NCBI GenBank assembly: GCA_016180425.1
Contig: JACPBF010000023.1
Coordinates: 1 to 57,110 of the forward strand
DNA: 57,110 nt
Direction: 5' to 3'
Source: Elusimicrobiota bacterium
GTDB lineage: Bacteria; Elusimicrobiota; Elusimicrobia; 2-02-FULL-39-32
Below, one piece after another: positions 1 through 57,110 of this stretch. The notes under the pieces were generated by a model, which was not told the origin of the DNA, did no database searches, and saw only the letters and a program-made list of their open reading frames with translations. Position numbers and translations under genes: made by a program. How positions within the stretch are numbered: position 1 is the stretch's first letter; the number at the start of each line of letters is the position of its first letter.

Positions 1-210
1 ATGTTGGAGCGGTCCAGCTTTTAGGATCAGATGTTGGAGCAGTCCAGCTTTTAGGATCAGATGTTGGAGCGGTCCAGCTTGTTGGATCAGATGTTGGAGA
101 GGTCCAGCTTTTAGGATCGGATGTTGGGGCGGTCCAGCTTTTAGGATCAGATGTTGGAGCAGTCCAGCTTTTAGGATCAGATGTTGGAGCAGTCCAGCTT
201 TTAGGATCAG
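1..210. repeat. 30-bp direct tandem repeat, seven copies
   Basis: Seven head-to-tail 30-bp units beginning ATGTTGGAGC and ending GGATCAG, with no spacers. A diverged partial unit follows to about 240. Units differ by scattered single bases: copies 3 and 4 carry changes that alter Lys to Thr and Ala to Ser. The period is a multiple of three and encodes the decapeptide of the minus-strand gene, so it is a coding minisatellite. The true copy number is unknown because the window begins inside it. Confidence 0.95.
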
Positions 211-559
211 ATGTTGGAGCAGTAGGGCTATCAGGAGGATTAGGCTCTTCAGGTGGTTCAGGCAGGTTACCCATCGCATATTTATTTGCTTCACTTATAT
301 TTTGTATAGGTGTCATCTTCAAATTTTTCATGCCCGCTTGTTTTACGGTAGTAATAGGTTCCTTATTAGAGTTACTTTCAAAGACAGTTGGAGAAGGTTC
401 AGGTGGCATTGCATTAGGGATAGCGGAATTTATATTAAAAGAAGGAAATAAAAATATTATGAGAAGAAATGTTATAAAATAATTTAAATTAAATTTTTTT
501 ATTTTTAATTTATTATGATCAGTATAATTATAAAATTTAAATTTAGTTTGTCTGTTCAT
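1..559 (-). CDS. Secreted decapeptide-repeat protein (3' end missing at window edge)
   Basis: An open frame reads leftward from ATG at 559 with no stop before base 1, so at least 186 residues are present. A GAGG ribosome-binding site lies six bases before the ATG. Residues 1-21 are polar and basic, then about 20 hydrophobic residues (LNYFITFLLIIFLFP) ending near NINSA look like a signal peptide or membrane anchor. Residues about 45-115 are a Pro/Asn/Glu-rich linker (PEPPEEPNPP). From about residue 117 the protein is a perfect-register tandem repeat of ten residues, SDPKSWTAPT, with seven copies before the edge and a few substitutions. I do not recognise a family. Pro/Ser/Thr-rich short repeats usually form extended surface stalks or cell-wall-type spacers, so a surface role is an inference only. 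Confidence 0.7.
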   Translation of the reverse strand, partial: MNRQTKFKFYNYTDHNKLKIKKFNLNYFITFLLIIFLFPSFNINSAIPNAMPPEPSPTVFESNSNKEPITTVKQAGMKNLKMTPIQNISEANKYAMGNLPEPPEEPNPPDSPTAPTSDPKSWTAPTSDPKSWTAPTSDPKSWTAPTSDPKSWTSPTSDPTSWTAPTSDPKSWTAPTSDPKSWTAPT

Positions 560-586
560 TTTTAGCCTCACTTAGCTAATAAAACA

Positions 587-614
587 CTCCTTTCCCTAAA
601 TCTAGGAAAAGGAG
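587..614. other. Inverted repeat in the leader of the repeat-protein gene
   Basis: CTCCTTTCC and GGAAAAGGAG flank an eight-base loop, with one bulged base. It lies about 30 bases upstream of the minus-strand ATG at 559 and has no U-tract on either side, so it is not a normal intrinsic terminator. The arms contain AGGAG-like sequence, so it could affect translation. Function is not shown. Confidence 0.4.
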
Positions 615-769
615 CGAATACTGTTTGTTGTTTTTATCGAATTCATACATATTAAGTATTGCCTGAATATTGTAATTTGTCAAGGGATATATATGTTTAT
701 ATGTTTTTAAATCTAATTTTAATCCCAGCCTAAAGTCTTGAGAAAGCCAATGCTTAAAAGACTTTTAGT

Positions 770-838
770 AAGCCGTGTGAATCGAAAAGCTCACACAAGG
801 TTTGAAAGGGAGAGACAGGAAACCTGCGCTATCTCTAT
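770..838 (+). mobile_element. Orphan group II intron 3' end (domains V and VI)
   Basis: Bases 770-803 form a 34-nt element of exactly domain V length. It has a five-pair basal stem AAGCC/GGTTT with the conserved G-U wobble and AGC triad, a two-base bulge AA, an upper stem GTGTGA/TCACAC and a GAAA-containing loop. It is followed by TGAAAGGGAG and a hairpin (CAGG-AAA-CCTG with GAGA/TCTC below) ending CTATCTCTAT, which matches the domain VI and 3' boundary style of bacterial class C introns. No reverse transcriptase or domains I-IV are visible upstream, so this is a truncated remnant. A stem AAAGTCTT/AAGACTTT at 732-764 may be the base of domain IV. A cobalamin-riboswitch reading was considered and rejected. 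Confidence 0.7.
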
Positions 839-862
839 GGCGTTTCGCGTCTGACTTTACCA

Positions 863-2095
863 ATGGGGCTTGAGCTAATAGTTCAGTTATTGGAAGATCA
901 AAGAGCGCATTTTACTTACTCGCAAAAAAATATTTTACTTCAGACAATTCCTCAAGTTTGCCTTAAAAATTCTATTCTTTTGAAGGATTTTTTAAAAGAA
1001 TCATCTCTGGTTCAAATTTTGGAATCTGAACTTGATTCGGTGCAAAAAGGGGAAAAGATATTTAAATGGGTTTTAAAGATGAGGTACCCGCTCTCAAATG
1101 GAGCAAGGGAGACTTTTCCCCCCTTTGATTTTAAAAATAAAAATGATTATTTGACTTCTCAAAATGTATTCCAACTTGATTCCAGAAAAAAATTAATTAA
1201 TCGTTATTATTATGGCAAAGGAATTTTTGATTTAAAAGAATATGTGGTTTCTTTAATCCGTTCTTGTCCTTTAGATTGCGCTTATTGTTTCTTAAGGGAA
1301 GTATATGATGATCCGCGCTTTAAGGTATTGCCAGACATAGAGAAGATTAAAGCAGAATTAAGATTAATTAGAGATCAAGAAAATGGAGTTGTTTATTTGA
1401 ATGCAGGCGAGAATGCAGACAGTCTTATTTTTGATCTTGAATTTGGATTGATAGGAAAGTTGTGGAAAGTCATTCAGGATTTTTCTAATGTTATTGTTGA
1501 GTTTAGGAGTAAAACCAATAAAATTGAAAATTTGTTTAAAATAAAGGATCATCAAAAAAGAATTATCCTGGCATTTAGTTTAAATCCAGAAGAAGATCGA
1601 GCGCTTTTTGAATCAAATACAGCAGTGATACAGGAAAGGATTTTAGCCATGAAGCAACTTGCAGAGAATGGTTTTGCCTTGGGCTTAAGATTTGAGCCTA
1701 TTCTTTATACCAAGAATTATAAGGAGAAGTATAAAAGACTCTTTGCAGATTTATTTTCCCGTGTTCCCCCATCTCAAGTCCATTCTATCTCTTTAGGTTG
1801 CTTAAGGTTAACCAAAGGATTAGCAAGAATTTTAGGAGATTCTCATCCAAGTGTAATGGCTGAAGAATGGATTTTAGCTGAGGATCAAAAAGTTCGCTAT
1901 TTTAGAGGAATACGAGTCGAGATATATCAGAATTTATTGGAGCTATTAAAGGAATATTTTGGGGATGAGAAAAAAATTGTTTTAAGCACTGAACCGGTTT
2001 TGGTATGGAAAGAGTCCGGCGTCAGTTTAAAAACTATGCCTGAGATTTGCCAATCAGTTGAGAAGCAGAATCTTAAATGCAATATTCGGGTTTAA
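863..2095 (+). CDS. splB: Spore photoproduct lyase-like radical SAM protein
   Basis: 410 residues. The radical-SAM iron-sulfur motif is CPLDCAYC at Cys135, Cys139 and Cys142, with the SPL-type CX3CX2C spacing followed by FL. Further SPL hallmarks are VEFRSKTN, a SLNPEE segment with a following NTAVIQERI run, and GLRFEPILY. The enzyme family uses S-adenosylmethionine to reverse the spore photoproduct (a thymine dimer) in UV-damaged DNA; homologues occur in non-sporulating bacteria, where the substrate is less certain. The ATG at 863 has no clear Shine-Dalgarno sequence and lies about 25 bases after the intron remnant. The frame is open back to 806 without another ATG. It converges with hipA, and the two stop regions overlap by four bases. 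Confidence 0.8.
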   Translation: MGLELIVQLLEDQRAHFTYSQKNILLQTIPQVCLKNSILLKDFLKESSLVQILESELDSVQKGEKIFKWVLKMRYPLSNGARETFPPFDFKNKNDYLTSQNVFQLDSRKKLINRYYYGKGIFDLKEYVVSLIRSCPLDCAYCFLREVYDDPRFKVLPDIEKIKAELRLIRDQENGVVYLNAGENADSLIFDLEFGLIGKLWKVIQDFSNVIVEFRSKTNKIENLFKIKDHQKRIILAFSLNPEEDRALFESNTAVIQERILAMKQLAENGFALGLRFEPILYTKNYKEKYKRLFADLFSRVPPSQVHSISLGCLRLTKGLARILGDSHPSVMAEEWILAEDQKVRYFRGIRVEIYQNLLELLKEYFGDEKKIVLSTEPVLVWKESGVSLKTMPEICQSVEKQNLKCNIRV

Positions 2096-3336
2096 TGAAT
2101 GAGGCTGGCAATGCTTTTATTAGATAAGGTAGTGATATGGTTACAGATATTCTCAACAATTTTTTTACACTCATATTTTGCACAAAATTCCTCTGCAAGT
2201 TGCTTGGCTACGTTGGGTAATCTTTCACTCATTTCTTGTACAATTTTCAGAATAGCTTTATCTTGAACAGCTGCGGCTTGAGCCAACGCTTGCCAATTTT
2301 GAAGGAAAATCCATTTTACACGATCCTCCCCGCCAATTCGCATTGCTAGTTTACTAGAAAGCGAGGGGTAAACTATTGTAGAAATAAGGTCGTAATAAGG
2401 GGCGATTTGATAGTTTTCCTTAGTGATGAGCATGGAGATATTTTTAGCATGGGTATCACAGTTTCCAATCAGAACATTAAAAACTACCCATTGAATGAGA
2501 ATTTTTTTGTCTATAATCGGTTGAGTTCCAAAGTCAGAAATGAGTGAGAAACATTTTTTAAGATCTGGACCACCTTCTGTTTCATATTTTCTTGCATAAC
2601 TATAACCCAGGGCTTGACAGAAATCTTCTTGATGAAGTCGTATCAGTTTATTTTGTTCATTCTTTTTTCTGTCATATCTCTCTACTAAATAGACAGGCTG
2701 CTTATTTTTTAAGATTGAGACTTTTGGAACAGGAAGCCCAATGTTTTTAGCCAAATTCATGCAAAAGGCCTCGTTCTCAATGATATTGTCAAATCCTGGG
2801 ATATTTGGCTTCAAGATATGGGAGCTAGGATAAGAGCCGCGAGGCATGTAGATTTTCCCATCTTGTAAATAAACTGGCAATTTCTGTTGAGCGCCGGCCA
2901 AAGAAAGACGCAGATTTTCTTTCCAAATTAGCAATGGGCTAGAGAGCATTTCTAAAATCATTGAATCAAGCTCTTCAGATGTGATGAGATCATAATCTCC
3001 CTGATCAGAAAATTTTTCTCCTTCTGCTAACAAGGAGATGGCTCCTGCACAATCACCTCCCAAGGCTTTTAGCAGTTCAAAATCATTTGTTTCAGAAATA
3101 CCAAGCTTACGAGAAATTAATATTCGAACATTTCCTTCTGGAAGTAGGTTAGTGAAAAAAAAGCGGCAGATGGAGTCTGGAAAAGGTTCTTCTTGAAGTG
3201 GAAGGCGGATAGATAATGGTATTGCTGTTTGGTCGATCCACTCCAAAGCATATTGGAATACGAAATTTTCCCTATTGTCTAGCCTAAGTTGGCCAACAAG
3301 ATTTGTTCCCCAATAAACCTGAAGCAGTTCACCCAT
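2092..3336 (-). CDS. hipA: HipA-type serine/threonine kinase toxin
   Basis: 414 residues, a normal HipA length. The N-terminal subdomain (about 1-100) carries GDCAGAISLL. The kinase part shows SLAGAQ.K at 145-152, HILKP at 173-177, the catalytic loop GNCDTHAKN at 291-299 and the metal-binding YYDL at 314-317, so catalytic residues look intact. Family knowledge: HipA phosphorylates glutamyl-tRNA synthetase or other targets and induces growth arrest, and it is neutralised by HipB. It overlaps the upstream hipB by eight bases, indicating translational coupling in one operon read from the promoter at 3636-3664. Confidence 0.92.
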   Translation of the reverse strand: MGELLQVYWGTNLVGQLRLDNRENFVFQYALEWIDQTAIPLSIRLPLQEEPFPDSICRFFFTNLLPEGNVRILISRKLGISETNDFELLKALGGDCAGAISLLAEGEKFSDQGDYDLITSEELDSMILEMLSSPLLIWKENLRLSLAGAQQKLPVYLQDGKIYMPRGSYPSSHILKPNIPGFDNIIENEAFCMNLAKNIGLPVPKVSILKNKQPVYLVERYDRKKNEQNKLIRLHQEDFCQALGYSYARKYETEGGPDLKKCFSLISDFGTQPIIDKKILIQWVVFNVLIGNCDTHAKNISMLITKENYQIAPYYDLISTIVYPSLSSKLAMRIGGEDRVKWIFLQNWQALAQAAAVQDKAILKIVQEMSERLPNVAKQLAEEFCAKYECKKIVENICNHITTLSNKSIASLIH

Positions 3337-3565
3337 CTGTCAATTCTTTTTTCTTGATCAAGACAACTAGTCCAAAAGTTTTTAGGACTTGAAGAGTTTT
3401 ACCAAGATGCAGGGAAGATTTTCCATTCTCAAGATCTGATAAAAATCGTGTGCCCACTCCGCAGATTGCAGCAGCTTCAGCTTGCTTTAAATCATTTTTT
3501 TTTCTTATTTGACGGATCAAGATGCCTATCTCTTTTGGTTCTTTTATGCTAGTTAAATTTTTCAT
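3329..3565 (-). CDS. hipB: HipB-type antitoxin, XRE-family DNA-binding protein
   Basis: 78 residues. A Cro/cI-type helix-turn-helix spans about residues 13-65, with IRQIRKKNDLKQAEAAA followed by VGTRFLSDLENGKSS, the typical recognition-helix pattern. Residues 66-78 form a short tail. It should bind HipA and repress the operon through the palindromes at 3573-3586 and 3622-3633. It is encoded first, with hipA overlapping its stop. Confidence 0.92.
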   Translation of the reverse strand: MKNLTSIKEPKEIGILIRQIRKKNDLKQAEAAAICGVGTRFLSDLENGKSSLHLGKTLQVLKTFGLVVLIKKKELTDG

Positions 3566-3572
3566 TTTATTT

Positions 3573-3586
3573 TTACCGAACGGTAA
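3573..3586. promoter_or_regulatory. HipB operator 2, imperfect palindrome
   Basis: TTACCGAACGGTAA has six-base arms around a two-base centre. It lies eight bases before the hipB ATG and its centre is 48 bp from the centre of operator 1, close to a whole number of helical turns. Paired sites are common for HipB-type cooperative repression; binding here is inferred. Confidence 0.7.
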
Positions 3587-3621
3587 TATTTAAAATTAAA
3601 TTTAATAATTTTTAATATTAT

Positions 3622-3633
3622 TACCGATCGGTA
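3622..3633. promoter_or_regulatory. HipB operator 1, perfect palindrome
   Basis: TACCGATCGGTA is a perfect 12-bp palindrome just downstream of the -10 box and over the predicted start of hipBA transcription. A bound repressor would block initiation. The ACCG...CGGT core recurs at 3573-3586. Confidence 0.75.
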
Positions 3634-3635
3634 TT

Positions 3636-3664
3636 ATTATAGTATGAAAACTGAAAAATGTCAA
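3636..3664 (-). promoter_or_regulatory. Consensus sigma-70 promoter for hipBA
   Basis: On the minus strand a perfect -35 box TTGACA (3664-3659) is separated by exactly 17 bases from a perfect -10 box TATAAT (3641-3636). Predicted transcription start is near 3629, inside the operator at 3622-3633. The leader to hipB would be about 64 bases. Confidence 0.85.
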
Positions 3665-3815
3665 TTATTAAAGGAGGGATATTCTTACGGACCGTTGCGA
3701 AATTGGGTGAAAGATTTTGTATGAGATCATTGCAAGAATCTAGTGTACACTGATGCAATGGGTACATTTTTGTTAAAAAATTATGTTTAGCAACTGATAC
3801 TTCCTTGAAGGATTA

Positions 3816-6800
3816 TCACTCATCATCTTTTTCTTGAGCCTGTTTCTTTTTTTCCTCTTTTTCCCTAAGTTTTTCCAGTCTTTCCTCTTCTTTTTCTTTT
3901 AAACGTTCAAGTCTTTCCTCCTCTTTTTGCTTCTTTAATTCCTCCTCTTCTTTTAATTTTTCCTGTCTATCCAGCTCCTTTTGTTTTTGTAATTCTCGTT
4001 TTTCTTGATCTTTTTCTAGCCGATCGTTCTTTTTTAGCTCAAGTTTCTCAATAGTTTCTTGTTCCCTTTGTTTTTTTAATTCCTGTTTTTCAGCGCCGCG
4101 TTCTTGGCTCTGGATTTTTTTCTCTTCAGCTTTTTCTTTCTTTTCCTCATCCTTTGCTTTTTTTTCTTCTATTTTTTCAAGAAGTTTTTGTTCTTTAAAC
4201 TCTTTTTGTTCGAGCATCTCTTCCTTAGTTTTAGGTCTAATTCTCAAAATTTTTTCCTGCAGGGTCGTGCTTAAGATGGAAAGACTCTTTTTTTCCACTT
4301 TTGGGTTTGAGAGCATGCCGGAAATAGAAATAGGGATAGAGGCAGCAAGAGCTGCGCCTGAATAATGAGCGAGTATCTGTATGTCGCATTTTTTTTCAGG
4401 CAAGAAAATAGTCCCCTCAGTTCCAATGTTTAGTTTATCAGATTCAACCCAAAAATCCTGGATATGCATCACCCCATCCTTAAAATTAAAATCTCCTCCA
4501 ATATCATTAAATTGAAGAAGATTTAAGTTTGGGTCAATGATTTTTAAAATTTTTTCCACTGCGCCTATATTTTTAACTTCGCCGCCAAAGGTTCTTAGTT
4601 TTGCAGCGCCTGAAATTTTGTTTAAGGCAGGTGTGACTCCAGTACAATTCCAGTCAAAGGAGATATTCCCAGATTCAAAATTTTTATGAAGCGCCTCTTT
4701 TATTTTAATTCTGCCCATAAATTTGCTTTCTGGAAATTGATTTGAAGCAGAGCTTTTTTCTGAACTGTCAGATTTTAATTCAATGGTTTGAGCAGATTGA
4801 GTTTCGCCTTGAGAGCTATTTTTAGTTGTTAAGCTAGAAAGGTCTAATTTTTCCATTTCTATTTCTAAATTTATTTCGGGTGAGGAGATGTTTTTCAAGC
4901 TTGTTTTTAATTTAAAGGGGTGATTGGCGACCCTGCCAGATAGATTGGGACATTCATAACTATTCCCAGAAAAAATTAAATTCCCATTTATTTTTTCAAA
5001 AGCAATGTTTTTAAAATTTCCACTTAGCTCATCCAGATTTATATTCCCAGTGATTCTAGGGAAAGATTTAAAAGGCAGTTCCCCGGAAACTGAAAAATTA
5101 GGTTGAATTCTGCCAGTTAGATTAAGATTGGTCAGACTGGGAAGAAAAAGAGAAAGTTCTTGCATTGCAATGTCAGGTGAATGGATCTCGGCCTTAAAGA
5201 TTTTTCCCTTGTGATCAGATTCTTTTAAAGATATTTTTGCAGAAATGGCGCTTTTGCCCATTTGAATTTGTAAGCTTTCCGTATCAAAAAACGCAGAAGC
5301 CAAAGAAACTTGAGGAGAAGCAAAAGAAATTAATGATTTGATTTTTAAATTAAATGGCGTGCCTTTATTTTTTATAAAAATTCTGGCAGGTTCAGCTCCT
5401 AAAAGAATTGCTGTTTCATTAAGATTTACCTCCCCATCAATTTCTAATTTTGATTTAGCGCCTTTTAAACTAAAGTCGCTAAAAGCATTTCCTGTAAATG
5501 AACCAATTTTAGAAGAATCAAATTGTTTTAGGAGTTCTTCTAGTTGGACAAGCGATGTTTTAATGTTTAAATCTAAGGAAGGCGCGCCAGAATTAATTTT
5601 TAATATTTTTCCATTCGCTTTAACTTCTGCTTGCAAGGCGCGCAGTTCAAGATTAGAGAATTCAACATTCTCCTTATTTTTAATTTGACCATTAAAATGG
5701 AGTTCTAAACTAGAGCCGCTTTCCTTATTAAAAAAGTTGGGTAAAATAACTTTAGTTTTTGTGGCATCCGCTTTAAAAGTGAGATCCAACTGATTTGGAT
5801 TGCCATTGATAGAGGCATCAAAATTTAGGCTATCCTTTATTTCTAATCCCTTTGGTAGTTTAGGTTGTAAAGCATTTGTGATCTCATCTAATAAAAGGTT
5901 GGTTCCTTTCAAATTTAAGGAGAAGACGGGATCATTGGATATAGGATTTACAATTTTTCCTGAAGTTTCTATTAACGATTCTTTATATTTTAGATTAGCT
6001 TTAGAATATTCAATGGTTTCAAGCTCTTTTGAATTCCATTCCCCCGCTAGATCCAATTCTAAAGGAATTCCTTTATCTTTTTTAATCGTTGGAGAAAATT
6101 GAATCTCAGTTTCTTTAAAGTCCGCTAAGATTGAAAAGTGTATATTGCCAACTCTTTTATTATTTTTTTGAAATTGCTCTAAATCAAACTTTCCTTTGGT
6201 TTGAAGTTTAATCTTTGGGGTTCCTTTGATTTCAAGAGATTGTAAAAATTTTGGAAATTTTTCTAGAGGGATGATTTTTATAAGTTCAGCATAAGAAAGG
6301 CTAGAAATTTCTAAAGATGTATCTATATTGGGCTGAGATAGGTTTTCAATATTTCCAGTTAAGTTTAATTCATAGAATCCCGGTATTTTAATTACAAAAT
6401 GATCTGCTTTTATCTTTTGGCTTAAAGCATGAAGGACTCCAGAAAATTCTATTTTTCCATTGAGATCTGGAAATTTCCCTGATATTTTTGCTGAAAACTC
6501 AGTATCAAAATTAATTTTTAAGGGTTGGGCAAAGGATGCGCCTTGAATTGTTAAATTAATTAGAGACAAGGTAGCTTCAATTTTTCTTGGGGATAGATCT
6601 AAAAACTGGAAGAAACCTTTTGTTATCTTTATTTTTGTCACAGAAATCTTAAGACCTTTTCCCCCCTTCTCAACTTTTTCTTTCGCTTCTTCTCCTTCAG
6701 CAGTCAAAAGGTCTGAAAAATTGTATGTTTTACCATCAGGCTCTCTACTTATTTTGATTTTAGGCTGGTTAAGTTTAAGGGAGGTTATAACCATCTCTTT

Positions 6801-7097
6801 TTGTAATAAAGAAAGTAAATTTACTCCCATGGAAAATTTTTCGCATTCCACAAAACTTCCTTTTTGAAAATTAGGTTTTTCAGAGCATTTAAATTCTGAA
6901 AGGGAAATGCCTGTGAAAAGATTGATGGAGACATCTTTAAAGGAGACCTCTCTACCCAATTTTTTGGAGAGTTCTTCCAGCGCGATTTTTTTAATTTTTT
7001 CAGGAGGGTATTTAATTTTAAGCGCAAGACTCAAACCAAGTAAGAGGAGTGAACTGGTCGCTATAAAAATTATAAAGAATTTCTTAAATGATTTCAT
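3816..7097 (-). CDS. AsmA-like inner-membrane-anchored protein with charged coiled-coil tail
   Basis: 1093 residues. One N-terminal membrane anchor (about residues 7-27, FFIIFIATSSLLLLG) is followed by an AsmA-type start with PPEKIKKIALEELSKKLGREV, then GISL and a long series of beta-strand-rich segments to about residue 950. The AsmA_2-type C-terminal part includes LRTFGGEVKNIG and a GTIFLPEKKCDIQIL stretch. Family knowledge: AsmA/YhdP/TamB proteins are periplasmic bridge-like proteins moving phospholipids toward the outer membrane. Unusual here is a tail of about 140 residues (953-1093) made almost only of Lys, Glu, Gln, Arg and Leu, predicting one long helix. It is probably monocistronic; the start has a hydrophobic leader immediately after MKSFKK. 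Confidence 0.8.
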   Translation of the reverse strand: MKSFKKFFIIFIATSSLLLLGLSLALKIKYPPEKIKKIALEELSKKLGREVSFKDVSINLFTGISLSEFKCSEKPNFQKGSFVECEKFSMGVNLLSLLQKEMVITSLKLNQPKIKISREPDGKTYNFSDLLTAEGEEAKEKVEKGGKGLKISVTKIKITKGFFQFLDLSPRKIEATLSLINLTIQGASFAQPLKINFDTEFSAKISGKFPDLNGKIEFSGVLHALSQKIKADHFVIKIPGFYELNLTGNIENLSQPNIDTSLEISSLSYAELIKIIPLEKFPKFLQSLEIKGTPKIKLQTKGKFDLEQFQKNNKRVGNIHFSILADFKETEIQFSPTIKKDKGIPLELDLAGEWNSKELETIEYSKANLKYKESLIETSGKIVNPISNDPVFSLNLKGTNLLLDEITNALQPKLPKGLEIKDSLNFDASINGNPNQLDLTFKADATKTKVILPNFFNKESGSSLELHFNGQIKNKENVEFSNLELRALQAEVKANGKILKINSGAPSLDLNIKTSLVQLEELLKQFDSSKIGSFTGNAFSDFSLKGAKSKLEIDGEVNLNETAILLGAEPARIFIKNKGTPFNLKIKSLISFASPQVSLASAFFDTESLQIQMGKSAISAKISLKESDHKGKIFKAEIHSPDIAMQELSLFLPSLTNLNLTGRIQPNFSVSGELPFKSFPRITGNINLDELSGNFKNIAFEKINGNLIFSGNSYECPNLSGRVANHPFKLKTSLKNISSPEINLEIEMEKLDLSSLTTKNSSQGETQSAQTIELKSDSSEKSSASNQFPESKFMGRIKIKEALHKNFESGNISFDWNCTGVTPALNKISGAAKLRTFGGEVKNIGAVEKILKIIDPNLNLLQFNDIGGDFNFKDGVMHIQDFWVESDKLNIGTEGTIFLPEKKCDIQILAHYSGAALAASIPISISGMLSNPKVEKKSLSILSTTLQEKILRIRPKTKEEMLEQKEFKEQKLLEKIEEKKAKDEEKKEKAEEKKIQSQERGAEKQELKKQREQETIEKLELKKNDRLEKDQEKRELQKQKELDRQEKLKEEEELKKQKEEERLERLKEKEEERLEKLREKEEKKKQAQEKDDE

Positions 7098-7181
7098 AAT
7101 CTAAAAATATAACAGAAAACCAGATGAACTTCAATCAAAATATTATGAGAAAATGAGAAGTCGCTCTTTCATTTCGGCTAT

Positions 7182-7211
7182 TTGCAATCTATACTTTCAA
7201 TAATATATACT
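7182..7211 (+). promoter_or_regulatory. Possible promoter for the two-component operon
   Basis: TTGCAA (7182-7187) and TATACT (7206-7211) are separated by 18 bases in the 213-bp gap between the AsmA-like gene and the response regulator. Both boxes deviate from consensus. The leader would be about 100 bases. No clear Pho-box repeat is seen in this gap. Confidence 0.3.
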
Positions 7212-7317
7212 TTTTGCAAGTATGATTTTCAAACACAAACTTGCTCCATTTTTTACTCATTCTTTTAAAAACCATCTTTCGTAAATTGCAAAAATTCGAA
7301 CTATCGCAACATCTAAC

Positions 7318-7989
7318 GTGACTAAGATTCTTGTTATTGAAGATGAAAAGGAGATTGTAAGACTTCTTAAGTACAATCTGGAAAAAGAAGGTTACACTTT
7401 TTTTGCCGCTTATAATGGTGAAGAAGGCCATGCTTTATTTAAAAAGTTAAAGCCTAACCTAATCATCCTTGATTTAATGCTTCCTAAAATGAATGGAATT
7501 GAACTGTGCAAACTAATAAGAAAGGAGAGTAAAGTTCCTATCATCATGCTGACAGCCAAGAAAGATGAAACAGATCGGGTCTTAGGGCTTGAACTAGGCG
7601 CTGATGATTATTTAACTAAACCCTTTAGCGTGAAGGAGCTGGTTGCTAGAATTAAATCTGTATTAAGACGATCTCAGGACCAGGGATCAGAAATAGAATC
7701 GTTTCAGATAGGTGAATTAGAGATAGATTTGGAGCGCTATGAGGTTACGTTAAGAAATAAACCCGTTAATTTAAGTTCAAAAGAATTTTCGCTTTTAAAG
7801 GTTTTACTGGAGGCAAAGGGCAGAGTTTTAACCCGGGAACAGTTATTGGAAAAGGTATGGGATTTTGAACAGGCTCCTGAAATTGATACTAGAACTGTGG
7901 ATCAACATGTGGCTCGTTTACGAGCTAAGCTTGGGTCGGAAAGCAACCATCTAGTGACAGTAAAGAATGTAGGGTATAAAATCTCTTAA
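7318..7989 (+). CDS. phoB: PhoB/OmpR-family response regulator
   Basis: 223 residues, starting at GTG. The receiver domain (1-115) has acidic residues EDE near the N-terminus, phospho-acceptor Asp52 in LDLMLP, Thr in MLTAKK and Lys in LTKPF. A winged-helix OmpR-type DNA-binding domain (130-223) contains SSKEFSLLK, the VLTREQLLEKVW loop and a DQHVARLRAKLG recognition helix. It sits directly upstream of a PhoR-type kinase, a porin and pst genes, so a phosphate-starvation regulator is the natural call. No good Shine-Dalgarno sequence precedes the GTG. Candidate targets are the TGTTACA repeats at 9478, 15756 and 55826. Confidence 0.85.
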   Translation: MTKILVIEDEKEIVRLLKYNLEKEGYTFFAAYNGEEGHALFKKLKPNLIILDLMLPKMNGIELCKLIRKESKVPIIMLTAKKDETDRVLGLELGADDYLTKPFSVKELVARIKSVLRRSQDQGSEIESFQIGELEIDLERYEVTLRNKPVNLSSKEFSLLKVLLEAKGRVLTREQLLEKVWDFEQAPEIDTRTVDQHVARLRAKLGSESNHLVTVKNVGYKIS

Positions 7990-9456
7990 ATGAAATGGAT
8001 ACGCAAGAGCTTTTCAAGAAAATTAGCTTTTGCTTTTTTTTTGTTTTTTATTGTCCCTTTAGTTTTTACTGATGTTTTATTAATAAAGAATTTCAAAAAA
8101 ACTTTTGATCGCTCATCTTTTTATTCAAAAGAAAGCTCCAATCAGCCAATCTCCAGAATTCAAGTTCAGAATAAGACAAAAGATTTAACTGTTCTGCTTA
8201 TTTTATTTAGCACTATCCTCATTCTTCTAGGGTTCATCATAGTTTATCTTTTGTCTGGATGGTTTATCCGGCCTGTAAAACAGATCACTTTAACTGCTTT
8301 AGACATTTTTGAAGGTCTTACAAAAAAAAAGGTCACTATTCAAAGTGAAGATGAGGTTGCGAATTTGGGTAAATCCTTTAATTTAATGGTAGAGCGATTA
8401 GAAGCGAGGTCCAGTCAGATTCAATCTGAAAAGCAAGAAATCTTTGCTGTTTTAAGCACAATGGCGGAACAGGTTATTGCCGTAGATTTAAAAGCCAAAG
8501 TATTTTTAATTAATCCCGCTGCTTGCAAGCTTTTTTCTGTGAAGCCTGAGGAGATTCTTTACAAGCCATATCAGGAAGCTATCCGCTATGCAAAACTTAC
8601 GGAACTTATCCAAAATGTGAACCTAACCAAGGAAAGCAATTTTGAAACCATTCACCTTTTTCTTCCTGAGGAGAATATTTTTGAAGTTCACACCTTGCCT
8701 TTAAAAAACAATGGAGTTTGTACTGGTGTTTTGTTGGTCATGCATGACATCACTAAAATTTATAAACTAGAGCAAATCCGAAGAGATTTTGTTGCCAATG
8801 TTTCTCATGAACTTAGAACTCCCCTTACCAGCATTCAAGGTTTTGCAGAAACCTTGCTGCAAGGAGCGCTTTCTGACAAAGAACACAACAGAGAATTTGT
8901 AGAGACTATTTATAGTCAAGTTAAGCGCCTCACCCATCTGGTTAACAATCTGCTTGATTTAACCTCTATTGAATCTGGCAAAAGGCGAATGCAGTTCAAT
9001 CCTGTTTCAGTTCCTGCATTGTTAGAAGAAATTAAACAAACATTAGTTCCTTTAGCTCTAGGAAAAAAAATACAATTTAAATTTTATCATCCCCAAGACC
9101 TTCCATCTATTTTAGGGGCTAGGGAGGAGCTAAAACAGCTTTTTCTTAATCTTTTGGAAAATGCGATTAAATTTAATAAGGAAGGAGGTCAGGTAGTTAT
9201 TGAAACTAAACAAGTCAATGATAAGAATCTGATCATTTCCATAAGAGATACAGGCATAGGAATTCCAGAAAATGAGATATCCAGAATATTTGAAAGATTT
9301 TATAGAGTGGATAAGGCTAGATCTAGAGAATTTGGCGGGACAGGACTTGGACTTTCAATCGTAAAACATATTATTGAAGCTCATCATGGAGAAATTAAAG
9401 TTGAAAGCAAATTAAATGAAGGATCCATTTTTTCTGTGGTTTTGCCATTTAGTTAA
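7990..9456 (+). CDS. phoR: PhoR-type membrane sensor histidine kinase
   Basis: 488 residues. Two membrane segments (about 12-30 and 60-82) flank a very short periplasmic loop. Then come a HAMP region (about 82-135), a PAS domain (about 140-260), a dimerisation/phosphoacceptor domain with His273 in NVSHELRTPLT, and an ATPase domain with an N box (LLENAIKFN), DTGIGIP and GGTGLGLSIV. The small periplasmic loop fits PhoR, which senses transporter state through Pst/PhoU rather than phosphate directly. The start codon directly follows the stop of the response regulator gene, so they are co-translated. Confidence 0.88.
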   Translation: MKWIRKSFSRKLAFAFFLFFIVPLVFTDVLLIKNFKKTFDRSSFYSKESSNQPISRIQVQNKTKDLTVLLILFSTILILLGFIIVYLLSGWFIRPVKQITLTALDIFEGLTKKKVTIQSEDEVANLGKSFNLMVERLEARSSQIQSEKQEIFAVLSTMAEQVIAVDLKAKVFLINPAACKLFSVKPEEILYKPYQEAIRYAKLTELIQNVNLTKESNFETIHLFLPEENIFEVHTLPLKNNGVCTGVLLVMHDITKIYKLEQIRRDFVANVSHELRTPLTSIQGFAETLLQGALSDKEHNREFVETIYSQVKRLTHLVNNLLDLTSIESGKRRMQFNPVSVPALLEEIKQTLVPLALGKKIQFKFYHPQDLPSILGAREELKQLFLNLLENAIKFNKEGGQVVIETKQVNDKNLIISIRDTGIGIPENEISRIFERFYRVDKARSREFGGTGLGLSIVKHIIEAHHGEIKVESKLNEGSIFSVVLPFS

Positions 9457-9477
9457 GCTATTTTTTAGTCATATAAT

Positions 9478-9495
9478 TGTTACATAGATTTTACC
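9478..9495 (+). promoter_or_regulatory. Pho-box-like direct repeat before the porin-pst genes
   Basis: TGTTACA (9478-9484), a four-base spacer TAGA, then TTTTACC (9489-9495): two heptamers 11 bp apart, the geometry of the E. coli Pho box (CTGTCAT plus four-base spacer). The same motif is stronger at 15756 and 55826. It lies about 90 bases upstream of the porin start. Confidence 0.5.
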
Positions 9496-9586
9496 TGCCC
9501 GCAATAGCTCTTTTTTGATCCGTTTAATAAGATCAGAACAAGCACAGTAAAATTTTGGCAAGTGATCAAAGGAGATAATAAAATCA

Positions 9587-10624
9587 ATGAAATCAATATC
9601 TGTGGGCATGACAGTTTTTGCCTTAGGAATAATTTATTCGCAAGGTGTAAACGCATTAGAAGTAAAACCGGGCGGTCTCATTTTTGCGCACTATGAATTT
9701 GTCGCATCTCAACATTTACAGAATGGAACCACTACCCAAAATTATAGCGCTTTTGAGGTCTCAAGAATTTATCTTAATATGGATGCAAAGGTTGATGACA
9801 AAGTCAGCGCATTCATTAACCTGGAAGCGAACCTTACCTCACGTGACAATAAGAATAATCGAGTTTACTTAAAGAACGCCGAGCTTCGATTGAACTTCCA
9901 TAAGGCTGCAAAATTATCTTTTGGACTTATTGCAAGTCCATGGCGAGGCTATGAAGAGGGACTCTGGAAACATCGTTTTGTGAGCAAAATACTGGAAGAT
10001 ATAGAGGGACTTCTTCCTGCTTCTGACCGAGGGGTTCGGCTAAGCGGTCAAATTCCTTTTTTTGCTTATGATGCTATGATTGGCAATGGAGAAGGCACAG
10101 GCGGCGATGGAACTGGAGGTAACGAGACCACAGCCCATGGCGCTGGTGGAAGGTTTAAAGATTATACAGCAAAAGTTGCAATTATTCCTTTTCAAACACT
10201 GAGCGGGCCATTAAAAGGATTAAAATTAAACGCGCTGTGCCATAAAGGTGAAAAGAACGAAACGACCTTAAGAGACAGGCTTTATGCTGGACTCTCATAC
10301 GAGTCAAAAGTTCTGAATCTGGCAGGAAATTATTACAATGCGGACAACAGCGCGCAAGCTGCGCCCTCCAGAGGAGAGGGTTTTTCATTCTATACAGTTG
10401 TAGCGCCGATAGAAAAGTTTTGGTTATTTGTCAGGTTTGACAAGTATGATCCTGACATTCATGTTGGCGGAGATACAAGGATGCGCTTTTTTTCAGGTTT
10501 AGGATATCAAGTTACTAAAGGGGTGAGAGTTGCTCTGGATCATCTTTATACCCTTCAAGAGAGAAGGTCTCTAACACGGCAGGATGAAAGCATATTTTTT
10601 ATCCATACTGAAGCGAAATTTTGA
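9587..10624 (+). CDS. Outer-membrane porin, phosphate-selective porin-like
   Basis: 345 residues. Signal peptide at about 1-23 ending VNALE. The mature part alternates polar and hydrophobic residues as in a beta barrel, with LRLNFHKAAKLSFGLIASPW near the middle, a Gly-rich loop (GNGEGTGGDGTGGNET, about 167-182) and the classical C-terminal aromatic residue (TEAKF). It resembles OprO/OprP-like or short-chain porins and lies between phoBR and pstS, which supports phosphate or oxyanion uptake across the outer membrane. A GGAG site lies 12 bases before the ATG. Substrate specificity is inferred from context only. Confidence 0.7.
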   Translation: MKSISVGMTVFALGIIYSQGVNALEVKPGGLIFAHYEFVASQHLQNGTTTQNYSAFEVSRIYLNMDAKVDDKVSAFINLEANLTSRDNKNNRVYLKNAELRLNFHKAAKLSFGLIASPWRGYEEGLWKHRFVSKILEDIEGLLPASDRGVRLSGQIPFFAYDAMIGNGEGTGGDGTGGNETTAHGAGGRFKDYTAKVAIIPFQTLSGPLKGLKLNALCHKGEKNETTLRDRLYAGLSYESKVLNLAGNYYNADNSAQAAPSRGEGFSFYTVVAPIEKFWLFVRFDKYDPDIHVGGDTRMRFFSGLGYQVTKGVRVALDHLYTLQERRSLTRQDESIFFIHTEAKF

Positions 10625-10756
10625 AAGAGAAAGAGGTATTTTTATGGAACCAGTTCGATTTTTAAAGTGGTTTTAAATTGGAGGCGCTTCAATCTGTGAA
10701 ATCTACAAGTCCAGTTCTGTGAGGGTTTCGCAGGATGATAAAGGAGGAATAAAATC

Positions 10757-11632
10757 ATGAGTTCTTTTGAACTGAGTCAGTCTAAAAAAATAGTTATGAG
10801 TTTGATTTTATCTTTAACAGCAAGTTTTCTATATGCCGCAAGCAGTAAAAATTCCATTCAAATTAAAGGATCAGACACTATGGTCAATTTATCTCAAGCC
10901 TGGGCAGAAAATTACATGGAAAAAAATCCAGGTGATTTTGTGGCTGTGACAGGCGGAGGGTCAGGAACCGGCATTTCTAGTTTGATAAGCGGTACTTGCG
11001 ACATTGCCAATACTTCTAGAAATATCAAAGAAAAGGAGATCGCCATTGCAAAGAAAAAAGGGATCGTGCCTTATGAAATTAAGGTTGGTTTGGATGGGTT
11101 AGCTGTTGTGGTAAATCCTCAAAATCCTGTTAAACAGTTGACAATGGGTCAGCTGGCTGATATTTTTACAGGTAAGATTTCTAATTGGAAGGAGTTGGGA
11201 GGAAAAGATTTAAAGATCGTGATCCTTTCTAGAGAAGTAAATTCTGGCACCCATGTTTATTTTAAGGAACATGTATTAAGAAAAGGAAATCTTTCTGGTA
11301 AGGAGGAGTTCGCTGCCAGCGCTTTAATGATGCCTTCCTCGCAAGCGATTGCGGATGAAATTGCAACCAATTCTGGAGCCATTGGTTATTATGGGTTGGG
11401 ATATATCTCTTCAAAGCAAAAGGCCATTTTTGTTGCCAAAGATGGAAAGTCAAAATCTATAGAGCCAACCACAGTAAATGTAATTACTGGCGCCTATCCT
11501 ATATCTAGACCATTGCTTATCTATACTGACGGCCAGCCTCAAGCTTTAATAAAAAAATTTGTTGATTTTATGCTCTCTAAAGAGGGGCAGGAGATTGTTC
11601 AAAAAACTGATTTTGTCCCTATCAAGAAATAG
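10757..11632 (+). CDS. pstS: Phosphate ABC transporter substrate-binding protein PstS
   Basis: 291 residues. Signal peptide 1-28 (LILSLTASFLYAA), without a lipobox Cys, so secreted rather than lipidated. Phosphate-binding motifs are visible: KGSDTM at 37-42, GGGSGTGISSL, the NTSRNIKEKE segment, and SREVNSGTHVYF. Strong Shine-Dalgarno AAAGGAGGA upstream. First gene of the pst set, 132 bases after the porin with no terminator seen between, so possibly co-transcribed with it. Confidence 0.95.
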   Translation: MSSFELSQSKKIVMSLILSLTASFLYAASSKNSIQIKGSDTMVNLSQAWAENYMEKNPGDFVAVTGGGSGTGISSLISGTCDIANTSRNIKEKEIAIAKKKGIVPYEIKVGLDGLAVVVNPQNPVKQLTMGQLADIFTGKISNWKELGGKDLKIVILSREVNSGTHVYFKEHVLRKGNLSGKEEFAASALMMPSSQAIADEIATNSGAIGYYGLGYISSKQKAIFVAKDGKSKSIEPTTVNVITGAYPISRPLLIYTDGQPQALIKKFVDFMLSKEGQEIVQKTDFVPIKK

Positions 11633-11634
11633 TT

Positions 11635-12501
11635 GTGCAAAAATTTAAAGAGTTTATTATAGAAAAACTTATCCTGATTTCAGGATTAGCTTCAATTTTT
11701 TTTGTAATACTTATCTTTTTATTTTTGTTGAAAGAAGGGCTTGCCTTATTTAAGTTCGTAAATCCAGGACAGTTCCTTTTCGGAAAAAATTGGTATCCAA
11801 TTTCAGAGCCCGCTCAATTAGAGATTTTACCCTTAATTTTAGGATCTCTTTTAGTAACTTTGGGCGCTGCGGTTATTTCTATCCCGATTGGAGTGGGTTG
11901 CGCTATTTTTATTGCTGAAGTTTCACCCCCCAGCATCAAAGAGATTTTAAAAGCTGGGATAGAACTTCTAGCAGCTATCCCCAGCGTTGTGCTGGGGTTT
12001 ATTGGCATGGTGACTTTAGTCCCTTGGGTAAAAAATATTTTTCAACTACCAACAGGTTTAACAGCGGTTTCAGGTTCCATCATGTTAGCTTTTATGGCCA
12101 TGCCCACCATAGTTTCCATTGCAGAAGATGCGCTCTATTCTGTTCCTAAATCTTATAAAGAGGGCGCTTTAGCTTTAGGATCTACAAAGTGGCAGGCTAT
12201 TTATCGTGTTCTTCTGCCAGCAGCCTCTTCTGGAATTTTTGCGGCTGTCATGTTAGGTTTAGGAAGAGTGATTGGTGAAACCATGGCAGTGATGATGATT
12301 ACTGGTAACGCCGCAGTCATTCCTAAAAGCATTTTACAACCTGTTAGGACACTGACAGCAACTATTGCTGCTGAAATGGGTGAAGCTGTTGTTGGCAGTG
12401 AACATTACTTTGCCTTATTCGCTATTGGAATTGTGCTTTTTGTTGTAAGTTTTATGATCAATGTAACTGCGGATCTATTTTTACATAGAAAAAAAATCTA
12501 A
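11635..12501 (+). CDS. pstC: Phosphate ABC transporter permease PstC
   Basis: 288 residues with about six membrane helices. The start is GTG, two bases after the pstS stop. The cytoplasmic coupling (EAA) motif is at EGALALGSTKWQAIYRVLLP, and AAIPSVVLGFIG is the typical helix before it. It forms the membrane channel with PstA and overlaps the pstA start by one base. Confidence 0.95.
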   Translation: MQKFKEFIIEKLILISGLASIFFVILIFLFLLKEGLALFKFVNPGQFLFGKNWYPISEPAQLEILPLILGSLLVTLGAAVISIPIGVGCAIFIAEVSPPSIKEILKAGIELLAAIPSVVLGFIGMVTLVPWVKNIFQLPTGLTAVSGSIMLAFMAMPTIVSIAEDALYSVPKSYKEGALALGSTKWQAIYRVLLPAASSGIFAAVMLGLGRVIGETMAVMMITGNAAVIPKSILQPVRTLTATIAAEMGEAVVGSEHYFALFAIGIVLFVVSFMINVTADLFLHRKKI

Positions 12502-13346
12502 TGAATTCTAAAAAAACAGAAAAAATCGCTTTTTTTGTTTTATTTTTGGCAACATTGCTTATTATTTTGCCTGTGGGTCTGGTTGTTTGCATTATTATCC
12601 AAAAGGGTTTTCCCGCAATGACCTGGCAGTTTTTAACTGATATTCCTCGTCAAGGAATGCGGGCTGGCGGCATCTTTCCAGCGCTTGTTGGAACCATTTA
12701 TATTGTTTTTGGCGCGATTCTTTTTGCTTTGCCCATTGGATTGGGAGCTGCGATCTATTTAAGCGAATATACTAAAGAACATTTTCTAAATCGTTTGATT
12801 AAATTAGCCATTGTAAATTTAGCAGGCGTGCCCTCTGTGGTTTACGGTCTTTTTGGTTTTGCATTTTTTGTGATTTTTTTTAAATTTGGAGCTTCCATTT
12901 TGTCGGGTTCACTTACCCTGGCGATCATGATTTTACCAATTATTATTACTGCCTCGCGCGAAGCTTTAGAGAGCGTGCCCTACTCTTTTCGCGAAGTCAG
13001 TTATTCTTTAGGGGCTAGCAAATGGCAAACGATCAGGCATATTGTTCTGGGCAACGCAATTCCCGGAATTCTCACAGGCACTATTTTAGGGGTAGGACGC
13101 GCTGCAGGTGAAACTGCTCCCATCCTTTTTACAGTTGCCGCATTCTATTTACCGCAGCTTCCTAAAACTATCTTTGATCAGGCAATGGCTCTGCCTTATC
13201 ATCTTTATGTTATTTCCACTCAAGTCCCAAATGTAGATGAAAAAATTAGGTATGGGACAGCTTTGGTTTTATTGATTTTGGTTTTTTTTATGAACTTGGT
13301 CGCTATTGTTATTCGTACCCAATTTAGGAAAAAAAAGAAATGGTAA
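12501..13346 (+). CDS. pstA: Phosphate ABC transporter permease PstA
   Basis: 281 residues, six membrane helices. Coupling motif EVSYSLGASKWQTIRHIVL, preceded by AGVPSVVYGLFG, as in the PstA family. The ATG uses the last base of the pstC stop (TAATG), and the end overlaps pstB1 by seven bases, indicating tight translational coupling. Confidence 0.95.
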   Translation: MNSKKTEKIAFFVLFLATLLIILPVGLVVCIIIQKGFPAMTWQFLTDIPRQGMRAGGIFPALVGTIYIVFGAILFALPIGLGAAIYLSEYTKEHFLNRLIKLAIVNLAGVPSVVYGLFGFAFFVIFFKFGASILSGSLTLAIMILPIIITASREALESVPYSFREVSYSLGASKWQTIRHIVLGNAIPGILTGTILGVGRAAGETAPILFTVAAFYLPQLPKTIFDQAMALPYHLYVISTQVPNVDEKIRYGTALVLLILVFFMNLVAIVIRTQFRKKKKW

Positions 13347-14086
13347 AAATTAAAATAGAGGTTCTCAATATTTGGTTTGATGCTTTTCAGGTTTTAAAGG
13401 AAATAAATTTAGAAATTTATGAAAATGAGATATTAAGCATTATTGGGCCATCCAATAGCGGCAAAACCACTTTTTTAAGAATGTTGAATCGCATGAATGA
13501 GTTGGAGAATGGTTTTAAAATGACTGGGAGAGTAGAACTGGATCATAAAAATATTAAAATGTTGGATGCGCAATTTTTGCGCAAAAAAGTTGGGATGGTC
13601 TTTGCCCTGCCTCTTCCTCTGCCGCTGACGATTTTTGAAAATGTGGCCTATGGAGCTAGAATCCATGGAGAAAAAAATAAAAAAAATTTAGAAAAGATCG
13701 TGGAGGAAGCTTTAAAAAAAGCATATCTTTGGGAGGAGGTTAAAGATCGTCTAAACACATCCGCATTTAAATTGTCAGGAGGCCAGCAACAACGGCTTTG
13801 CATAGCAAGAACACTGGCTGTTGAACCTGAACTGCTTTTATTTGACGAGCCTTGTTCCGGACTGGATCCCATCTCCACAGCAAAAGTTGAACAGGCTATG
13901 CTGGAATTAAAAGAGAGTTATACGATCGTATTGGTGACCAATAACGTTAAACAGGCTGCAAGAGTGGGAGATAGAACCGCATTTTTTTTAAATGGAGAAC
14001 TGATTGAAATTGACAAAACAGCTAAGATGTTTACCGCGCCTTTAGATAAGCGCACGGACGACTATATTAGAGGTAAATTTGGATGA
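13340..14086 (+). CDS. pstB1: PstB paralogue 1, ATPase with degenerate Q-loop and H-loop
   Basis: 248 residues. Walker A GPSNSGKT (36-43), signature LSGGQ (145-149) and Walker B with catalytic Glu170 (LLLFDE) are intact. The Q-loop Gln expected in VGMVFQ is Ala89, followed by an odd LPLPLPL run in place of the usual RPNPFP. The switch His of VTHN is Asn201 (VTNN). Family knowledge: these residues couple ATP hydrolysis to transport. With pstB2, which has the opposite losses, it should form a heterodimer in which this protein supplies the intact signature to the active site. It overlaps pstA by seven bases and pstB2 by four. Confidence 0.92.
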
Positions 14087-14838
14087 GCTCTAAAATAAAT
14101 GTAAACCAATTAAATCTCTGGTACAGCGATTTTCATGCTCTTAAAAATATTCAAATTGCCATTGAAGAAAAACAGATCACTGCGATCATTGGTCCTTCGG
14201 GTTGCGGAAAATCCACTTTGCTTCGTGTCTTTAACCGAATGAATGATTTAGTGGAAGGGGTGAGGATGCAAGGAGAGGTTTTTATTGATGGCATGAACAT
14301 CTTAGATTCAAAGACCGATTTGGTGACTTTACGAAAAAGAGTGGGAATGGTGTTTCAACGTCCAAATCCTTTTCCTCTTTCTATTTATGAAAATGTCGCT
14401 TTTGGCCAGAGAATTCACAACCATATAACTAAAAATTCTTTGGATGAGATTGTGGAAAGGTGTTTAAAATGTGTGCTTCTCTGGGATGATTTAAAAGACA
14501 AGCTTCATAAGTCAGCTCTTCATCTGTCATTGGAACAGAAACAAAGGCTTTGTATCGCCAGGCTTTTGGCTGTAAAACCTGATCTATTGCTTATGGATGA
14601 GCCTTGTTCTGCCTTAGATCCCCAGTCCACAGCTAGAATTGAAGAACTTATGCGTGAACTTAAAACTGATTACACTATTATTATAGTTACGCATAATATG
14701 CAGCAGGCAGCAAGAATTTCTGATCGGACCGCTTTTCTTCTTTTAGGCGAATTAATTGAACATGGCACGACCAGTAAAATATTTACTAATCCGACAAAAA
14801 AGGATACCGAAGATTATATTTCCGGCAGGTATGGATAA
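14083..14838 (+). CDS. pstB2: PstB paralogue 2, ATPase with degenerate signature motif
   Basis: 251 residues. Walker A GPSGCGKS (37-44), Q-loop Gln92 (VFQRPNPFP), Walker B and catalytic Glu173 (LLLMDE) and switch His204 (VTHN) are all canonical. The ABC signature is LSLEQ at 148-152 instead of LSGGQ. The C-terminal ISGRYG ending is typical of PstB. Paired with pstB1 it would provide the catalytic face of the single consensus ATP site. ATG overlaps the pstB1 stop (ATGA). Confidence 0.93.
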
Positions 14839-14930
14839 TTTTTAGAAAAATTTTTAAAAAAATATAGAAGAAAAAAAGCTGCAAATGTTTTCATGGTTTT
14901 AAAAGCAGTTTATATGAGAGGTGTCATTAA

Positions 14931-15590
14931 ATGAAAAGTCATATTGAAGAAGAAATAAGCAGCATCAAAGAAAAAGTTCTTTATATGGGAAGTTTGGCTG
15001 AAGAGATGATTTCTTTATCCGCCAAGATATTAAATGAAAGAAATCAGGAATTGTGCAGCCAAGTGCTGGAAAGAGAAGAAAAGATCAATAAATTACAAAT
15101 GGAAATTGATGAGATAGGAGTAAAAATATTAGCCCTCTATCAGCCAGAAGCAACTGACTTAAGAACCATTATGGCAGCCACTAAAATCAATTCAGAGCTA
15201 GAACGGGTTGCAGATCAAGCGGTTAATATTGCCCAGACTTCCTCGTTCCATTTTTTAAAAGAGAGTCCCATCGCGCCTATCTATGAGGTTCCTAAGATGT
15301 CCTCTATTGCTCAGGAAATGGTTAAGCAAAGTTTAGATGCTTTTGCAAAACGGGATGTGGAACTTGCCAAGAGTGTATTAGAGAAAGATGAAGAGCTAGA
15401 CACCTTAAAATCTAAAGTTTTTGAGGATGTTTTAGATTTGGTTAAGAATTCTCCTTTAAAGGCAAAACAATTTATTGATCTTATTTTAATTTCCAGGAAT
15501 TTAGAAAAGATTGGGGATCATGCCACGAATATTGCTGAGGATGTCATTTACATGGTCTTGGGAAAAGATATCCGCCACCATGCCGCTTGA
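14931..15590 (+). CDS. phoU: Phosphate signalling/transport regulator PhoU
   Basis: 219 residues, the usual PhoU length. Two repeated three-helix units (about 1-110 and 115-215) contain the paired acidic metal-binding segments ATKINSELERVADQAVNIA and ISRNLEKIGDHATNIAEDV. It links Pst transporter state to PhoR. It lies 92 bases after pstB2 and ends the module, before the terminator at 15694. Confidence 0.95.
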   Translation: MKSHIEEEISSIKEKVLYMGSLAEEMISLSAKILNERNQELCSQVLEREEKINKLQMEIDEIGVKILALYQPEATDLRTIMAATKINSELERVADQAVNIAQTSSFHFLKESPIAPIYEVPKMSSIAQEMVKQSLDAFAKRDVELAKSVLEKDEELDTLKSKVFEDVLDLVKNSPLKAKQFIDLILISRNLEKIGDHATNIAEDVIYMVLGKDIRHHAA

Positions 15591-15693
15591 AATAAAGAAA
15601 CATCCCAATAACAAAATTTTCTATTTTTTTAACCGCCTAAAAATCATATCGCAAAAATTTATTCTTTAAATCAACCTTCTTTGACTTTCCATG

Positions 15694-15735
15694 CAATATT
15701 TCCAGACTTTTAAGTCTGAAAATATTGTTTTTTCT
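15694..15735 (+). terminator. Intrinsic terminator after the pst-phoU genes
   Basis: A long stem, CAATATTTCCAGAC paired with GTCTGAAAATATTG with one mismatch, around a TTTTAA loop and followed by TTTTTTC. The stem is AT-rich but long. It stands in the 328-bp gene-free stretch 15591-15918, which otherwise holds only the Pho-box-like repeat and the leader of the giant gene. Confidence 0.8.
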
Positions 15736-15755
15736 TTCATGAAACTTTTCATTTT

Positions 15756-15784
15756 TGTTACAAAAAATTTACAAAAAGTTTAAG
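15756..15784 (+). promoter_or_regulatory. Pho-box-like triple direct repeat before the giant gene
   Basis: Three heptamers at 11-bp spacing: TGTTACA (15756-15762), ATTTACA (15767-15773) and a weaker GTTTAAG (15778-15784), with AAAA spacers. The same array, better conserved, lies at 55826-55854 upstream of another large secreted protein. Confidence 0.5.
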
Positions 15785-15918
15785 AAAAGTTATGGCTCTT
15801 TTTAGTAAGATTTTTTTTAAGTCTAAACCCAATATTTTGTGAAAAAATTCAGGGTTCTAAAAAATGTTTATAGCCCCTATGACCAAAAGTAATTTATCTA
15901 AATTTTAGGAGAACTTTT

Positions 15919-18900
15919 ATGGAATACCAGTTAAAGAAAAAAAGATTTAGTTGGTTCAAAAAAATATTTGCTTCTTCACTATCTTTATTTTTTATCTATT
16001 CAATTATTGTTCCCCCGTTTGCAGAGGCAATGATTTGGCAAGAAAGAAGAGACGCGGCTCTGCGACTTAAAGAAAAAAACCACGAGCAAAAATTAGCAGG
16101 CGAGGAGGAGTGGGGTCTAAAGGATCTTCCTTTACAATTAGCCAAGCTGCCGCATGCGCCTTCTTTATCCCTGCCATTTGAAAAAGGTTCATCAATAAGT
16201 GAAACCCTTAACAGTTTAAAATCTCAGCCGCTTCCTTTTGTAAAACTGCCGGAATTGCCAGTGGTTTTGCCTCTTCAATTCTCTAATTTTAAGCGCGCTT
16301 ATTTTCCTCCTAAATGGAAAACAACTGACCCGCTTATTTTACATATTCAGGATGCGCATCAAAATGAGGAAGCTCAAAAAAATATAGCCAATTCTCTCAA
16401 AGCTTTGATCATCCAAGAAAAGATTAGTTTTGTAGGTTTAGAAGGCGCTTTTGAAACCATTCCCCTCTCTAATTTCCGTAGTTACAAAGATCAAGAATCA
16501 GTGCGCAAAGTGGCTGATTACCTGCTTAAAGAAAATAAAATCTCAGGAGCCATTCACACTGCGCTTACCAGTTCAAAACCTATTCCTAAATTTATTGGAA
16601 TTGACGATTCAAAACTTTACCATCAGCATGTTCAGGCTTATAAAGAATCTGTAGCAGTAGCTGAAAACTTAAAAATTGCCCTTGAACGAAAAAAATTACA
16701 AATTTTTCAAATAAAGGAAAAAATTTATAACCCAAAACTTTTAGCCTTAGATCAAAAGGTTGAATCTTACCGGAAACATGAAATTCGGCTGGGAGAATAT
16801 CTGAAAGCGCTTACAGAAGAGCAAAAGAAAGTTTCGCAGGAAATCAGCGTATTTAGAAAAACTCTGGAGATGGAGGAGAAATTGGATTTTGTTCAGGTAG
16901 AGAGTGAGCGCAAAGCCATGATTCAGATTTTAGTCCAGAAACTCTCTCCTCCCCAAATGAATCAGCTCCTTAAAAACAGCGTGGCTTATCGCTTAGGCCA
17001 CATACAACATGCTGCTTTTTATGATTATCTCATCCAACTCTGTAAAAATTCAGGTATTGATTGCAAAGCATATCCCGCAATGGAGGCTTATATCCGTTAT
17101 ATTCTGGCAGCAGAAACTATTTCCGCTGATAAGTTAATAGTTGAATTAAAGCAGATGGAAAGATCAGCTTATGAATCTCTTTCCCAGAGTGAGCAAGAAA
17201 AGAATTTGGTTGCCCAATCTTATGAGCTTTATCTTACAGAAAAGCTGCTTAAATTTGAAATGGGTCCTGAAGAATGGAGAGAATATAAAAATTTTTCTAT
17301 TTCAAATGAACTATCAGAGACTAAAAAAGTTGCTTCTTTCTATGAAGTTGCCATCTTGAGGGATGAAGCGATGTCTGCGCATTTGCTGAAGAGCATTGCC
17401 CAGAGAGATGCTAAAGTAGCAGTCTTTATTACCGGCGGATTCCATTCCCAAGGCATGGAAGAGCTTCTTAAAAAATCGAATGTAGCAGTCATCACCCTTG
17501 CTCCAAAAATAACGAGAATTGAATCTGAAAAGGGGACAGAGTATCTATCTGTTTTTACTCAAGAGAAAACTCCTTTAGAGAAGCTCTTTGATGGAGAAAA
17601 ACTTTTTGTTTCTCAACTGATGTGGCCAGATCGAGTGCGCTTATTTGCGGCAAGTCTGATTGCCTCATTTGATCCAGCCAATGCGCAAATTATTTTTTAT
17701 TCTTTAACTGGATCACTGGGCATCAAATTTAAAATAGAAGTTCAGCTATTAAGCGATTATTTAAGACGCGTTATTTTAAAAAAAGTGGAAGAAAAAGTTG
17801 CTTATGATATTAATTTATCCAAAGACAGGAAAAAAATCCAGAGTGTAGAGCGAATGGACGCTTCACCCATTGGATTTGTGCCTCATTTGCGATCCAATGC
17901 AAAGAAGTTTGCGCACTCGGTTGGTAAGGCAAAGGTTTCTGCTAGAAAGTTGAGTCACACAGTTGGAAAACTGAGGATTTCTGCAAGAAAAAGTATTACA
18001 AAGAGAGCTTCTGGCTTTGTAAAAAGAGGTGGAATAACTCTTACAACCGCAAGTAGTTTAGGACTAGCTTCTAAACATTTAATTGTCTATGAATGGTTTC
18101 AACGATTGTCCTCATCTAAAAACAGTTTTGCAGAGAACCTATCTAAAATAATAGTTCTTTCCTATGCAGCTCTTTTAGTTGCTCCATCCCAAGAATTTAA
18201 CCCCATCGAGCAGGATTATAGAACTTTTCTTTCTAAACAACACAGCTATAGCCCGGGTTGGAGAGGCGCTTTAGAGTTTACGGTTCGTTGGATGGGGCTT
18301 GGATTCATACGAATGAACATGGCGCTTTTTGGTTTCATGGCTCAAGGAATTTCCCTTCTAGTAAGGAAGCAAGTTGACCAGAATAGCGCCAGAAGAAACG
18401 CGCATTTTGTTTCCCACTTGCTTGTAAATCTTGTTTTTTTGCCATTCCATCTATTTGCTTTTCACTTTGCGCTCGCTTCAGATGAATCAGCAGGTGATGA
18501 AGTTGCCAAGATTGTTGAAGGCATGATAACGGATGTCAATGCACGAGAAATGGATTTAGGCCCTCTTAGCATAGACCATTCAGGAGAGTTTATGGATGTT
18601 TTCATACCTTCTGATCCAAAAATTCCCTATGTTATTAAAGTTCCAAAAAAGGATTTGAATAAAGTGCTGCAAGGATATGCGCTTTCAAAAAAATATTTGG
18701 GAGGAATTTCTGCACCCATGAGCTTGCTGCGTAATGTGCATTTGGTCATTGATGGTAGAACCGTGTTTTATGAGTTCGTCATACTACAGGAAAAAGCGAC
18801 TCTTTTGAACAGACCTTTTAAAAGCAAAAGGGTTTCTTTAAAAGCTAAAAGAGCTCTGATTGATTCTGTTTATCAATTGGAAAAAGAGATGTATTCAAGA

Positions 18901-21900
18901 GGCATCCACAATCCAGATCATAAGATAAACCAATCTTACGGCCTGGATAGTAATGGCAATGTGGTTCTGACTGATTTTAGCCATCTTTCTATTCTTATGC
19001 ATGAATTTTATCCAAAGGTCCATGATGACAGCATGGATATGCTTAAGTATAACAGGAATTTTTTTAGCGCCATTTCTCCAGAGCTAAGTGATCACTATGA
19101 TTTTAGACAGGTGAGGAATGATGAGTTTCAGATTTTTTGGAATACTCAACTTTCAAACAGAAAACCAACTAAAGATATCAAGCCTATTTTTAGGGATCGC
19201 CTTTTTGAAACCGGACTTTTCATGGGAGTTCGGGAACTTTCTCCTGAATCCTCCGGCGCTTTCACTGGGCAGACTTCAAAAGCTTTAGCCTTGAATGTAG
19301 GCGCTTCTTATGCCTTGATTCCAGATCCAAAAAAAGGATCAAGCAGCCTTTCAGGTGAAACCAACTTAACAGTGGCTCGAAAAATCCAAAGAGCAGTTAA
19401 AGGCAAAGGAGAAACTTTAGCTCCTATTATTGTGGTAAGCATATCTGAAGAAGATTTGAAGAGAGATGATAAAGGAAATTTGAAAGGAGAGAGTCTGGAA
19501 AATCGTTTTAGAAGAGAGTACCGGGAAAAGCTTATGGGTTTTGTCAATCAGCCTCAGGCTCTTAGAAATGCAGCTATTGTTCCTCAAGTAATAGATAAAG
19601 CAGGAAATCCAATTCTTCTTTCTAAAGAGGATGCGCATAGGTTCTATAGCGCTGCAAGTTATGCTCTTTACCCTCTCTTAAGAGCAAAAGGAGAGATTGC
19701 TCAAGCTTCAGAACCACACTTGCGCCAACTTTTTCAAGAGGGAGCTGATCGGGTTAGAATTCTCTTAGGAGGGAAAACTCCAGAACGCTCAGAACTTGTG
19801 GATTATCTTAAAAAATTAGCGCATGAGGTAGATGGTATATTCATCGGCTCAGAAACAGTTGCTAAAGATCCATACGGAATCCAAAAAATGTTAGAGATAA
19901 TTTCTAAATTTTACCATGCGCGCGCCCCAACTCCTGTGGGAGCTCTCCGCGGGCCTCCCATGACAGTAGTTGACTTCACAAAAATTCATGGAAATAGTTC
20001 CATACAAGCTGCAGCAACCATTCAATCCGCCCTAGCAGAAAATCCAAATTTAAGAGAAATGACAACTGTTTTAATTCCCGCAAACCTGGATTTAGACCGA
20101 GTTGGAAGTGTACTATCAGAATATAAACTATTTAATCCCGGACAACAGGCCGAACCTACTAACCTCCATTTTGCTCTTCAGGATTTGGAGGATTTTTCTG
20201 ACCCATATCTAGCACAAGTAAAAAGGGATGGATATACCTATGTTCTGATGGGTCACTCAGAAGTCCGACGATTTTTTGGAGTAGGAGATTCTACCGTCAA
20301 TGAACAGGCCTTGGCTGTGATCCGCAATGGTTTAATTCCTGTCATTGCCATAGGTGAGAGAAATCGCGCCCAAGGAGACTGGAAAAAGGGTTTACACAAG
20401 CAAACCAAAACAGTGTTAGCCGGGATCAGTTTAAGGGATTTGCCAAAAATTAAAATTGCTTATGAGCCTATTGATTTTATTGGTTCTGGAACAAGCATGT
20501 CCGCGGATCAGATGCAGGAGGCGAATCAAATTATTGCAGGAGCGATCAGAGAACATATTAAGGAACAAGGAGGCGCTTCTCTTTTAGAATCTGATCCAAT
20601 TCCTGTTGGGATACTTTATGGAGGAAGCGTAAAACCCTCTTCAGTTTATGGCCAAAGCGGTGGATGGGAAAGACGCACATGGCTTTCTTTATTAAGAAGG
20701 TTGCCGGAAGTGATTGGGGGTTTAATTGGAACTAGAAGCATTATACCAGGAGATCCAGATCGAATTTCAGATCGTTTTGCTGAAAATGTATTAGCCAAAG
20801 GAAAAGCGGTTCGAGGGCTTTCCGGAGGCAACTGGAAAATGAATATCCATACTTTAGAAGATGCTGTGCGCAGGGCAGAAGCATTTTCCAAAAATATCAG
20901 GAAAAATCGTTGGAAAGGGGAGTTTTTCTTTGCTGTGCCAGCTTCCATGGGAGGAGCATTGGCAGGAAGATTTCGTGGGAAATATGCTCCAACTTCAATA
21001 AAACCTTTGGAATGGACTGGCAGGCAAAAAGCGATCAATCGCGCAACCAATGAATTTTGGAACTCATGGGAAGATGAGAATCAATCTTCTTCTATTGAAT
21101 CTTTAAAACAAGCTCTTTATAAATTGCATGAACTTTATTCTGCAGATGAGCAACTTAAACGTCAGGGAGTTTCCTGGTATAAAATTTTTAGCCAGGCTCT
21201 TCTCTCCAACCTTTTTGCAAACAGCAAACGGCTCATTCCAGCTTCTCAAATTCTAATTAGTTTGCGCTATGCTCCTTTAAGATTTGCAACGGATCAAATC
21301 AAAGATGAAAAGGTTAAAGGGCTGATACAGGGTGTGGTGGGTGATAAAGGAACTTTTCATGATCTTGACAAAAGTCAATTAAGCGCTCTTTATTCAAAAC
21401 TTGCTAGACATTTCAAATTAACCGAATATGAATCGCTCCTATTGCGCCATGTTATTTGGCCAACAGAAATATTACGTTCTAACTATAGTCCTCAAGAATT
21501 TGAAGAAGTTCAGCGCTATTGGAATAGGCTTTTAGAGAATGCATCGCGGGCGCTCAAGGATGAAAATGTTCCTTTAGCTGGGAAAATTAGCGCCTTGTGG
21601 ATATTAAGGGATATCGCGCTCAATAGAAATTTAGACTCAATAGATTTTAAAATTTACTCAAAAGCGATCCTTGCCTTAGAGTCCGCTCCTTCACAACCAG
21701 GCATTCTTGGAAAAAATAAAAATGATATTTTACTGGAATTGCGTGGGATTGAGGATAAAATAAAATCTGACTCTTCTGAAAATCTGATCCTGAGTCTGAT
21801 GGAGGATTTAGCCTATGATAACCCGCCATTAGCTGAAGAGGTTCGGCGTTTAAAAAATCTATATCAGGAACTTCAAAGCGATTTGAGTTCAGACACTTCA

Positions 21901-24900
21901 GATGAAGAGATTAATTCAGCATTCTTTTTTAAACAGGGATTAACAGAATCAGCCTATCCCTGGGAAAGACAGATTGAGAGAAATTTAATGGAACTATCTG
22001 ATATTCTACAGGTAGAGAATGATCCATCCAGTTCAGTAAGGGATCCAAGGAACTTGAGAGAAATTCTTTTAGAAGAGATTTATTTTAGTCTTATTTGGGG
22101 TGGGATTAGACCTTATCTTATTCGGAAACTAAAACTTGCTCGAGATGAGAAAAAAGCTCCTGAGGCGCAGCCTGCGCAATTCAGCGCTAAAGATTTAGCG
22201 ATGCATCATCTTGCTCCGATCTTGGAAGATGAAAAAGATGAACCATATGAAGTTACCCTCATGCAACCAGTAGAGATTGTGTTAGATGTAGATGGCGCAT
22301 TTGGCAAGAGAGATAACTTGTCAATAAAAAATACAGCTGTACAAATTGTACGCAGAGCATTGGGAGATAAAAAAGGACAGGGGTTTAATCCTAATTTTGA
22401 GATATCAACTATCTATGGAATTAACAATGATAATGAGTTCCAGGCATTCTATGACCATTTAAAAGCTAATCCCTATCAAGGCAGGTTTCAGTTTGATCTA
22501 AAGCTTGATAAATTTCAGAGCAATAGTGAATGGATCATTTCCATCCATTTCCAAGGCCAGACTAAAACCATTGTAGTTAAACCTGGCAGATATGTTTCAC
22601 ACCCAACTGAGCCAAGAGATGTTATTTTTTTAACAGACCAATACCCAGATGATTTCTATGTTGATGATAGCCAACGACCTTGGCAAGAAGGAAGAATGGC
22701 GCATGTTCTAAATCCTGAACTGGATCCTCCCATAGAGATTAATTCAAAACCTCGTGCTCGCTATCACAATACAGGACTCACAACTGCTCTTTCCCCCCTT
22801 ATTGAGTATTTAGATGGAGCTCTTAACCATAAATTAAAACAATGGGAACTGATCTCAGTGGTTCCAGGTGAAAGCCATATCTTGCAGAAAAAATCAAATC
22901 AAGCAGCAAGAAACCTTCGACTCCATGGAGTTAAAATGGGTCAGGGCGAAAAATGGGAATCTCATACGCATGAAGGCGCAGGATATGTACAGTTAAATCT
23001 CATATTAGATGAAGGAATTCAAATGGATGTTGAAGGAATGATGGAAATTCTGAGGTCTGCCAATTTGCAAGGCTGGCCCATCTATTTTGCTGAAGGAGGC
23101 TGGATCCCTAATTCTATCAGCGTGCAAGAACATGATAAGCCTCTTATTTTAGATAAAAGTATTTCTGTGCAGGGGAATGGCCGTTTAGTGACTATTCGAG
23201 GATGGATTCCAGACTGGGTAGCAGCAGACAATATTTTGAAAGAGATTCAAAGCTCTGCTGAAAAACGGGAACAAGATGAGTTTGAAGATGACTTTTATCT
23301 GGAAACACTTAAACAAAGACAAGATAAATTTAGATTTAGCGCGCAACAAATTCCGCAGCATCCTGAAAAAATAGGAAAAAAGAGCGAACCAAAAATTCTT
23401 GGAATTTATGGAGGAGATGAAGTTGTTGCAGGACAATTAATTAAGCAGCTTCGCGGGAAAGAAGATATTATCCTTAAATATATCTATGTGGAAGAAACAA
23501 CGGAAAATCCTTTAGATACAAATGTTTTTGCAGCCTACTTGCGTCAAATCATGCCGCGCAGCGATATTGAGATCGCTCTTGATGGAGATTCAATCATTAT
23601 TAATCATTCTTCTCCAATTAAAATTATTTTTAGCAAAGCTCTTGGCAGTTTAAGAAAGGGAGAAAAAATAGATCCAAACAAAGTCCTTCCTAATTGGCAA
23701 AAACTTGGAATAGATACAGTAGTTTATGCTCATAAAGCAGCAGAAGGTCAAATTACTCCTGAACACCATCGGCAAATGGGAGCAAAAAATATTGTCATGG
23801 CAACTGATGAAATGACTCCTGTAGAGATGGCTGTAAATTTAACTCGAATAGCATTTGCTGATTTGGATCTGTTAGGTCATGTGGTCCATACCAATTCTGC
23901 TCTTGACCCTACTCGCGACAGGGGCCATGATATTGTGTTGGGCAGTAAAATCCTTCCGGCTCCCATGGCAAACCTTTTGCCTAAAGTAATGAAGAAAGGA
24001 TACCTTCAGGTACAATCCAGCCAATACGATGCGCATCTAACTGCAGTCACATTTACTTTGGATCGAAAGCTAACTAAAGAGGAGGTTATTTCAAGATTAA
24101 AAAAAGCGGCAGAGGCCTCCAGTTCTCGGCTTAAAGTTTTAGAGTCATACGATTCTTTGAGACCTAGTCTTGTGCAAGGGGAGAGCTCTATCTATTTTGA
24201 TCCTAGGAGTGTGATAGTGGATCATAGAACCGTAACAGTCCTATTTGGTTATGATTTTGCAAATGTTTGGGCAGCTGGTGTTTTGGATGTGGTTCAAGAT
24301 ACAGATAAGTATAAAAGAGATGAGTCTCCAGAAAGGGATAGAGAAAAATCTGTTTCTTCCTCTGACAGTGATAAAAAACCATTTAAAAGCGATAGAAAAA
24401 TGGTGACGGAAGGTGAAAGATATATCCCAGCGCCAGTAGCTAAACTAAAAAGAGAATCCACAGGAGTTTATAATAGAGCAGCTGTTGAAATTTCTGACAT
24501 TCCATTTGATTCAAATCAGCGGAATCCTTTGGATTATTTTGCATCCAGTCTAGTGATTGATCTTATGGGAGATGAGCGGCTCTCTGTTAATTTTTATGGA
24601 GTTAAAAATGTGCGGGATGTTTTGTTCCTTTATCATGCGATAAAGAAGCGTTTGCCTGAACATGTCCGCATCTATCTGGATGGTTTTGACGTAAAAAAAT
24701 TTGAAAAATATAAAAATGATTTTGAAGAACACGGTTATACCTACCTTTATATTCAAGGAGCTAAAATCAAAATCTCCAGCGAATCCATCCTTGAAAATCC
24801 AAAAATATTAAATGAGGATAACATTGATTCTATATTGGTCGTTAGTGACGATTTAAAGAATATGAACGCTTATGAGGCTTTAAAAGAGCCTTATCATCTC

Positions 24901-27900
24901 AATGGGGTACGGCATGTGCGTCCTTCTATGGATGGTTTGTTATTGCTTAAAAACTATTTAAAAGAATCTTTAGCTTTACGCGGTTTAGATGATACCAGTA
25001 TCCGCATATTTAGCACAGTGCCTTTGCGCAATTCAGAATTTGTTTTAGGTTATAGAACAGATGGTTATAGAGTTGAGACTCCCACTCGACTGGAAGGCGA
25101 TCTGCATAATTTTGTAATTGAATTTGATGAAGAGTTGGAAAGAGATGCGGTCATTGCTTTGGTTGGAGAAATGGTTAGGGCTTCTGGCGGAAGGATTGAA
25201 GTTACAGAAGAATCTTTAGCATCTTTAGATATGGTTGACAATCCAGTTTTAGCTATGATTAGCAAGCCTCAAATTACAGGAAAAGCACGGCTTTGGGCCA
25301 TTCCTATTTGGATGGGAGAATCAGGACTTGCTCAAGCGATGATTGAAAATTTAGCGCAAGATGCGGAAGATAATCCAGGGAATAGCAAAAATAAGAGGCA
25401 AACTGCAACTTATTCTATTCTTCCTTCTATAGTTCCTTTGAAACCCAAGCCCAGAATTAAAGAGATGAACGGAGGAAAAGCTGATCTAATCATTAGCGCT
25501 GTGGGAGGACGTACTGGCAAAAATATGCTTCTGGCAGCGATTGGGGATCCTAATGTAAATATTTTGGGAGTAACTCTCAATAAACCAACAGAAGAAAAAG
25601 TTATTGCTACTGCTAAGGCTTTGAATAACGATACTGTTTATGGAAGGCCTGGAATAAAATTTGAGTATGCTGGCTGGGATGATAAAACAAACACTTTTGT
25701 GATTTGGGCAGGGAATGATGAAAAAGGATGGCTTAGGATTGATGTTTTTGACGGCTCAAATCTTAGTGATTTGGAAAGACAAATTGCTGAATTAAGGGCA
25801 AAGGGTTACCATCCAATCTATCTGCATGCAGCAGGAAGCGGGTACCATCGTTTTAAAGAAAAAGATTGGTTTGAGATTCAGGGTGACATTATGATTTACG
25901 GCAATCCAGGAAAGGGAGAATCTCTTCTTGTGATTCCAGGGGCCATGGATTTGCAAAATAAGGCTCTGCAAGAGCTGATCCGAGCAGAGGAGATCTTGAC
26001 CCTTGGAAGTTGTACAACTGGCGCTTTGGCTGTTGCTCTTTATTTTATAAAGCATATGATAGATTTTGTTAGCGCTATTACTTTGCATGAACTTACCAAT
26101 GATCAAAGATTGAACCACGGACCTTTGCACGATGTAATGGAAAGAATGTTTGCCGCAGCCAGAACCATGCTCTTAAGCAGCTCCGGAGCTGGACAGACTA
26201 TTGGCAAAGCAATGCCTGAACTCATTGGAAGGACCACAGCTGTGGCTTTAAGAGAAGGATATGGCGGAGCTTCAGTTGTAAATGTAAGAATAAAATTAAA
26301 GCCTGAGTTTGTTGGGATTCCAACTGAAGATGTTAAAGAGATATTTCGTCAAGCTTATGAAAAGCCGGAAATGAGCGGAATTTTCCATCTGCACGACAAA
26401 CCCTATCCAATTGATTCTGATGAAGTTAAGGGGTATCACCATTCAAGCGTTTTGGATTTAAACAGCGTTCGAGTTAATGGAGAATTTTTATCTTTTGACG
26501 CGTGGTACGATAATGAACGGGGTTTTTCCAGCCGCATGATTGGCCTGGCAAAAATTCTTACCATCATCCGAAGGTCCGAAGGAAAAACAACTGCTTCTGC
26601 CACGCTCAATTTTGTAAGAGATTGGCTGCTCCCCCGCTGGTTTACCATTCAATATACAGCAGAAGAATATGTGAGAAAAGCTTCTTTAAGAGAAAATCTA
26701 TTCTTTATCTTAGCAGTTGCATCTGTGCTTGCCATCGGCAATCTCCTTTCATTGGTTTTTACAGGGAATGTTGCTGTTCCTTCATTTGAGAGATTCAATG
26801 GTTTAGTTTGGGGATCCTTTTGGCTTGCTCATTTGGCGGAATTTATTTATTTTAGAATTAAAGGTCAGCCAGAAAAAACTCCTTTTGGGAATCTGGCGGT
26901 TGCAGGTTTGGTGAGCGCAGTAAACATCTTTGTTTTGCCTCTTCTTACCTTAACTTTTTTCCATGCGCTTGGCCTGAATATTCCATGGCTGGAAAATTTA
27001 ACTGTCCTACTCCTTACATTTCCAACTCATCAGTTCGCCAACTATTTAGGCTCTGCTAAAGTTGGAAAAAGTCTTAAGGGGTCTAAAGAAATCCAAGTTT
27101 TAAAAAGTTCAAGTTCTAAAAGCAAACGAACTTCTTTAATTTCAGATGGTTTTGTGCGCGCAATAGTTGAGCTTAAAAAAGAGGAGCAACTGCATGGATT
27201 CCCAAATATGCAAAAAGTAGTCCCTGTGATCTTAGAGAACACTGCTCAATCTTTAGATGTCCAAACTGTTCTTGGGGATAAAGGAATATCTAATCCTGCT
27301 TTAGATCTTCTTAAGGCAGTGGATAATCCAAAAGAATTTTATAAAGAGTTGGGAGAAAAGTGGCAGGAAGAGACTGGCAGCACAATGTCTCCTAGAGAAA
27401 TGAACCGTTCTCTAACCCAGGTTGTTTTGGCAGGATTTAAGAATGAAAATATCCAAAATGTTCTTGTAAAGTCTAAGATGGAAGATTATTCCAGCACTGC
27501 GGCTCTCTTGGATCGTTCAGTCAAAAATAAAGTCAAATATGCAGAGCAAATTATCTCCGCGTATCATCTTGAGCGCAAAGGTGTTTCTAATTCCAGACTT
27601 TTCATCTTAAGCGGTGATTTATCTAACGCCGAGATTTGGGCCATCAATCGTCTTGCTGTTAAGAGAGGAATTAGCCTTGAAATTAAAACTGATCCAAGAC
27701 TGATAAAATTTGCTGAAGGGAATTATTCTTTAGATCCAGCTGTTTTGGATGAAATCGTGGGAACTGTACGGCAAGAAACCTCAGTTCCTTTAAGATTGCT
27801 CATCCCAAGAAATTTGGTTGGCAATCTAAAAGAGTTGTTGGACAATATTGAACAGTATGAAAATTTAAAGAATGCTGTGATTAGTTTTCTTAGCTTGATT

Positions 27901-27987
27901 GGCAACTCATTGAATGCCACACCGCTTCTGGATAGCAATATGCAAGACGATATTCAAGAAATAGGAGTCTTCGCGGAACAGCAATAA
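15919..27987 (+). CDS. Giant secreted/membrane protein built from TIM- and GAPDH-derived modules
   Basis: 4022 residues in one uninterrupted frame, with AGGAGA six bases before the ATG. Signal/anchor at 1-36 ending PPFAEA. Residues about 140-530 hold LHIQDAHQN, GLEGA and TGGFHSQGME, resembling TraB/ChaN/Tiki-type proteins. A basic duplicated segment at 664-700 is followed by hydrophobic stretches to about 850. Residues 880-1040 are protein-kinase-like (VIKVPKK at 905, HNPDHKIN near 996, then LTDF). Residues 1113-1700 contain TIM-derived segments and 2115-3550 four GAPDH-derived modules, listed separately. A helical region (about 1700-2110) separates them. Residues about 3590-3715 have four probable membrane helices, and 3720-4022 is a soluble tail of unknown type. 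It is transcribed alone, after a terminator and a Pho-box-like repeat. Large composite secreted proteins are known from Omnitrophota. Function unknown. Confidence 0.8.
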   Translation: MEYQLKKKRFSWFKKIFASSLSLFFIYSIIVPPFAEAMIWQERRDAALRLKEKNHEQKLAGEEEWGLKDLPLQLAKLPHAPSLSLPFEKGSSISETLNSLKSQPLPFVKLPELPVVLPLQFSNFKRAYFPPKWKTTDPLILHIQDAHQNEEAQKNIANSLKALIIQEKISFVGLEGAFETIPLSNFRSYKDQESVRKVADYLLKENKISGAIHTALTSSKPIPKFIGIDDSKLYHQHVQAYKESVAVAENLKIALERKKLQIFQIKEKIYNPKLLALDQKVESYRKHEIRLGEYLKALTEEQKKVSQEISVFRKTLEMEEKLDFVQVESERKAMIQILVQKLSPPQMNQLLKNSVAYRLGHIQHAAFYDYLIQLCKNSGIDCKAYPAMEAYIRYILAAETISADKLIVELKQMERSAYESLSQSEQEKNLVAQSYELYLTEKLLKFEMGPEEWREYKNFSISNELSETKKVASFYEVAILRDEAMSAHLLKSIAQRDAKVAVFITGGFHSQGMEELLKKSNVAVITLAPKITRIESEKGTEYLSVFTQEKTPLEKLFDGEKLFVSQLMWPDRVRLFAASLIASFDPANAQIIFYSLTGSLGIKFKIEVQLLSDYLRRVILKKVEEKVAYDINLSKDRKKIQSVERMDASPIGFVPHLRSNAKKFAHSVGKAKVSARKLSHTVGKLRISARKSITKRASGFVKRGGITLTTASSLGLASKHLIVYEWFQRLSSSKNSFAENLSKIIVLSYAALLVAPSQEFNPIEQDYRTFLSKQHSYSPGWRGALEFTVRWMGLGFIRMNMALFGFMAQGISLLVRKQVDQNSARRNAHFVSHLLVNLVFLPFHLFAFHFALASDESAGDEVAKIVEGMITDVNAREMDLGPLSIDHSGEFMDVFIPSDPKIPYVIKVPKKDLNKVLQGYALSKKYLGGISAPMSLLRNVHLVIDGRTVFYEFVILQEKATLLNRPFKSKRVSLKAKRALIDSVYQLEKEMYSRGIHNPDHKINQSYGLDSNGNVVLTDFSHLSILMHEFYPKVHDDSMDMLKYNRNFFSAISPELSDHYDFRQVRNDEFQIFWNTQLSNRKPTKDIKPIFRDRLFETGLFMGVRELSPESSGAFTGQTSKALALNVGASYALIPDPKKGSSSLSGETNLTVARKIQRAVKGKGETLAPIIVVSISEEDLKRDDKGNLKGESLENRFRREYREKLMGFVNQPQALRNAAIVPQVIDKAGNPILLSKEDAHRFYSAASYALYPLLRAKGEIAQASEPHLRQLFQEGADRVRILLGGKTPERSELVDYLKKLAHEVDGIFIGSETVAKDPYGIQKMLEIISKFYHARAPTPVGALRGPPMTVVDFTKIHGNSSIQAAATIQSALAENPNLREMTTVLIPANLDLDRVGSVLSEYKLFNPGQQAEPTNLHFALQDLEDFSDPYLAQVKRDGYTYVLMGHSEVRRFFGVGDSTVNEQALAVIRNGLIPVIAIGERNRAQGDWKKGLHKQTKTVLAGISLRDLPKIKIAYEPIDFIGSGTSMSADQMQEANQIIAGAIREHIKEQGGASLLESDPIPVGILYGGSVKPSSVYGQSGGWERRTWLSLLRRLPEVIGGLIGTRSIIPGDPDRISDRFAENVLAKGKAVRGLSGGNWKMNIHTLEDAVRRAEAFSKNIRKNRWKGEFFFAVPASMGGALAGRFRGKYAPTSIKPLEWTGRQKAINRATNEFWNSWEDENQSSSIESLKQALYKLHELYSADEQLKRQGVSWYKIFSQALLSNLFANSKRLIPASQILISLRYAPLRFATDQIKDEKVKGLIQGVVGDKGTFHDLDKSQLSALYSKLARHFKLTEYESLLLRHVIWPTEILRSNYSPQEFEEVQRYWNRLLENASRALKDENVPLAGKISALWILRDIALNRNLDSIDFKIYSKAILALESAPSQPGILGKNKNDILLELRGIEDKIKSDSSENLILSLMEDLAYDNPPLAEEVRRLKNLYQELQSDLSSDTSDEEINSAFFFKQGLTESAYPWERQIERNLMELSDILQVENDPSSSVRDPRNLREILLEEIYFSLIWGGIRPYLIRKLKLARDEKKAPEAQPAQFSAKDLAMHHLAPILEDEKDEPYEVTLMQPVEIVLDVDGAFGKRDNLSIKNTAVQIVRRALGDKKGQGFNPNFEISTIYGINNDNEFQAFYDHLKANPYQGRFQFDLKLDKFQSNSEWIISIHFQGQTKTIVVKPGRYVSHPTEPRDVIFLTDQYPDDFYVDDSQRPWQEGRMAHVLNPELDPPIEINSKPRARYHNTGLTTALSPLIEYLDGALNHKLKQWELISVVPGESHILQKKSNQAARNLRLHGVKMGQGEKWESHTHEGAGYVQLNLILDEGIQMDVEGMMEILRSANLQGWPIYFAEGGWIPNSISVQEHDKPLILDKSISVQGNGRLVTIRGWIPDWVAADNILKEIQSSAEKREQDEFEDDFYLETLKQRQDKFRFSAQQIPQHPEKIGKKSEPKILGIYGGDEVVAGQLIKQLRGKEDIILKYIYVEETTENPLDTNVFAAYLRQIMPRSDIEIALDGDSIIINHSSPIKIIFSKALGSLRKGEKIDPNKVLPNWQKLGIDTVVYAHKAAEGQITPEHHRQMGAKNIVMATDEMTPVEMAVNLTRIAFADLDLLGHVVHTNSALDPTRDRGHDIVLGSKILPAPMANLLPKVMKKGYLQVQSSQYDAHLTAVTFTLDRKLTKEEVISRLKKAAEASSSRLKVLESYDSLRPSLVQGESSIYFDPRSVIVDHRTVTVLFGYDFANVWAAGVLDVVQDTDKYKRDESPERDREKSVSSSDSDKKPFKSDRKMVTEGERYIPAPVAKLKRESTGVYNRAAVEISDIPFDSNQRNPLDYFASSLVIDLMGDERLSVNFYGVKNVRDVLFLYHAIKKRLPEHVRIYLDGFDVKKFEKYKNDFEEHGYTYLYIQGAKIKISSESILENPKILNEDNIDSILVVSDDLKNMNAYEALKEPYHLNGVRHVRPSMDGLLLLKNYLKESLALRGLDDTSIRIFSTVPLRNSEFVLGYRTDGYRVETPTRLEGDLHNFVIEFDEELERDAVIALVGEMVRASGGRIEVTEESLASLDMVDNPVLAMISKPQITGKARLWAIPIWMGESGLAQAMIENLAQDAEDNPGNSKNKRQTATYSILPSIVPLKPKPRIKEMNGGKADLIISAVGGRTGKNMLLAAIGDPNVNILGVTLNKPTEEKVIATAKALNNDTVYGRPGIKFEYAGWDDKTNTFVIWAGNDEKGWLRIDVFDGSNLSDLERQIAELRAKGYHPIYLHAAGSGYHRFKEKDWFEIQGDIMIYGNPGKGESLLVIPGAMDLQNKALQELIRAEEILTLGSCTTGALAVALYFIKHMIDFVSAITLHELTNDQRLNHGPLHDVMERMFAAARTMLLSSSGAGQTIGKAMPELIGRTTAVALREGYGGASVVNVRIKLKPEFVGIPTEDVKEIFRQAYEKPEMSGIFHLHDKPYPIDSDEVKGYHHSSVLDLNSVRVNGEFLSFDAWYDNERGFSSRMIGLAKILTIIRRSEGKTTASATLNFVRDWLLPRWFTIQYTAEEYVRKASLRENLFFILAVASVLAIGNLLSLVFTGNVAVPSFERFNGLVWGSFWLAHLAEFIYFRIKGQPEKTPFGNLAVAGLVSAVNIFVLPLLTLTFFHALGLNIPWLENLTVLLLTFPTHQFANYLGSAKVGKSLKGSKEIQVLKSSSSKSKRTSLISDGFVRAIVELKKEEQLHGFPNMQKVVPVILENTAQSLDVQTVLGDKGISNPALDLLKAVDNPKEFYKELGEKWQEETGSTMSPREMNRSLTQVVLAGFKNENIQNVLVKSKMEDYSSTAALLDRSVKNKVKYAEQIISAYHLERKGVSNSRLFILSGDLSNAEIWAINRLAVKRGISLEIKTDPRLIKFAEGNYSLDPAVLDEIVGTVRQETSVPLRLLIPRNLVGNLKELLDNIEQYENLKNAVISFLSLIGNSLNATPLLDSNMQDDIQEIGVFAEQQ
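19255..21030 (+). repeat. Triosephosphate-isomerase-derived array within the giant gene
   Basis: Copy A (about residues 1113-1330) starts in mid-barrel at GAFTGQTSKAL and ends at DGIFIGSET. The catalytic His region is replaced. Copy B (1348-1615) is a whole barrel: Lys1355 in FTKIHGN, His1446 in GHSEVRR, Glu1516 in AYEPIDFIG, YGGSV at 1567 and GGLIGT near 1600. The His-to-Glu spacing of 70 equals that of canonical TIM. Copy C (1636-1700) holds only the N-terminal strand and helix, GGNWKMN with Lys1640, before a helical insert. Copy B could be catalytically active; A and C look decayed or structural. Confidence 0.8.
22261..26565 (+). repeat. Four tandem GAPDH-derived modules within the giant gene
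   Basis: Module 1 (residues about 2115-2445) has DHLKANPYQGRF and ends RLVTIRGWIPDWVAADNIL, echoing the family's SWYDNEWGYSNR. Module 2 (about 2490-2795) has LGIDTVV, GAKNIVMAT and ends VLFGYDFANVWAAGVLD. Module 3 (about 2888-3150) is the most diverged, ending IPIWMGESGLAQ. Module 4 (3185-3548) is well conserved: AVGGRTGKN nucleotide loop, Cys3365 in GSCTTG, His3390 in TLHELTNDQ, SSGAGQTIGK and AWYDNERGFSSR. Only module 4 keeps the catalytic Cys-His pair. Modules were assigned by eye; a profile search would confirm boundaries. Confidence 0.75.
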
Positions 27988-28006
27988 GCGCTTGAGAGAC
28001 TTTTAT

Positions 28007-28567
28007 TCATTTAGGGTAATGAGAAGTTATATTTTGGTTTAAAATTTTAAAATCAGTTTCTGACAAGATGGGAGTTGAGAAATCAATAGAGATTTCATCT
28101 TCAAGTTGAATCCAGGAACGGCAACCGCTATAGCGTCTTAAATTCTTTAATCTTTGCGGATTTTTTAGTTGGTAGGTTCTTAATAAGATAAGAAATAAAT
28201 TTTTTTCTGGTTTATAATTTAGACGTATTTTAAGATATTCTTCTGACCAAACATGATAGGGTTCAAGTTGTTTTAAAATTCCTAGATCACTTATTTTAAA
28301 CACTTCCTTAACCTCCGCCCAACATTCGATAAGAAGCTCATCTTCTAACAGAAAATTTTTTATTGTTTCATTATAAAGAGCATGAACTTTATTTTGTATG
28401 AGTTGTATTTTCTGGTGTTCATAAGTTGGGAAAAGGAAGAATTTTTCTTGCTCCAGTTTAAATTCCTGTTTTTTATCCGCTAAACCGCCTTTTCTTAAAA
28501 GTAGATGATGGCAGCCAAGTTTAATGGCTTGAACAACAACAGCCCACTCTTTAAGAGCAACTTTCAT
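28007..28567 (-). CDS. DUF1802 family protein
   Basis: 186 residues from the ATG at 28567. A longer frame to 28594 would begin inside an inverted repeat and adds only nine residues. The N-terminal pattern ALKEWAVVVQAI, then LLLRKGG and FLFPTYEHQ, is typical of DUF1802, a family of unknown function found in cyanobacteria and scattered phyla. A C-terminal region has YSGCRSWIQLE. It is convergent with the giant gene, with 19 bases between the stops. Confidence 0.75.
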   Translation of the reverse strand: MKVALKEWAVVVQAIKLGCHHLLLRKGGLADKKQEFKLEQEKFFLFPTYEHQKIQLIQNKVHALYNETIKNFLLEDELLIECWAEVKEVFKISDLGILKQLEPYHVWSEEYLKIRLNYKPEKNLFLILLRTYQLKNPQRLKNLRRYSGCRSWIQLEDEISIDFSTPILSETDFKILNQNITSHYPK

Positions 28568-28578
28568 ATTTTTTCTTG

Positions 28579-28616
28579 AACCCGAATATTCCATTTTCTA
28601 ATGCAATATTCGGGTT
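28579..28616. repeat. Inverted repeat with CCGAATA core (copy 1)
   Basis: Perfect 12-bp arms AACCCGAATATT (28579-28590) and AATATTCGGGTT (28605-28616) around a 14-base loop, in the leader of the DUF1802 gene. It shares its core with the copies at 29249-29360, 44575-44608 and 47077-47163, and the right arm with the last codons of the gene ending at 2095. Confidence 0.7.
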
Positions 28617-28679
28617 GAATGATTATTTTTGTCAAATGTTTCAAAGCTGGATATTCCATTTTTAATCCCAAGTTTCAGG

Positions 28680-29132
28680 TTAAAGGCTAAGTGAATGGTT
28701 TGGGTCAAAAATAGAAATTTCGGGTTTAAGATCAGTTAGAGGAGTAGGATTTGGGTGGAGTTTAACATTTAAGATGTGAAAGGAAGATCGCGGCGGATAA
28801 AGATTGCCGGTGATGGCAGCCTGAATAATAGAATGTTTATCTATCTGGGTTAGAGAAGAACCTGAGCAAACTTGGACCTGAATATCATCGCTAAAATAAT
28901 TAAATAAAAAGCATGGTACTTGAAAACAATTTAATTCTTTTAAAGCGCTTAAGCGATGGTGGCCATTTAAAACTACAAAATTCCCTTTTTCTATCCACAG
29001 GGGCTGAAGAATTTTTTCGCACTGTAGAATCTCTTTCTTAATCTTAAGCACTCTTTCAGATTGAACCTCTTCATGAGGCTTAAAAAGTTCAATAGGTAGG
29101 AGACGGCTTTCAAGCTGACGATTCTGATTCAC
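28680..29132 (-). CDS. ParB/sulfiredoxin-fold protein, SerK/SbnI-like
   Basis: 150 residues. LLPIELFKPHE at about 10-21 and VVLNGHHRLSALKEL at about 53-67 match the ParB/Srx fold nucleotide-binding motif (DGHHR type), and NLYPPRSSFH at 110-119 resembles the FPPKTTRH motif of SerK/SbnI free-serine kinases. Family knowledge: these use ADP or ATP to phosphorylate L-serine. A ParB-like partition role is unlikely, since no helix-turn-helix follows. No clear operon partner: 85 bases separate it from the DUF1802 gene, and its own 5' side is a 242-bp gap holding an inverted repeat. Confidence 0.6.
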   Translation of the reverse strand: MNQNRQLESRLLPIELFKPHEEVQSERVLKIKKEILQCEKILQPLWIEKGNFVVLNGHHRLSALKELNCFQVPCFLFNYFSDDIQVQVCSGSSLTQIDKHSIIQAAITGNLYPPRSSFHILNVKLHPNPTPLTDLKPEISIFDPNHSLSL

Positions 29133-29248
29133 TAAACTCCTCTTAAACTGTAGCTGCTAAACTCAGCGTAAAATTTCAAGATCAAAAAAATGTCAAAATT
29201 TCCAGTAATTCTGCCGCTTTCAACAGATTTATGAATTTCTATTTTTAT

Positions 29249-29360
29249 TAGCCCGAATAATTCACTTGGATTGTGGAATTCGACAAAAAATCCAGCCATT
29301 TTTTCTTCACAAAAAAGTTCGTGAATACTTTCAAGTATTCTCTCACTTTTATTCGGGCTA
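29249..29360. repeat. Inverted repeat with CCGAATA core (copy 2)
   Basis: Perfect 12-bp terminal arms TAGCCCGAATAA (29249-29260) and TTATTCGGGCTA (29349-29360) enclose 88 bp. The interior holds a second perfect hairpin GAATACTT-TC-AAGTATTC at 29323-29340. The size and terminal inverted repeats resemble a miniature element or a folded regulatory RNA. No target-site duplication is obvious. Confidence 0.65.
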
Positions 29361-29374
29361 GTCTATCCAAAAAA

Positions 29375-30652
29375 TTATGTGGTTTCAAGAAGCCATTCCC
29401 ATAGCGGCTTGAAGTGTATAGTCCTATTGTCTCTTTCCACTACACGTTTTTCATTCCATGTGAGCACTGAAAGTTTTGTCACACTTAATTCTTTTCCCGC
29501 CTCAGTGAGAGCTTTTATTTCTCTTTGCAAAACATCCTGATGGGTTGTTTCATACGATACTTGTATTAATTCGGTTATCTCTATTCCAGACTTCAACGCA
29601 AAATCTACCTCCCGATCATTTCGAGTTCGATAGTAAAATATTTCGCGGTTTAATTCATTGCCTTGTTTTACCAATTCGGTAAAGACCAAGTTTTCCATGA
29701 GTTTACCGATGTCTGGTGAATGTTGGACTGCTTTCGCAGTTACAAATCCGTTATCCACAACGTAGGGCTTTTTGGGAGATTTCAAACGCAGACCAGCTTT
29801 TGCAGAATACCGATGGAGCGATAAAATCAAATAGGCTTCAGTAAGATAGCTTAGGTATCGCTCGAGAGTAACACCGCTCTTAAAACTAAGCACATTAACG
29901 AGCTTGCGAATGCTATACAGACTGGCAACATTATTTACCAGATACGATCCAAGATTATCTATTTGCTCGGAAAATCGCACCTTATGCCGTTTTACAACAT
30001 CTTTGAAAAGAAGCGAGTCAAACAGCACATCCAGATAACCTCGCGGATCAAGGTTTTTTGTAATCACTTCCGGATATCCACCATTCGTCATGTAATCGTT
30101 TAGAAATCCTAGAAGTTTAGCTTTTTCATTTGGCGCTAAAAATTTTTCCTCTGATAGCTCGTATTTTTTAGCTCGAAGAATTTCCTTAAAATTAAATGGG
30201 AGTATTTGTATCGGAATATGCCTGCCCGTGAGCGCGGTAGCAAGTTCTTGTGAAAGAAGCCGGGCATTGGAACCGGTAAGCACAAGATTATATCCCTCGC
30301 GCTGCAAACGATTTACGAATAGTTCCCATTTGGAGAGATTCTGTATTTCATCAAAGAGAACATATTTTATCTCTCCATAGGCAATCTTAAGTTCAGACAT
30401 AAGCTCGTCAAGATTCAGCTTTTCCTCTCCAGGAAGAGATTCATCATCAAAGTTGAAATAAGCAAATTGTTGATCCTTTAACAACATCAAAGAAAACACG
30501 GACTTTCCGGCTCGGCGAGGTCCTAAAACGACTTTTATTAAATCAGAAGATAGCCATTTTTTGGCTTCTTTTTCTTTACTTCGTTCTATATAAGGCAAAG
30601 AGAGCAATCTCTCTTTCTCCTGTTTTTGCTTTAAAACTATTGATTTAAGCAT
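29375..30652 (-). CDS. AAA-type ATPase with DUF4143 domain
   Basis: 425 residues from ATG 30652; the frame extends to an ATG at 30685, and neither has a clear Shine-Dalgarno. Walker A GPRRAGKS (44-51), Walker B VLFDEIQ, sensor TGSNARLLS and a C-terminal DUF4143 region containing KSPKKPYVVDNG and REVDFAL. The last resembles a nuclease-like fold's D...E motif. This is a widespread, horizontally mobile ATPase family of uncertain function, often suspected in toxin or defence contexts. It has its own promoter and is not part of the cobalamin operon, whose last gene lies downstream on the same strand. Confidence 0.85.
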   Translation of the reverse strand: MLKSIVLKQKQEKERLLSLPYIERSKEKEAKKWLSSDLIKVVLGPRRAGKSVFSLMLLKDQQFAYFNFDDESLPGEEKLNLDELMSELKIAYGEIKYVLFDEIQNLSKWELFVNRLQREGYNLVLTGSNARLLSQELATALTGRHIPIQILPFNFKEILRAKKYELSEEKFLAPNEKAKLLGFLNDYMTNGGYPEVITKNLDPRGYLDVLFDSLLFKDVVKRHKVRFSEQIDNLGSYLVNNVASLYSIRKLVNVLSFKSGVTLERYLSYLTEAYLILSLHRYSAKAGLRLKSPKKPYVVDNGFVTAKAVQHSPDIGKLMENLVFTELVKQGNELNREIFYYRTRNDREVDFALKSGIEITELIQVSYETTHQDVLQREIKALTEAGKELSVTKLSVLTWNEKRVVERDNRTIHFKPLWEWLLETT

Positions 30653-30703
30653 AATATTTATATCATATTGTACATAAATTACCATTTCTGCACACTACAA
30701 GTA

Positions 30704-30732
30704 ATTATACTGTGCAAAATTGGAAAAGTCAA
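30704..30732 (-). promoter_or_regulatory. Sigma-70 promoter for the AAA/DUF4143 gene, with flanking inverted repeat
   Basis: On the minus strand TTGACT (30732-30727), 17-base spacer, TATAAT (30709-30704). Inverted hexamers TGCACA (30689-30694) and TGTGCA (30711-30716) bracket the -10 box and would suit a dimeric repressor. Confidence 0.7.
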
Positions 30733-30745
30733 ACAAAATTAGATT

Positions 30746-31525
30746 TTAAATTTGTGATAGGTTAACAGCTTTTCTATAAGCATGGCTAAATGTTTTATCG
30801 TAGAGTTTTGATTTATGGCCAGAGGCTGTTAAAAATTGGCCTACTAAAATTAGGGCGGTCATTGTTATTTTTTCCTTACGCATGATTTGTTCTAGTTCTA
30901 TTAAGGTTCCTCTAAATATTTTTTGATCCGGCCAACTGGTTTTATAACAAATAGCGATTGGGGTCTCTGGAGGATAGGCTGTAAGCAAATCCTCTTGCAC
31001 GGATTTGGCTAAAGCAGCGCTTAAAAAAAGAATTAGGGTTGACTGGTGTTGGGCTAGATCCTTTAAATTTTCTTTTAAAGGCATTTTGGTTCTTCCTTGC
31101 CCCCTAGTTAAGATCACAGTTTGAGCCACATCCGGCGCTGTAAGGGAAAGTTTTAAAGAGCTGGCTGCTGCCACAAATGAACTAACTCCAGGAACCACTT
31201 CAATTTCAATATCTTCACTTTTAAGGATATCATTCATTTCATCTACAGCGCCAAAAATAGTAGGGTCCCCAGAAGCTAAACGCACTGTGCATTTCTTAGC
31301 TTTATAGGATGAAGTTAAAACCTGAGTAATCTCTTCTAAAGTCATTTTAGCGCTATCATAAAGCTCAACTTCTTTTTTGGCATAACTTAATAGTTCAGGA
31401 TTAATCAGAGAACCTGCATAGACAATCGTATCTGCTTTTTCAATTAGTTCTTTACCTTTAAGGGTAATTAGTTTTGGGTCCCCAGGCCCAGCTCCCACAA
31501 AATATATTTTTTTATTTTCATTCAT
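30746..31525 (-). CDS. cbiF: Cobalt-precorrin-4 C11-methyltransferase CbiF
   Basis: 259 residues. Tetrapyrrole methylase fold: VGAGPGDPKLIT at the N-terminus, YAGSL, LASGDPTIFGA and EVVPGVSSFVAAAS bind SAM and substrate. PLTAPDVAQTV-like sequence and LTRGQGRTKMP identify the CbiF/CobM branch. It methylates C-11 of cobalt-precorrin-4. It starts just after the cobO stop and is the last gene of the cobalamin unit. Confidence 0.93.
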   Translation of the reverse strand: MNENKKIYFVGAGPGDPKLITLKGKELIEKADTIVYAGSLINPELLSYAKKEVELYDSAKMTLEEITQVLTSSYKAKKCTVRLASGDPTIFGAVDEMNDILKSEDIEIEVVPGVSSFVAAASSLKLSLTAPDVAQTVILTRGQGRTKMPLKENLKDLAQHQSTLILFLSAALAKSVQEDLLTAYPPETPIAICYKTSWPDQKIFRGTLIELEQIMRKEKITMTALILVGQFLTASGHKSKLYDKTFSHAYRKAVNLSQI

Positions 31526-32068
31526 TTACATTTCTACTCCCAGTTGGGCGCGCACCCCGTTTTTAAAAGGATGTTTTATGACTTGAATGTCAGAAACCAT
31601 GTCCGCAATCTCAATAATTTCTTGAGGTGCGTTCCTGCCAGTGATAACCAGATGCAGATTTGGATCCCTATTTTTTATAACTGGAATGACTTCCTTAATA
31701 TCCAGCCAGCCATATTTCAAAGGATAGGTAAACTCATCTAAAATTATCATATCGTATTTTTTTGATTCAATCGCATCTTTACATTGATCCCAACAGAGTT
31801 TCGCCAAATTTTTATCCTGTTCTATGTTTTTAGATTCCCAGCTAAACCCATCTCCTAAAGGCCGAATTTCAATTCCTAATTTTTCTGCCAGTATATGTTC
31901 CCCATAAATATGTTTTTTGCTTTTAATGAACTGAAGCATGATGGTTTTAAAATCTCTGCCTAAAGCTCGGAACATAAGTCCTATGGCAGCTGTAGTTTTT
32001 CCTTTGCCATTGCCAGTATTAACAATCACTAACCCTTTTCTTGGGCCCGGTTTAATTTCTCTTTCCAT
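31526..32068 (-). CDS. cobO: Cob(I)yrinic acid a,c-diamide adenosyltransferase
   Basis: 180 residues. P-loop NTGNGKGKTTAA near residues 17-28, conserved LQFIK, the ILDEFTYPLKYGW segment and VITGRNAP mark the CobA/CobO/BtuR family. It transfers the 5'-deoxyadenosyl group from ATP to the corrinoid cobalt, making the upper ligand. Full length. Next gene cbiF follows immediately; upstream is a 95-base gap to cbiHL without a terminator. Confidence 0.95.
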   Translation of the reverse strand: MEREIKPGPRKGLVIVNTGNGKGKTTAAIGLMFRALGRDFKTIMLQFIKSKKHIYGEHILAEKLGIEIRPLGDGFSWESKNIEQDKNLAKLCWDQCKDAIESKKYDMIILDEFTYPLKYGWLDIKEVIPVIKNRDPNLHLVITGRNAPQEIIEIADMVSDIQVIKHPFKNGVRAQLGVEM

Positions 32069-32163
32069 TTCCTGTTATGAAAATAGCCAAAAGATGTATT
32101 ATATTCTTCATTTTCATCCTTCAGGATGTGCGCAGCTCATGAAAACTAATGCATAATCTTGGT

Positions 32164-33816
32164 TTAAGCTAACACCGATTCTTTAGCAGGGACTTCAATC
32201 TCATCTGGTTCCTCACTAGAAAGAATTTCTTTCTTTTTCTTAACTATTAAGAGGGACATATATCCTATTTTTTCTCTCTTAACTTTTCTTAAATCTTTTT
32301 CAATAAACTGCTCTGGGGTTCCAAGATAACTAAAGAGAGCGCCTTGATCTAATAAATTTTTTCTTTCTAACATTTCCAGGACTTTAGGAAGTTTGGATCC
32401 TACTTTAAAAAGAACAATGGTTTCATATTGATCCAAGGCATCTTCGATGTTACTTGCGTCTCTATTGACAGGGATAAGAGCAACGCGATCTTTTCCTTCA
32501 CTGATGGCAGAATCTATTAAACTTGCCGCGGATTGATAAGAGCTAATTCCAGGAATGGTTTCCCATGAGATTTGAGGGCATCTTGTTTTTAGAGTTTTTA
32601 ATAGATAAAAGTAAGTGCTATAAATCATTGGATCTCCTAAAGTTACAAAAACAGCATCCTCTCCTTTTGAAACTATTTTTGCCACACTGTCAGCGTTTTT
32701 ATTCCAATGAGTTTCTAGCTCCTGTTTATCCTTGGTCATAGGGAAAAAAAGCGTGTGAAATTCACTATTTTTCTGTAAGTAGGGTTCAATAATATTTAGA
32801 GCCATGCTTTCATCTGTGCCGCTAGAGGAAGGATAAAAAATGTGAGTGACCTTATTTAAAATTTTAGTTGCTTTAACTGTTAAAAGATCAGGATCTCCAG
32901 GACCAACTCCTATGCCATAAAGAGTTCCCCAGCTCCTGTTATTTCCAGTCTCATTAACTTTTTTATACGGGCTTTGTAAAAGGTCTGTATTTAAGGAAAT
33001 ACCAGGTCTTTGTCCCTCTTTTACTTTGCTAGATTCCAAATCATATTTATTTTTATAACCTCTGGGTGTGACAATAAAATCCAGATAACGAAAGCTATTC
33101 GTATTCCCAATAATAACTGTGGTAAGCATGCCAATTTCATGATTTAACATATTTTTTAGATCTGTAATAACAATCTGCTCCATGTCTCTTTTGCAGGATT
33201 TAACTAGCCCTACAGGGGTATCTGGAGAGCGATATTTAAGCAAGATTTTTTGAGTCTCTTGTATTTGTCTAGTTCTACGGCCGCTTTTTGGATTATAAAG
33301 CGCAACCACAAAATCCGCTTTTGCCGCAGCCTCAATTCGCGCTTCTATGATGTCCCAGGGGGTAAGAAGATCAGACAATGAAATTGAACAGAAATCATGC
33401 ATGAGAGGCGCTCCTAAAACAGAAGCGCAAGAGGTAAGAGCAGTCACCCCTGGAATAATTTCTACTTCTATCCCTTCTCCTGGTTTCCAATCCCTTTCTT
33501 TTAAGAGCTCAAGAACTGGGCCAGCCATCCCATAAATACCAATATCTCCGCTAGAAATTAAAGCCACTTTTTTCCCCTCATAAGCTATCTCTATGGAGCG
33601 CCTGGCTCTGGCAAGTTCTTCAGTCATTCCAGTATAAATCACCTGTTTTCCAACAATGAGTTCTTTAACAAGGTTAATATAGGTTCTATATCCAATAATA
33701 ATTTCTGCTTCCCCAATTGCTTCTTTAGCGCGAAAGGTTAAGTGGTCATGATCCCCTGGTCCAAAGCCAACCAACAATAATTTTCCTTTAGGTTTCAACT
33801 GCTCATTTTGTTCCAT
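32164..33816 (-). CDS. cbiHL: Fused CbiH (C17) and CbiL (C20) methyltransferases
   Basis: 550 residues containing two complete tetrapyrrole methylase domains. Residues about 12-260 are CbiH/CobJ-like: VGFGPGDHDHLT, ISSGDIGIYGMAG, PGVTALTSCASVLGAPLMHDFC and VALYNPKSGRRT. Residues about 295-530 are CbiL/CobI-like: GIGVGPGDPDLLT, FYPSS, VTLGDPMIYSTY and IPGISSYQSAAS. The linker is about 30 residues. The product methylates C-20 then ring-contracts and methylates C-17, consecutive steps, so the fusion can channel intermediates although the domains are in reverse order. GAGGAATTT lies before the ATG. Confidence 0.92.
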   Translation of the reverse strand: MEQNEQLKPKGKLLLVGFGPGDHDHLTFRAKEAIGEAEIIIGYRTYINLVKELIVGKQVIYTGMTEELARARRSIEIAYEGKKVALISSGDIGIYGMAGPVLELLKERDWKPGEGIEVEIIPGVTALTSCASVLGAPLMHDFCSISLSDLLTPWDIIEARIEAAAKADFVVALYNPKSGRRTRQIQETQKILLKYRSPDTPVGLVKSCKRDMEQIVITDLKNMLNHEIGMLTTVIIGNTNSFRYLDFIVTPRGYKNKYDLESSKVKEGQRPGISLNTDLLQSPYKKVNETGNNRSWGTLYGIGVGPGDPDLLTVKATKILNKVTHIFYPSSSGTDESMALNIIEPYLQKNSEFHTLFFPMTKDKQELETHWNKNADSVAKIVSKGEDAVFVTLGDPMIYSTYFYLLKTLKTRCPQISWETIPGISSYQSAASLIDSAISEGKDRVALIPVNRDASNIEDALDQYETIVLFKVGSKLPKVLEMLERKNLLDQGALFSYLGTPEQFIEKDLRKVKREKIGYMSLLIVKKKKEILSSEEPDEIEVPAKESVLA

Positions 33817-33884
33817 AAATTCCTCACTCTATTCTTATTTAAATCATTATTAAATTTTGTTGCCTGATTTATTGCGGCAACAGT

Positions 33885-34268
33885 TCATTTTTCAATATTT
33901 GCGCTGATAAAAAATTTAATGAGCGACTCAAAACATTCTTTGCCCAATTCTTTGATTCTAATGGCATGTAATTTTAAGGCATCTTTTGTGATTCTTCCAA
34001 TATATTGTTGCTCATCATTTGTATTGATTTTATAGTTAGCTGTTTCTGTTACACAATCTAAAACTAATCCTTGTTTTTCAAGAAGTTTGGAAAATTCATC
34101 CATTTTTGAAGAATTCAAATCAAAGTGCTGGCTTGGGAAAAACGCAATTAAAGGGATTTCCATGGCCCCTTTATAAAATTGAACTCTTAAATCTTTTAGC
34201 TGAAAATTTTTTGAGGTTTTTGTCTCATCATAATTTTGAAGTTCTTGCCAAAGTTCTTCTATAGTCAT
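33885..34268 (-). CDS. Small conserved-context protein in the cobalamin operon, unknown
   Basis: 127 residues from the ATG at 34268, chosen because GGAG stands six bases before it; an ATG two codons earlier abuts the site. No signal peptide, membrane segment or known motif. It is a mixed alpha/beta-looking soluble protein with IPLIAFFPSQHFDLN and CVTETANYKIN. It lies between cbiG and cbiHL in the same direction, with 45 and 68 bases around it, so a role in corrin synthesis, cobalt handling or a fused accessory step is plausible. Not recognised. Confidence 0.6.
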   Translation of the reverse strand: MTIEELWQELQNYDETKTSKNFQLKDLRVQFYKGAMEIPLIAFFPSQHFDLNSSKMDEFSKLLEKQGLVLDCVTETANYKINTNDEQQYIGRITKDALKLHAIRIKELGKECFESLIKFFISANIEK

Positions 34269-34313
34269 AAGCATCTCCTAGAGGATTCAAAGTCTTGATT
34301 AGGGTCTCTATCT

Positions 34314-35408
34314 TTATTTATCTAAAATACGGGCAACAGCAAGAGTGGACATTTTACCTTTGGTTTTTTCTACCACGAGGGTGTCTGTTTTGGCTGTAAG
34401 CATGGCAGCGGGTTCAGAAACCCCTGGAATTTTCAAATATTTCATGACCATTTCCGAAGGATTGGGAAGAATATTTTTTAACTCTGCGAGCTCTTCTCTT
34501 GTGTAACAGACTAATTCCCAGTTATGTCTTTCACAGAAGGCAAGAAGCCCGGCCTCTCTATTTTTTAAATCCACAGTTGAGATATTTTTAATTGATTTTA
34601 CGCTCAAACCATGAAATTCAAAAGTTTTGTTCAGGAGCTCATCTAGTTCTTCCTGAAGAGTCCCCCGGTCGCATCCCATCCCAACCGTAAGGCTTTTAGG
34701 CCTGTAAATCACAGATTTATTAAGTAAATCCTGATATTTTTCAGGGATGATTTTATCCGTGATTAGCAAGGCAGCCTTACAATCAGAGGCTGTTAATTCA
34801 TCTAAGGAAGAATAAAATTTGAAATTTTTTGGGATGGGATTCTCTCTTTTCCACCAGTTTTTTTCTCCAGAATCTTGATAAATTCCCACAGCTTCTTCAT
34901 TCACCACACAAGCGCTTACCTTAGTAATGTTCTCATTTAGTTCTGTGGTCCAACCAAATTCCCTGCCTAAAATATCCACAGGAATGGTTTTTCCTACATC
35001 TGATGCAGTGGTAATAACTGGGGATGCTCCTAAGATTTTTGCAATCTCTTCTGTTAGTTCATTGGCTCCGCCAACGTGCCCAGAAAGCACGCTAATCGCA
35101 AAGTTCGCTTTGTCATCTATTACAATGATTGCTGGATCTGTATGTTTATCCTTCAGATAAGTTGCTATGGTTCTAACTACTGCGCCTAAAGAGACAATGT
35201 AGATCAGAGCATCAAAACCATTGAATATTTTACCTGTAAGCTCTTTGATTGGGGTTTCAAAAAATTGAACTTTTCCCGGAATGCCATCTTTTTTAAATTT
35301 AGCTGAGATAAACAGTTCACTATTTTTTAAGTTTAAATGAAGTTTCTCTGCAAGCAGAGCTCCATGTTTTGTAATCGCTATAACCGCAATTTTATCTTTT
35401 TCAATCAT
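34314..35408 (-). CDS. cbiG: Cobalt-precorrin-5A hydrolase CbiG
   Basis: 364 residues. N-terminal domain with AVIAITKHGALLAEKL; central part with IVSLGAVVRTIATYLKDKHTDPAIIVID and LSGHVGGANELTEEIA; C-terminal CobE-like domain with VGMGCDRGT and KTDTLVVEKTKGKMSTLAVAR. It opens the delta-lactone of cobalt-precorrin-5A with loss of acetaldehyde, a step specific to the anaerobic (early-cobalt) route. Between cbiET and the small unknown gene. Confidence 0.95.
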   Translation of the reverse strand: MIEKDKIAVIAITKHGALLAEKLHLNLKNSELFISAKFKKDGIPGKVQFFETPIKELTGKIFNGFDALIYIVSLGAVVRTIATYLKDKHTDPAIIVIDDKANFAISVLSGHVGGANELTEEIAKILGASPVITTASDVGKTIPVDILGREFGWTTELNENITKVSACVVNEEAVGIYQDSGEKNWWKRENPIPKNFKFYSSLDELTASDCKAALLITDKIIPEKYQDLLNKSVIYRPKSLTVGMGCDRGTLQEELDELLNKTFEFHGLSVKSIKNISTVDLKNREAGLLAFCERHNWELVCYTREELAELKNILPNPSEMVMKYLKIPGVSEPAAMLTAKTDTLVVEKTKGKMSTLAVARILDK

Positions 35409-35430
35409 ATAAATTTGTAAGTAATCCCCC

Positions 35431-36699
35431 TTATTTTTTAGCTGTGATAATAAAAATTGGGTTTAAAGCTGCAAAGCGAGTGATATCCAAAATGGGCTGA
35501 CTTCGCGAGATTTGGAGCAATGTCACTTCTGATTTAAATCCTAGTTTTTTTAATGATTCCCAGGTTTCAGCAAGATTTTCTATTGTAATCACGTTCACCA
35601 CTATGCGTCCATCTTTGTTTAATCGTTCTGAACAGATTCTTAAAATTTCTTGCATATTTCCGGCAGATCCGCCAATAAAACAAGAGTCTGGATTATCCGG
35701 GATTGTTAAAAGGGCATCTGGAGCTAACCCGTGAATTCCCATAACATTGGCTGTTTTAAATTTTTCAATGTTCTTTTGAATTAGATTAAAATCTTCCTTA
35801 TTTTTTTCAACTGCATAAACTTTACCGCTAGGCGCAAGCAGCGCTGATTCAATGGAAACAGAACCAGAGCCAGCCCCAATATCCCATACAATAGAATCTG
35901 GCTGAAGTTTCATTTTTGCCAAAGAGATAACTCGAATTTCAGATTTTGTGATTAAACCTTTTTCCGGAGTTCTTTGGAAGAATTGCAGATCAGGAATGCC
36001 AAAGCTCCATTTTCTGTTACTTTCAGATTTTTCATCTTTAGGCGCATATTGCTTTTCTCTTTTAATAAGAATCATGACATTTAAACTACAAAATTTTTCC
36101 CGCGCAATATCCTCTAAATTGCCAGAAATAATTTTTTCATCCTCTGCCCCTAAATTTTCGCACACATAAGCTTGATAGCCATTTAGTTCTTTTTCAATCA
36201 GAGTTTTAGCAATATGGTCTGGACTGTTCTTATCATCAGTGAAAAGCCCTATTTTTTTAGGCTCGCTTATTTTAATAAGATTGAGCAAATCCTCCATGGG
36301 TTTTGCATGCAGGCTGACTAAATGCGCATCTTCCCAGCTCTCTTTTATTTTAGCAAAAGCTAATTGCATGGAGCTGGCAAAGGGTAAAATCTCTACCTTG
36401 TCACGTTCTACTTTTGAAAGGATATATTTGCCAATGCCATAAAAAAGAGGGTCCCCAGAAGCCAATACCACCATTCTTTTCTTGCCAAGCTCAAGGTTTA
36501 TTTGGGCTGCAACTTCTTTTAAGTTAGATTTTACAATAACCTTCTCTGCTGGATGAGCTTGAAAAAATTTTAAATGCCTTTCCCCTCCAAATAATATTTC
36601 AGCATCTTGAATAATGGATAGAGTTTCTTTTCCAAGATTATTTGCGCCATTGTCTCCAATGCCAATAACATAAACCTTATCAGTTTGTCCTTTATTCAT
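35431..36699 (-). CDS. cbiET: Fused CbiE-CbiT precorrin-6Y/7 methyltransferase-decarboxylase
   Basis: 422 residues. Residues about 8-210 are a CbiE methylase domain (VIGIGDNGANNLG, FGGERHL, LASGDPLFYGIG). Residues about 225-422 are a CbiT Rossmann methyltransferase (VWDIGAGSGSVSIE, FIGGSAGNMQEIL). Together they methylate C-5 and C-15 and decarboxylate C-12. The fusion is common (CobL type). Upstream of cbiG by 22 bases. Confidence 0.95.
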   Translation of the reverse strand: MNKGQTDKVYVIGIGDNGANNLGKETLSIIQDAEILFGGERHLKFFQAHPAEKVIVKSNLKEVAAQINLELGKKRMVVLASGDPLFYGIGKYILSKVERDKVEILPFASSMQLAFAKIKESWEDAHLVSLHAKPMEDLLNLIKISEPKKIGLFTDDKNSPDHIAKTLIEKELNGYQAYVCENLGAEDEKIISGNLEDIAREKFCSLNVMILIKREKQYAPKDEKSESNRKWSFGIPDLQFFQRTPEKGLITKSEIRVISLAKMKLQPDSIVWDIGAGSGSVSIESALLAPSGKVYAVEKNKEDFNLIQKNIEKFKTANVMGIHGLAPDALLTIPDNPDSCFIGGSAGNMQEILRICSERLNKDGRIVVNVITIENLAETWESLKKLGFKSEVTLLQISRSQPILDITRFAALNPIFIITAKK

Positions 36700-36772
36700 A
36701 ATTTTTTACCTTTGCATATTATATCTTAGGCTGAATAAAGCTTAATTAAGGAAGAGATTACAGCTGTCTCTT

Positions 36773-37876
36773 TTATTTATTTGCAATTTTATATCTTCCT
36801 AAAATTTGACCGTCAAAATCAGTTAAGATACATTCTAAGATAATTTTTTCTCCAGCATTTTTATGGCAAACCTCACACACCTTACGCGCCACTCCATTCC
36901 ATAATTCTGTAATGCCATGTTGGGTTAGAATTTCATGAACATGGCGCGCTGTATTGGCCTTTAAGATTTCTTCAATTACAGGTTCTCTAGCTCCAATTTC
37001 TTTTGCCATTTGAGCAAGAAATGTCATATCCACTTGGCTGCCAGCTACATGAGTTTGCATCTTACCAGTAGCAATTTTAGACATTTTTCCCGGCATGCCG
37101 CAAAGAATTACTTTTTTTATACCTTTAACAGCAGCTTGCTTGGTAGAAAATCCTACAAAGTCTCCCATCTGCACATAACATTCATTAGGAAACCCTAAAA
37201 TTTTCATAGCATAAGTTTCGCTTCTTCCCCCTGTAGTTAAAACTACAGTGTCATGTCCTGCTGCAATAACAATATCAATTCCTTGCGCAATAGATGCTTT
37301 ATAAGCTGCTGTGGAAAAAGGAACTACAATGCCAGTGGTTCCTAGAATTGAAATCCCTTTTAAAATTCCTAAACGTTCATTTTGAGTTTCTTTTGCCATC
37401 TCTTCACCACGTGGAACAGAAATCAAAACTTTTAAACCCTGCTCATTTAAAAATGGGTCAGCTGCTTCCTTAACCATTTCAGTAATATTTTTTTTTGGAA
37501 CAGGGTTAATGGCTGGTCCCCCAACTTCTAAGCCAAGACCTTTTTTAGTAATAACTGCTACTCCCGGCCCCCGATCTAAAACTATCGCTCCTTTTTGGTT
37601 AATCCAAAGAACAGTTGCTGTTAGTTCAGCGCCATTGGTGCAGTCTGGATCATCTCCAGCGTCTTTAATAACAGAACAGGTCGCTTCATTTTTGTTGAAT
37701 TCACAGCGTTTAAGATTAAATTTTACCTGCTTACCCATTGGGATTGTAATTTCAATATCTTTTATATTTTTTTGATGAATTAAACAAAACGCGGCTGCTT
37801 TTGCCGCAGCAGCAGAACAAGCGCCAGTGGTCCAGCCAGTTCTTAAAATTTTTTTCTCTTCACTCTTTGGTTCCAT
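36773..37876 (-). CDS. cbiD: Cobalt-precorrin-5B C1-methyltransferase CbiD
   Basis: 367 residues from the ATG at 37876. The longer frame to 37942 would lie inside bluB and adds a segment unlike the family. RTGWTTGACSAAAAKAA is the family N-terminus; GPGVAVITKKGLG, ATTGG-like LTTGGRSETYA and CGMPGKMSKIA follow. CbiD is diagnostic of the anaerobic pathway. The start overlaps the bluB stop by 17 bases. Confidence 0.93.
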   Translation of the reverse strand: MEPKSEEKKILRTGWTTGACSAAAAKAAAFCLIHQKNIKDIEITIPMGKQVKFNLKRCEFNKNEATCSVIKDAGDDPDCTNGAELTATVLWINQKGAIVLDRGPGVAVITKKGLGLEVGGPAINPVPKKNITEMVKEAADPFLNEQGLKVLISVPRGEEMAKETQNERLGILKGISILGTTGIVVPFSTAAYKASIAQGIDIVIAAGHDTVVLTTGGRSETYAMKILGFPNECYVQMGDFVGFSTKQAAVKGIKKVILCGMPGKMSKIATGKMQTHVAGSQVDMTFLAQMAKEIGAREPVIEEILKANTARHVHEILTQHGITELWNGVARKVCEVCHKNAGEKIILECILTDFDGQILGRYKIANK

Positions 37877-38498
37877 TCCAGCTTTTTCCCCACTGATTTG
37901 AAAAAATAAGACTATCCAGATTTTCTCTTTTTTCCCAGCCAATTTCTTCCAGCAAAGGTTTGTCCCTAAACTCTAATGGATAGCCTACACAAAGATAAGC
38001 TACTGGCAGAATATGCTCTGGAATTTCAAGTAAAGTTTTTAAGTTGTTATTATCTAAAATGCTGACCCAGCCAACCCCCACGCCTTCAGATCGAGCAGCA
38101 AGCCATAAGTTTTGAATGGCGCAGCAAGTGCTGTAAATATCCACATCCAGAATTGAATTTCTGCCAATGACATGCGGCCCTTTGCGGGTTCTATCACAGG
38201 TAACACAAATATTAAAAGCTGAATCTAAAATCCCCTCCAGTTTAAGGGATTGATAAAGCTTTTTTCGTTCTCCTGAATAGTTGAGAGCAGCAAGATCATT
38301 TTGATGTTCAAAAATTTCTTTTATTTTTTTACGCAGGTCTAAATCTTCAATCAGGATAAAGTTCCATGGCTGCATAAAGCCCACAGAGCCTGCGTGATGC
38401 GCTGCTTTTAATATTCTTTTTATGACATCCTGTGGGATAGGATCAGATTTAAACTGTCTTATATCCCGGCGTTTAAATATAGCTTCGTAGAGTTCCAT
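37860..38498 (-). CDS. bluB: 5,6-dimethylbenzimidazole synthase BluB
   Basis: 212 residues from ATG 38498, eight bases after the cbiC stop. FKRRDIRQF near the N-terminus, GFMQPWNFILI, VTCDRTRKGPHVIG, AARSEGVGVGWVSI and VAYLCVGYPLEF are the BluB-specific patterns within the nitroreductase fold. Family knowledge: BluB breaks down reduced FMN with molecular oxygen to make the lower ligand DMB. That oxygen need contrasts with the early-cobalt corrin genes around it. A generic nitroreductase is less likely given the motifs and location. Confidence 0.88.
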   Translation of the reverse strand: MELYEAIFKRRDIRQFKSDPIPQDVIKRILKAAHHAGSVGFMQPWNFILIEDLDLRKKIKEIFEHQNDLAALNYSGERKKLYQSLKLEGILDSAFNICVTCDRTRKGPHVIGRNSILDVDIYSTCCAIQNLWLAARSEGVGVGWVSILDNNNLKTLLEIPEHILPVAYLCVGYPLEFRDKPLLEEIGWEKRENLDSLIFSNQWGKSWNGTKE

Positions 38499-38505
38499 AA
38501 TTTTT

Positions 38506-39162
38506 TTAAGCTGTTTGATAATTTTGCGCTGAAAGAAATAGGAGAGCATGGATTATAGCAACTGCTATGGCGCTTCCCCCTTTTCTTCCTTTAGAAACAA
38601 TATAGGGAGAATCTAAATTAAGTATTGCCTCCTTAGACTCTTTTGCAGATACAAACCCAACAGGCACTCCAATGATTAACCCTGGTTTTGCGTTTTCTTC
38701 CTTAATAAGCCTTGCGATTTCAAGCAGAGCTGTGGGCGCATTGCCAATAGCCACAATTGAACCATCTAGTATTTTTAGCTCATGAGCTTTTTTCATGGAC
38801 TCAATCGCTCTAGTAGAATTTTTCTCTTTTGCTTTTTTAATCACATCTTCATCAGAAATAAAGGAGCTGATTTTACATCCATACGCATTCAAACGATCTT
38901 CATTTAAGCCTGCCTGAATCATTTTAACATCCACAATAATAGAACAGCCATTCTTTAATGCGGTAATTCCAGATTTAATAGCATGAGGGTGAAACTCAAC
39001 TAAAGATTTATATTCAAAATCAGCAGTAGAGTGTATGACCCTGCGCACAACCTGCCACTCTTCAGGAGAAAATGAGTGTTGCCCAGCCTCCTGATCAATA
39101 ATGGCAAAACTGTTTTCTTCAATGTTTCTGCCTAAACCAGTCATTTGTCTCATGTCATTCAT
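38506..39162 (-). CDS. cbiC: Cobalt-precorrin-8 methylmutase CbiC
   Basis: 218 residues. The catalytic His sits in RRVIHSTADFEY, followed by IVDVKMIQAGL, the IGNAPTALLEI segment and GVPVGFVSAKESKEA, all CbiC/CobH hallmarks. It moves a methyl group from C-11 to C-12 to form cobyrinic acid. Strand order is FNR-like reductase, cbiC, bluB, cbiD. Confidence 0.96.
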   Translation of the reverse strand: MNDMRQMTGLGRNIEENSFAIIDQEAGQHSFSPEEWQVVRRVIHSTADFEYKSLVEFHPHAIKSGITALKNGCSIIVDVKMIQAGLNEDRLNAYGCKISSFISDEDVIKKAKEKNSTRAIESMKKAHELKILDGSIVAIGNAPTALLEIARLIKEENAKPGLIIGVPVGFVSAKESKEAILNLDSPYIVSKGRKGGSAIAVAIIHALLFLSAQNYQTA

Positions 39163-39192
39163 GTTTTATCACCTTTTTGGTTCGTGTGAATG

Positions 39193-39945
39193 TTAAACCA
39201 ATATTTGGGTTGTAATTTTTTTAAATGGGTTATTAAAGAAACATTCAATTTTAATTTGTGAATCATTAAACCCTTGGGTTAAAAGTTCGTCCTTAAACGG
39301 GTAAAGTAGATTCCCATCTCCGGAAAGAAATATGAGCTCACCCATACGATCCTCAAGAAAAAGTTTAAATAGTTTTGTGGATTGGGTTAGTCTTTCCGCA
39401 TGATTGACCCCAGGGATGATCCTAATAAAAAAACCTGCGCAATCTGCGCCCAGTTTCTCTTCTAAAAAGGATGGAGGTAAAAAATAGTTTAAAGATTCAA
39501 CCAGCCAGAGCAAATAAAATTTTTTCACGCAGTTTTTAAAGTTTTGACTTTGGATAAGCCCTAAAGCAGCTGTAATGCCAGTATCTGTGGCAACCACCAT
39601 TGCTTTTTGAATTTTTGTGGATGGATCACAGAAAAATTGTCCCCAAGGGCCGCTAAAAGGAATGGTTGCTCCGGGAGCAGAGTCATGAAAATAATTTGAG
39701 GCTGGTCCGTCCAATATTTTTTTAACCGCTATCTGGAATTTGTCTTGATCATTGTCGCTGGAAAGTATGGAATAAGCGCGTTTGGCCAGCTTGCCTTGAG
39801 GCAGAGAAATATTAGTATTGACAATAACGTATTGGCCTCCTGTAAAATTTAATGTTTGCCCCCCCTCCAGTTTTAATTGAAGTAGTTTGGTTTCCTTATT
39901 TAAAGGCTTAGATTCTAGAAGTATCGCTTTTTTCTGTTGGGCCAA
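39193..39945 (-). CDS. FNR-like flavin reductase, candidate for the missing precorrin-6A reductase step
   Basis: 250 residues of the ferredoxin-NADP reductase fold: flavin-binding RAYS at 56-59, a beta-barrel N-half, and a nucleotide-binding half with VATDTGITAALGL at 118-130 in place of the usual GTGIAP. The C-terminal part (ESLNYFLPPSF, LFLSGDGNLLYPF-like) matches the fold. No iron-sulfur Cys cluster, so not a PyrK-type subunit. It lies between cbiX and cbiC. No CbiJ/CobK is present in the cluster, so it may reduce cobalt-precorrin-6A or serve as a cobalt(II) reductase for adenosylation. Both are inferences. Confidence 0.7.
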   Translation of the reverse strand: MAQQKKAILLESKPLNKETKLLQLKLEGGQTLNFTGGQYVIVNTNISLPQGKLAKRAYSILSSDNDQDKFQIAVKKILDGPASNYFHDSAPGATIPFSGPWGQFFCDPSTKIQKAMVVATDTGITAALGLIQSQNFKNCVKKFYLLWLVESLNYFLPPSFLEEKLGADCAGFFIRIIPGVNHAERLTQSTKLFKLFLEDRMGELIFLSGDGNLLYPFKDELLTQGFNDSQIKIECFFNNPFKKITTQILV

Positions 39946-39965
39946 TTTAGTTTACCAAGAGTTCT

Positions 39966-40778
39966 TTAATAATCTTTAAGAGCCCCTAAGAAATTATTTA
40001 AGTTATTAGAAGTCTCCGCTACCTTTTCCTTTAACACTTGAAACATGAGGGGATCTGAACCAAAGTAAGGCGCAATTTCTATTCTACATTCTTTAAATAT
40101 TTTTTTAGCTTCTTCTGCCTGGTGTTCAATTCTTTTAACCAAAATTCCAGTGAATAGATAAAAAGGAAAGATAAGTAAATTTTTGCATGAATTGCTCAAT
40201 AATGCAGGCAAGGCTTCTGAATATTTTGGTTGGGCAAGAGCTATAAAACAGTGGTTTAAGGTACGGCAGGGTATTTCAAAACTAATATGATTTACCGCTT
40301 CCTTAAATTGTTCAATCGCTTGGCTATCGCTGGCTCCTCTTCCCACAACTAAAATATCCACATCCCTAGAATGGTTTTTAGGAAATTTATTTAAACTCTG
40401 CGTAATTTTTTCTTTAGCGCATTGGATTAGATTTTTATGAGGCCAAAGAGAGTTTCCGTAAAGGATATTAATTTCAGGAAAACTTTTTTTAAACTCTTCC
40501 AAAATCTCAGGGATCTCAGTTTTTACATGGCCAGCGCTAAAAAGCAAGTAGGGAATTACCGTAATTTGGTTTATCCCATCTTTTGCAAGGATGCGCAGCG
40601 CTTGAGGAATGGTGGGCGAGCTTAGTTCTAAAAATGCGCTGGTAACGATCACTTCCTTTCCAAAAGTGTCTATATTTTTATTTTGAAACTCGCTGGCAAA
40701 ATCTATAAATTCTTTTACTGCAATAGGATCTCTTGAGCCATGTCCAATCAAAAGAATCGCTTTTTTCAATGTTTGCAT
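39966..40778 (-). CDS. cbiX: Sirohydrochlorin cobaltochelatase CbiX, long form
   Basis: 270 residues, two homologous halves. The first half has LLIGHGSRDP with the catalytic His and the second His in SAGHVKTEIPE. The second half has LVVGRGASDSQA and FPFYLFTGILVKRIEHQ. It inserts cobalt into sirohydrochlorin, starting the anaerobic branch. Located first among the corrin-ring genes of this unit, 54 bases after the S41 protease gene. Confidence 0.92.
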   Translation of the reverse strand: MQTLKKAILLIGHGSRDPIAVKEFIDFASEFQNKNIDTFGKEVIVTSAFLELSSPTIPQALRILAKDGINQITVIPYLLFSAGHVKTEIPEILEEFKKSFPEINILYGNSLWPHKNLIQCAKEKITQSLNKFPKNHSRDVDILVVGRGASDSQAIEQFKEAVNHISFEIPCRTLNHCFIALAQPKYSEALPALLSNSCKNLLIFPFYLFTGILVKRIEHQAEEAKKIFKECRIEIAPYFGSDPLMFQVLKEKVAETSNNLNNFLGALKDY

Positions 40779-40832
40779 TTTATCTCCAAAACAAATTTCT
40801 TATCATTTTAAAGCCAAGTCGGACTTTATTGT

Positions 40833-41681
40833 TCAAGGTTCTTTAGGATGAAGAAGCGAAATAGCTTTTTCCAATTGTTGTTCCTCTCCATGGATTGAAA
40901 AGTCTGGCTCAATCCTTTCTGGATCATCACTATTTTCAACTGTTTTCCAAGCGCCAACTGTCAGTGATAACCACATTGACTCTACAGGAATCATTTTTTG
41001 AATGGTTCTTTTACCTTGTGTGGGGAGACCAACAATCTTGGCTTGATTCTGTTCTCTGAGAGAAGAAGCAAGAAATTCAGCAGAAGATGCGGTATGGCTG
41101 TCCACAAGAATGATCATGGGTATTTTTATGGGGCTGTCATTTTCTGACTTTTTTATAATCTTTTTTTCCCTTTCCTGAATGATCGCCGTTGTTTCCCCAA
41201 AAGACACAAAACGCTCTGTTATTTTTAAGCAAGAATCAAAATCCCCTCCCTCATTTCCTCTTAAATCTAAGATCAGTTTAGAAATTCCATCCTTAGTCAA
41301 TTTTCCATAACTCTTTTCAAATTCCTTAACAGTGGATTTAGAGAAATAAGAGATCTGGATAGTTCCAATTTTTTCAGCAATAATTTTATAATCTTTAATA
41401 CTTTTTTTATTCTTAAAACCCCTGACAAAATCTGACTTCTTTGCATTGTTTTGAATTAAAGAAGAGTCTTTGTCCAAAACCTGTAATATTTCAGACAAAG
41501 AACTCTTCTCAAATTCTTTGATGTTAACTGGTTTAAAATAATATTTTTGAATAGCTTCGACCACTGCTTTTTTTAAAGCAGGGTTTTCACTAATGGCTAA
41601 TTTTTCATCTCCTAGGAGGTACTTTTGATTGACAAATAGAGTAAGAGCTAGAAGAGTTGTAACAAAAAGTTTTAGTGGCAA
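40833..41681 (-). CDS. S41-family C-terminal processing peptidase, secreted
   Basis: 282 residues if read from TTG at 41681; the same frame opens to a TTG at 41717 inside the previous gene, and no ATG is available. The chosen start gives MPLKLFVTTLLALTLFV, a good signal peptide. S41 motifs are LDLRGNEGGDF, the Ser nucleophile region SHTASSAEFLAS and the catalytic Lys in LPTQGKRTIQ. A PDZ domain is not evident, so it is shorter than CtpA. It overlaps the end of the beta-propeller gene. In a B12-controlled unit it might process the porin or propeller, which is speculation. Confidence 0.75.
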   Translation of the reverse strand: MPLKLFVTTLLALTLFVNQKYLLGDEKLAISENPALKKAVVEAIQKYYFKPVNIKEFEKSSLSEILQVLDKDSSLIQNNAKKSDFVRGFKNKKSIKDYKIIAEKIGTIQISYFSKSTVKEFEKSYGKLTKDGISKLILDLRGNEGGDFDSCLKITERFVSFGETTAIIQEREKKIIKKSENDSPIKIPMIILVDSHTASSAEFLASSLREQNQAKIVGLPTQGKRTIQKMIPVESMWLSLTVGAWKTVENSDDPERIEPDFSIHGEEQQLEKAISLLHPKEP

Positions 41682-42874
41682 TAAGAAGCCATGTCTCCCT
41701 GAATGGTTGTTCCCCAAGGAGTGGTCCCTACGTTTGCAATTTTTGTTACCTTATCAGTTTCAGCATCTATGGAATAGATGGAATTATCTACGGAAGATGC
41801 CACATAGATTGTTTTACCATCCACAGCTGTTGAAGCGGTTTCTAAACGGAGACCTTTACCAATTAAGATTGTTCCTTTCTCTTTCATTTTTTGAAGATCA
41901 TATACATGGAGAAGCGCTTCGCTTTCAGTGGTAGCTAAGGCATAGGCTTTTTTTCCACCCAACACAAAATTAATTCCTGTAATAGTTCCACCTGCCGGGA
42001 ATGTAGATTTCAATTTATGTTTTTGAGCGTCAATCACAGATACAGTCTCATCCCCATTGTTTGGCACAAGCATCCATTTTCCATCTGGGGAGTTATAAGT
42101 TCTCCATGGATCTTCTCCTACTGGAATGGTTTTTACAATGCTATCTTTTTCAGTATCTATCACTGCCACAAGATTTGAATCTCCATCCGCAGCATAGCCA
42201 TACCGTCCATTTGAAGTTAAAGTCACATTGGCAATTCCTTTAATTTCCGATAAGTAGCGCGAAGGGTTTTTTAGAGCGACTTGATAGACATCCCCGATGC
42301 TTAATTGTTTGGAAATTTCATGTTTTGCGGTGTCAATGACATCTATGCGATGGGCTCCAAAGTTTGCGATATAGGCTTTGGAGGCATCTTGATTGAATGT
42401 GACCCCATGCGGTTCATAAAAACCATTAATTCTTTTTATCTCTTTATTGAGAGCAAGGTCAAGAACTGAGATTGAGCCATCCTCGAAGTTGGCGACATAG
42501 GCAAAATATTCAGGATAATCTTTGTTTTTTTCAATGGCAAAATGCTCTGGTGATCTTCCCACAGGCAATTTAGCTTCTACAATTCCTTTTTCCACATCCA
42601 CAATCGCCACCTCATTTCTGCCTGTCATGGTTACAAGAAGTTTTTGGCCGGTTTTCCCGGTCCAGGCCATGGTCATGTGTGAAGCGCTTAAAAGATCCAA
42701 ATTAATTTTTTTAGAGATCTGCATGCTCTTTAAATCAATTACCGTCACATAATCTGAATCTTGGTTTGCCACAAACAAACGATTGCCTTCCTCTGGCTGA
42801 GATTGCATCTGGGCATTGGACATGCTGGTTAAACAAAGAACCAGCCCGCTGATGATTAGTTTTATTTTGTTCAT
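41672..42874 (-). CDS. YncE-like periplasmic beta-propeller protein
   Basis: 400 residues. Signal peptide 1-21 (LIISGLVLCLTSMSNA). The mature part consists of about seven 40-45-residue YVTN-type blades with repeated NxDSDYVTVIDLKS, YVANFEDGSISVLDL and YIANFGAHRIDVID patterns. Related domains bind metals, cofactors or partner proteins. AAAAGGAGGAAT before the ATG is a strong ribosome-binding site. It lies between the B12-controlled porin and the S41 protease, so it may assist corrinoid or cobalt acquisition. The substrate is not known. Confidence 0.8.
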   Translation of the reverse strand: MNKIKLIISGLVLCLTSMSNAQMQSQPEEGNRLFVANQDSDYVTVIDLKSMQISKKINLDLLSASHMTMAWTGKTGQKLLVTMTGRNEVAIVDVEKGIVEAKLPVGRSPEHFAIEKNKDYPEYFAYVANFEDGSISVLDLALNKEIKRINGFYEPHGVTFNQDASKAYIANFGAHRIDVIDTAKHEISKQLSIGDVYQVALKNPSRYLSEIKGIANVTLTSNGRYGYAADGDSNLVAVIDTEKDSIVKTIPVGEDPWRTYNSPDGKWMLVPNNGDETVSVIDAQKHKLKSTFPAGGTITGINFVLGGKKAYALATTESEALLHVYDLQKMKEKGTILIGKGLRLETASTAVDGKTIYVASSVDNSIYSIDAETDKVTKIANVGTTPWGTTIQGDMASYCH

Positions 42875-42923
42875 TAATTCCTCCTTTTATTTTTTATCAT
42901 GTTACTTTAGATTCACTGTCTAG

Positions 42924-44291
42924 TTAAAATGTGATCTGTGTTCTTAATCCTAATATTAAAACATTGCTTTGCGCTGCTCCTTGGGACGATCCCGCTGAAT
43001 GAAAAATAAATTGACTTACTGGAGAGAGATTAAGATGGTCGCTTAAAAAAATTGAGTAATAACATTCTCCAATATTTTCAGTTTCAGCTGTAAGACCAGT
43101 TCCAATAGGAGTTAAAAAGTGACTATAGCCAATCCCAAATTTATCTCGTCTTCTTGCAGGAATAAAATCATGTACCATCATCCCTGCGCTCCAAAAATGA
43201 GGATCTCGCACCGGCTCTTTTTTTATAGTTCTACCCACTCTTCCAAAAAGAATAATTTTTGATCCTATCTCTTGATCTATGCTGGTCCCTAGGGAATAGT
43301 CATCACGATTTTCTCCAGCAGTTCTACCATTTCTTGCAGCCCAAAGCCGCACATTCCCCAAAGCCCCATGCAAAAGTCTAAATCTTAGAGCAATTTCAGA
43401 AATAGAAAAAGGCTCTTCTGTTACATTCACTCCATTCCCGTCAGCGCTTTGGGCGCCTGCGCTTAAGGCAAACCCTTTATGAGAATCATAAAGAAGAGCC
43501 ATTCCTGGTCCGTTTGGAGCATTGCCTAAAACCAGATTGTTTACCAATCCTCCAGTTATAAATTGGCTGGTCTCATCATTGGCAACTCTGTTACGATCAA
43601 AATAATTAGTTAGGTCTATTTTACCAATTATAAACTGAATTTTTTGACTCATGGCTGTTTTTTGTACCCATGCTTCTCTTAAACGCACTTGATCTGTCTG
43701 GGTGACTTGAGGCAAAGAAGTGGTATCGTTGTTGAGTATAGATTGGTTTGGGATAGAAGAATCTGGTCCCTGCCCGCCTTGAGATTCTATGTCAATAAAA
43801 AATAAAGTGTTAATGAATGGTCTGCTAAGAAGATAAACATCTATTGAACCTTGAGCAAAAGTTTGTTTTTTAGTTGAGCTTTCAAGACTGTCTGTAACAT
43901 GTTGGACTATTCCAGTGCCAGACATGGCCACATTCACCCTTTTTTGAAACTCTTCGTCTAACATGCTGCTTATTTTATCTCCAACCGCCTCCCTCCTATC
44001 TAGTTTCACTTTGATTAAAGCAAACCTTTTTTTTACAGTTAGGCGATCCTCTGGACAGATAAAATGTTCTGGAGGCAAGGCATAGGTATGTCCTTGAGGA
44101 CAAACATATTCAGTCACCTTTTTTATCTCCTCTGCTTTTTCAGGCGGGAACGTATATTTTTCTAATTCTTGCACTTTGTTTTTTAAGGATTGGAATTCCT
44201 CATCTGAAACAGCGCTAAGATTCTGAATTCCACAACAGAAACTAGAAACCACTAGACATAGGGCTGCAACAACATTAATTTTTTTCATCAT
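42924..44291 (-). CDS. Outer-membrane porin under cobalamin riboswitch control
   Basis: 455 residues. Signal peptide about 1-27. A short coiled-coil segment (SLKNKVQELEKY) is followed by a CPQGHTYALPPEHFICPED element with two CP pairs and a His that could hold a metal ion. The rest is a beta barrel ending with aromatic Phe (LRTQITF), with OprB-like features such as LREAWVQKT, FIIGKIDLTNYFDRN and FGIGYSH. First gene downstream of the riboswitch at 44338-44567. Given that control, uptake of corrinoid or cobalt is the reasonable inference. It is not a TonB-dependent BtuB-type receptor: no plug domain is seen. Confidence 0.75.
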   Translation of the reverse strand: MMKKINVVAALCLVVSSFCCGIQNLSAVSDEEFQSLKNKVQELEKYTFPPEKAEEIKKVTEYVCPQGHTYALPPEHFICPEDRLTVKKRFALIKVKLDRREAVGDKISSMLDEEFQKRVNVAMSGTGIVQHVTDSLESSTKKQTFAQGSIDVYLLSRPFINTLFFIDIESQGGQGPDSSIPNQSILNNDTTSLPQVTQTDQVRLREAWVQKTAMSQKIQFIIGKIDLTNYFDRNRVANDETSQFITGGLVNNLVLGNAPNGPGMALLYDSHKGFALSAGAQSADGNGVNVTEEPFSISEIALRFRLLHGALGNVRLWAARNGRTAGENRDDYSLGTSIDQEIGSKIILFGRVGRTIKKEPVRDPHFWSAGMMVHDFIPARRRDKFGIGYSHFLTPIGTGLTAETENIGECYYSIFLSDHLNLSPVSQFIFHSAGSSQGAAQSNVLILGLRTQITF

Positions 44292-44337
44292 TTTCCCCCT
44301 CTCGAAGATAGGTAAGAATTAAACCTTACCTTTACAT

Positions 44338-44567
44338 GGATAGCCAGGTTTCCTGTCTTTGCGGGTCTTCCTACTTGCGAAACCTTCCCAGTCCTACTTC
44401 ACCTTAACTTTTAAATAAGGCTATCGTCTGCCAGTGGTTTTTGATCGCTTTCGTGCCTTGTTTTTTAGGCATGCTCCTTTCTCCCTATATAAATAAGGAG
44501 AGGAACATATTCGCTTACAGTTGCGGGGCAGAGCTCGATTTTCGCGAGACTTCCCTGACATCTATCC
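44338..44567 (-). promoter_or_regulatory. Cobalamin riboswitch 1
   Basis: On the minus strand the closing stem pairs GGATAG (44567-44562 side, read CTATCC on plus) with CTATCC at 44343-44338. Inside are CAGGGAAG, CTGCCCCGCAACTGTAAGCG, a B12-box-like ACCACTGGCAGACGATAG, CTGGGAAGG and GACCCGCAAAGACAGGAAACC, all in the canonical order. It ends about 45 bases before the porin ATG. The downstream hairpin AGGTAAG/CTTACCT lacks a U-run, so control is probably translational, by masking the GAGAGGGGG site. Confidence 0.92.
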
Positions 44568-44574
44568 TAAGTTA

Positions 44575-44608
44575 GAATAATTCAGTTGGTTGCGGAATTA
44601 TTCGGCTA
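44575..44608. repeat. Inverted repeat with CCGAATA core (copy 3)
   Basis: GAATAATTC (44575-44583) and GAATTATTC (44595-44603) form a perfect nine-base stem, and the right side continues GGCTAG, so the minus strand reads CTAGCCGAATAATTCC, close to the left arm of copy 2. It lies between the cbiA stop and riboswitch 1. Confidence 0.55.
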
Positions 44609-44635
44609 GTTAATTTTTTAATATAAGTGTGGCTT

Positions 44636-46069
44636 TTAAACTTTTGCCGCCTCCTTTTTCAAATTTGAGTTTTCACTGTATTTTTTTGCTGCTTCAACGA
44701 AATTTTGCGCCCATTCAGGGTTTGTTAAAAAATGAAGATGGAGATAGGATGCCAGTAAGTTATTTTTCCTATACCCTTCTAGCTGTTTTTCTCCGGTTTT
44801 TCTGTCTGTGAGCTCATAAGAAAAATGTGAATTCAAATATTCCATTTTAGAATAGTGAAATTCATGACCGCGAACCAGGGTCTCTTTGTCCTGGAGTATG
44901 TTAGGATGGATGCTTTTTCCTTGTTTGTAGCCAAAGTTTTGGAGTTTTTTGGTCATTGTTATTTTCCTTGGGATTGCGCCTACCATCTCATAAGTCTTAC
45001 CATCTAAATCTTGAATTGCTTCTGTAAGATACATTAAGCCTCCACATTCCGCATAAACAGGTAAACCATCCGCGATTAAATTTTTGATTTGGTTCTTTAA
45101 ATAAAGATTATTTTGGAGCTCCTGCGCGTAGATTTCTGGAAATCCTCCTCCAAAATATAGAGCGCTTAAATCCTCTGGGAGTTCCTTTGTTTCCAAAGGG
45201 CTGAAAGTAATTAATTTAGCTCCAAATTGCTCTAAAAGATCTAAATTTGCCTGATAGTAAAAACTAAATGCTTTGTCCTTAGCAATTCCAATTTTTACTG
45301 ATTTTAAATTATTATTAATAAATTCTATTGATGGAGACTCTACTTTAGGTAAAGGTTTTGTTTCTTTAGCGATTTTTAAAATCGCATCTAAATTAATTCC
45401 TGGGTTATTTTTTTCAGGATCCGGGTCAATCAAATCAGTTAAAGCATTGACAAGTTCTTTAAATTCCTTATTTTCAGAAGCAGTTAAAAGACCAAGATGT
45501 CTTTCAGGCACATGAATTTTTAAATTGGAAGGGATCCCGCCTAAGATAGGAATTTGAGTATAAGTTTCCACAGCATCTTTTAGAAGTTGGTAATGCCTTA
45601 AACTTCCCACTTTGTTAAGAATCACTCCGCTAATTTTTAAAGCAGGATCAAAAGATTTAAAACCTAAGACTAAAGCCGCAGCCGAACGAGCCATTTTTTT
45701 TGCGTCAATGACCAGAATAATAGGGCAGTTTAAAAGTTTCGCGATTTCCTGAGTGCTTGCGGTTTCTTCACAACTGCCAAAACCGTCATAGAGTCCCATG
45801 ACCCCTTCAATAATGGCTAGTTCGCAATTACAAGATTCCTTCTGAAATAACCACTGAACTTTTTCTTTTGTAAGCAGCCATGTGTCTAGATTATGAGATG
45901 GTTTTTTTGTAACAAGCTGGTGATAGCTAGGATCAATATAGTCAGGCCCAACTTTAAAAGGTTGCACTTTAATCCCTGCTTTTTTAAAGGCAGCCATTAA
46001 AGCTAAAGTAACAGAAGTTTTCCCCACCCCGCTTTGTGTTCCAGAAACAATAATTCTAGGGATATTCAT
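44636..46069 (-). CDS. cbiA: Cobyrinic acid a,c-diamide synthase CbiA
   Basis: 477 residues from ATG 46069, chosen because it overlaps the cbiB stop as ATGA; the frame extends eight codons further. P-loop SGTQSGVGKTSVT at the N-terminus, VGPDYIDPSYH, and a C-terminal glutaminase domain with YFGGGFPEIYA and the nucleophile Cys in AECGGLMYL. It amidates the a and c side chains using glutamine and ATP. Last gene of the first cobalamin unit. Confidence 0.95.
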   Translation of the reverse strand: MNIPRIIVSGTQSGVGKTSVTLALMAAFKKAGIKVQPFKVGPDYIDPSYHQLVTKKPSHNLDTWLLTKEKVQWLFQKESCNCELAIIEGVMGLYDGFGSCEETASTQEIAKLLNCPIILVIDAKKMARSAAALVLGFKSFDPALKISGVILNKVGSLRHYQLLKDAVETYTQIPILGGIPSNLKIHVPERHLGLLTASENKEFKELVNALTDLIDPDPEKNNPGINLDAILKIAKETKPLPKVESPSIEFINNNLKSVKIGIAKDKAFSFYYQANLDLLEQFGAKLITFSPLETKELPEDLSALYFGGGFPEIYAQELQNNLYLKNQIKNLIADGLPVYAECGGLMYLTEAIQDLDGKTYEMVGAIPRKITMTKKLQNFGYKQGKSIHPNILQDKETLVRGHEFHYSKMEYLNSHFSYELTDRKTGEKQLEGYRKNNLLASYLHLHFLTNPEWAQNFVEAAKKYSENSNLKKEAAKV

Positions 46070-47049
46070 AAAAGAGTTCGAATAGTTAAGCAAATCAAAA
46101 AGAATAGGAGCGAACCCATAAACATCAGTTTAATGGATTTAGCAATATGTTCAACAGAAAGTTCTTTTTCTGCAAAACCTAAATAGGGCGTTTGTAATGG
46201 GACATTTTCATAGGTATTTAGACCTCCTAATTGAATTTGAAGCGCTCCAGCCATGGCAGCTTCTGGAATAGCAGCATTGGGTACTGGCGTATTTAGACCT
46301 TGACCCCAAGCGATCTGATACGATTTTTTTAATGAGTATCCTAAAACTCCAGCAGCGATTGGAAAAAGAAACCCGCTGATCCTGGCTGGAAGCCAGTTGG
46401 CTAAAGTGTCAATTTTGGCCGCAGTTTTTCCAAAATAAAAATATCTATTATTTTTAAGGCCAATCATGGAATCTAAAGTATTGATGGTTTTATAGGCTAG
46501 CGCCAAAGGAGCTCCTCCAATAAAAGCATAAAAAAGCGGAGCTATAATTCCATCCACAGTGCTCTCTGCAACTGTTTCCACAGTTCCACGGATAATCTCT
46601 TTTTCATTGAGATTTTTTGTGTCTCTGCCTACAATCCAGGAAAGTTTTTTTCTAGCCAAAGGGATGTCATTTGATTTTAAAGCGTCTCTTACCCAAGAAC
46701 TTTCAATCGCCAACTCTTTAGTTGAAAAACAGGCATAAAGTAAAAAGATTTCAACCGCAGCGGCACAGACAGAAGAAAATCGGGATAAAAATTTTAGAAG
46801 AATCCATGGAACAAAAAAACTTAAACCAATCAGGCTAATGGTTAAAAAAGTTCCGCCCAGCAATTCTAATTTTTTAAAAGAAAATCGTTCGTTTTCTGAT
46901 GAATGAAAAAATGAGATTCCTTTTCTTATGACTCTTTCCCCTTCCTCAATTAAAAATCCAATAAACCGGATTGGATGAGGCATCCAATGAGGGTCTCCAA
47001 GGAGTAAATCCAAGAGATATGCAATGATTAATATTCCTATTAAATCCAT
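46066..47049 (-). CDS. cbiB: Adenosylcobinamide-phosphate synthase CbiB
   Basis: 327 residues, membrane protein with about four or five helices. LLLGDPHWMPHPIRFIG at the N-terminus, SWIVGRDTKNL, ESTVDGIIAPLFYAFIGG, and NTLDSMIGLKNNRYF are the CbiB/CobD family signatures. It attaches aminopropanol phosphate to cobyric acid. It is translationally coupled to cbiA. Confidence 0.95.
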   Translation of the reverse strand: MDLIGILIIAYLLDLLLGDPHWMPHPIRFIGFLIEEGERVIRKGISFFHSSENERFSFKKLELLGGTFLTISLIGLSFFVPWILLKFLSRFSSVCAAAVEIFLLYACFSTKELAIESSWVRDALKSNDIPLARKKLSWIVGRDTKNLNEKEIIRGTVETVAESTVDGIIAPLFYAFIGGAPLALAYKTINTLDSMIGLKNNRYFYFGKTAAKIDTLANWLPARISGFLFPIAAGVLGYSLKKSYQIAWGQGLNTPVPNAAIPEAAMAGALQIQLGGLNTYENVPLQTPYLGFAEKELSVEHIAKSIKLMFMGSLLFFLICLTIRTLL

Positions 47050-47076
47050 CTTATAGATTTTAAAGTTCCCTTATAC

Positions 47077-47163
47077 CCGAATAATGGATTAGAACATGAG
47101 AACTGATTAAGAAGAAGATATCTAGATTTTTTATCATCTTCAATTTTTTAATACATTATTCGG
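47077..47163. repeat. Inverted repeat with CCGAATA core (copy 4)
   Basis: Perfect ten-base arms CCGAATAATG (47077-47086) and CATTATTCGG (47154-47163) enclose 67 bp containing a second stem, GAAGAAGAT against ATCATCTTC. It fills the gap between cbiP and cbiB within the operon, so it is carried on the mRNA and could act as a processing or stability element. Confidence 0.6.
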
Positions 47164-47172
47164 ACTTAAATT

Positions 47173-48708
47173 TTATTTCTGTTTTTCGATTAAATCAAAA
47201 AGCATTTTTTTATCAATATTTTCCTCTATTATTTTTGCAAGCTGATCAAAACCTGTTGTTTTCTCCATTTCATTATTTTCATCTTTGAACCTTTTTAATC
47301 CAACCTCTTTTCTTATCTGGTTTAAGAAATAAGAACGAAATTCTGGAGCATCAAATAAACCATGAATATAGGTCCCCATGATTAAAGAGCCATTTTCTTT
47401 TTTATCTGAATTTAGAATAATTCCATCATAATCTTCTATGGGTAAACCGTATCGTTCAGTGATTTTGAAAATTGGCTTTTGGCCATTTCTCCCTTGAGTG
47501 CAGCCCATGTGAATTTCGTACCCTTCAATTTTGAAGTTACTCTCAAGGTGTGTCGCTTTTACTTGGGCTGTTGTTTTTTTTCTTTCAAAAACCGTGATAG
47601 AGGGGATCAGTTTTAAACCATCTGATTCTTTTTGTTTAGATTCTACGCCATAGGGGTCGAATATCTTTTCCCCTAACATTTGATAGCCGCCGCATATTCC
47701 TAAGATTGGAATTTTAAGATTTTGGCAGCGAAGAATGTAATCCATAAATCCTTGAGATTTTAAAAATTTTAGATCCGCGATTGTGCTTTTTGTGCCCGGG
47801 ATAATTAAGAGGTCTGGCAAAATATTTCTGGGAGGATGTTCAATGTAATTTAAAGAAACATTTTTTTCTTTTTTTAAAGGGTCGAAGTCTGTAAAATTAG
47901 AAATTCTAGGAAGTTTAATTACGTGAACTAAGAGTTTATTTTCAGCGGATTTTCCATCCTTTGAAAAAGCTCCAAATCCATCCTCTAAAACAACAGAATC
48001 TTCCTCATCAATAGAAAGATTTTGGATGTAAGGGATCACTCCTAGAATTTTCTTTTTCGTTCTTTTTTCAATCCAGTTAAGACCCGGAAGCAGAAGTTTT
48101 TTATCCCCCCTAAATTTATTAATTAAAAAAGCGCGGACACATTTTTTTTCATCAGAATCCAGCAGTTGGTAAGTGCCAATGAGCTGGGCAAAAACCCCCC
48201 CCTTATCAATATCTCCAGCTAAGATCACAGGAGCAGAGATTTTTTTAGCAATGAACATGTTTACAATCTCATTTTTTTTAAGATTAATTTCTGCCGGGCT
48301 GCCGGCTCCTTCAATTACGATTAGATCGTATAAATTTCTTAAAAGTTCTAAGGCATTAAAAATTTGGGGACTTAGTTTCTTTTTATAGGATTGATATTCA
48401 AGAGCTGTTAAGGATTCCATGACCTTGCCCATCACCACAAGCTGACATTTTTTATCTGTTGTTGGTTTAAGCAGAATTGGGTTCATTTCTACTGTTGGAC
48501 ATATCCCTGAAGCAAAGGCCTGGGTTGCCTGGGCTCTGCCGATCTCTTCACCCTTTTCTGTCACATAAGAATTATTCGCCATGTTTTGAGATTTAAAAGG
48601 AGCGACTTTAATTCCATGGTTTTTAAATAAACGGCATAGCCCTGCCACCAAAACGCTTTTACCCACATTGGAGGCTGTGCCCTGCACCATTAAGACTTTA
48701 GCTGGCAT
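47173..48708 (-). CDS. cbiP: Cobyric acid synthase CbiP
   Basis: 511 residues. N-terminal P-loop domain (VQGTASNVGKSVLVAGLCR, then PFKSQNMANNS and EIGRAQATQA), then a glutaminase domain with the nucleophile Cys in LGICGGYQMLG and the HGLF motif near the C-terminus. It amidates side chains b, d, e and g. It overlaps cobD by eleven bases. Confidence 0.96.
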   Translation of the reverse strand: MPAKVLMVQGTASNVGKSVLVAGLCRLFKNHGIKVAPFKSQNMANNSYVTEKGEEIGRAQATQAFASGICPTVEMNPILLKPTTDKKCQLVVMGKVMESLTALEYQSYKKKLSPQIFNALELLRNLYDLIVIEGAGSPAEINLKKNEIVNMFIAKKISAPVILAGDIDKGGVFAQLIGTYQLLDSDEKKCVRAFLINKFRGDKKLLLPGLNWIEKRTKKKILGVIPYIQNLSIDEEDSVVLEDGFGAFSKDGKSAENKLLVHVIKLPRISNFTDFDPLKKEKNVSLNYIEHPPRNILPDLLIIPGTKSTIADLKFLKSQGFMDYILRCQNLKIPILGICGGYQMLGEKIFDPYGVESKQKESDGLKLIPSITVFERKKTTAQVKATHLESNFKIEGYEIHMGCTQGRNGQKPIFKITERYGLPIEDYDGIILNSDKKENGSLIMGTYIHGLFDAPEFRSYFLNQIRKEVGLKRFKDENNEMEKTTGFDQLAKIIEENIDKKMLFDLIEKQK

Positions 48709-49789
48709 AAAAAATCTCTTTTAATTTATCTAAAAGACGGTTATTCTCATTTTCTTTTCTGACCGCAATACGCAGGTATTGATCCTGTTCTAATCCAAAG
48801 AAGTCATTGCAGGATCGGATCAGGATTCCTTTTTTTAGCAGACTCTCAGTTAATTCAGAGGATTTAAATTTAGGATTTAAAATTTTAACTAAAAGAAAAT
48901 TTGTAGAACTTTTAAATATTTTAAGGAAAGGATTGAGTTGTAAATCTTTGATGAGATTGTTTTTTAAAAGAGCCAGCATCCTAGAGGAATCAATCATAAA
49001 TTTTTCAAAATCTTTAATTTTTTCTCCTATTTTTTGAGCAAAAATATTGACTCTCCATGTTGGCATAAGAGAATTAAACTTTTCAATTATTTCTTTTGAA
49101 CCAACGCAATAGCCTAATCTTAATCCGGGTATGGAAAGAATTTTAGTTAAGGAGCGTAAGATTAAGATTCTTGAATCTCTTAAAGCATAAGGAATAAGAG
49201 AATGTTCTAAATCATTTTGAATGAATGGCATAAAAGATTCATCACAGATCACTAAATGTTTTCCATACTTTGGAACATGGCGCTCAATCCAATTCATCAA
49301 TGTTTTAGCTGAAGTGAGGTGTCCAGTTGGATTGTTGGGATTAGCCAGAAAAATAAGGTTTGTTTTAAGATCAGGCAATTCTTGATCAAATGAATGTTGA
49401 AAATTTGTCCCCTCTTTAGCGCATTCATATTGCAGTTCTCCAAAGCAGGATTTTACAGCTGCTGTGTATTCTGTAAAACTTGGAGCAAAAATTAAAGCAA
49501 AGGGATTGGAAAAAAATCGAGCAGCCCAAAAAATAAGCTCGCTAGCTCCATTGGCAACCGCAATATTTTCTTTTTCTAGATTATGGAAATTTGCAATTGC
49601 AGAGCGCAGCTTTCCGTAGTTTGGATCTGGATAAAACGCAATTTCATTGAATGATTCTTTTAGAATAGTTTCTACATTTTCTGGAGGACCAAAAGGATTA
49701 ATATTAGCGCTAAAATCCAGCAGCTGATCTATGGGATAACCAACCTCAGGCCCTAAAACTTGAACATTGCCTCCATGCGTATAATTCAT
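48698..49789 (-). CDS. cobD: L-threonine-O-3-phosphate decarboxylase CobD (PLP aminotransferase fold)
   Basis: 363 residues from the ATG at 49789 (MNYTHGGN, the usual family start); four codons more are possible. LDFSANINPFGPP, NGASELIFWAAR, FLANPNNPTGHL, ICDESFMPF and the PLP-binding Lys in RSLTKILSIPGLRLGY are visible. It makes aminopropanol phosphate for the nucleotide loop. A histidinol-phosphate aminotransferase is the alternative, but the position between cobS and cbiP favours CobD. Confidence 0.92.
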   Translation of the reverse strand: MNYTHGGNVQVLGPEVGYPIDQLLDFSANINPFGPPENVETILKESFNEIAFYPDPNYGKLRSAIANFHNLEKENIAVANGASELIFWAARFFSNPFALIFAPSFTEYTAAVKSCFGELQYECAKEGTNFQHSFDQELPDLKTNLIFLANPNNPTGHLTSAKTLMNWIERHVPKYGKHLVICDESFMPFIQNDLEHSLIPYALRDSRILILRSLTKILSIPGLRLGYCVGSKEIIEKFNSLMPTWRVNIFAQKIGEKIKDFEKFMIDSSRMLALLKNNLIKDLQLNPFLKIFKSSTNFLLVKILNPKFKSSELTESLLKKGILIRSCNDFFGLEQDQYLRIAVRKENENNRLLDKLKEIFYAS

Positions 49790-49886
49790 TGTCCTAACCA
49801 TTCGTTTGAAATTATGAATTTGGTAAAAAATAAAGCACTTTTTTCCTTTTGATCATCGCTGCATTGAATTCTTATTTTCATTTGGG

Positions 49887-50657
49887 TTAAATTAAAGTGA
49901 ATGATTGATTTATTTCATTGGAAGCAATGAATTGAAAAACAAATAGCGCTGTAATTTCAGCAAGTTCATTCACAGCTCCTAATATGTCTCCAGTAATACC
50001 ATCTATTTTATTTTTTACCCATTGTAAGAAAAACCAGACTGTACTAAAGCTTAAACCCGCTATTATGATCCCATTAAAACCTAAAACTGGATAGATTATG
50101 ACTATTAATAATAGAGATGAAAAAAACAGTTCTTTTTTTCCAATATGTTTGAGGAAAGCGCCGGCAGTTCCTTCTTCCCTAGCATAAGGATAAAGGCTGG
50201 CGCTTAAGGTCATAAGCCAGCGGCTAATTACTGGAACAATCAGAAAAGCATTTTTAAGCTGATCTTTAAAAAGCAAAGAAAAATAAAGAGAACATTTTAA
50301 CAGCAAAAGACAAAAAAGTCCTACGACTGCCATGGTCCCTATGCGGGAATCTTTCATAATCTTTAAAATTTCTTCTTTGTTTTTTCCCGCGTAAAAACCA
50401 TCGCAGCTGTCTGCAAAACCATCCAAATGCAAAGCGCCTGTAAATATGATCCCTGCTATAAAAGCAAAGATAAGGCTAATAGATGGAATAAAGAATTTTT
50501 CACTAAGACTATATATCCATAAAGTTAAAAGACCAATACAAAGCCCCACTAAAGGATAAAAGATCATAGATCCCGCCAAATCTTTTTCCTCTTTCACGTA
50601 GTTTTTTGTAAGAGGAAGAATTGTTAAAAATTGCAGGGCAATTAAAAAAAGTCTCAT
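49887..50657 (-). CDS. cobS: Cobalamin 5'-phosphate synthase CobS
   Basis: 256 residues, about six membrane helices. ALQFLTILPL at the start and the metal-binding DGFADSCDGFYAG motif with KDSRIGTMA are diagnostic. It joins GDP-cobinamide with alpha-ribazole phosphate. Its ATG overlaps the cobT stop (ATGA). Confidence 0.96.
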   Translation of the reverse strand: MRLFLIALQFLTILPLTKNYVKEEKDLAGSMIFYPLVGLCIGLLTLWIYSLSEKFFIPSISLIFAFIAGIIFTGALHLDGFADSCDGFYAGKNKEEILKIMKDSRIGTMAVVGLFCLLLLKCSLYFSLLFKDQLKNAFLIVPVISRWLMTLSASLYPYAREEGTAGAFLKHIGKKELFFSSLLLIVIIYPVLGFNGIIIAGLSFSTVWFFLQWVKNKIDGITGDILGAVNELAEITALFVFQFIASNEINQSFTLI

Positions 50658-51733
50658 AAACGCGCGCTTTCTTTCTTTTCTGAAACATGGGCCTGTTCAA
50701 AAGTAGCCATTTCATTCAATATTTTTAAGGAAGCTTCCACAAGAAACATGCCTAAAGCTGCTCCTGTTCCTTCTCCCAATCTCATTCTTAAATCTAAAAG
50801 AGGAATTAAGCCCAAATGTTTTAAAATTGCGTCGTGCCCGGGTTCACTGGAGCGATGAGCTGGAATGAGATATTCTGACACTGTTGGACATAAACCATGG
50901 GCAATTAAAGCCGCTGCGCCGGAAATAAATCCATCAATCACAACTGGAATATGATTTTTAGCTGCTGCAAGCATAATGCCTGCCATGCCTCCGATTTCAA
51001 ATCCTCCTACTTTAGAAAGAACATCTATAGGATCCTGCGCATTAGGTTTATGCAAGGCAAGCGCGATTTCAATCACTCCAATTTTATGATTAAGGGATTC
51101 TTGAGGAATGCCTGTTCCTTGTCCAGTCACTTGCTCTGCTTTTTTGCCAGTGATGGTTGCGGTAATGGCGCTGGAAGGAGTGGTGTTTCCTATGCCCATT
51201 TCACCTGTGCCAATAATATCCGCTCCATTTTTTATTTCATCTTCTACTAAAGCTATTCCTGTAGCAATAGATTGGTATGCTTCTTCCCTAGACATTGCCG
51301 GCTCTTTGGCAAAGTTAGAAGTTCCCTTTCTTATTTTTTTATTAATTAATCCTGGCAATTCTGGCAAGTTTTGAGCAACGCCAATATCCACAATAACTAC
51401 TTTAGCCTGCACTGTTTTAGAAAGCACATTAATGGCTGCTCCCTGGTTAATAAAATTAAAAACCATTTGGGGAGTTACCTCTTGAGGATAAGCGCTGATC
51501 CCTTCCTCTGTAATTCCATGATCACTGGCCAGTGTAAAAATAACTTTGTTTAAAGATGTGGGGTGATCATTTTCTTGAATAGCGCAGATTTTTTGAGCCA
51601 AATCTTCTAATCTTCCTAAACTTCCTAAAGGTTTAGTTAAATTGTCTAAACGTTTTTTGGCAGTTTCAAACCATTCCTGTTTTAAGGGAGTGATTTTCTG
51701 AATGGTTTCTAAAACAAGCTCTTTATTGTTCAT
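50654..51733 (-). CDS. cobT: Nicotinate-nucleotide:dimethylbenzimidazole phosphoribosyltransferase CobT
   Basis: 359 residues. RLDNLTKPLGSLGRLE at the N-terminus, DHGITEEGISAYP, EMGIGNTTPSSA, DGFISGAAAL and the catalytic-Glu region RLGEGTGAALG are all present. It activates the lower-ligand base as alpha-ribazole phosphate, consistent with bluB in the sister unit. A 189-bp gap separates it from cobU and shows no feature I can support. Confidence 0.96.
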   Translation of the reverse strand: MNNKELVLETIQKITPLKQEWFETAKKRLDNLTKPLGSLGRLEDLAQKICAIQENDHPTSLNKVIFTLASDHGITEEGISAYPQEVTPQMVFNFINQGAAINVLSKTVQAKVVIVDIGVAQNLPELPGLINKKIRKGTSNFAKEPAMSREEAYQSIATGIALVEDEIKNGADIIGTGEMGIGNTTPSSAITATITGKKAEQVTGQGTGIPQESLNHKIGVIEIALALHKPNAQDPIDVLSKVGGFEIGGMAGIMLAAAKNHIPVVIDGFISGAAALIAHGLCPTVSEYLIPAHRSSEPGHDAILKHLGLIPLLDLRMRLGEGTGAALGMFLVEASLKILNEMATFEQAHVSEKKESARL

Positions 51734-51922
51734 TTTGTTTCTCCTATATGAGTAATCAATATTTTTTATTTTTAAAACTTGTATTCTTCTTCACACATTT
51801 ACCATCCACTTGCATTGATTAAAATTTTCAAAAAGACAACATTCCTTATCTTGTGATAAATGATCAACAAAAGTTTTCTGGAAGTAGTTATAACAGTTCT
51901 ACTCACTTAGGTTGAAAAGTAA

Positions 51923-52456
51923 TTACCACTCATTTTTTAAAAGCAGTGGAATTCCTGCTGTAATCATAAATACTTTATTCGCGGTTTTAGCTACCTCCTG
52001 GTTGACTGCGCCTAAGATTTGTCTAAAGCGCCGAGCATCTGGATTTTCCGGCACAATGCCTTGCCCAACCTCATCTGACACAATAACGATCTGTTTAAAT
52101 TTTTGCTTTACTTCATTTAGAAATTTTTTACATTTATTTCGCGCATCCTCTTTTTTAAAATTTTGAAGCATTAGACTTGAAACCCAAAGAGTTAAACTAT
52201 CAATCAAAAGAGAATCAATTTTTTTATGGTCAAAATTTAATTTAAAAGGAGTTCCGGCTGCTTCAAAAGTGGTCCAATTAAAAGGTCTTTCCTTTTTATG
52301 TTTTTTTATTTTTATTTTCATTTCAGGGTCCCCTGCAACACCTGCAACGCAGGTCGCTACAAAACCCTTTTTCCCTTTTGCTTTTTTCAAAAGATTAACA
52401 GCAAAAGAACTTTTTCCGCTTTCCGCTCCGCCTAGAATAAAAATGATCTCACTCAT
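51923..52456 (-). CDS. cobU: Adenosylcobinamide kinase / guanylyltransferase CobU
   Basis: 177 residues. P-loop GGAESGKS at 9-16 (an Ala-Glu variant of GGxRSGKS), the guanylylated His in KKHKKERPFNWTT, SLTLWVS and VSDEVGQGIVPENPDARRF. It phosphorylates adenosylcobinamide and adds GMP. Full length. Confidence 0.95.
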   Translation of the reverse strand: MSEIIFILGGAESGKSSFAVNLLKKAKGKKGFVATCVAGVAGDPEMKIKIKKHKKERPFNWTTFEAAGTPFKLNFDHKKIDSLLIDSLTLWVSSLMLQNFKKEDARNKCKKFLNEVKQKFKQIVIVSDEVGQGIVPENPDARRFRQILGAVNQEVAKTANKVFMITAGIPLLLKNEW

Positions 52457-52502
52457 TTTAAGTTTTTAATCTAAACCAAGAGGCAGCATCCTAAAATAAA
52501 AA

Positions 52503-53108
52503 TTATTTAGCCCGATTAAATTTATTATTTTTGTCATTTAGATTTTTCTCTAATATGGTAATTGAGGCGCATTCAGGCGCCCATTTCCAGAATTCTTTCA
52601 TTGATTTTTTTAGGAGAAGGATGGTTAAAAGAGCTAAAGTTCCCCCATGCGCTACAATCGCAATTTCTTTAGACCTGTTTTTTTGCAGAATCTTTGAAAA
52701 ATTTTTTATCCTTTTTTCAAATTCAGGGAATGGCTCGCCTTTTGGAATATGGGTTGTCTGGGGAGATCGGATCCAATTTTTATAGAGTTTTGGCCATCCT
52801 CTGGAAATCTCTTGGAATGTAGTTCCTTCCCATGCGCCAAAACTAATTTCTCTTAGAGCTGGGGTTTTAATAAAAAGGGTTGTGCCATTTTTATGCGCTT
52901 GAATTGCTTGGCAAGTCTGGCTGGTTCTTTTAAGATCGCTGAAATAACAAACTTCTAAAGGAATGTTTTTAAAAAATTGACCTACTTTTTTAGCCTGTCG
53001 TTCCCCTTTTTTGCTTAATGGCGCATCAATGGAGCCGCAATAGCGGCCAGCCATGGCAGATTCTGCGTGTCGAATAAGATAAATGGTTTGAAAGAAATTT
53101 GGGTACAT
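52503..53108 (-). CDS. cobC: Alpha-ribazole phosphatase CobC, histidine phosphatase family
   Basis: 201 residues. IRHAES carries the phospho-acceptor His (RHA instead of RHG), and AHGG holds the second catalytic His. RYCGSIDAPLSKKGERQA and FGAWEGTTF fit CobC. It dephosphorylates alpha-ribazole or adenosylcobalamin phosphate. First gene of the unit: its ATG directly follows the U-tract of the riboswitch terminator, and the only AAGGA-like site is inside the terminator stem. Confidence 0.9.
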   Translation of the reverse strand: MYPNFFQTIYLIRHAESAMAGRYCGSIDAPLSKKGERQAKKVGQFFKNIPLEVCYFSDLKRTSQTCQAIQAHKNGTTLFIKTPALREISFGAWEGTTFQEISRGWPKLYKNWIRSPQTTHIPKGEPFPEFEKRIKNFSKILQKNRSKEIAIVAHGGTLALLTILLLKKSMKEFWKWAPECASITILEKNLNDKNNKFNRAK

Positions 53109-53150
53109 AAAATAAAAAATCCTTAAGCAATTAAAAAATTGTTAAGGATT
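53109..53150 (-). terminator. Riboswitch-controlled attenuator before cobC
   Basis: On the minus strand AATCCTTAACAATT pairs with AATTGCTTAAGGATT (53150-53118) around a T-rich loop, followed by TTTTATTTT and the ATG at 53108. The only possible Shine-Dalgarno (AAGGA, 11 bases before ATG) is in the 3' arm. A competing CCTTAAGGA at 53175-53167 can pair with the 5' arm as antiterminator, and AGGTTTTA/TAAAACCT (53173-53196) can in turn sequester it. Confidence 0.85.
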
Positions 53151-53239
53151 GCACCCAACTCTTTGGTCCTTAAGGTTTTAAATAGGAATAAAACCTCTTG
53201 AAGACTTCTTTCTTGAAAACGAAGAAGTTTCAAAAACAT

Positions 53240-53426
53240 CTACTGGTCAGTCTTCTGGCTCTCCTGCACTTTTTTAGCGCCTTCCCAGTTTAAAATTCTA
53301 AACTCGTGGCTTATTGCTAAAAAGCTTGCCTATTCTTATTTATCAAGGATAGGACAGGATCACAGCGGCGGGACCGCTTCCGATTTGCACGGAATTCCTT
53401 TATTGAGTTCTTTCGAACACCAATAG
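53240..53426 (-). promoter_or_regulatory. Cobalamin riboswitch 2
   Basis: On the minus strand the P1 stem pairs CTATTGGT (53426-53419) with ACCAGTAG (53247-53240), one G-U pair. Inside, in order: AAAGGAATTCCGTGCAAATC, GCGGTCCCGCCGCTGTGATCC, AAGCCACGAG, ACTGGGAAGGCGC and GAGAGCCAGAAGACTGACC. These are the expected conserved blocks. It lies between proS and cobC and controls the eight-gene late-cobalamin unit through the attenuator at 53109-53150. Confidence 0.93.
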
Positions 53427-53462
53427 AAAAAAACTTTACTCTTTTTATAAAGAACTGGACTT

Positions 53463-53491
53463 ATCTTACATTGTTAAATCTTAGCTGTCAA
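53463..53491 (-). promoter_or_regulatory. Promoter of the riboswitch 2 transcript
   Basis: On the minus strand TTGACA (53491-53486), a 17-base spacer, then TAAGAT (53468-53463). It overlaps the last codons of proS. The predicted start, near 53456, is about 30 bases before the aptamer. Confidence 0.65.
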
Positions 53492-55239
53492 TCTTTTGCT
53501 AAATTTTTTTGTATTTCTTCTAAGAGGGTTTCTTTAGGACAATGTTTTATTTCTGGTTGGGAACGGAGTTTAATTTCCACAGTCCCCTTTTCTATTCCCC
53601 TCTCACTGACTGTAATTCGTACAGGGATTCCAATCAAATCCGCATCTTTAAATTTAACCCCAGCTCGTTCCAGACGGTCATCTAACAGGGTCTCAATGCC
53701 TTTGCTTTCTAGTTGGGACTCAATCTCTTCACTTAATTTTTTAGTTTCCGCATGTTCAAAATTTACAGGCACAATGGACACTTTAAATGGGGCTAGACTT
53801 TTAGTCCAAATTATCCCTTGTTCGTCATAATTTTGTTCAATAGCGCTGGCCACAACTCTAGAAATGCCAATGCCATAACAGCCCATGACAAAAGCATGAG
53901 AAGTTCCTTTTTCATCTAAATAAACCGCGTTCATGGCTTTAGAGTATTTAGCGCCTAATTTAAAAGCATGTCCCACTTCAATGCCTCTGGAAAAACGAAG
54001 TTGAGATTGAACTTGGGCTTCCGCGCAGCGAACGCAAAAATCCCCATTTTTAATTTTTCTTAAATCTGCTATTTTTTCCGGCTGATAATCCCTGTTCATG
54101 TTAATATTTTTTAAATGGAAATCTTTTTTATTTGCGCCAGATATCCCATTAACTAGATTAGAGACAGCATAATCCGCTATAATTTGAGGCGCAACTCCTG
54201 ATTTTTTAGCTCTTTCTTTTAAACCAAAAGGTCCTGCAAAACCAACCTCGCAATCAGCCAGTAAGGAATATTCTTTTTCAGACATCATCTCAATTTTTTG
54301 TCCATTGAGAGCATGCAGCAGCTTAAATTCATTTAGTTCATGATCCCCCCGAATAAGGGCAATCACAGGCAAATCATCCACTTTATAAAACATGGTTTTA
54401 ATAAATTTTTCTTTATTAGAATTTAAACATTTTGCCACATCTTCCACTGTCCAGACATTAGGTGTAGAAATTTCTTCTAAAGGAAGCAAAGTTTCTTTTT
54501 CCTTTTGAGAATTTTCTTTTAAACATTCTGCCCGTTCCACATTGGCTGCATAGCTGCAATTGTTAGAACAGGAAACAATCTCTTCCTCCCCAGTATCGCT
54601 TAAGACCATGAATTCATGAGAATAGGTTCCCCCAATAGCGCCTGTTTCCGCTTCTACCGCTCTAAATTGAAGGCCGCAGCGTTTAAATATTTTGGAATAG
54701 GCGTCAAGAATTTTGGAATAATAATTTTCCACATCCGCTTCATCCGCGTGAAAAGAGTAGGCGTCTTTCATGTAAAATTCACGAGCCCGCATCACTCCAA
54801 AACGCGGACGGATTTCATCCCTAAATTTTGCGCCAAACTGATAGAACATGATAGGCAGCTGCCGATAGGATCGCAGATCTTTTCTGGCTAAATCAGTAAT
54901 GACTTCTTCAGCAGTGGGAGCAAAACAAAATTCAGATCCCTTGCGGTCTTTAATTCTTAATAATTCTTTGCCGTAAATTTGCCACCTACCGGTTTCTGAC
55001 CACAATTCCTTGGGTTGGATGTGAGGCAGCCAAACTTCCTGCCCTCCAATAGCATCCATTTCTTCCCGCACGATTTTTTCCACATTTTTTAAAACTTTTA
55101 AGCCAAGAGGCAGCCAGTCATAAATCCCTGATACGAGTTTTCTAATCATGCCGGCTCGGATCATGAGTTTAGCTGAGATATTTTCCGCATCGTTTGGCGC
55201 TTCTCTTAAAGTTGGAATAAAAATTTTAGAGATTTTCAT
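53488..55239 (-). CDS. proS: Prolyl-tRNA synthetase, bacterial type
   Basis: 583 residues. Class II motifs: IYDWLPLGLKVLKNVEKI (motif 1 area), FCFAPTAEEVITDLARKD and SYRQLPIMFYQFGAKFRDEIRPRFGVMRAREFYMKDAYSF (motif 2, here cited in parts), and GCYGIGISRVV (motif 3). An editing insertion domain (about 225-385) with AKCLNSNKEKFIKTMFYK separates motifs 2 and 3. A C-terminal anticodon domain includes APFKVSIVPV. It attaches proline to tRNA-Pro. No strong Shine-Dalgarno, and a TTAAC microsatellite lies just upstream. Confidence 0.97.
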   Translation of the reverse strand: MKISKIFIPTLREAPNDAENISAKLMIRAGMIRKLVSGIYDWLPLGLKVLKNVEKIVREEMDAIGGQEVWLPHIQPKELWSETGRWQIYGKELLRIKDRKGSEFCFAPTAEEVITDLARKDLRSYRQLPIMFYQFGAKFRDEIRPRFGVMRAREFYMKDAYSFHADEADVENYYSKILDAYSKIFKRCGLQFRAVEAETGAIGGTYSHEFMVLSDTGEEEIVSCSNNCSYAANVERAECLKENSQKEKETLLPLEEISTPNVWTVEDVAKCLNSNKEKFIKTMFYKVDDLPVIALIRGDHELNEFKLLHALNGQKIEMMSEKEYSLLADCEVGFAGPFGLKERAKKSGVAPQIIADYAVSNLVNGISGANKKDFHLKNINMNRDYQPEKIADLRKIKNGDFCVRCAEAQVQSQLRFSRGIEVGHAFKLGAKYSKAMNAVYLDEKGTSHAFVMGCYGIGISRVVASAIEQNYDEQGIIWTKSLAPFKVSIVPVNFEHAETKKLSEEIESQLESKGIETLLDDRLERAGVKFKDADLIGIPVRITVSERGIEKGTVEIKLRSQPEIKHCPKETLLEEIQKNLAKD

Positions 55240-55252
55240 TGAACCAATTTTT

Positions 55253-55277
55253 TTAACTTAACTTAACTTAACTTAAC
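55253..55277. repeat. Pentanucleotide microsatellite (TTAAC)5
   Basis: Five perfect tandem copies of TTAAC between the antitoxin stop and the proS ATG, in the proS leader on the minus strand (GTTAA repeats). Copy number could vary by slippage; each unit changes the leader by five bases. Confidence 0.95.
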
Positions 55278-55524
55278 TATGAGCAACTTGATGCAGTAGT
55301 TCAGATACAAAAGTTTGATATTTAACCCCCAAACGATTAGCTTTCTGTTTAATATTTTTTAGATCCTCGCTATTGACACGGATATTCAAAACTGAATCTT
55401 TCTTTCTGTGAGAAATCGCTTGCGCAATTTCCTCAAATTCTTGATGATCTATTTTAATGTATTCTCCACTCACAAGCGCTTTTTCAATTTCACTTTCTTG
55501 TTTGCTTAGTTTTAATTTTCTCAT
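55273..55524 (-). CDS. CopG-family antitoxin
   Basis: 83 residues. The C-terminal half VLNIRVNSEDLKNIKQKA, then LGVKYQTFVSELLHQ, is the ribbon-helix-helix CopG-type antitoxin pattern, and the N-terminal half (EYIKIDHQEFEEIAQAI) is the toxin-binding part. It overlaps the toxin gene by four bases and is downstream of it, the BrnT/BrnA-like order. It should dimerise on the palindrome at 55796-55807. Confidence 0.88.
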   Translation of the reverse strand: MRKLKLSKQESEIEKALVSGEYIKIDHQEFEEIAQAISHRKKDSVLNIRVNSEDLKNIKQKANRLGVKYQTFVSELLHQVAHS

Positions 55525-55778
55525 AATCCACCCCTTCTATAAATTTTTGTATATTTTCTGCTGGGAAATAAAGTTTTTAAGAAAATTCCATTTGTGTCTT
55601 CAACATATGGAACAACCCAAATATAATTTTTATGCTCAAACAGCATGATATTCTGGTGTAATTTTTTGGGGTGTTTTAGAGCAGCAATAAATTTTGTTTG
55701 AATAATTTCCTCAAAGGAAACCCCTCTAATTTTCTTCAGTCGTTCACTTTTCGTTAAATCCCATCGAATCTCTTTCAC
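55521..55778 (-). CDS. BrnT-like ribonuclease toxin
   Basis: 85 residues from GTG at 55778. The frame opens to a TTG at 55796, but that codon lies upstream of the predicted transcription start. The KEIRWDLTKSERLKKIRGVSFEE start, the central LFEHKNYIWVVPYVED and the FLKTLFPSRK end fit the BrnT/COG2929-like type II toxins with a RelE-like fold. With the -10 box ending at 55785, the GTG is at or near the first transcribed base, so the mRNA may be leaderless. Confidence 0.8.
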   Translation of the reverse strand: MKEIRWDLTKSERLKKIRGVSFEEIIQTKFIAALKHPKKLHQNIMLFEHKNYIWVVPYVEDTNGIFLKTLFPSRKYTKIYRRGGL

Positions 55779-55784
55779 GCTCTG

Positions 55785-55813
55785 ATTATAATACAATACA
55801 ATTGTATATGCAA
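55785..55813 (-). promoter_or_regulatory. Toxin-antitoxin promoter with operator in the spacer
   Basis: On the minus strand TTGCAT (55813-55808), exactly 17 bases, then TATAAT (55790-55785). A perfect palindrome ATACAATTGTAT (55796-55807) sits in the spacer, ideal for repression by the ribbon-helix-helix antitoxin. Confidence 0.75.
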
Positions 55814-55825
55814 TATGGTAAAAAA

Positions 55826-55854
55826 TGTTACAAAAATGTTACAAAAAGTTGAAG
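55826..55854 (+). promoter_or_regulatory. Pho-box-like triple direct repeat before the second large secreted protein
   Basis: TGTTACA (55826-55832), AAAA, TGTTACA (55837-55843), AAAA, GTTGAAG (55848-55854): three heptamers at exactly 11-bp steps. A TACAAT box at 55875-55880 could be the -10 of the gene at 55902. This is the clearest of the three copies in the window. Confidence 0.55.
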
Positions 55855-55901
55855 AACTATTGCCTGAAATCATCTACAATTAAATTGTAATTTTTAACGC
55901 T

Positions 55902-57110
55902 ATGTTTATGCACTTTACAATAAGAAAAAAGGTTTATAAGCAAGGGGTCGCCCTGGGGGTGATTTTTTGTCTTTTTTTTAGTTCGATTGCCCCGCCATTG
56001 GCTCAAAGCTCCCAATGGAACAAGAGAGATTCACAGAGCCAATCTAAAATTAATTCAGATACCCTCAGAACTCCTAGCCAATTAGCAGGGTTTGAAGGCG
56101 ATCCCTTTGAACTAGAAACCGTCATCTCTTTCTTTGCTAATACTATTGCTCAAAAAGGCTCCTTCCAATTTGCAGAGTTCTTTAATACCTATTTAAAAAA
56201 TCTAGATGAGCTAAGAGAAAAGCAGAATGAAATGAGATCTGCTATTGATACTCTTATCTATCAGGTAAAGAATAATCTTTTGCTTTCAAGGGAACTCCAG
56301 ATCGGTAAAAAAAGGTATGTGGTCGGAGCCATTAAGAAAGGAGACTGGTCAAATTTTGTAGCAATTTTTGATCAGAGAAATAATCAGTTTAAACTGGTAG
56401 ATGAGAAAGCTAGAGTTAGAAGATTAATTCAGTTTATAGAGAAATCTAAAACAGGAATAGTTTTTGAGGATATTTTGGGAAGGGGTGAAGTGGTGTGGGA
56501 TAAAGAAAAAAGCAAGGTAGAGAGATCATTAATTAAAACATTTCTCTTGCCAGACTGGCTCAAAAACCTATTTTCTACTTCTCACCTTGAATTCCTGGAT
56601 ACCTTTGATCCCGTGAAGTTCTTTTTAGATCATAGAGAACGCAGCCTGTCTCAAATATTTGGCATCTCTCTAATATGGGCAGCAATGATCGCTACAGCGA
56701 TAGGAGCGCCTTTTGGGTTAGATTGGCTTATTTCTGGAAGTCCATACAGTAACATACCCATCAATCTTTTTGGATCAGCTTTAGGTCTTACATCTCTTCT
56801 TGCAGGAATTAAACATTTAAATCTTCAACATTCCCCCTCTCGCACAGAACAACTATTCCTTTCTATCAAATATTATCTTTACCCTACCAATGTAGTTATA
56901 CATTCCTTTTGCAATCTTATATTTCGCATATTTAAACTATATCCACTAACAAAATCTAGGGTAGGAGAAGATCCATACCAATGGGCTACAAGAGAACAGG
57001 GGATAGAGAATGTAAGAGATGCTATTAGAAAGAATCGGCCTGACCTGTTAGAGAGATATGGGAATTTAAATCAGCTTCCACGTAAGGAAAGAGAGCAGGA
57101 AGAAGAATCA
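55902..57110 (+). CDS. N-terminal part of a second large secreted/membrane protein (3' end missing)
   Basis: 403 codons open to the window end. Starts at ATG 55902 (a second in-frame ATG is at 55908). The leader is RKKVYKQGVALG followed by a hydrophobic stretch and SIAPPLAQSSQWNKRD, closely parallel to the giant protein's SIIVPPFAEAMIWQERRD. A helical, charged region (about 60-140) is followed by FVAIFDQRNNQFKLVDEKAR and, after about residue 255, two membrane segments (LIWAAMIATAIGAPFG and INLFGSALGLTSLLAG). The downstream region (EDPYQWATREQGIENV) is polar. I do not recognise a domain. Its leader and Pho-box-like repeat link it to the giant gene at 15919. Confidence 0.7.
   Translation, partial: MFMHFTIRKKVYKQGVALGVIFCLFFSSIAPPLAQSSQWNKRDSQSQSKINSDTLRTPSQLAGFEGDPFELETVISFFANTIAQKGSFQFAEFFNTYLKNLDELREKQNEMRSAIDTLIYQVKNNLLLSRELQIGKKRYVVGAIKKGDWSNFVAIFDQRNNQFKLVDEKARVRRLIQFIEKSKTGIVFEDILGRGEVVWDKEKSKVERSLIKTFLLPDWLKNLFSTSHLEFLDTFDPVKFFLDHRERSLSQIFGISLIWAAMIATAIGAPFGLDWLISGSPYSNIPINLFGSALGLTSLLAGIKHLNLQHSPSRTEQLFLSIKYYLYPTNVVIHSFCNLIFRIFKLYPLTKSRVGEDPYQWATREQGIENVRDAIRKNRPDLLERYGNLNQLPRKEREQEEES

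Follow-up and report, generated by a model that had tools for sequence, protein, structure and literature searches.

Our profile searches, null-window comparisons and alignment with a sister species reveal that the window, the whole stretch of 57,110 nucleotides of Elusimicrobiota DNA analysed here, encodes a giant protein in which triosephosphate isomerase (TIM) domains are followed by GAPDH domains, with one copy of each enzyme keeping its catalytic residues beside decayed copies that remain under purifying selection (Table 1). The first-pass annotation had proposed a 4022-residue protein with an export signal and one copy of each enzyme retaining catalytic residues, and both points stand: the open reading frame was confirmed, its N-terminus is of export type, and the catalytic residues were found as described. 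We consider it probable that giants of this kind are exported, take up enzymes of the cytosol and retain one intact unit next to partners that have decayed yet remain under selection. For the TIM region itself, the best reading is a tandem pair of circularly permuted barrels.

Table 1. Features of the giant gene and its upstream flank (window coordinates; b1 to b8 are barrel strands)
Feature	Residues	Coordinates	Strand	Remarks
Inverted repeat followed by a T run		15694..15735	+	Between PhoU-like gene and giant gene; terminator-like by eye
Open reading frame	4022 aa	15919..27987	+	ATG start
Export-type signal	1-37	15919..16029	+	Basic start, hydrophobic core 16-34, PFAEA, then IWQERR
ChaN/Tiki-like N-terminal domain	about 130-540	16306..17538	+	PF04187, family search and motif survey
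Two hydrophobic segments	797-815, 834-852	18307..18474	+	Basic loop between; hydropathy only
TIM segment A, b3-b8	1093-1330	19195..19908	+	Active-site His and Glu gone
TIM b1-b2 at start of B	1348-1410	19960..20148	+	Lys1355; strongly decayed; assigned to putative permuted unit 1 with A
TIM segment B, b3-b8	1412-1617	20152..20769	+	His1446, Glu1516, YGGSV at 1567; profiles
TIM segment C, b1-b2	1634-1700	20818..21018	+	GGNWKMN at 1636, Lys1640; assigned to putative permuted unit 2 with B b3-b8
Candidate GAPDH module 1	2115-2485	22261..23373	+	No statistical support
GAPDH module 2	2488-2793	23380..24297	+	Without catalytic Cys: MATDEM in place of SCTTN
Candidate GAPDH module 3	2869-3150	24523..25368	+	No statistical support; strongly conserved, dN/dS 0.11
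GAPDH module 4	3187-3550	25477..26568	+	Cys3365 and His3390 kept; GxGxxG is VGGRTG
Hydrophobic segments near C-terminus	3595-3613, 3659-3677, weaker 3683-3701	26701..27021	+	Hydropathy

The TIM model PF00121 matches the protein in two stretches at 113.5 bits (cut-off 20.1; E 1.5e-32), with residues 1080-1340 (segment A) alone giving E 2.8e-7 and residues 1340-1720 (segments B and C) E 4.7e-29. Three TIM copies had been annotated here; profiles bear out A and B, while C is real but holds strands b1-b2 only. Scored with an 18-row TIM profile, segment C lies above all 56157 null windows in both glocal and local mode; for its counterpart in the sister species, 9 of 56157 null windows score as high in glocal mode and none of 56157 in local mode. 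Weaker tests of C gave a hhalign E of 0.00095 at 22% probability and a HMMER domain E of 0.096. The null behind the TIM and GAPDH scans leaves out L107, a frame of 680 aa that overlaps the giant; its forward set contains none taken from the window, and reversed windows of all frames were retained. Segment B runs from b1 to b8, but its own b1-b2 is unrecognisable by profile: in glocal mode 25412 of the 56157 null windows score at least as well, which puts it at the null median. The recognisable b1-b2 is that of C. The active-site Lys, His and Glu of TIM are all present (His1446, Glu1516 and Lys1640, or Lys1355) and would form one site. Lys1355, His1446 and Glu1516 do lie, at native spacing, where they had been placed earlier, but the accompanying reading of copy B as the intact TIM gives way to a better assignment, in which the intact site combines b3-b8 of B with b1-b2 of C and its Lys1640.

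We favour an arrangement best read as [A b3-b8 + B b1-b2] followed by [B b3-b8 + C b1-b2], in which unit 1 appears decayed and unit 2 would hold the complete site with Lys1640 rather than Lys1355. Divergence from the sister counts for this permutation by pairing A with B b1-b2 (34 of 238 and 9 of 63 amino acids changed) and B b3-b8 with C (10 of 206 and 5 of 67), with Fisher p 0.0005 for unit 1 versus unit 2 and p 0.26, not significant, for the direct contrast of the two b1-b2 stretches. An independent giant in genome G021 carries a single TIM that is likewise permuted, with residues 868-1066 matching profile columns 63-241 and residues 1092-1143, further along the chain, matching columns 2-53; none of the 56157 null windows scores as high in glocal mode, and its b1-b2 is matched in local scoring by 180 of 56157 and reaches 0.025 with HMMER.

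The competing possibility, a plain array of three TIM copies in normal order, with A and C truncated, B complete with Lys1355 and no permutation in the folded protein, strikes us as unlikely, if not strongly so. It would account for the unbroken course of B from b1 to b8 with natively spaced catalytic residues, and for a Pfam TIM match that in G001 spans model positions 15 to 213 through B, which indicates that B has a TIM-like b1-b2 of its own and so speaks against permutation. It sits poorly with a B b1-b2 at the null median when that of C is far above it, with the divergence pairing (the non-significant direct contrast notwithstanding) and with the lone permuted TIM of G021. AlphaFold2 models from 2-row alignments reached a pLDDT of 39.7 for residues 1085-1765 and 30.6 for residues 2105-3180, too low to judge the fold of either region.

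If the permuted arrangement holds, triosephosphate isomerase would occur naturally in circularly permuted form, in two giants that belong to different families, and the three-part array in the window would resemble the stage that duplication followed by truncation is expected to pass through. The proposed barrel order b3-b8-b1-b2 is shared with known circularly permuted TIM barrels, which in the available portions of the reviews are designed proteins, in contrast to the natural sequence here; within the literature on permuted TIM barrels, judged mostly by titles, we found no natural permuted triosephosphate isomerase.

Four GAPDH modules had been claimed downstream, of which profiles show modules 2 and 4, whereas modules 1 and 3 lack statistical support. 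Module 4 matches Gp_dh_C at E 2.6e-18 and the GAPDH-I model (TIGR01534) over residues 3197-3541 at E 3.2e-30; since its 105.5 bits fall under the equivalog cut-off of 367.2, we file it as a homologous domain and not as an enzyme. It keeps the catalytic residues at their earlier placement (SCTTG with Cys3365, LHELT with His3390), its NAD motif at 3195-3200 is altered, and its N-terminal half is weakly recognised by profile, at a level reached by 0.0055-0.028 of null windows. Module 2 gave hhalign E 1.4e-6 and, when 3309 windows were scanned, a z of 7.7. Taken as whole GAPDH, modules 1 and 3 gave hhalign E of 0.13-0.22 and glocal z against the null of 0.5 and -0.2 to 0.9, respectively, and stayed at shuffle level against an extended GAPDH profile; the best half-domain results among several tests, before any multiple-testing correction, were 0.0008 of null windows for the C-half of module 1 (extended profile) and 0.008 for that of module 3 (canonical profile).

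The proposal that the arrays grew by internal duplication fares differently for the two enzymes. The GAPDH part is not supported: 2-row profiles built from each of modules 1-4 gave no match above null when run against the other modules. In TIM, both putative units break at the same point, which is compatible with duplication. Domain trees of TIM and GAPDH place the giant sequences on branches of 4 to 10 changes per column, too long to decide between single and multiple origin.

The homolog in the sister species (L006) is a single open frame of 4084 aa with the same build, and whole-frame dN/dS against it is 0.19. Only the low scores of modules 1 and 3 could be put down to chance similarity, a pseudogene or an assembly artefact, an explanation that is extremely improbable given this intact sister frame and that strong profile E-values refute for A, B and GAPDH modules 2 and 4. 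Selection also acts on the parts that have lost catalytic residues, in agreement with the earlier suggestion that decayed copies are retained: dN/dS is 0.11-0.31 in the decayed parts (A, B b1-b2, modules 1-3) and 0.06-0.18 in the intact ones, of which B b3-b8 (0.077) and module 4 (0.06-0.07) are the most constrained.

Native TIM is dimeric and native GAPDH tetrameric. In our preferred reading, the payload comprises a decayed TIM barrel (A b3-b8 with B b1-b2), then a barrel with Lys1640, His1446 and Glu1516 (B b3-b8 with C b1-b2), then a GAPDH array of at least two modules, the decayed module 2 and the last module 4 with its catalytic-domain residues, and the decayed units may be kept as internal oligomer partners for the intact ones. 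The intact units might continue to bind triose phosphates, and possibly to convert them, on the outside of the membrane. Selected decayed enzyme copies next to an intact one make this idea of built-in pseudo-subunits testable.

Conversely, the enzyme folds could serve as ready-made binding domains of a non-catalytic scaffold or adhesin, with leftover active-site residues reflecting ancestry or mere ligand binding. The enzymes concerned (TIM, GAPDH, enolase, PGAM and aldolase) are among those with moonlighting roles at cell surfaces; several decayed copies here are still under purifying selection, and module 4 has an altered NAD motif. One report, in its accessible part, proposes that giant open reading frames of Omnitrophota encode adhesins (PMC10066038). 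Surface-moonlighting proteins are also the subject of reviews (PMC4009768, PMC8385298). We regard a scaffold role as possible but doubtful, as the strongest constraint falls on the two parts that keep catalytic residues, module 4 and TIM B b3-b8, and the K, H and E motifs are preserved in the TIMs of the G021 giant and of a further giant, from genome G114.

The N-terminal domain of the giant matches the ChaN/Tiki superfamily at the cut-off: PF04187 gave E 3.3e-6 and 27.7 bits (cut-off 27.7) on residues 1-1080, and 25.2 bits on the whole protein. Its motifs are IQDAHQNEEAQKNI at 143, LEGA at 174 and ITGGFHSQG at 504, and the family motif IQDxH differs from the GExH of ChaN. The export-type start, which the N-termini of paralogs resemble, suggests an exported protein. 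How many times the chain crosses the membrane ahead of TIM is uncertain: hydropathy gives one to three hydrophobic segments there, the third and weaker one at residues 737-755. An odd number would leave the TIM/GAPDH part facing the cytoplasm as a membrane-tethered cytosolic glycolytic module, and NAD+ and triose phosphates are indeed cytoplasmic. We find this orientation quite improbable, as under the positive-inside rule for membrane proteins the basic loop 816-833, together with the acidic flank that follows 852, agrees with two passes and an external TIM/GAPDH part, and the G114 giant, with its signal-like, export-type start, has no hydrophobic segment between signal and TIM.

The genome holds 22 open frames with a ChaN/Tiki-like N-terminal domain, amounting to 9.4% of its bases, and the family occurs in 57 of 294 genomes of the phylum, with at most two candidates scored per genome. 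The pattern IQDxH...QxNI is present in 17 of the 22 frames and in 11 of 12 frames from other genomes. The giant in the window, sharing the family domain and start, is one of a large set of probably exported Elusimicrobiota giants that appear to have taken up ordinary cytosolic enzymes as payload, here TIM and then GAPDH. Separate tpiA and gapA genes, which the first-pass annotation had proposed looking for, exist elsewhere in the genome. Enzyme or housekeeping folds are embedded in 8 of 14 giants scanned; five gave no family over the cut-off, and one more had NHL repeats only.

The glycolytic theme is strengthened by the independent G114 giant, from another class, which carries TIM, GAPDH (decayed, then intact), enolase, a PGAM-like domain and two class II aldolase domains. 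Its TIM and enolase are single-copy and so do not fit a built-in dimer rule. Among the window's giant and 32 other giants, enolase, PGAM and aldolase were found in G114 only, and TIM and GAPDH models matched none of 33 other giant-locus frames. A bolder extension, which we consider speculative and rather improbable, would have Elusimicrobiota secreting single-chain glycolytic machines, with TIM, GAPDH, enolase, phosphoglycerate mutase and aldolase strung outside the cytoplasm, active units paired with decayed copies that replace missing subunits, a naturally circularly permuted TIM, and the present frame as a duplication-and-truncation intermediate. That giant proteins carry enzymes captured from the cytosol, arranged as ordered sets from glycolysis, offers concrete, testable hypotheses on what they do.

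Two known systems invite comparison. TPI-GAPDH fusion proteins with mitochondrial targeting occur in stramenopiles and other protists, according to the available portion of the report (PMC3527533), and resemble our giant in joining TIM and then GAPDH in one polypeptide behind an N-terminal targeting signal. Those proteins are eukaryotic with a mitochondrial signal, whereas ours is bacterial with an export-type signal, runs to 4022 aa, and adds extra decayed copies, a putatively permuted TIM, a ChaN/Tiki-like domain and membership of a giant family. Huge, poorly annotated proteins have likewise been reported for Elusimicrobiota, Omnitrophota and related phyla (PMC11573180, PMC12057145, PMC10066038); they share very long open reading frames, common in the phylum, and on the accessible text remain poorly characterised. 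They differ in being described with adhesion or carbohydrate domains, or few domains, and the accessible parts of these papers mention no captured glycolytic or housekeeping enzymes. We found no literature on Elusimicrobiota giants together with triosephosphate isomerase.

At the locus itself, the terminator-like repeat 5' of the gene places the giant probably outside the upstream operon, and co-transcription with the phosphate-transport-like genes there was set aside, although a terminator scan requiring G+C listed nothing upstream of the giant gene. At the other end, residues 3550-3760, beyond module 4, show a dN/dS of 0.56 against the sister.

The giant open frame of the window has a 4084-residue homolog, likewise in a single frame, in the near relative Elusimicrobia bacterium RIFCSPLOWO2_02_FULL_39_32 (L006), and the whole-ORF dN/dS of 0.19 between the two points to a maintained protein. 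Matches spanning the whole of a 2567-residue query were found only in the window's own genome (G000; 2,599,882 bases in 43 contigs) and in genome G001 among 80 related genomes searched, as were long matches to the part with GAPDH modules 1-3 among 294 phylum genomes. Residues 1720-2150 (window 21076-22368) are without any Pfam match and show a dN/dS of 0.30.

Both TIM and GAPDH are found in the giant by Pfam and NCBIfam, and solved structures concur; residues 1080-1340, the region of TIM segment A, match TIM by themselves at 2.8e-7. Against hhalign profiles of 4 TIMs and 23 GAPDHs, all from the phylum, TIM segments A, B and C reach E-values of 2.2e-6, 2.7e-21 and 0.00095 and GAPDH modules 2 and 4 reach 1.4e-6 and 4.1e-22, the best reversed control standing at 0.098. 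The first-pass annotation had proposed three TIM copies, which holds by profile for A and B, while C comprises strands b1-b2 only. It had also proposed four GAPDH modules, two of which are borne out when 3309 windows are scanned glocally against a null made up of other giants and reversed windows (z of 17.4 for module 4 and 7.7 for module 2). Modules 1 and 3 scored 0.5 and -0.2 to 0.9 in the same scan, and additional sequence tests leave them suggestive of GAPDH at most. Module 4 does keep the Cys3365 and His3390 ascribed to it, together with the Arg, Ser/Gly and WYDNE landmarks, but its dinucleotide motif is altered to VGGRTG. The proposed search for separate enzyme genes located both in G000, one tpiA-like (334.5 bits) and one gapA-like (221.8 bits).

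With A holding b3-b8, B b1-b8 and C b1-b2, the TIM region can be read as two units, A b3-8 with B b1-2 and B b3-8 with C. Using a b1-b2 profile from 18 cytosolic-type TIMs (two pairs among them being the same gene), C scores 33.9 glocally, against a maximum of 25.6 among the 56157 null windows, and it exceeds every one of them by local scoring too. B's own b1-b2 scores -15.2, with 25412 null windows as high, and the block upstream of A -8.6, with 10621 as high; for C of the L006 homolog, 9 windows are as high glocally and none locally. Residues changed between the two homologs number 34/238 in A and 9/63 in B b1-2, as against 10/206 in B b3-8 and 5/67 in C (first unit versus second, p 0.0005; B b1-2 versus B b3-8, p 0.02; B b1-2 versus C, p 0.26), and dN/dS is 0.245, 0.306, 0.077 and 0.182, respectively. 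Divergence and dN/dS therefore pair A with B b1-2 and B b3-8 with C, decayed halves together and conserved halves together, as would be expected of two permuted barrels. HMMER counts against permutation, giving the C piece 0.096 and the b1-2 piece of a giant in genome G021 0.025.

That G021 giant (L037, G021:C160; 2770 aa, contig-cut) has one TIM, with profile columns 63-241 at residues 868-1066 followed by columns 2-53 at 1092-1143. Its b1-2 lies above all null windows glocally, with 180/56157 as high locally; the K, H and E motifs are all there, and it is the sole TIM match in that 81% complete genome. L037 also weakly matches histidine phosphatase (PGAM-like) and, close to its end, matches HGLS. 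No natural permuted triosephosphate isomerase and no captured glycolytic enzymes in bacterial giants were found in the literature searched, a weak absence given that bioRxiv and most subscription journals lay outside its coverage.

A giant from another class of the phylum (genome G114) combines a signal-like, export-type start and N-domain motifs with matches to TIM (2.6e-49), to GAPDH (C domain 1.3e-17, N domain 2.4e-7), to enolase (1.7e-69 and 2e-36), to a PGAM-resembling histidine phosphatase (9.8e-16) and to class II aldolase, whose two domains reach 2.9e-24 and 3.4e-80. An additional decayed GAPDH C-half precedes the better one. This is a fuller glycolytic set than that of the window's protein. 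The PGAM-like part reads SASGN at the place usual for a second catalytic His. Of the 76 genomes of its family, none of the remaining 75 yielded a full-length relative. In each of the four pairs seen (window TIM and GAPDH, G114 GAPDH and aldolase) the decayed copy precedes the other, a number too small to carry weight. Among the matches listed for 294 genomes, from per-genome counts and re-inspection of 19 genomes, TIM lies in frames >1000 aa in G000, G001 and G114, plus G021 from another sample.

TIM and GAPDH are oligomers, and we hypothesize that the decayed copies may act as covalently linked partners of the intact ones; the most constrained parts by dN/dS are the intact B b3-8 (0.077) and module 4 (0.06-0.07). 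The single TIM and single enolase of the G114 giant speak against a general rule of this kind. Between its N-domain and TIM A the window's protein has one to three hydrophobic segments, and a basic loop there at 816-833 favours, and does not settle, two passes and an outside location of its TIM and GAPDH. The G114 giant has no hydrophobic segment from signal to TIM.

Published work reports frequent giant proteins in Elusimicrobiota and relatives (PMC11573180, PMC12057145, PMC10066038) and describes TPI-GAPDH fusions in protists (PMC3527533). Matches to the N-terminal part (residues 100-1090) occur in 57 of the 294 genomes of the phylum, at most two candidates being scored per genome, in frames often thousands of residues long (longest 11603). 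G000 holds 22 such open frames totalling 81,313 codons, or 9.4% of bases, one of them (C21:63347) counted on a 74-residue match and several cut by contig ends. Sixteen have a hydrophobic segment starting in the first 30 residues and 17 the pattern IQDxH...QxNI, also present in 11/12 giants of other genomes. Among the 14 scanned with Pfam, two of them partly, eight, the window's included, carry enzyme or housekeeping families over cut-off, one other has NHL repeats, and in the remaining five no family passes its cut-off.

Features of the window and giants of G000 and G114
Feature	Location	Strand	Length	Content or note	Basis
Upstream gene set	window 10757-15590	+		PBP-like protein, two permeases, two ABC ATPases, PhoU-domain protein; directly upstream of giant	
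Inverted repeat and T run	window 15694-15735			between phosphate-transport-like genes and giant	
Giant ORF	window 15919-27987	+	4022 aa		open frame
L103	G000, C42		5253 aa	paralog; SecA motor domains, DnaJ domain	Pfam
L101-L102	G000, C18		10901 aa	paralog; ARMT1-like domain (three copies), matches to APH and PrmA-like	Pfam
L113	G000, C33		6930 aa	paralog; FBPase, Glu/Leu/Phe/Val dehydrogenase	Pfam, first 4500 residues
Giant	G000			PP2C	Pfam over cut-off
Giant	G000			UDPGP	Pfam over cut-off
Giant	G000			ABC1, APH and M48	Pfam over cut-off
Giant	G000			ABC1 and M48	Pfam over cut-off
L138/L139	G114:C18:9959-26119		5387 aa	glycolytic giant	

The genes directly upstream of the window's giant resemble a phosphate transport set. 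In L006, genes of 251 and 219 aa likewise lie upstream of the giant.

What the first reader, a model, noticed from the sequence alone, without database searches (positions are those of the whole stretch)
39193..39945. FNR-like flavoprotein may fill the missing precorrin-6A reductase slot
CbiX, L, H, F, G, D, E, T, C, A, P, B, CobO, U, T, S, C, CobD and BluB are all present, but no CbiJ/CobK is seen. An FNR-fold reductase is placed between cbiX and cbiC. Several bacteria lack cbiJ, and a non-orthologous reductase is needed.
Basis: inference. Interest (0 to 1): 0.65.

Follow-up and report, generated by a model that had tools for sequence, protein, structure and literature searches.

The report
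Flavin reductase in vitamin B12 operon
A flavin-containing reductase sits at one fixed place inside the vitamin B12 ring-building operon of unrelated bacteria that lack the textbook enzyme for one reduction step, so it may do that step, but many other bacteria lack both proteins and no experiment has tested it.

Summary
A 250-aa FNR-fold flavoprotein gene (39193-39945, minus strand) lies between cbiX and cbiC in a complete cobalt-early B12 cluster of an Elusimicrobiota MAG, and no CbiJ/CobK exists in the 98%-complete genome. New here: the protein belongs to a sharply separate FNR subfamily with its own motifs. In 20 of 20 loci found (Elusimicrobiota, Binatota-like 'Deltaproteobacteria', a Planctomycetales MAG, Acidobacteriales, Omnitrophota, Leptospira interrogans) it sits same-strand between cbiX(-DUF3209) and cbiD/cbiC. 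None of the 19 genomes has CbiJ. It is the only extra oxidoreductase shared by all these operons. So a ring-stage reductase role is well supported. The specific CbiJ role is the leading guess but unproven. CbiJ is rare anyway: 75 of 78 CbiD+ genomes in a comparison set lack it without having this FNR, so its absence proves little. Two Elusimicrobiota relatives keep cbi genes with neither protein, and Thermus pTT27 lacks both. FNR presence also tracks BluB (16/19 versus 2/22). Rivals: cobalt or corrinoid reductase, electron donor for ring contraction, flavin supplier for BluB.

The parts
39193..39945 (-). FNR-fold flavoprotein reductase of a B12-operon-specific subfamily (250 aa, TTG start)
   Evidence: PF00970 60 bits; subfamily profile separates >=370 bits from <=76 bits for generic FNRs in the same genomes; own clade, support 1.0; pLDDT 90.5 and FNR fold
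39966..40778 (-). cbiX, short form without the C-terminal 2Fe-2S domain
   Evidence: PF01903 149 bits and no 2Fe-2S match
38506..39162 (-). cbiC
   Evidence: PF02570 264 bits
37860..38549 (-). bluB
   Evidence: TIGR02476 261 bits, cut-off 150
36773..37942 (-). cbiD (makes Co-precorrin-6A, the substrate of the CbiJ step)
   Evidence: TIGR00312 416 bits
35431..36699 (-). cbiE-cbiT fusion (acts just after the CbiJ step)
   Evidence: TIGR02467 and TIGR02469 above cut-off
34314..35408 (-). cbiG
   Evidence: CbiG_N, mid and C domains
32164..33816 (-). cbiH-cbiL fusion
   Evidence: TIGR01466 and TIGR01467 above cut-off
31526..32068 (-). cobO adenosyltransferase
   Evidence: TIGR00708 188 bits
30746..31525 (-). 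cbiF
   Evidence: TIGR01465 325 bits
44636..46093 (-). cbiA
   Evidence: TIGR00379 517 bits
44326..44580 (-). cobalamin riboswitch upstream of the porin/propeller/cbiX run
   Evidence: RF00174 39.4 bits, gathering 31.5
53228..53439 (-). cobalamin riboswitch upstream of cobC-cobU-cobT
   Evidence: RF00174 70.1 bits

Best explanation
The gene encodes a FAD-containing, FNR-fold reductase dedicated to the corrin-ring stage of the cobalt-early (anaerobic-type) B12 pathway. Its most likely job is the one ring reduction left without an enzyme here: Co-precorrin-6A to Co-precorrin-6B (saturation of C18=C19), done elsewhere by the unrelated CbiJ/CobK. Proposed steps: NAD(P)H reduces the bound FAD, and the flavin passes a hydride, or two electrons directly or through a small Fe-S carrier, to the ring made by CbiD, before CbiT/CbiE act. 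Shown: fold, FAD-domain match, ring-operon position, lack of CbiJ. Inferred: the substrate, the donor (the pyridine-nucleotide motifs are altered) and the exact step.
For: No CbiJ in this genome or in any of the 19 genomes with this FNR. In 20 of 20 loci it lies between cbiX(-DUF3209) and cbiD/cbiC on the same strand. The Leptospira and Binatota-like operons look self-contained; of their extra genes only the FNR has an oxidoreductase fold and only it is shared with the window, whose genome has no DUF3209. Separate subfamily with conserved RAYS, GPWG, TDTGITA, GDG and ExFFN motifs. By literature, CbiJ reduces the ring with NADH right after CbiD and before CbiT (PMC7242693).
Against: 75 of 78 other CbiD+ genomes tested lack CbiJ and also lack this FNR, so some other answer to the missing step exists. 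G195 (92% complete) and G005 (80%) in the same phylum keep cbi genes with neither; Thermus pTT27 shows neither in its cluster. L. santarosai and L. alstoni strains keep the cluster but lost the gene (PMC4758666; authors suspect lab decay). The FNR tracks BluB (16/19 versus 2/22). The operon may have spread as a block, so 20 loci are few independent events.
Confidence: 0.38

Rival explanations
1. It keeps cobalt in corrinoid intermediates reduced: either Co(III) to Co(II) in ring intermediates in oxygen-exposed cells, or Co(II) to Co(I) for the adenosyltransferase, like CobR, PduS or the Fpr/flavodoxin pair elsewhere.
For: FNR-positive genomes mostly carry BluB, an oxygen-using enzyme, while the FNR-free comparison set mostly does not. 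In L039 and L041 a PduO-type adenosyltransferase (PF01923) lies directly between the FNR and cbiD. The nearest solved folds include Fpr and siderophore-interacting ferric reductases.
Against: In the other loci the adenosyltransferase is not next to it. CobO is needed with or without CbiJ, yet this FNR was never seen with CbiJ (weak, given the low base rate). The position is among ring genes that act well before adenosylation.
Confidence: 0.25
2. It supplies electrons for another ring reduction, the reductive contraction of cobalt-factor III to cobalt-precorrin-4 at the CbiH step, possibly through the 2Fe-2S domain fused to CbiX in most of these operons.
For: Adjacent to cbiX; the long CbiX carries a thioredoxin-like 2Fe-2S domain (PF01257). 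From my own knowledge, B. megaterium CbiH60 is an Fe-S enzyme that uses electrons at this step.
Against: In the window the CbiX is short and has no 2Fe-2S domain, yet the FNR is kept. Thermus has the long CbiX and DUF3209 but no FNR in the cluster.
Confidence: 0.15
3. It reduces FMN for BluB, which consumes reduced FMN and oxygen to make dimethylbenzimidazole.
For: True BluB (over cut-off) in 16 of 19 FNR-positive versus 2 of 22 FNR-free CbiD+ genomes (Fisher p about 1e-6, clade-confounded). G005 lost both. In the window only cbiC separates the two genes.
Against: BluB is on another contig in G002, G022, G026, G029, G030, G032 and G034, while the FNR always stays with the ring genes. G021, G025 and G028 have the FNR without BluB over cut-off. 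BluB occurs without this FNR in Thermus, G195 and G552.
Confidence: 0.12

Closest known systems
CbiJ/CobK (cobalt-)precorrin-6A reductase, PF02571
   Same: Would catalyse the same step in the same operon setting
   Different: No sequence match; CbiJ/CobK uses NAD(P)H directly and is not an FNR fold, whereas this is a FAD-domain flavoprotein
Bacterial ferredoxin/flavodoxin-NADP reductases (Fpr), flavohemoprotein and dioxygenase reductase modules (BenC, T4moF)
   Same: Two-domain FAD plus nucleotide fold
   Different: 15-20% identity; separate clade; altered nucleotide loop (TDTGITA for G[TS]G[IL]AP, GDG for CG) and an added ExFFNxP tail; tied to B12 operons
Leptospira LB_163 'flavodoxin reductase' of the cobI/III cluster (PMC4758666)
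   Same: Same subfamily and same operon position
   Different: 34% identical over the matched region; comes with DUF3209 and a long CbiX; listed in the paper without an assigned reaction in the passages I read
CobR, PduS and Fpr/FldA corrinoid-reducing systems
   Same: Flavoproteins or reductases that feed electrons to corrinoids
   Different: From my own knowledge only: CobR and PduS are other folds; Fpr is general-purpose and not in the cbi operon

Membership tests
FNR (ferredoxin-NADP reductase-like) superfamily | FAD-binding beta-barrel with the RxYS motif | tested here: met
   PF00970 above cut-off; RAYS invariant in 20 sequences; FNR fold in PDB search
FNR (ferredoxin-NADP reductase-like) superfamily | Canonical nucleotide-binding motifs G[TS]G[IL][AT]P and CG | tested here: not met
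   Replaced by TDTGITA and [SA]GDG; no PF00175 match. The fold of this domain is kept, so NAD(P)H use is inferred
CbiJ/CobK | Match to the CbiJ/CobK family PF02571 | tested here: not met
   Only PF00970 matched; genome search with PF02571 found nothing
CbiJ/CobK | Reduces (cobalt-)precorrin-6A at C18=C19 | not testable with these tools
   Needs enzyme assay or complementation
Non-orthologous CbiJ replacement | Genomes carrying it lack CbiJ | tested here: met
   0 of 19 genomes have PF02571
Non-orthologous CbiJ replacement | Presence predicts CbiJ absence better than the background does | tested here: inconclusive
   0/19 versus 3/78 CbiJ-positive, Fisher p = 1
Non-orthologous CbiJ replacement | Every CbiD+ CbiJ- relative carries it | tested here: not met
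   G005, G195 and about 73 deltaproteobacterial-type genomes lack both
BluB partner flavin reductase | Always found with, and linked to, bluB | tested here: not met
   3 of 19 without BluB over cut-off (drafts); unlinked in 7 others

The most novel reading that the evidence does not exclude
A new flavin-dependent, FNR-fold family of cobalt-precorrin-6A reductases, unrelated to CbiJ/CobK, used by Elusimicrobiota, Binatota-like bacteria, Omnitrophota, some Acidobacteriota and pathogenic Leptospira. The lack of both proteins in most CbiD+ deltaproteobacterial-type genomes would mean at least one further unknown reductase.
Probability: 0.35. Interest if true: 0.65.

Novelty: new variant of a known kind. 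Interest (0 to 1): 0.46.

Why it matters
CbiJ is often missing from genomes that otherwise encode the whole cobalt-early B12 pathway; it is reported to have no homolog in Geobacter genomes apart from one plasmid (PMC3543383). Naming one conserved candidate, with a defined sequence signature and a fixed operon place, turns an annotation gap into a direct complementation test. The survey also shows that this candidate cannot explain most CbiJ-less genomes, so a further reductase is still to be found.

Tried and rejected
DUF3209 (PF11483) as the missing reductase: it joins the FNR in 15 of 19 genomes and occurs in Thermus, but the window genome and three family members lack it. The 129-aa gene 33885-34274: no informative family, not shared outside the family, and unlike the 138-aa gene of Binatota-type loci, which is fused to CobJ in Leptospira. 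Using CbiJ absence as positive evidence: rejected because of the background. Cluster neighbours of 18 comparison genomes, 16 of them without CbiJ or FNR, showed no obvious common reductase (blastp only). Literature: no paper found that assigns this FNR to the CbiJ step; subscription journals were not searchable. A phylum scan of Acidobacteriota had one CbiD+ genome, too few for a test.

Full report
Observation. The ORF at 39193-39945 (minus strand, 250 aa) is a FAD-binding FNR-type protein, modelled with high confidence and folded like Fpr, FNR and oxygenase reductases. PF02571 (CbiJ/CobK) finds nothing in the 2.6-Mb, 98% complete genome or in 20 relatives, though it rings in control genomes. 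The window is an Elusimicrobiota MAG, judged from the 92%-identical sister record.

The subfamily. Relatives found in a scan of 84,980 genomes (the scan uses two peptide patterns, so it is not exhaustive) and in plasmid records form a separate clade from generic FNRs, with support 1.0. In a survey of 80 genomes the profile gives 370-386 bits for true members and at most 76 bits for other FNRs. Hallmarks are FxGGQY, KRAYS, GPWG, ATD(T)GITA, GDG and ExFFN; the usual G[TS]G[IL]AP and CG nucleotide motifs are changed, so normal NAD(P)H chemistry is an inference.

Context. In 20 of 20 loci the gene lies on the same strand between cbiX (or cbiX-DUF3209) and cbiD/cbiC (in L031 the cbiX side is cut off and only DUF3209 is seen): Elusimicrobiota, MAGs labelled Deltaproteobacteria, Proteobacteria or Binataceae, a Planctomycetales MAG, Acidobacteriales, Omnitrophota and Leptospira interrogans. 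Leptospira has cbiX-DUF3209-FNR-cbiD-cbiC-cbiET-cobI-cbiG-cobJ, and the same gene is listed as 'flavodoxin reductase' LB_163 in PMC4758666. DUF3209 accompanies the FNR in all carriers outside the window's family plus G002, but is absent from the genomes of G000, G001, G003 and G004. The FNR is thus the shared element.

Test of the CbiJ idea. None of 19 FNR-carrying genomes has CbiJ. However, of 198 genomes in the phylum of G027, 89 have CbiD; among the 78 tested, 3 have CbiJ and 2 have the FNR, with no overlap. With G005 and G195 added, the FNR-free CbiD+ set is 78 genomes, 3 with CbiJ. So most CbiD+ genomes there have neither, and exclusivity is not better than background (Fisher p = 1). This agrees with the report that Geobacter lacks CbiJ (PMC3543383). 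In the window's own phylum G195 and G005 also keep cbi genes with neither protein. Thermus pTT27 has cbiD, cbiC, cbiET, CbiX-2Fe-2S and DUF3209, but no CbiJ on the record and no FNR annotated in the cluster.

Test of the BluB idea. BluB over cut-off is present in 16 of 19 FNR carriers and 2 of 22 CbiD+ non-carriers (p about 1e-6). The comparison set was chosen by me and is clade-confounded, and may simply mark oxygen-using lineages. BluB is unlinked in seven carriers, missing in three drafts, and present without the FNR in Thermus and G195.

Reading. A dedicated ring-stage reductase is well supported (about 0.8). Which step is open: the CbiJ step about 0.38, cobalt or corrinoid reduction about 0.25 (a PduO-type adenosyltransferase sits between FNR and cbiD in two loci), ring contraction about 0.15, BluB about 0.12. 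The 20 loci share gene order and may reflect few independent transfers. Loss of the gene in two Leptospira species is ambiguous, because the authors attribute such losses to culture with B12.

Prior knowledge. I have an unverified memory that an FNR-like gene was discussed for the Leptospira B12 locus in early comparative genomics; I could not check it, so priority for the bare idea is uncertain.

Noticed in passing
window 28680-29132 (-): 150-aa protein near cbiF, matching free serine kinase structures (5x0b, E 2e-6) and 49% conserved next to cbiF in G195. It may replace the L-threonine kinase PduX in this pathway.
   Followed up: partly
window 33885-34274 (-): 129-aa protein between cbiG and cbiHL, conserved in the family (52-93%) without a known domain.
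   Followed up: partly
L033:15535-15951 and L045:19569-21062: A 138-aa unknown protein after cbiH in Binatota-type and Acidobacteriales operons is fused to the C-terminus of CobJ in Leptospira, hinting at a role with CbiH.
   Followed up: partly
L049:9823-10542 and L030:7754-8155: ChuX/HutX-like haem-protein domains inside cbi clusters, in G195 fused to a 2Fe-2S domain.
   Followed up: no
window 41672-44291 (-): An OprB-type porin and a beta-propeller protein stand behind a cobalamin riboswitch and before cbiX; possibly cobalt or corrinoid uptake.
   Followed up: no
comparison genomes G378-G571: 75 of 78 CbiD+ genomes without this FNR lack CbiJ; in the two CbiJ+ clusters examined, G516 and G552, the cbiE ORF is short, without the fused CbiT domain.
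   Followed up: partly
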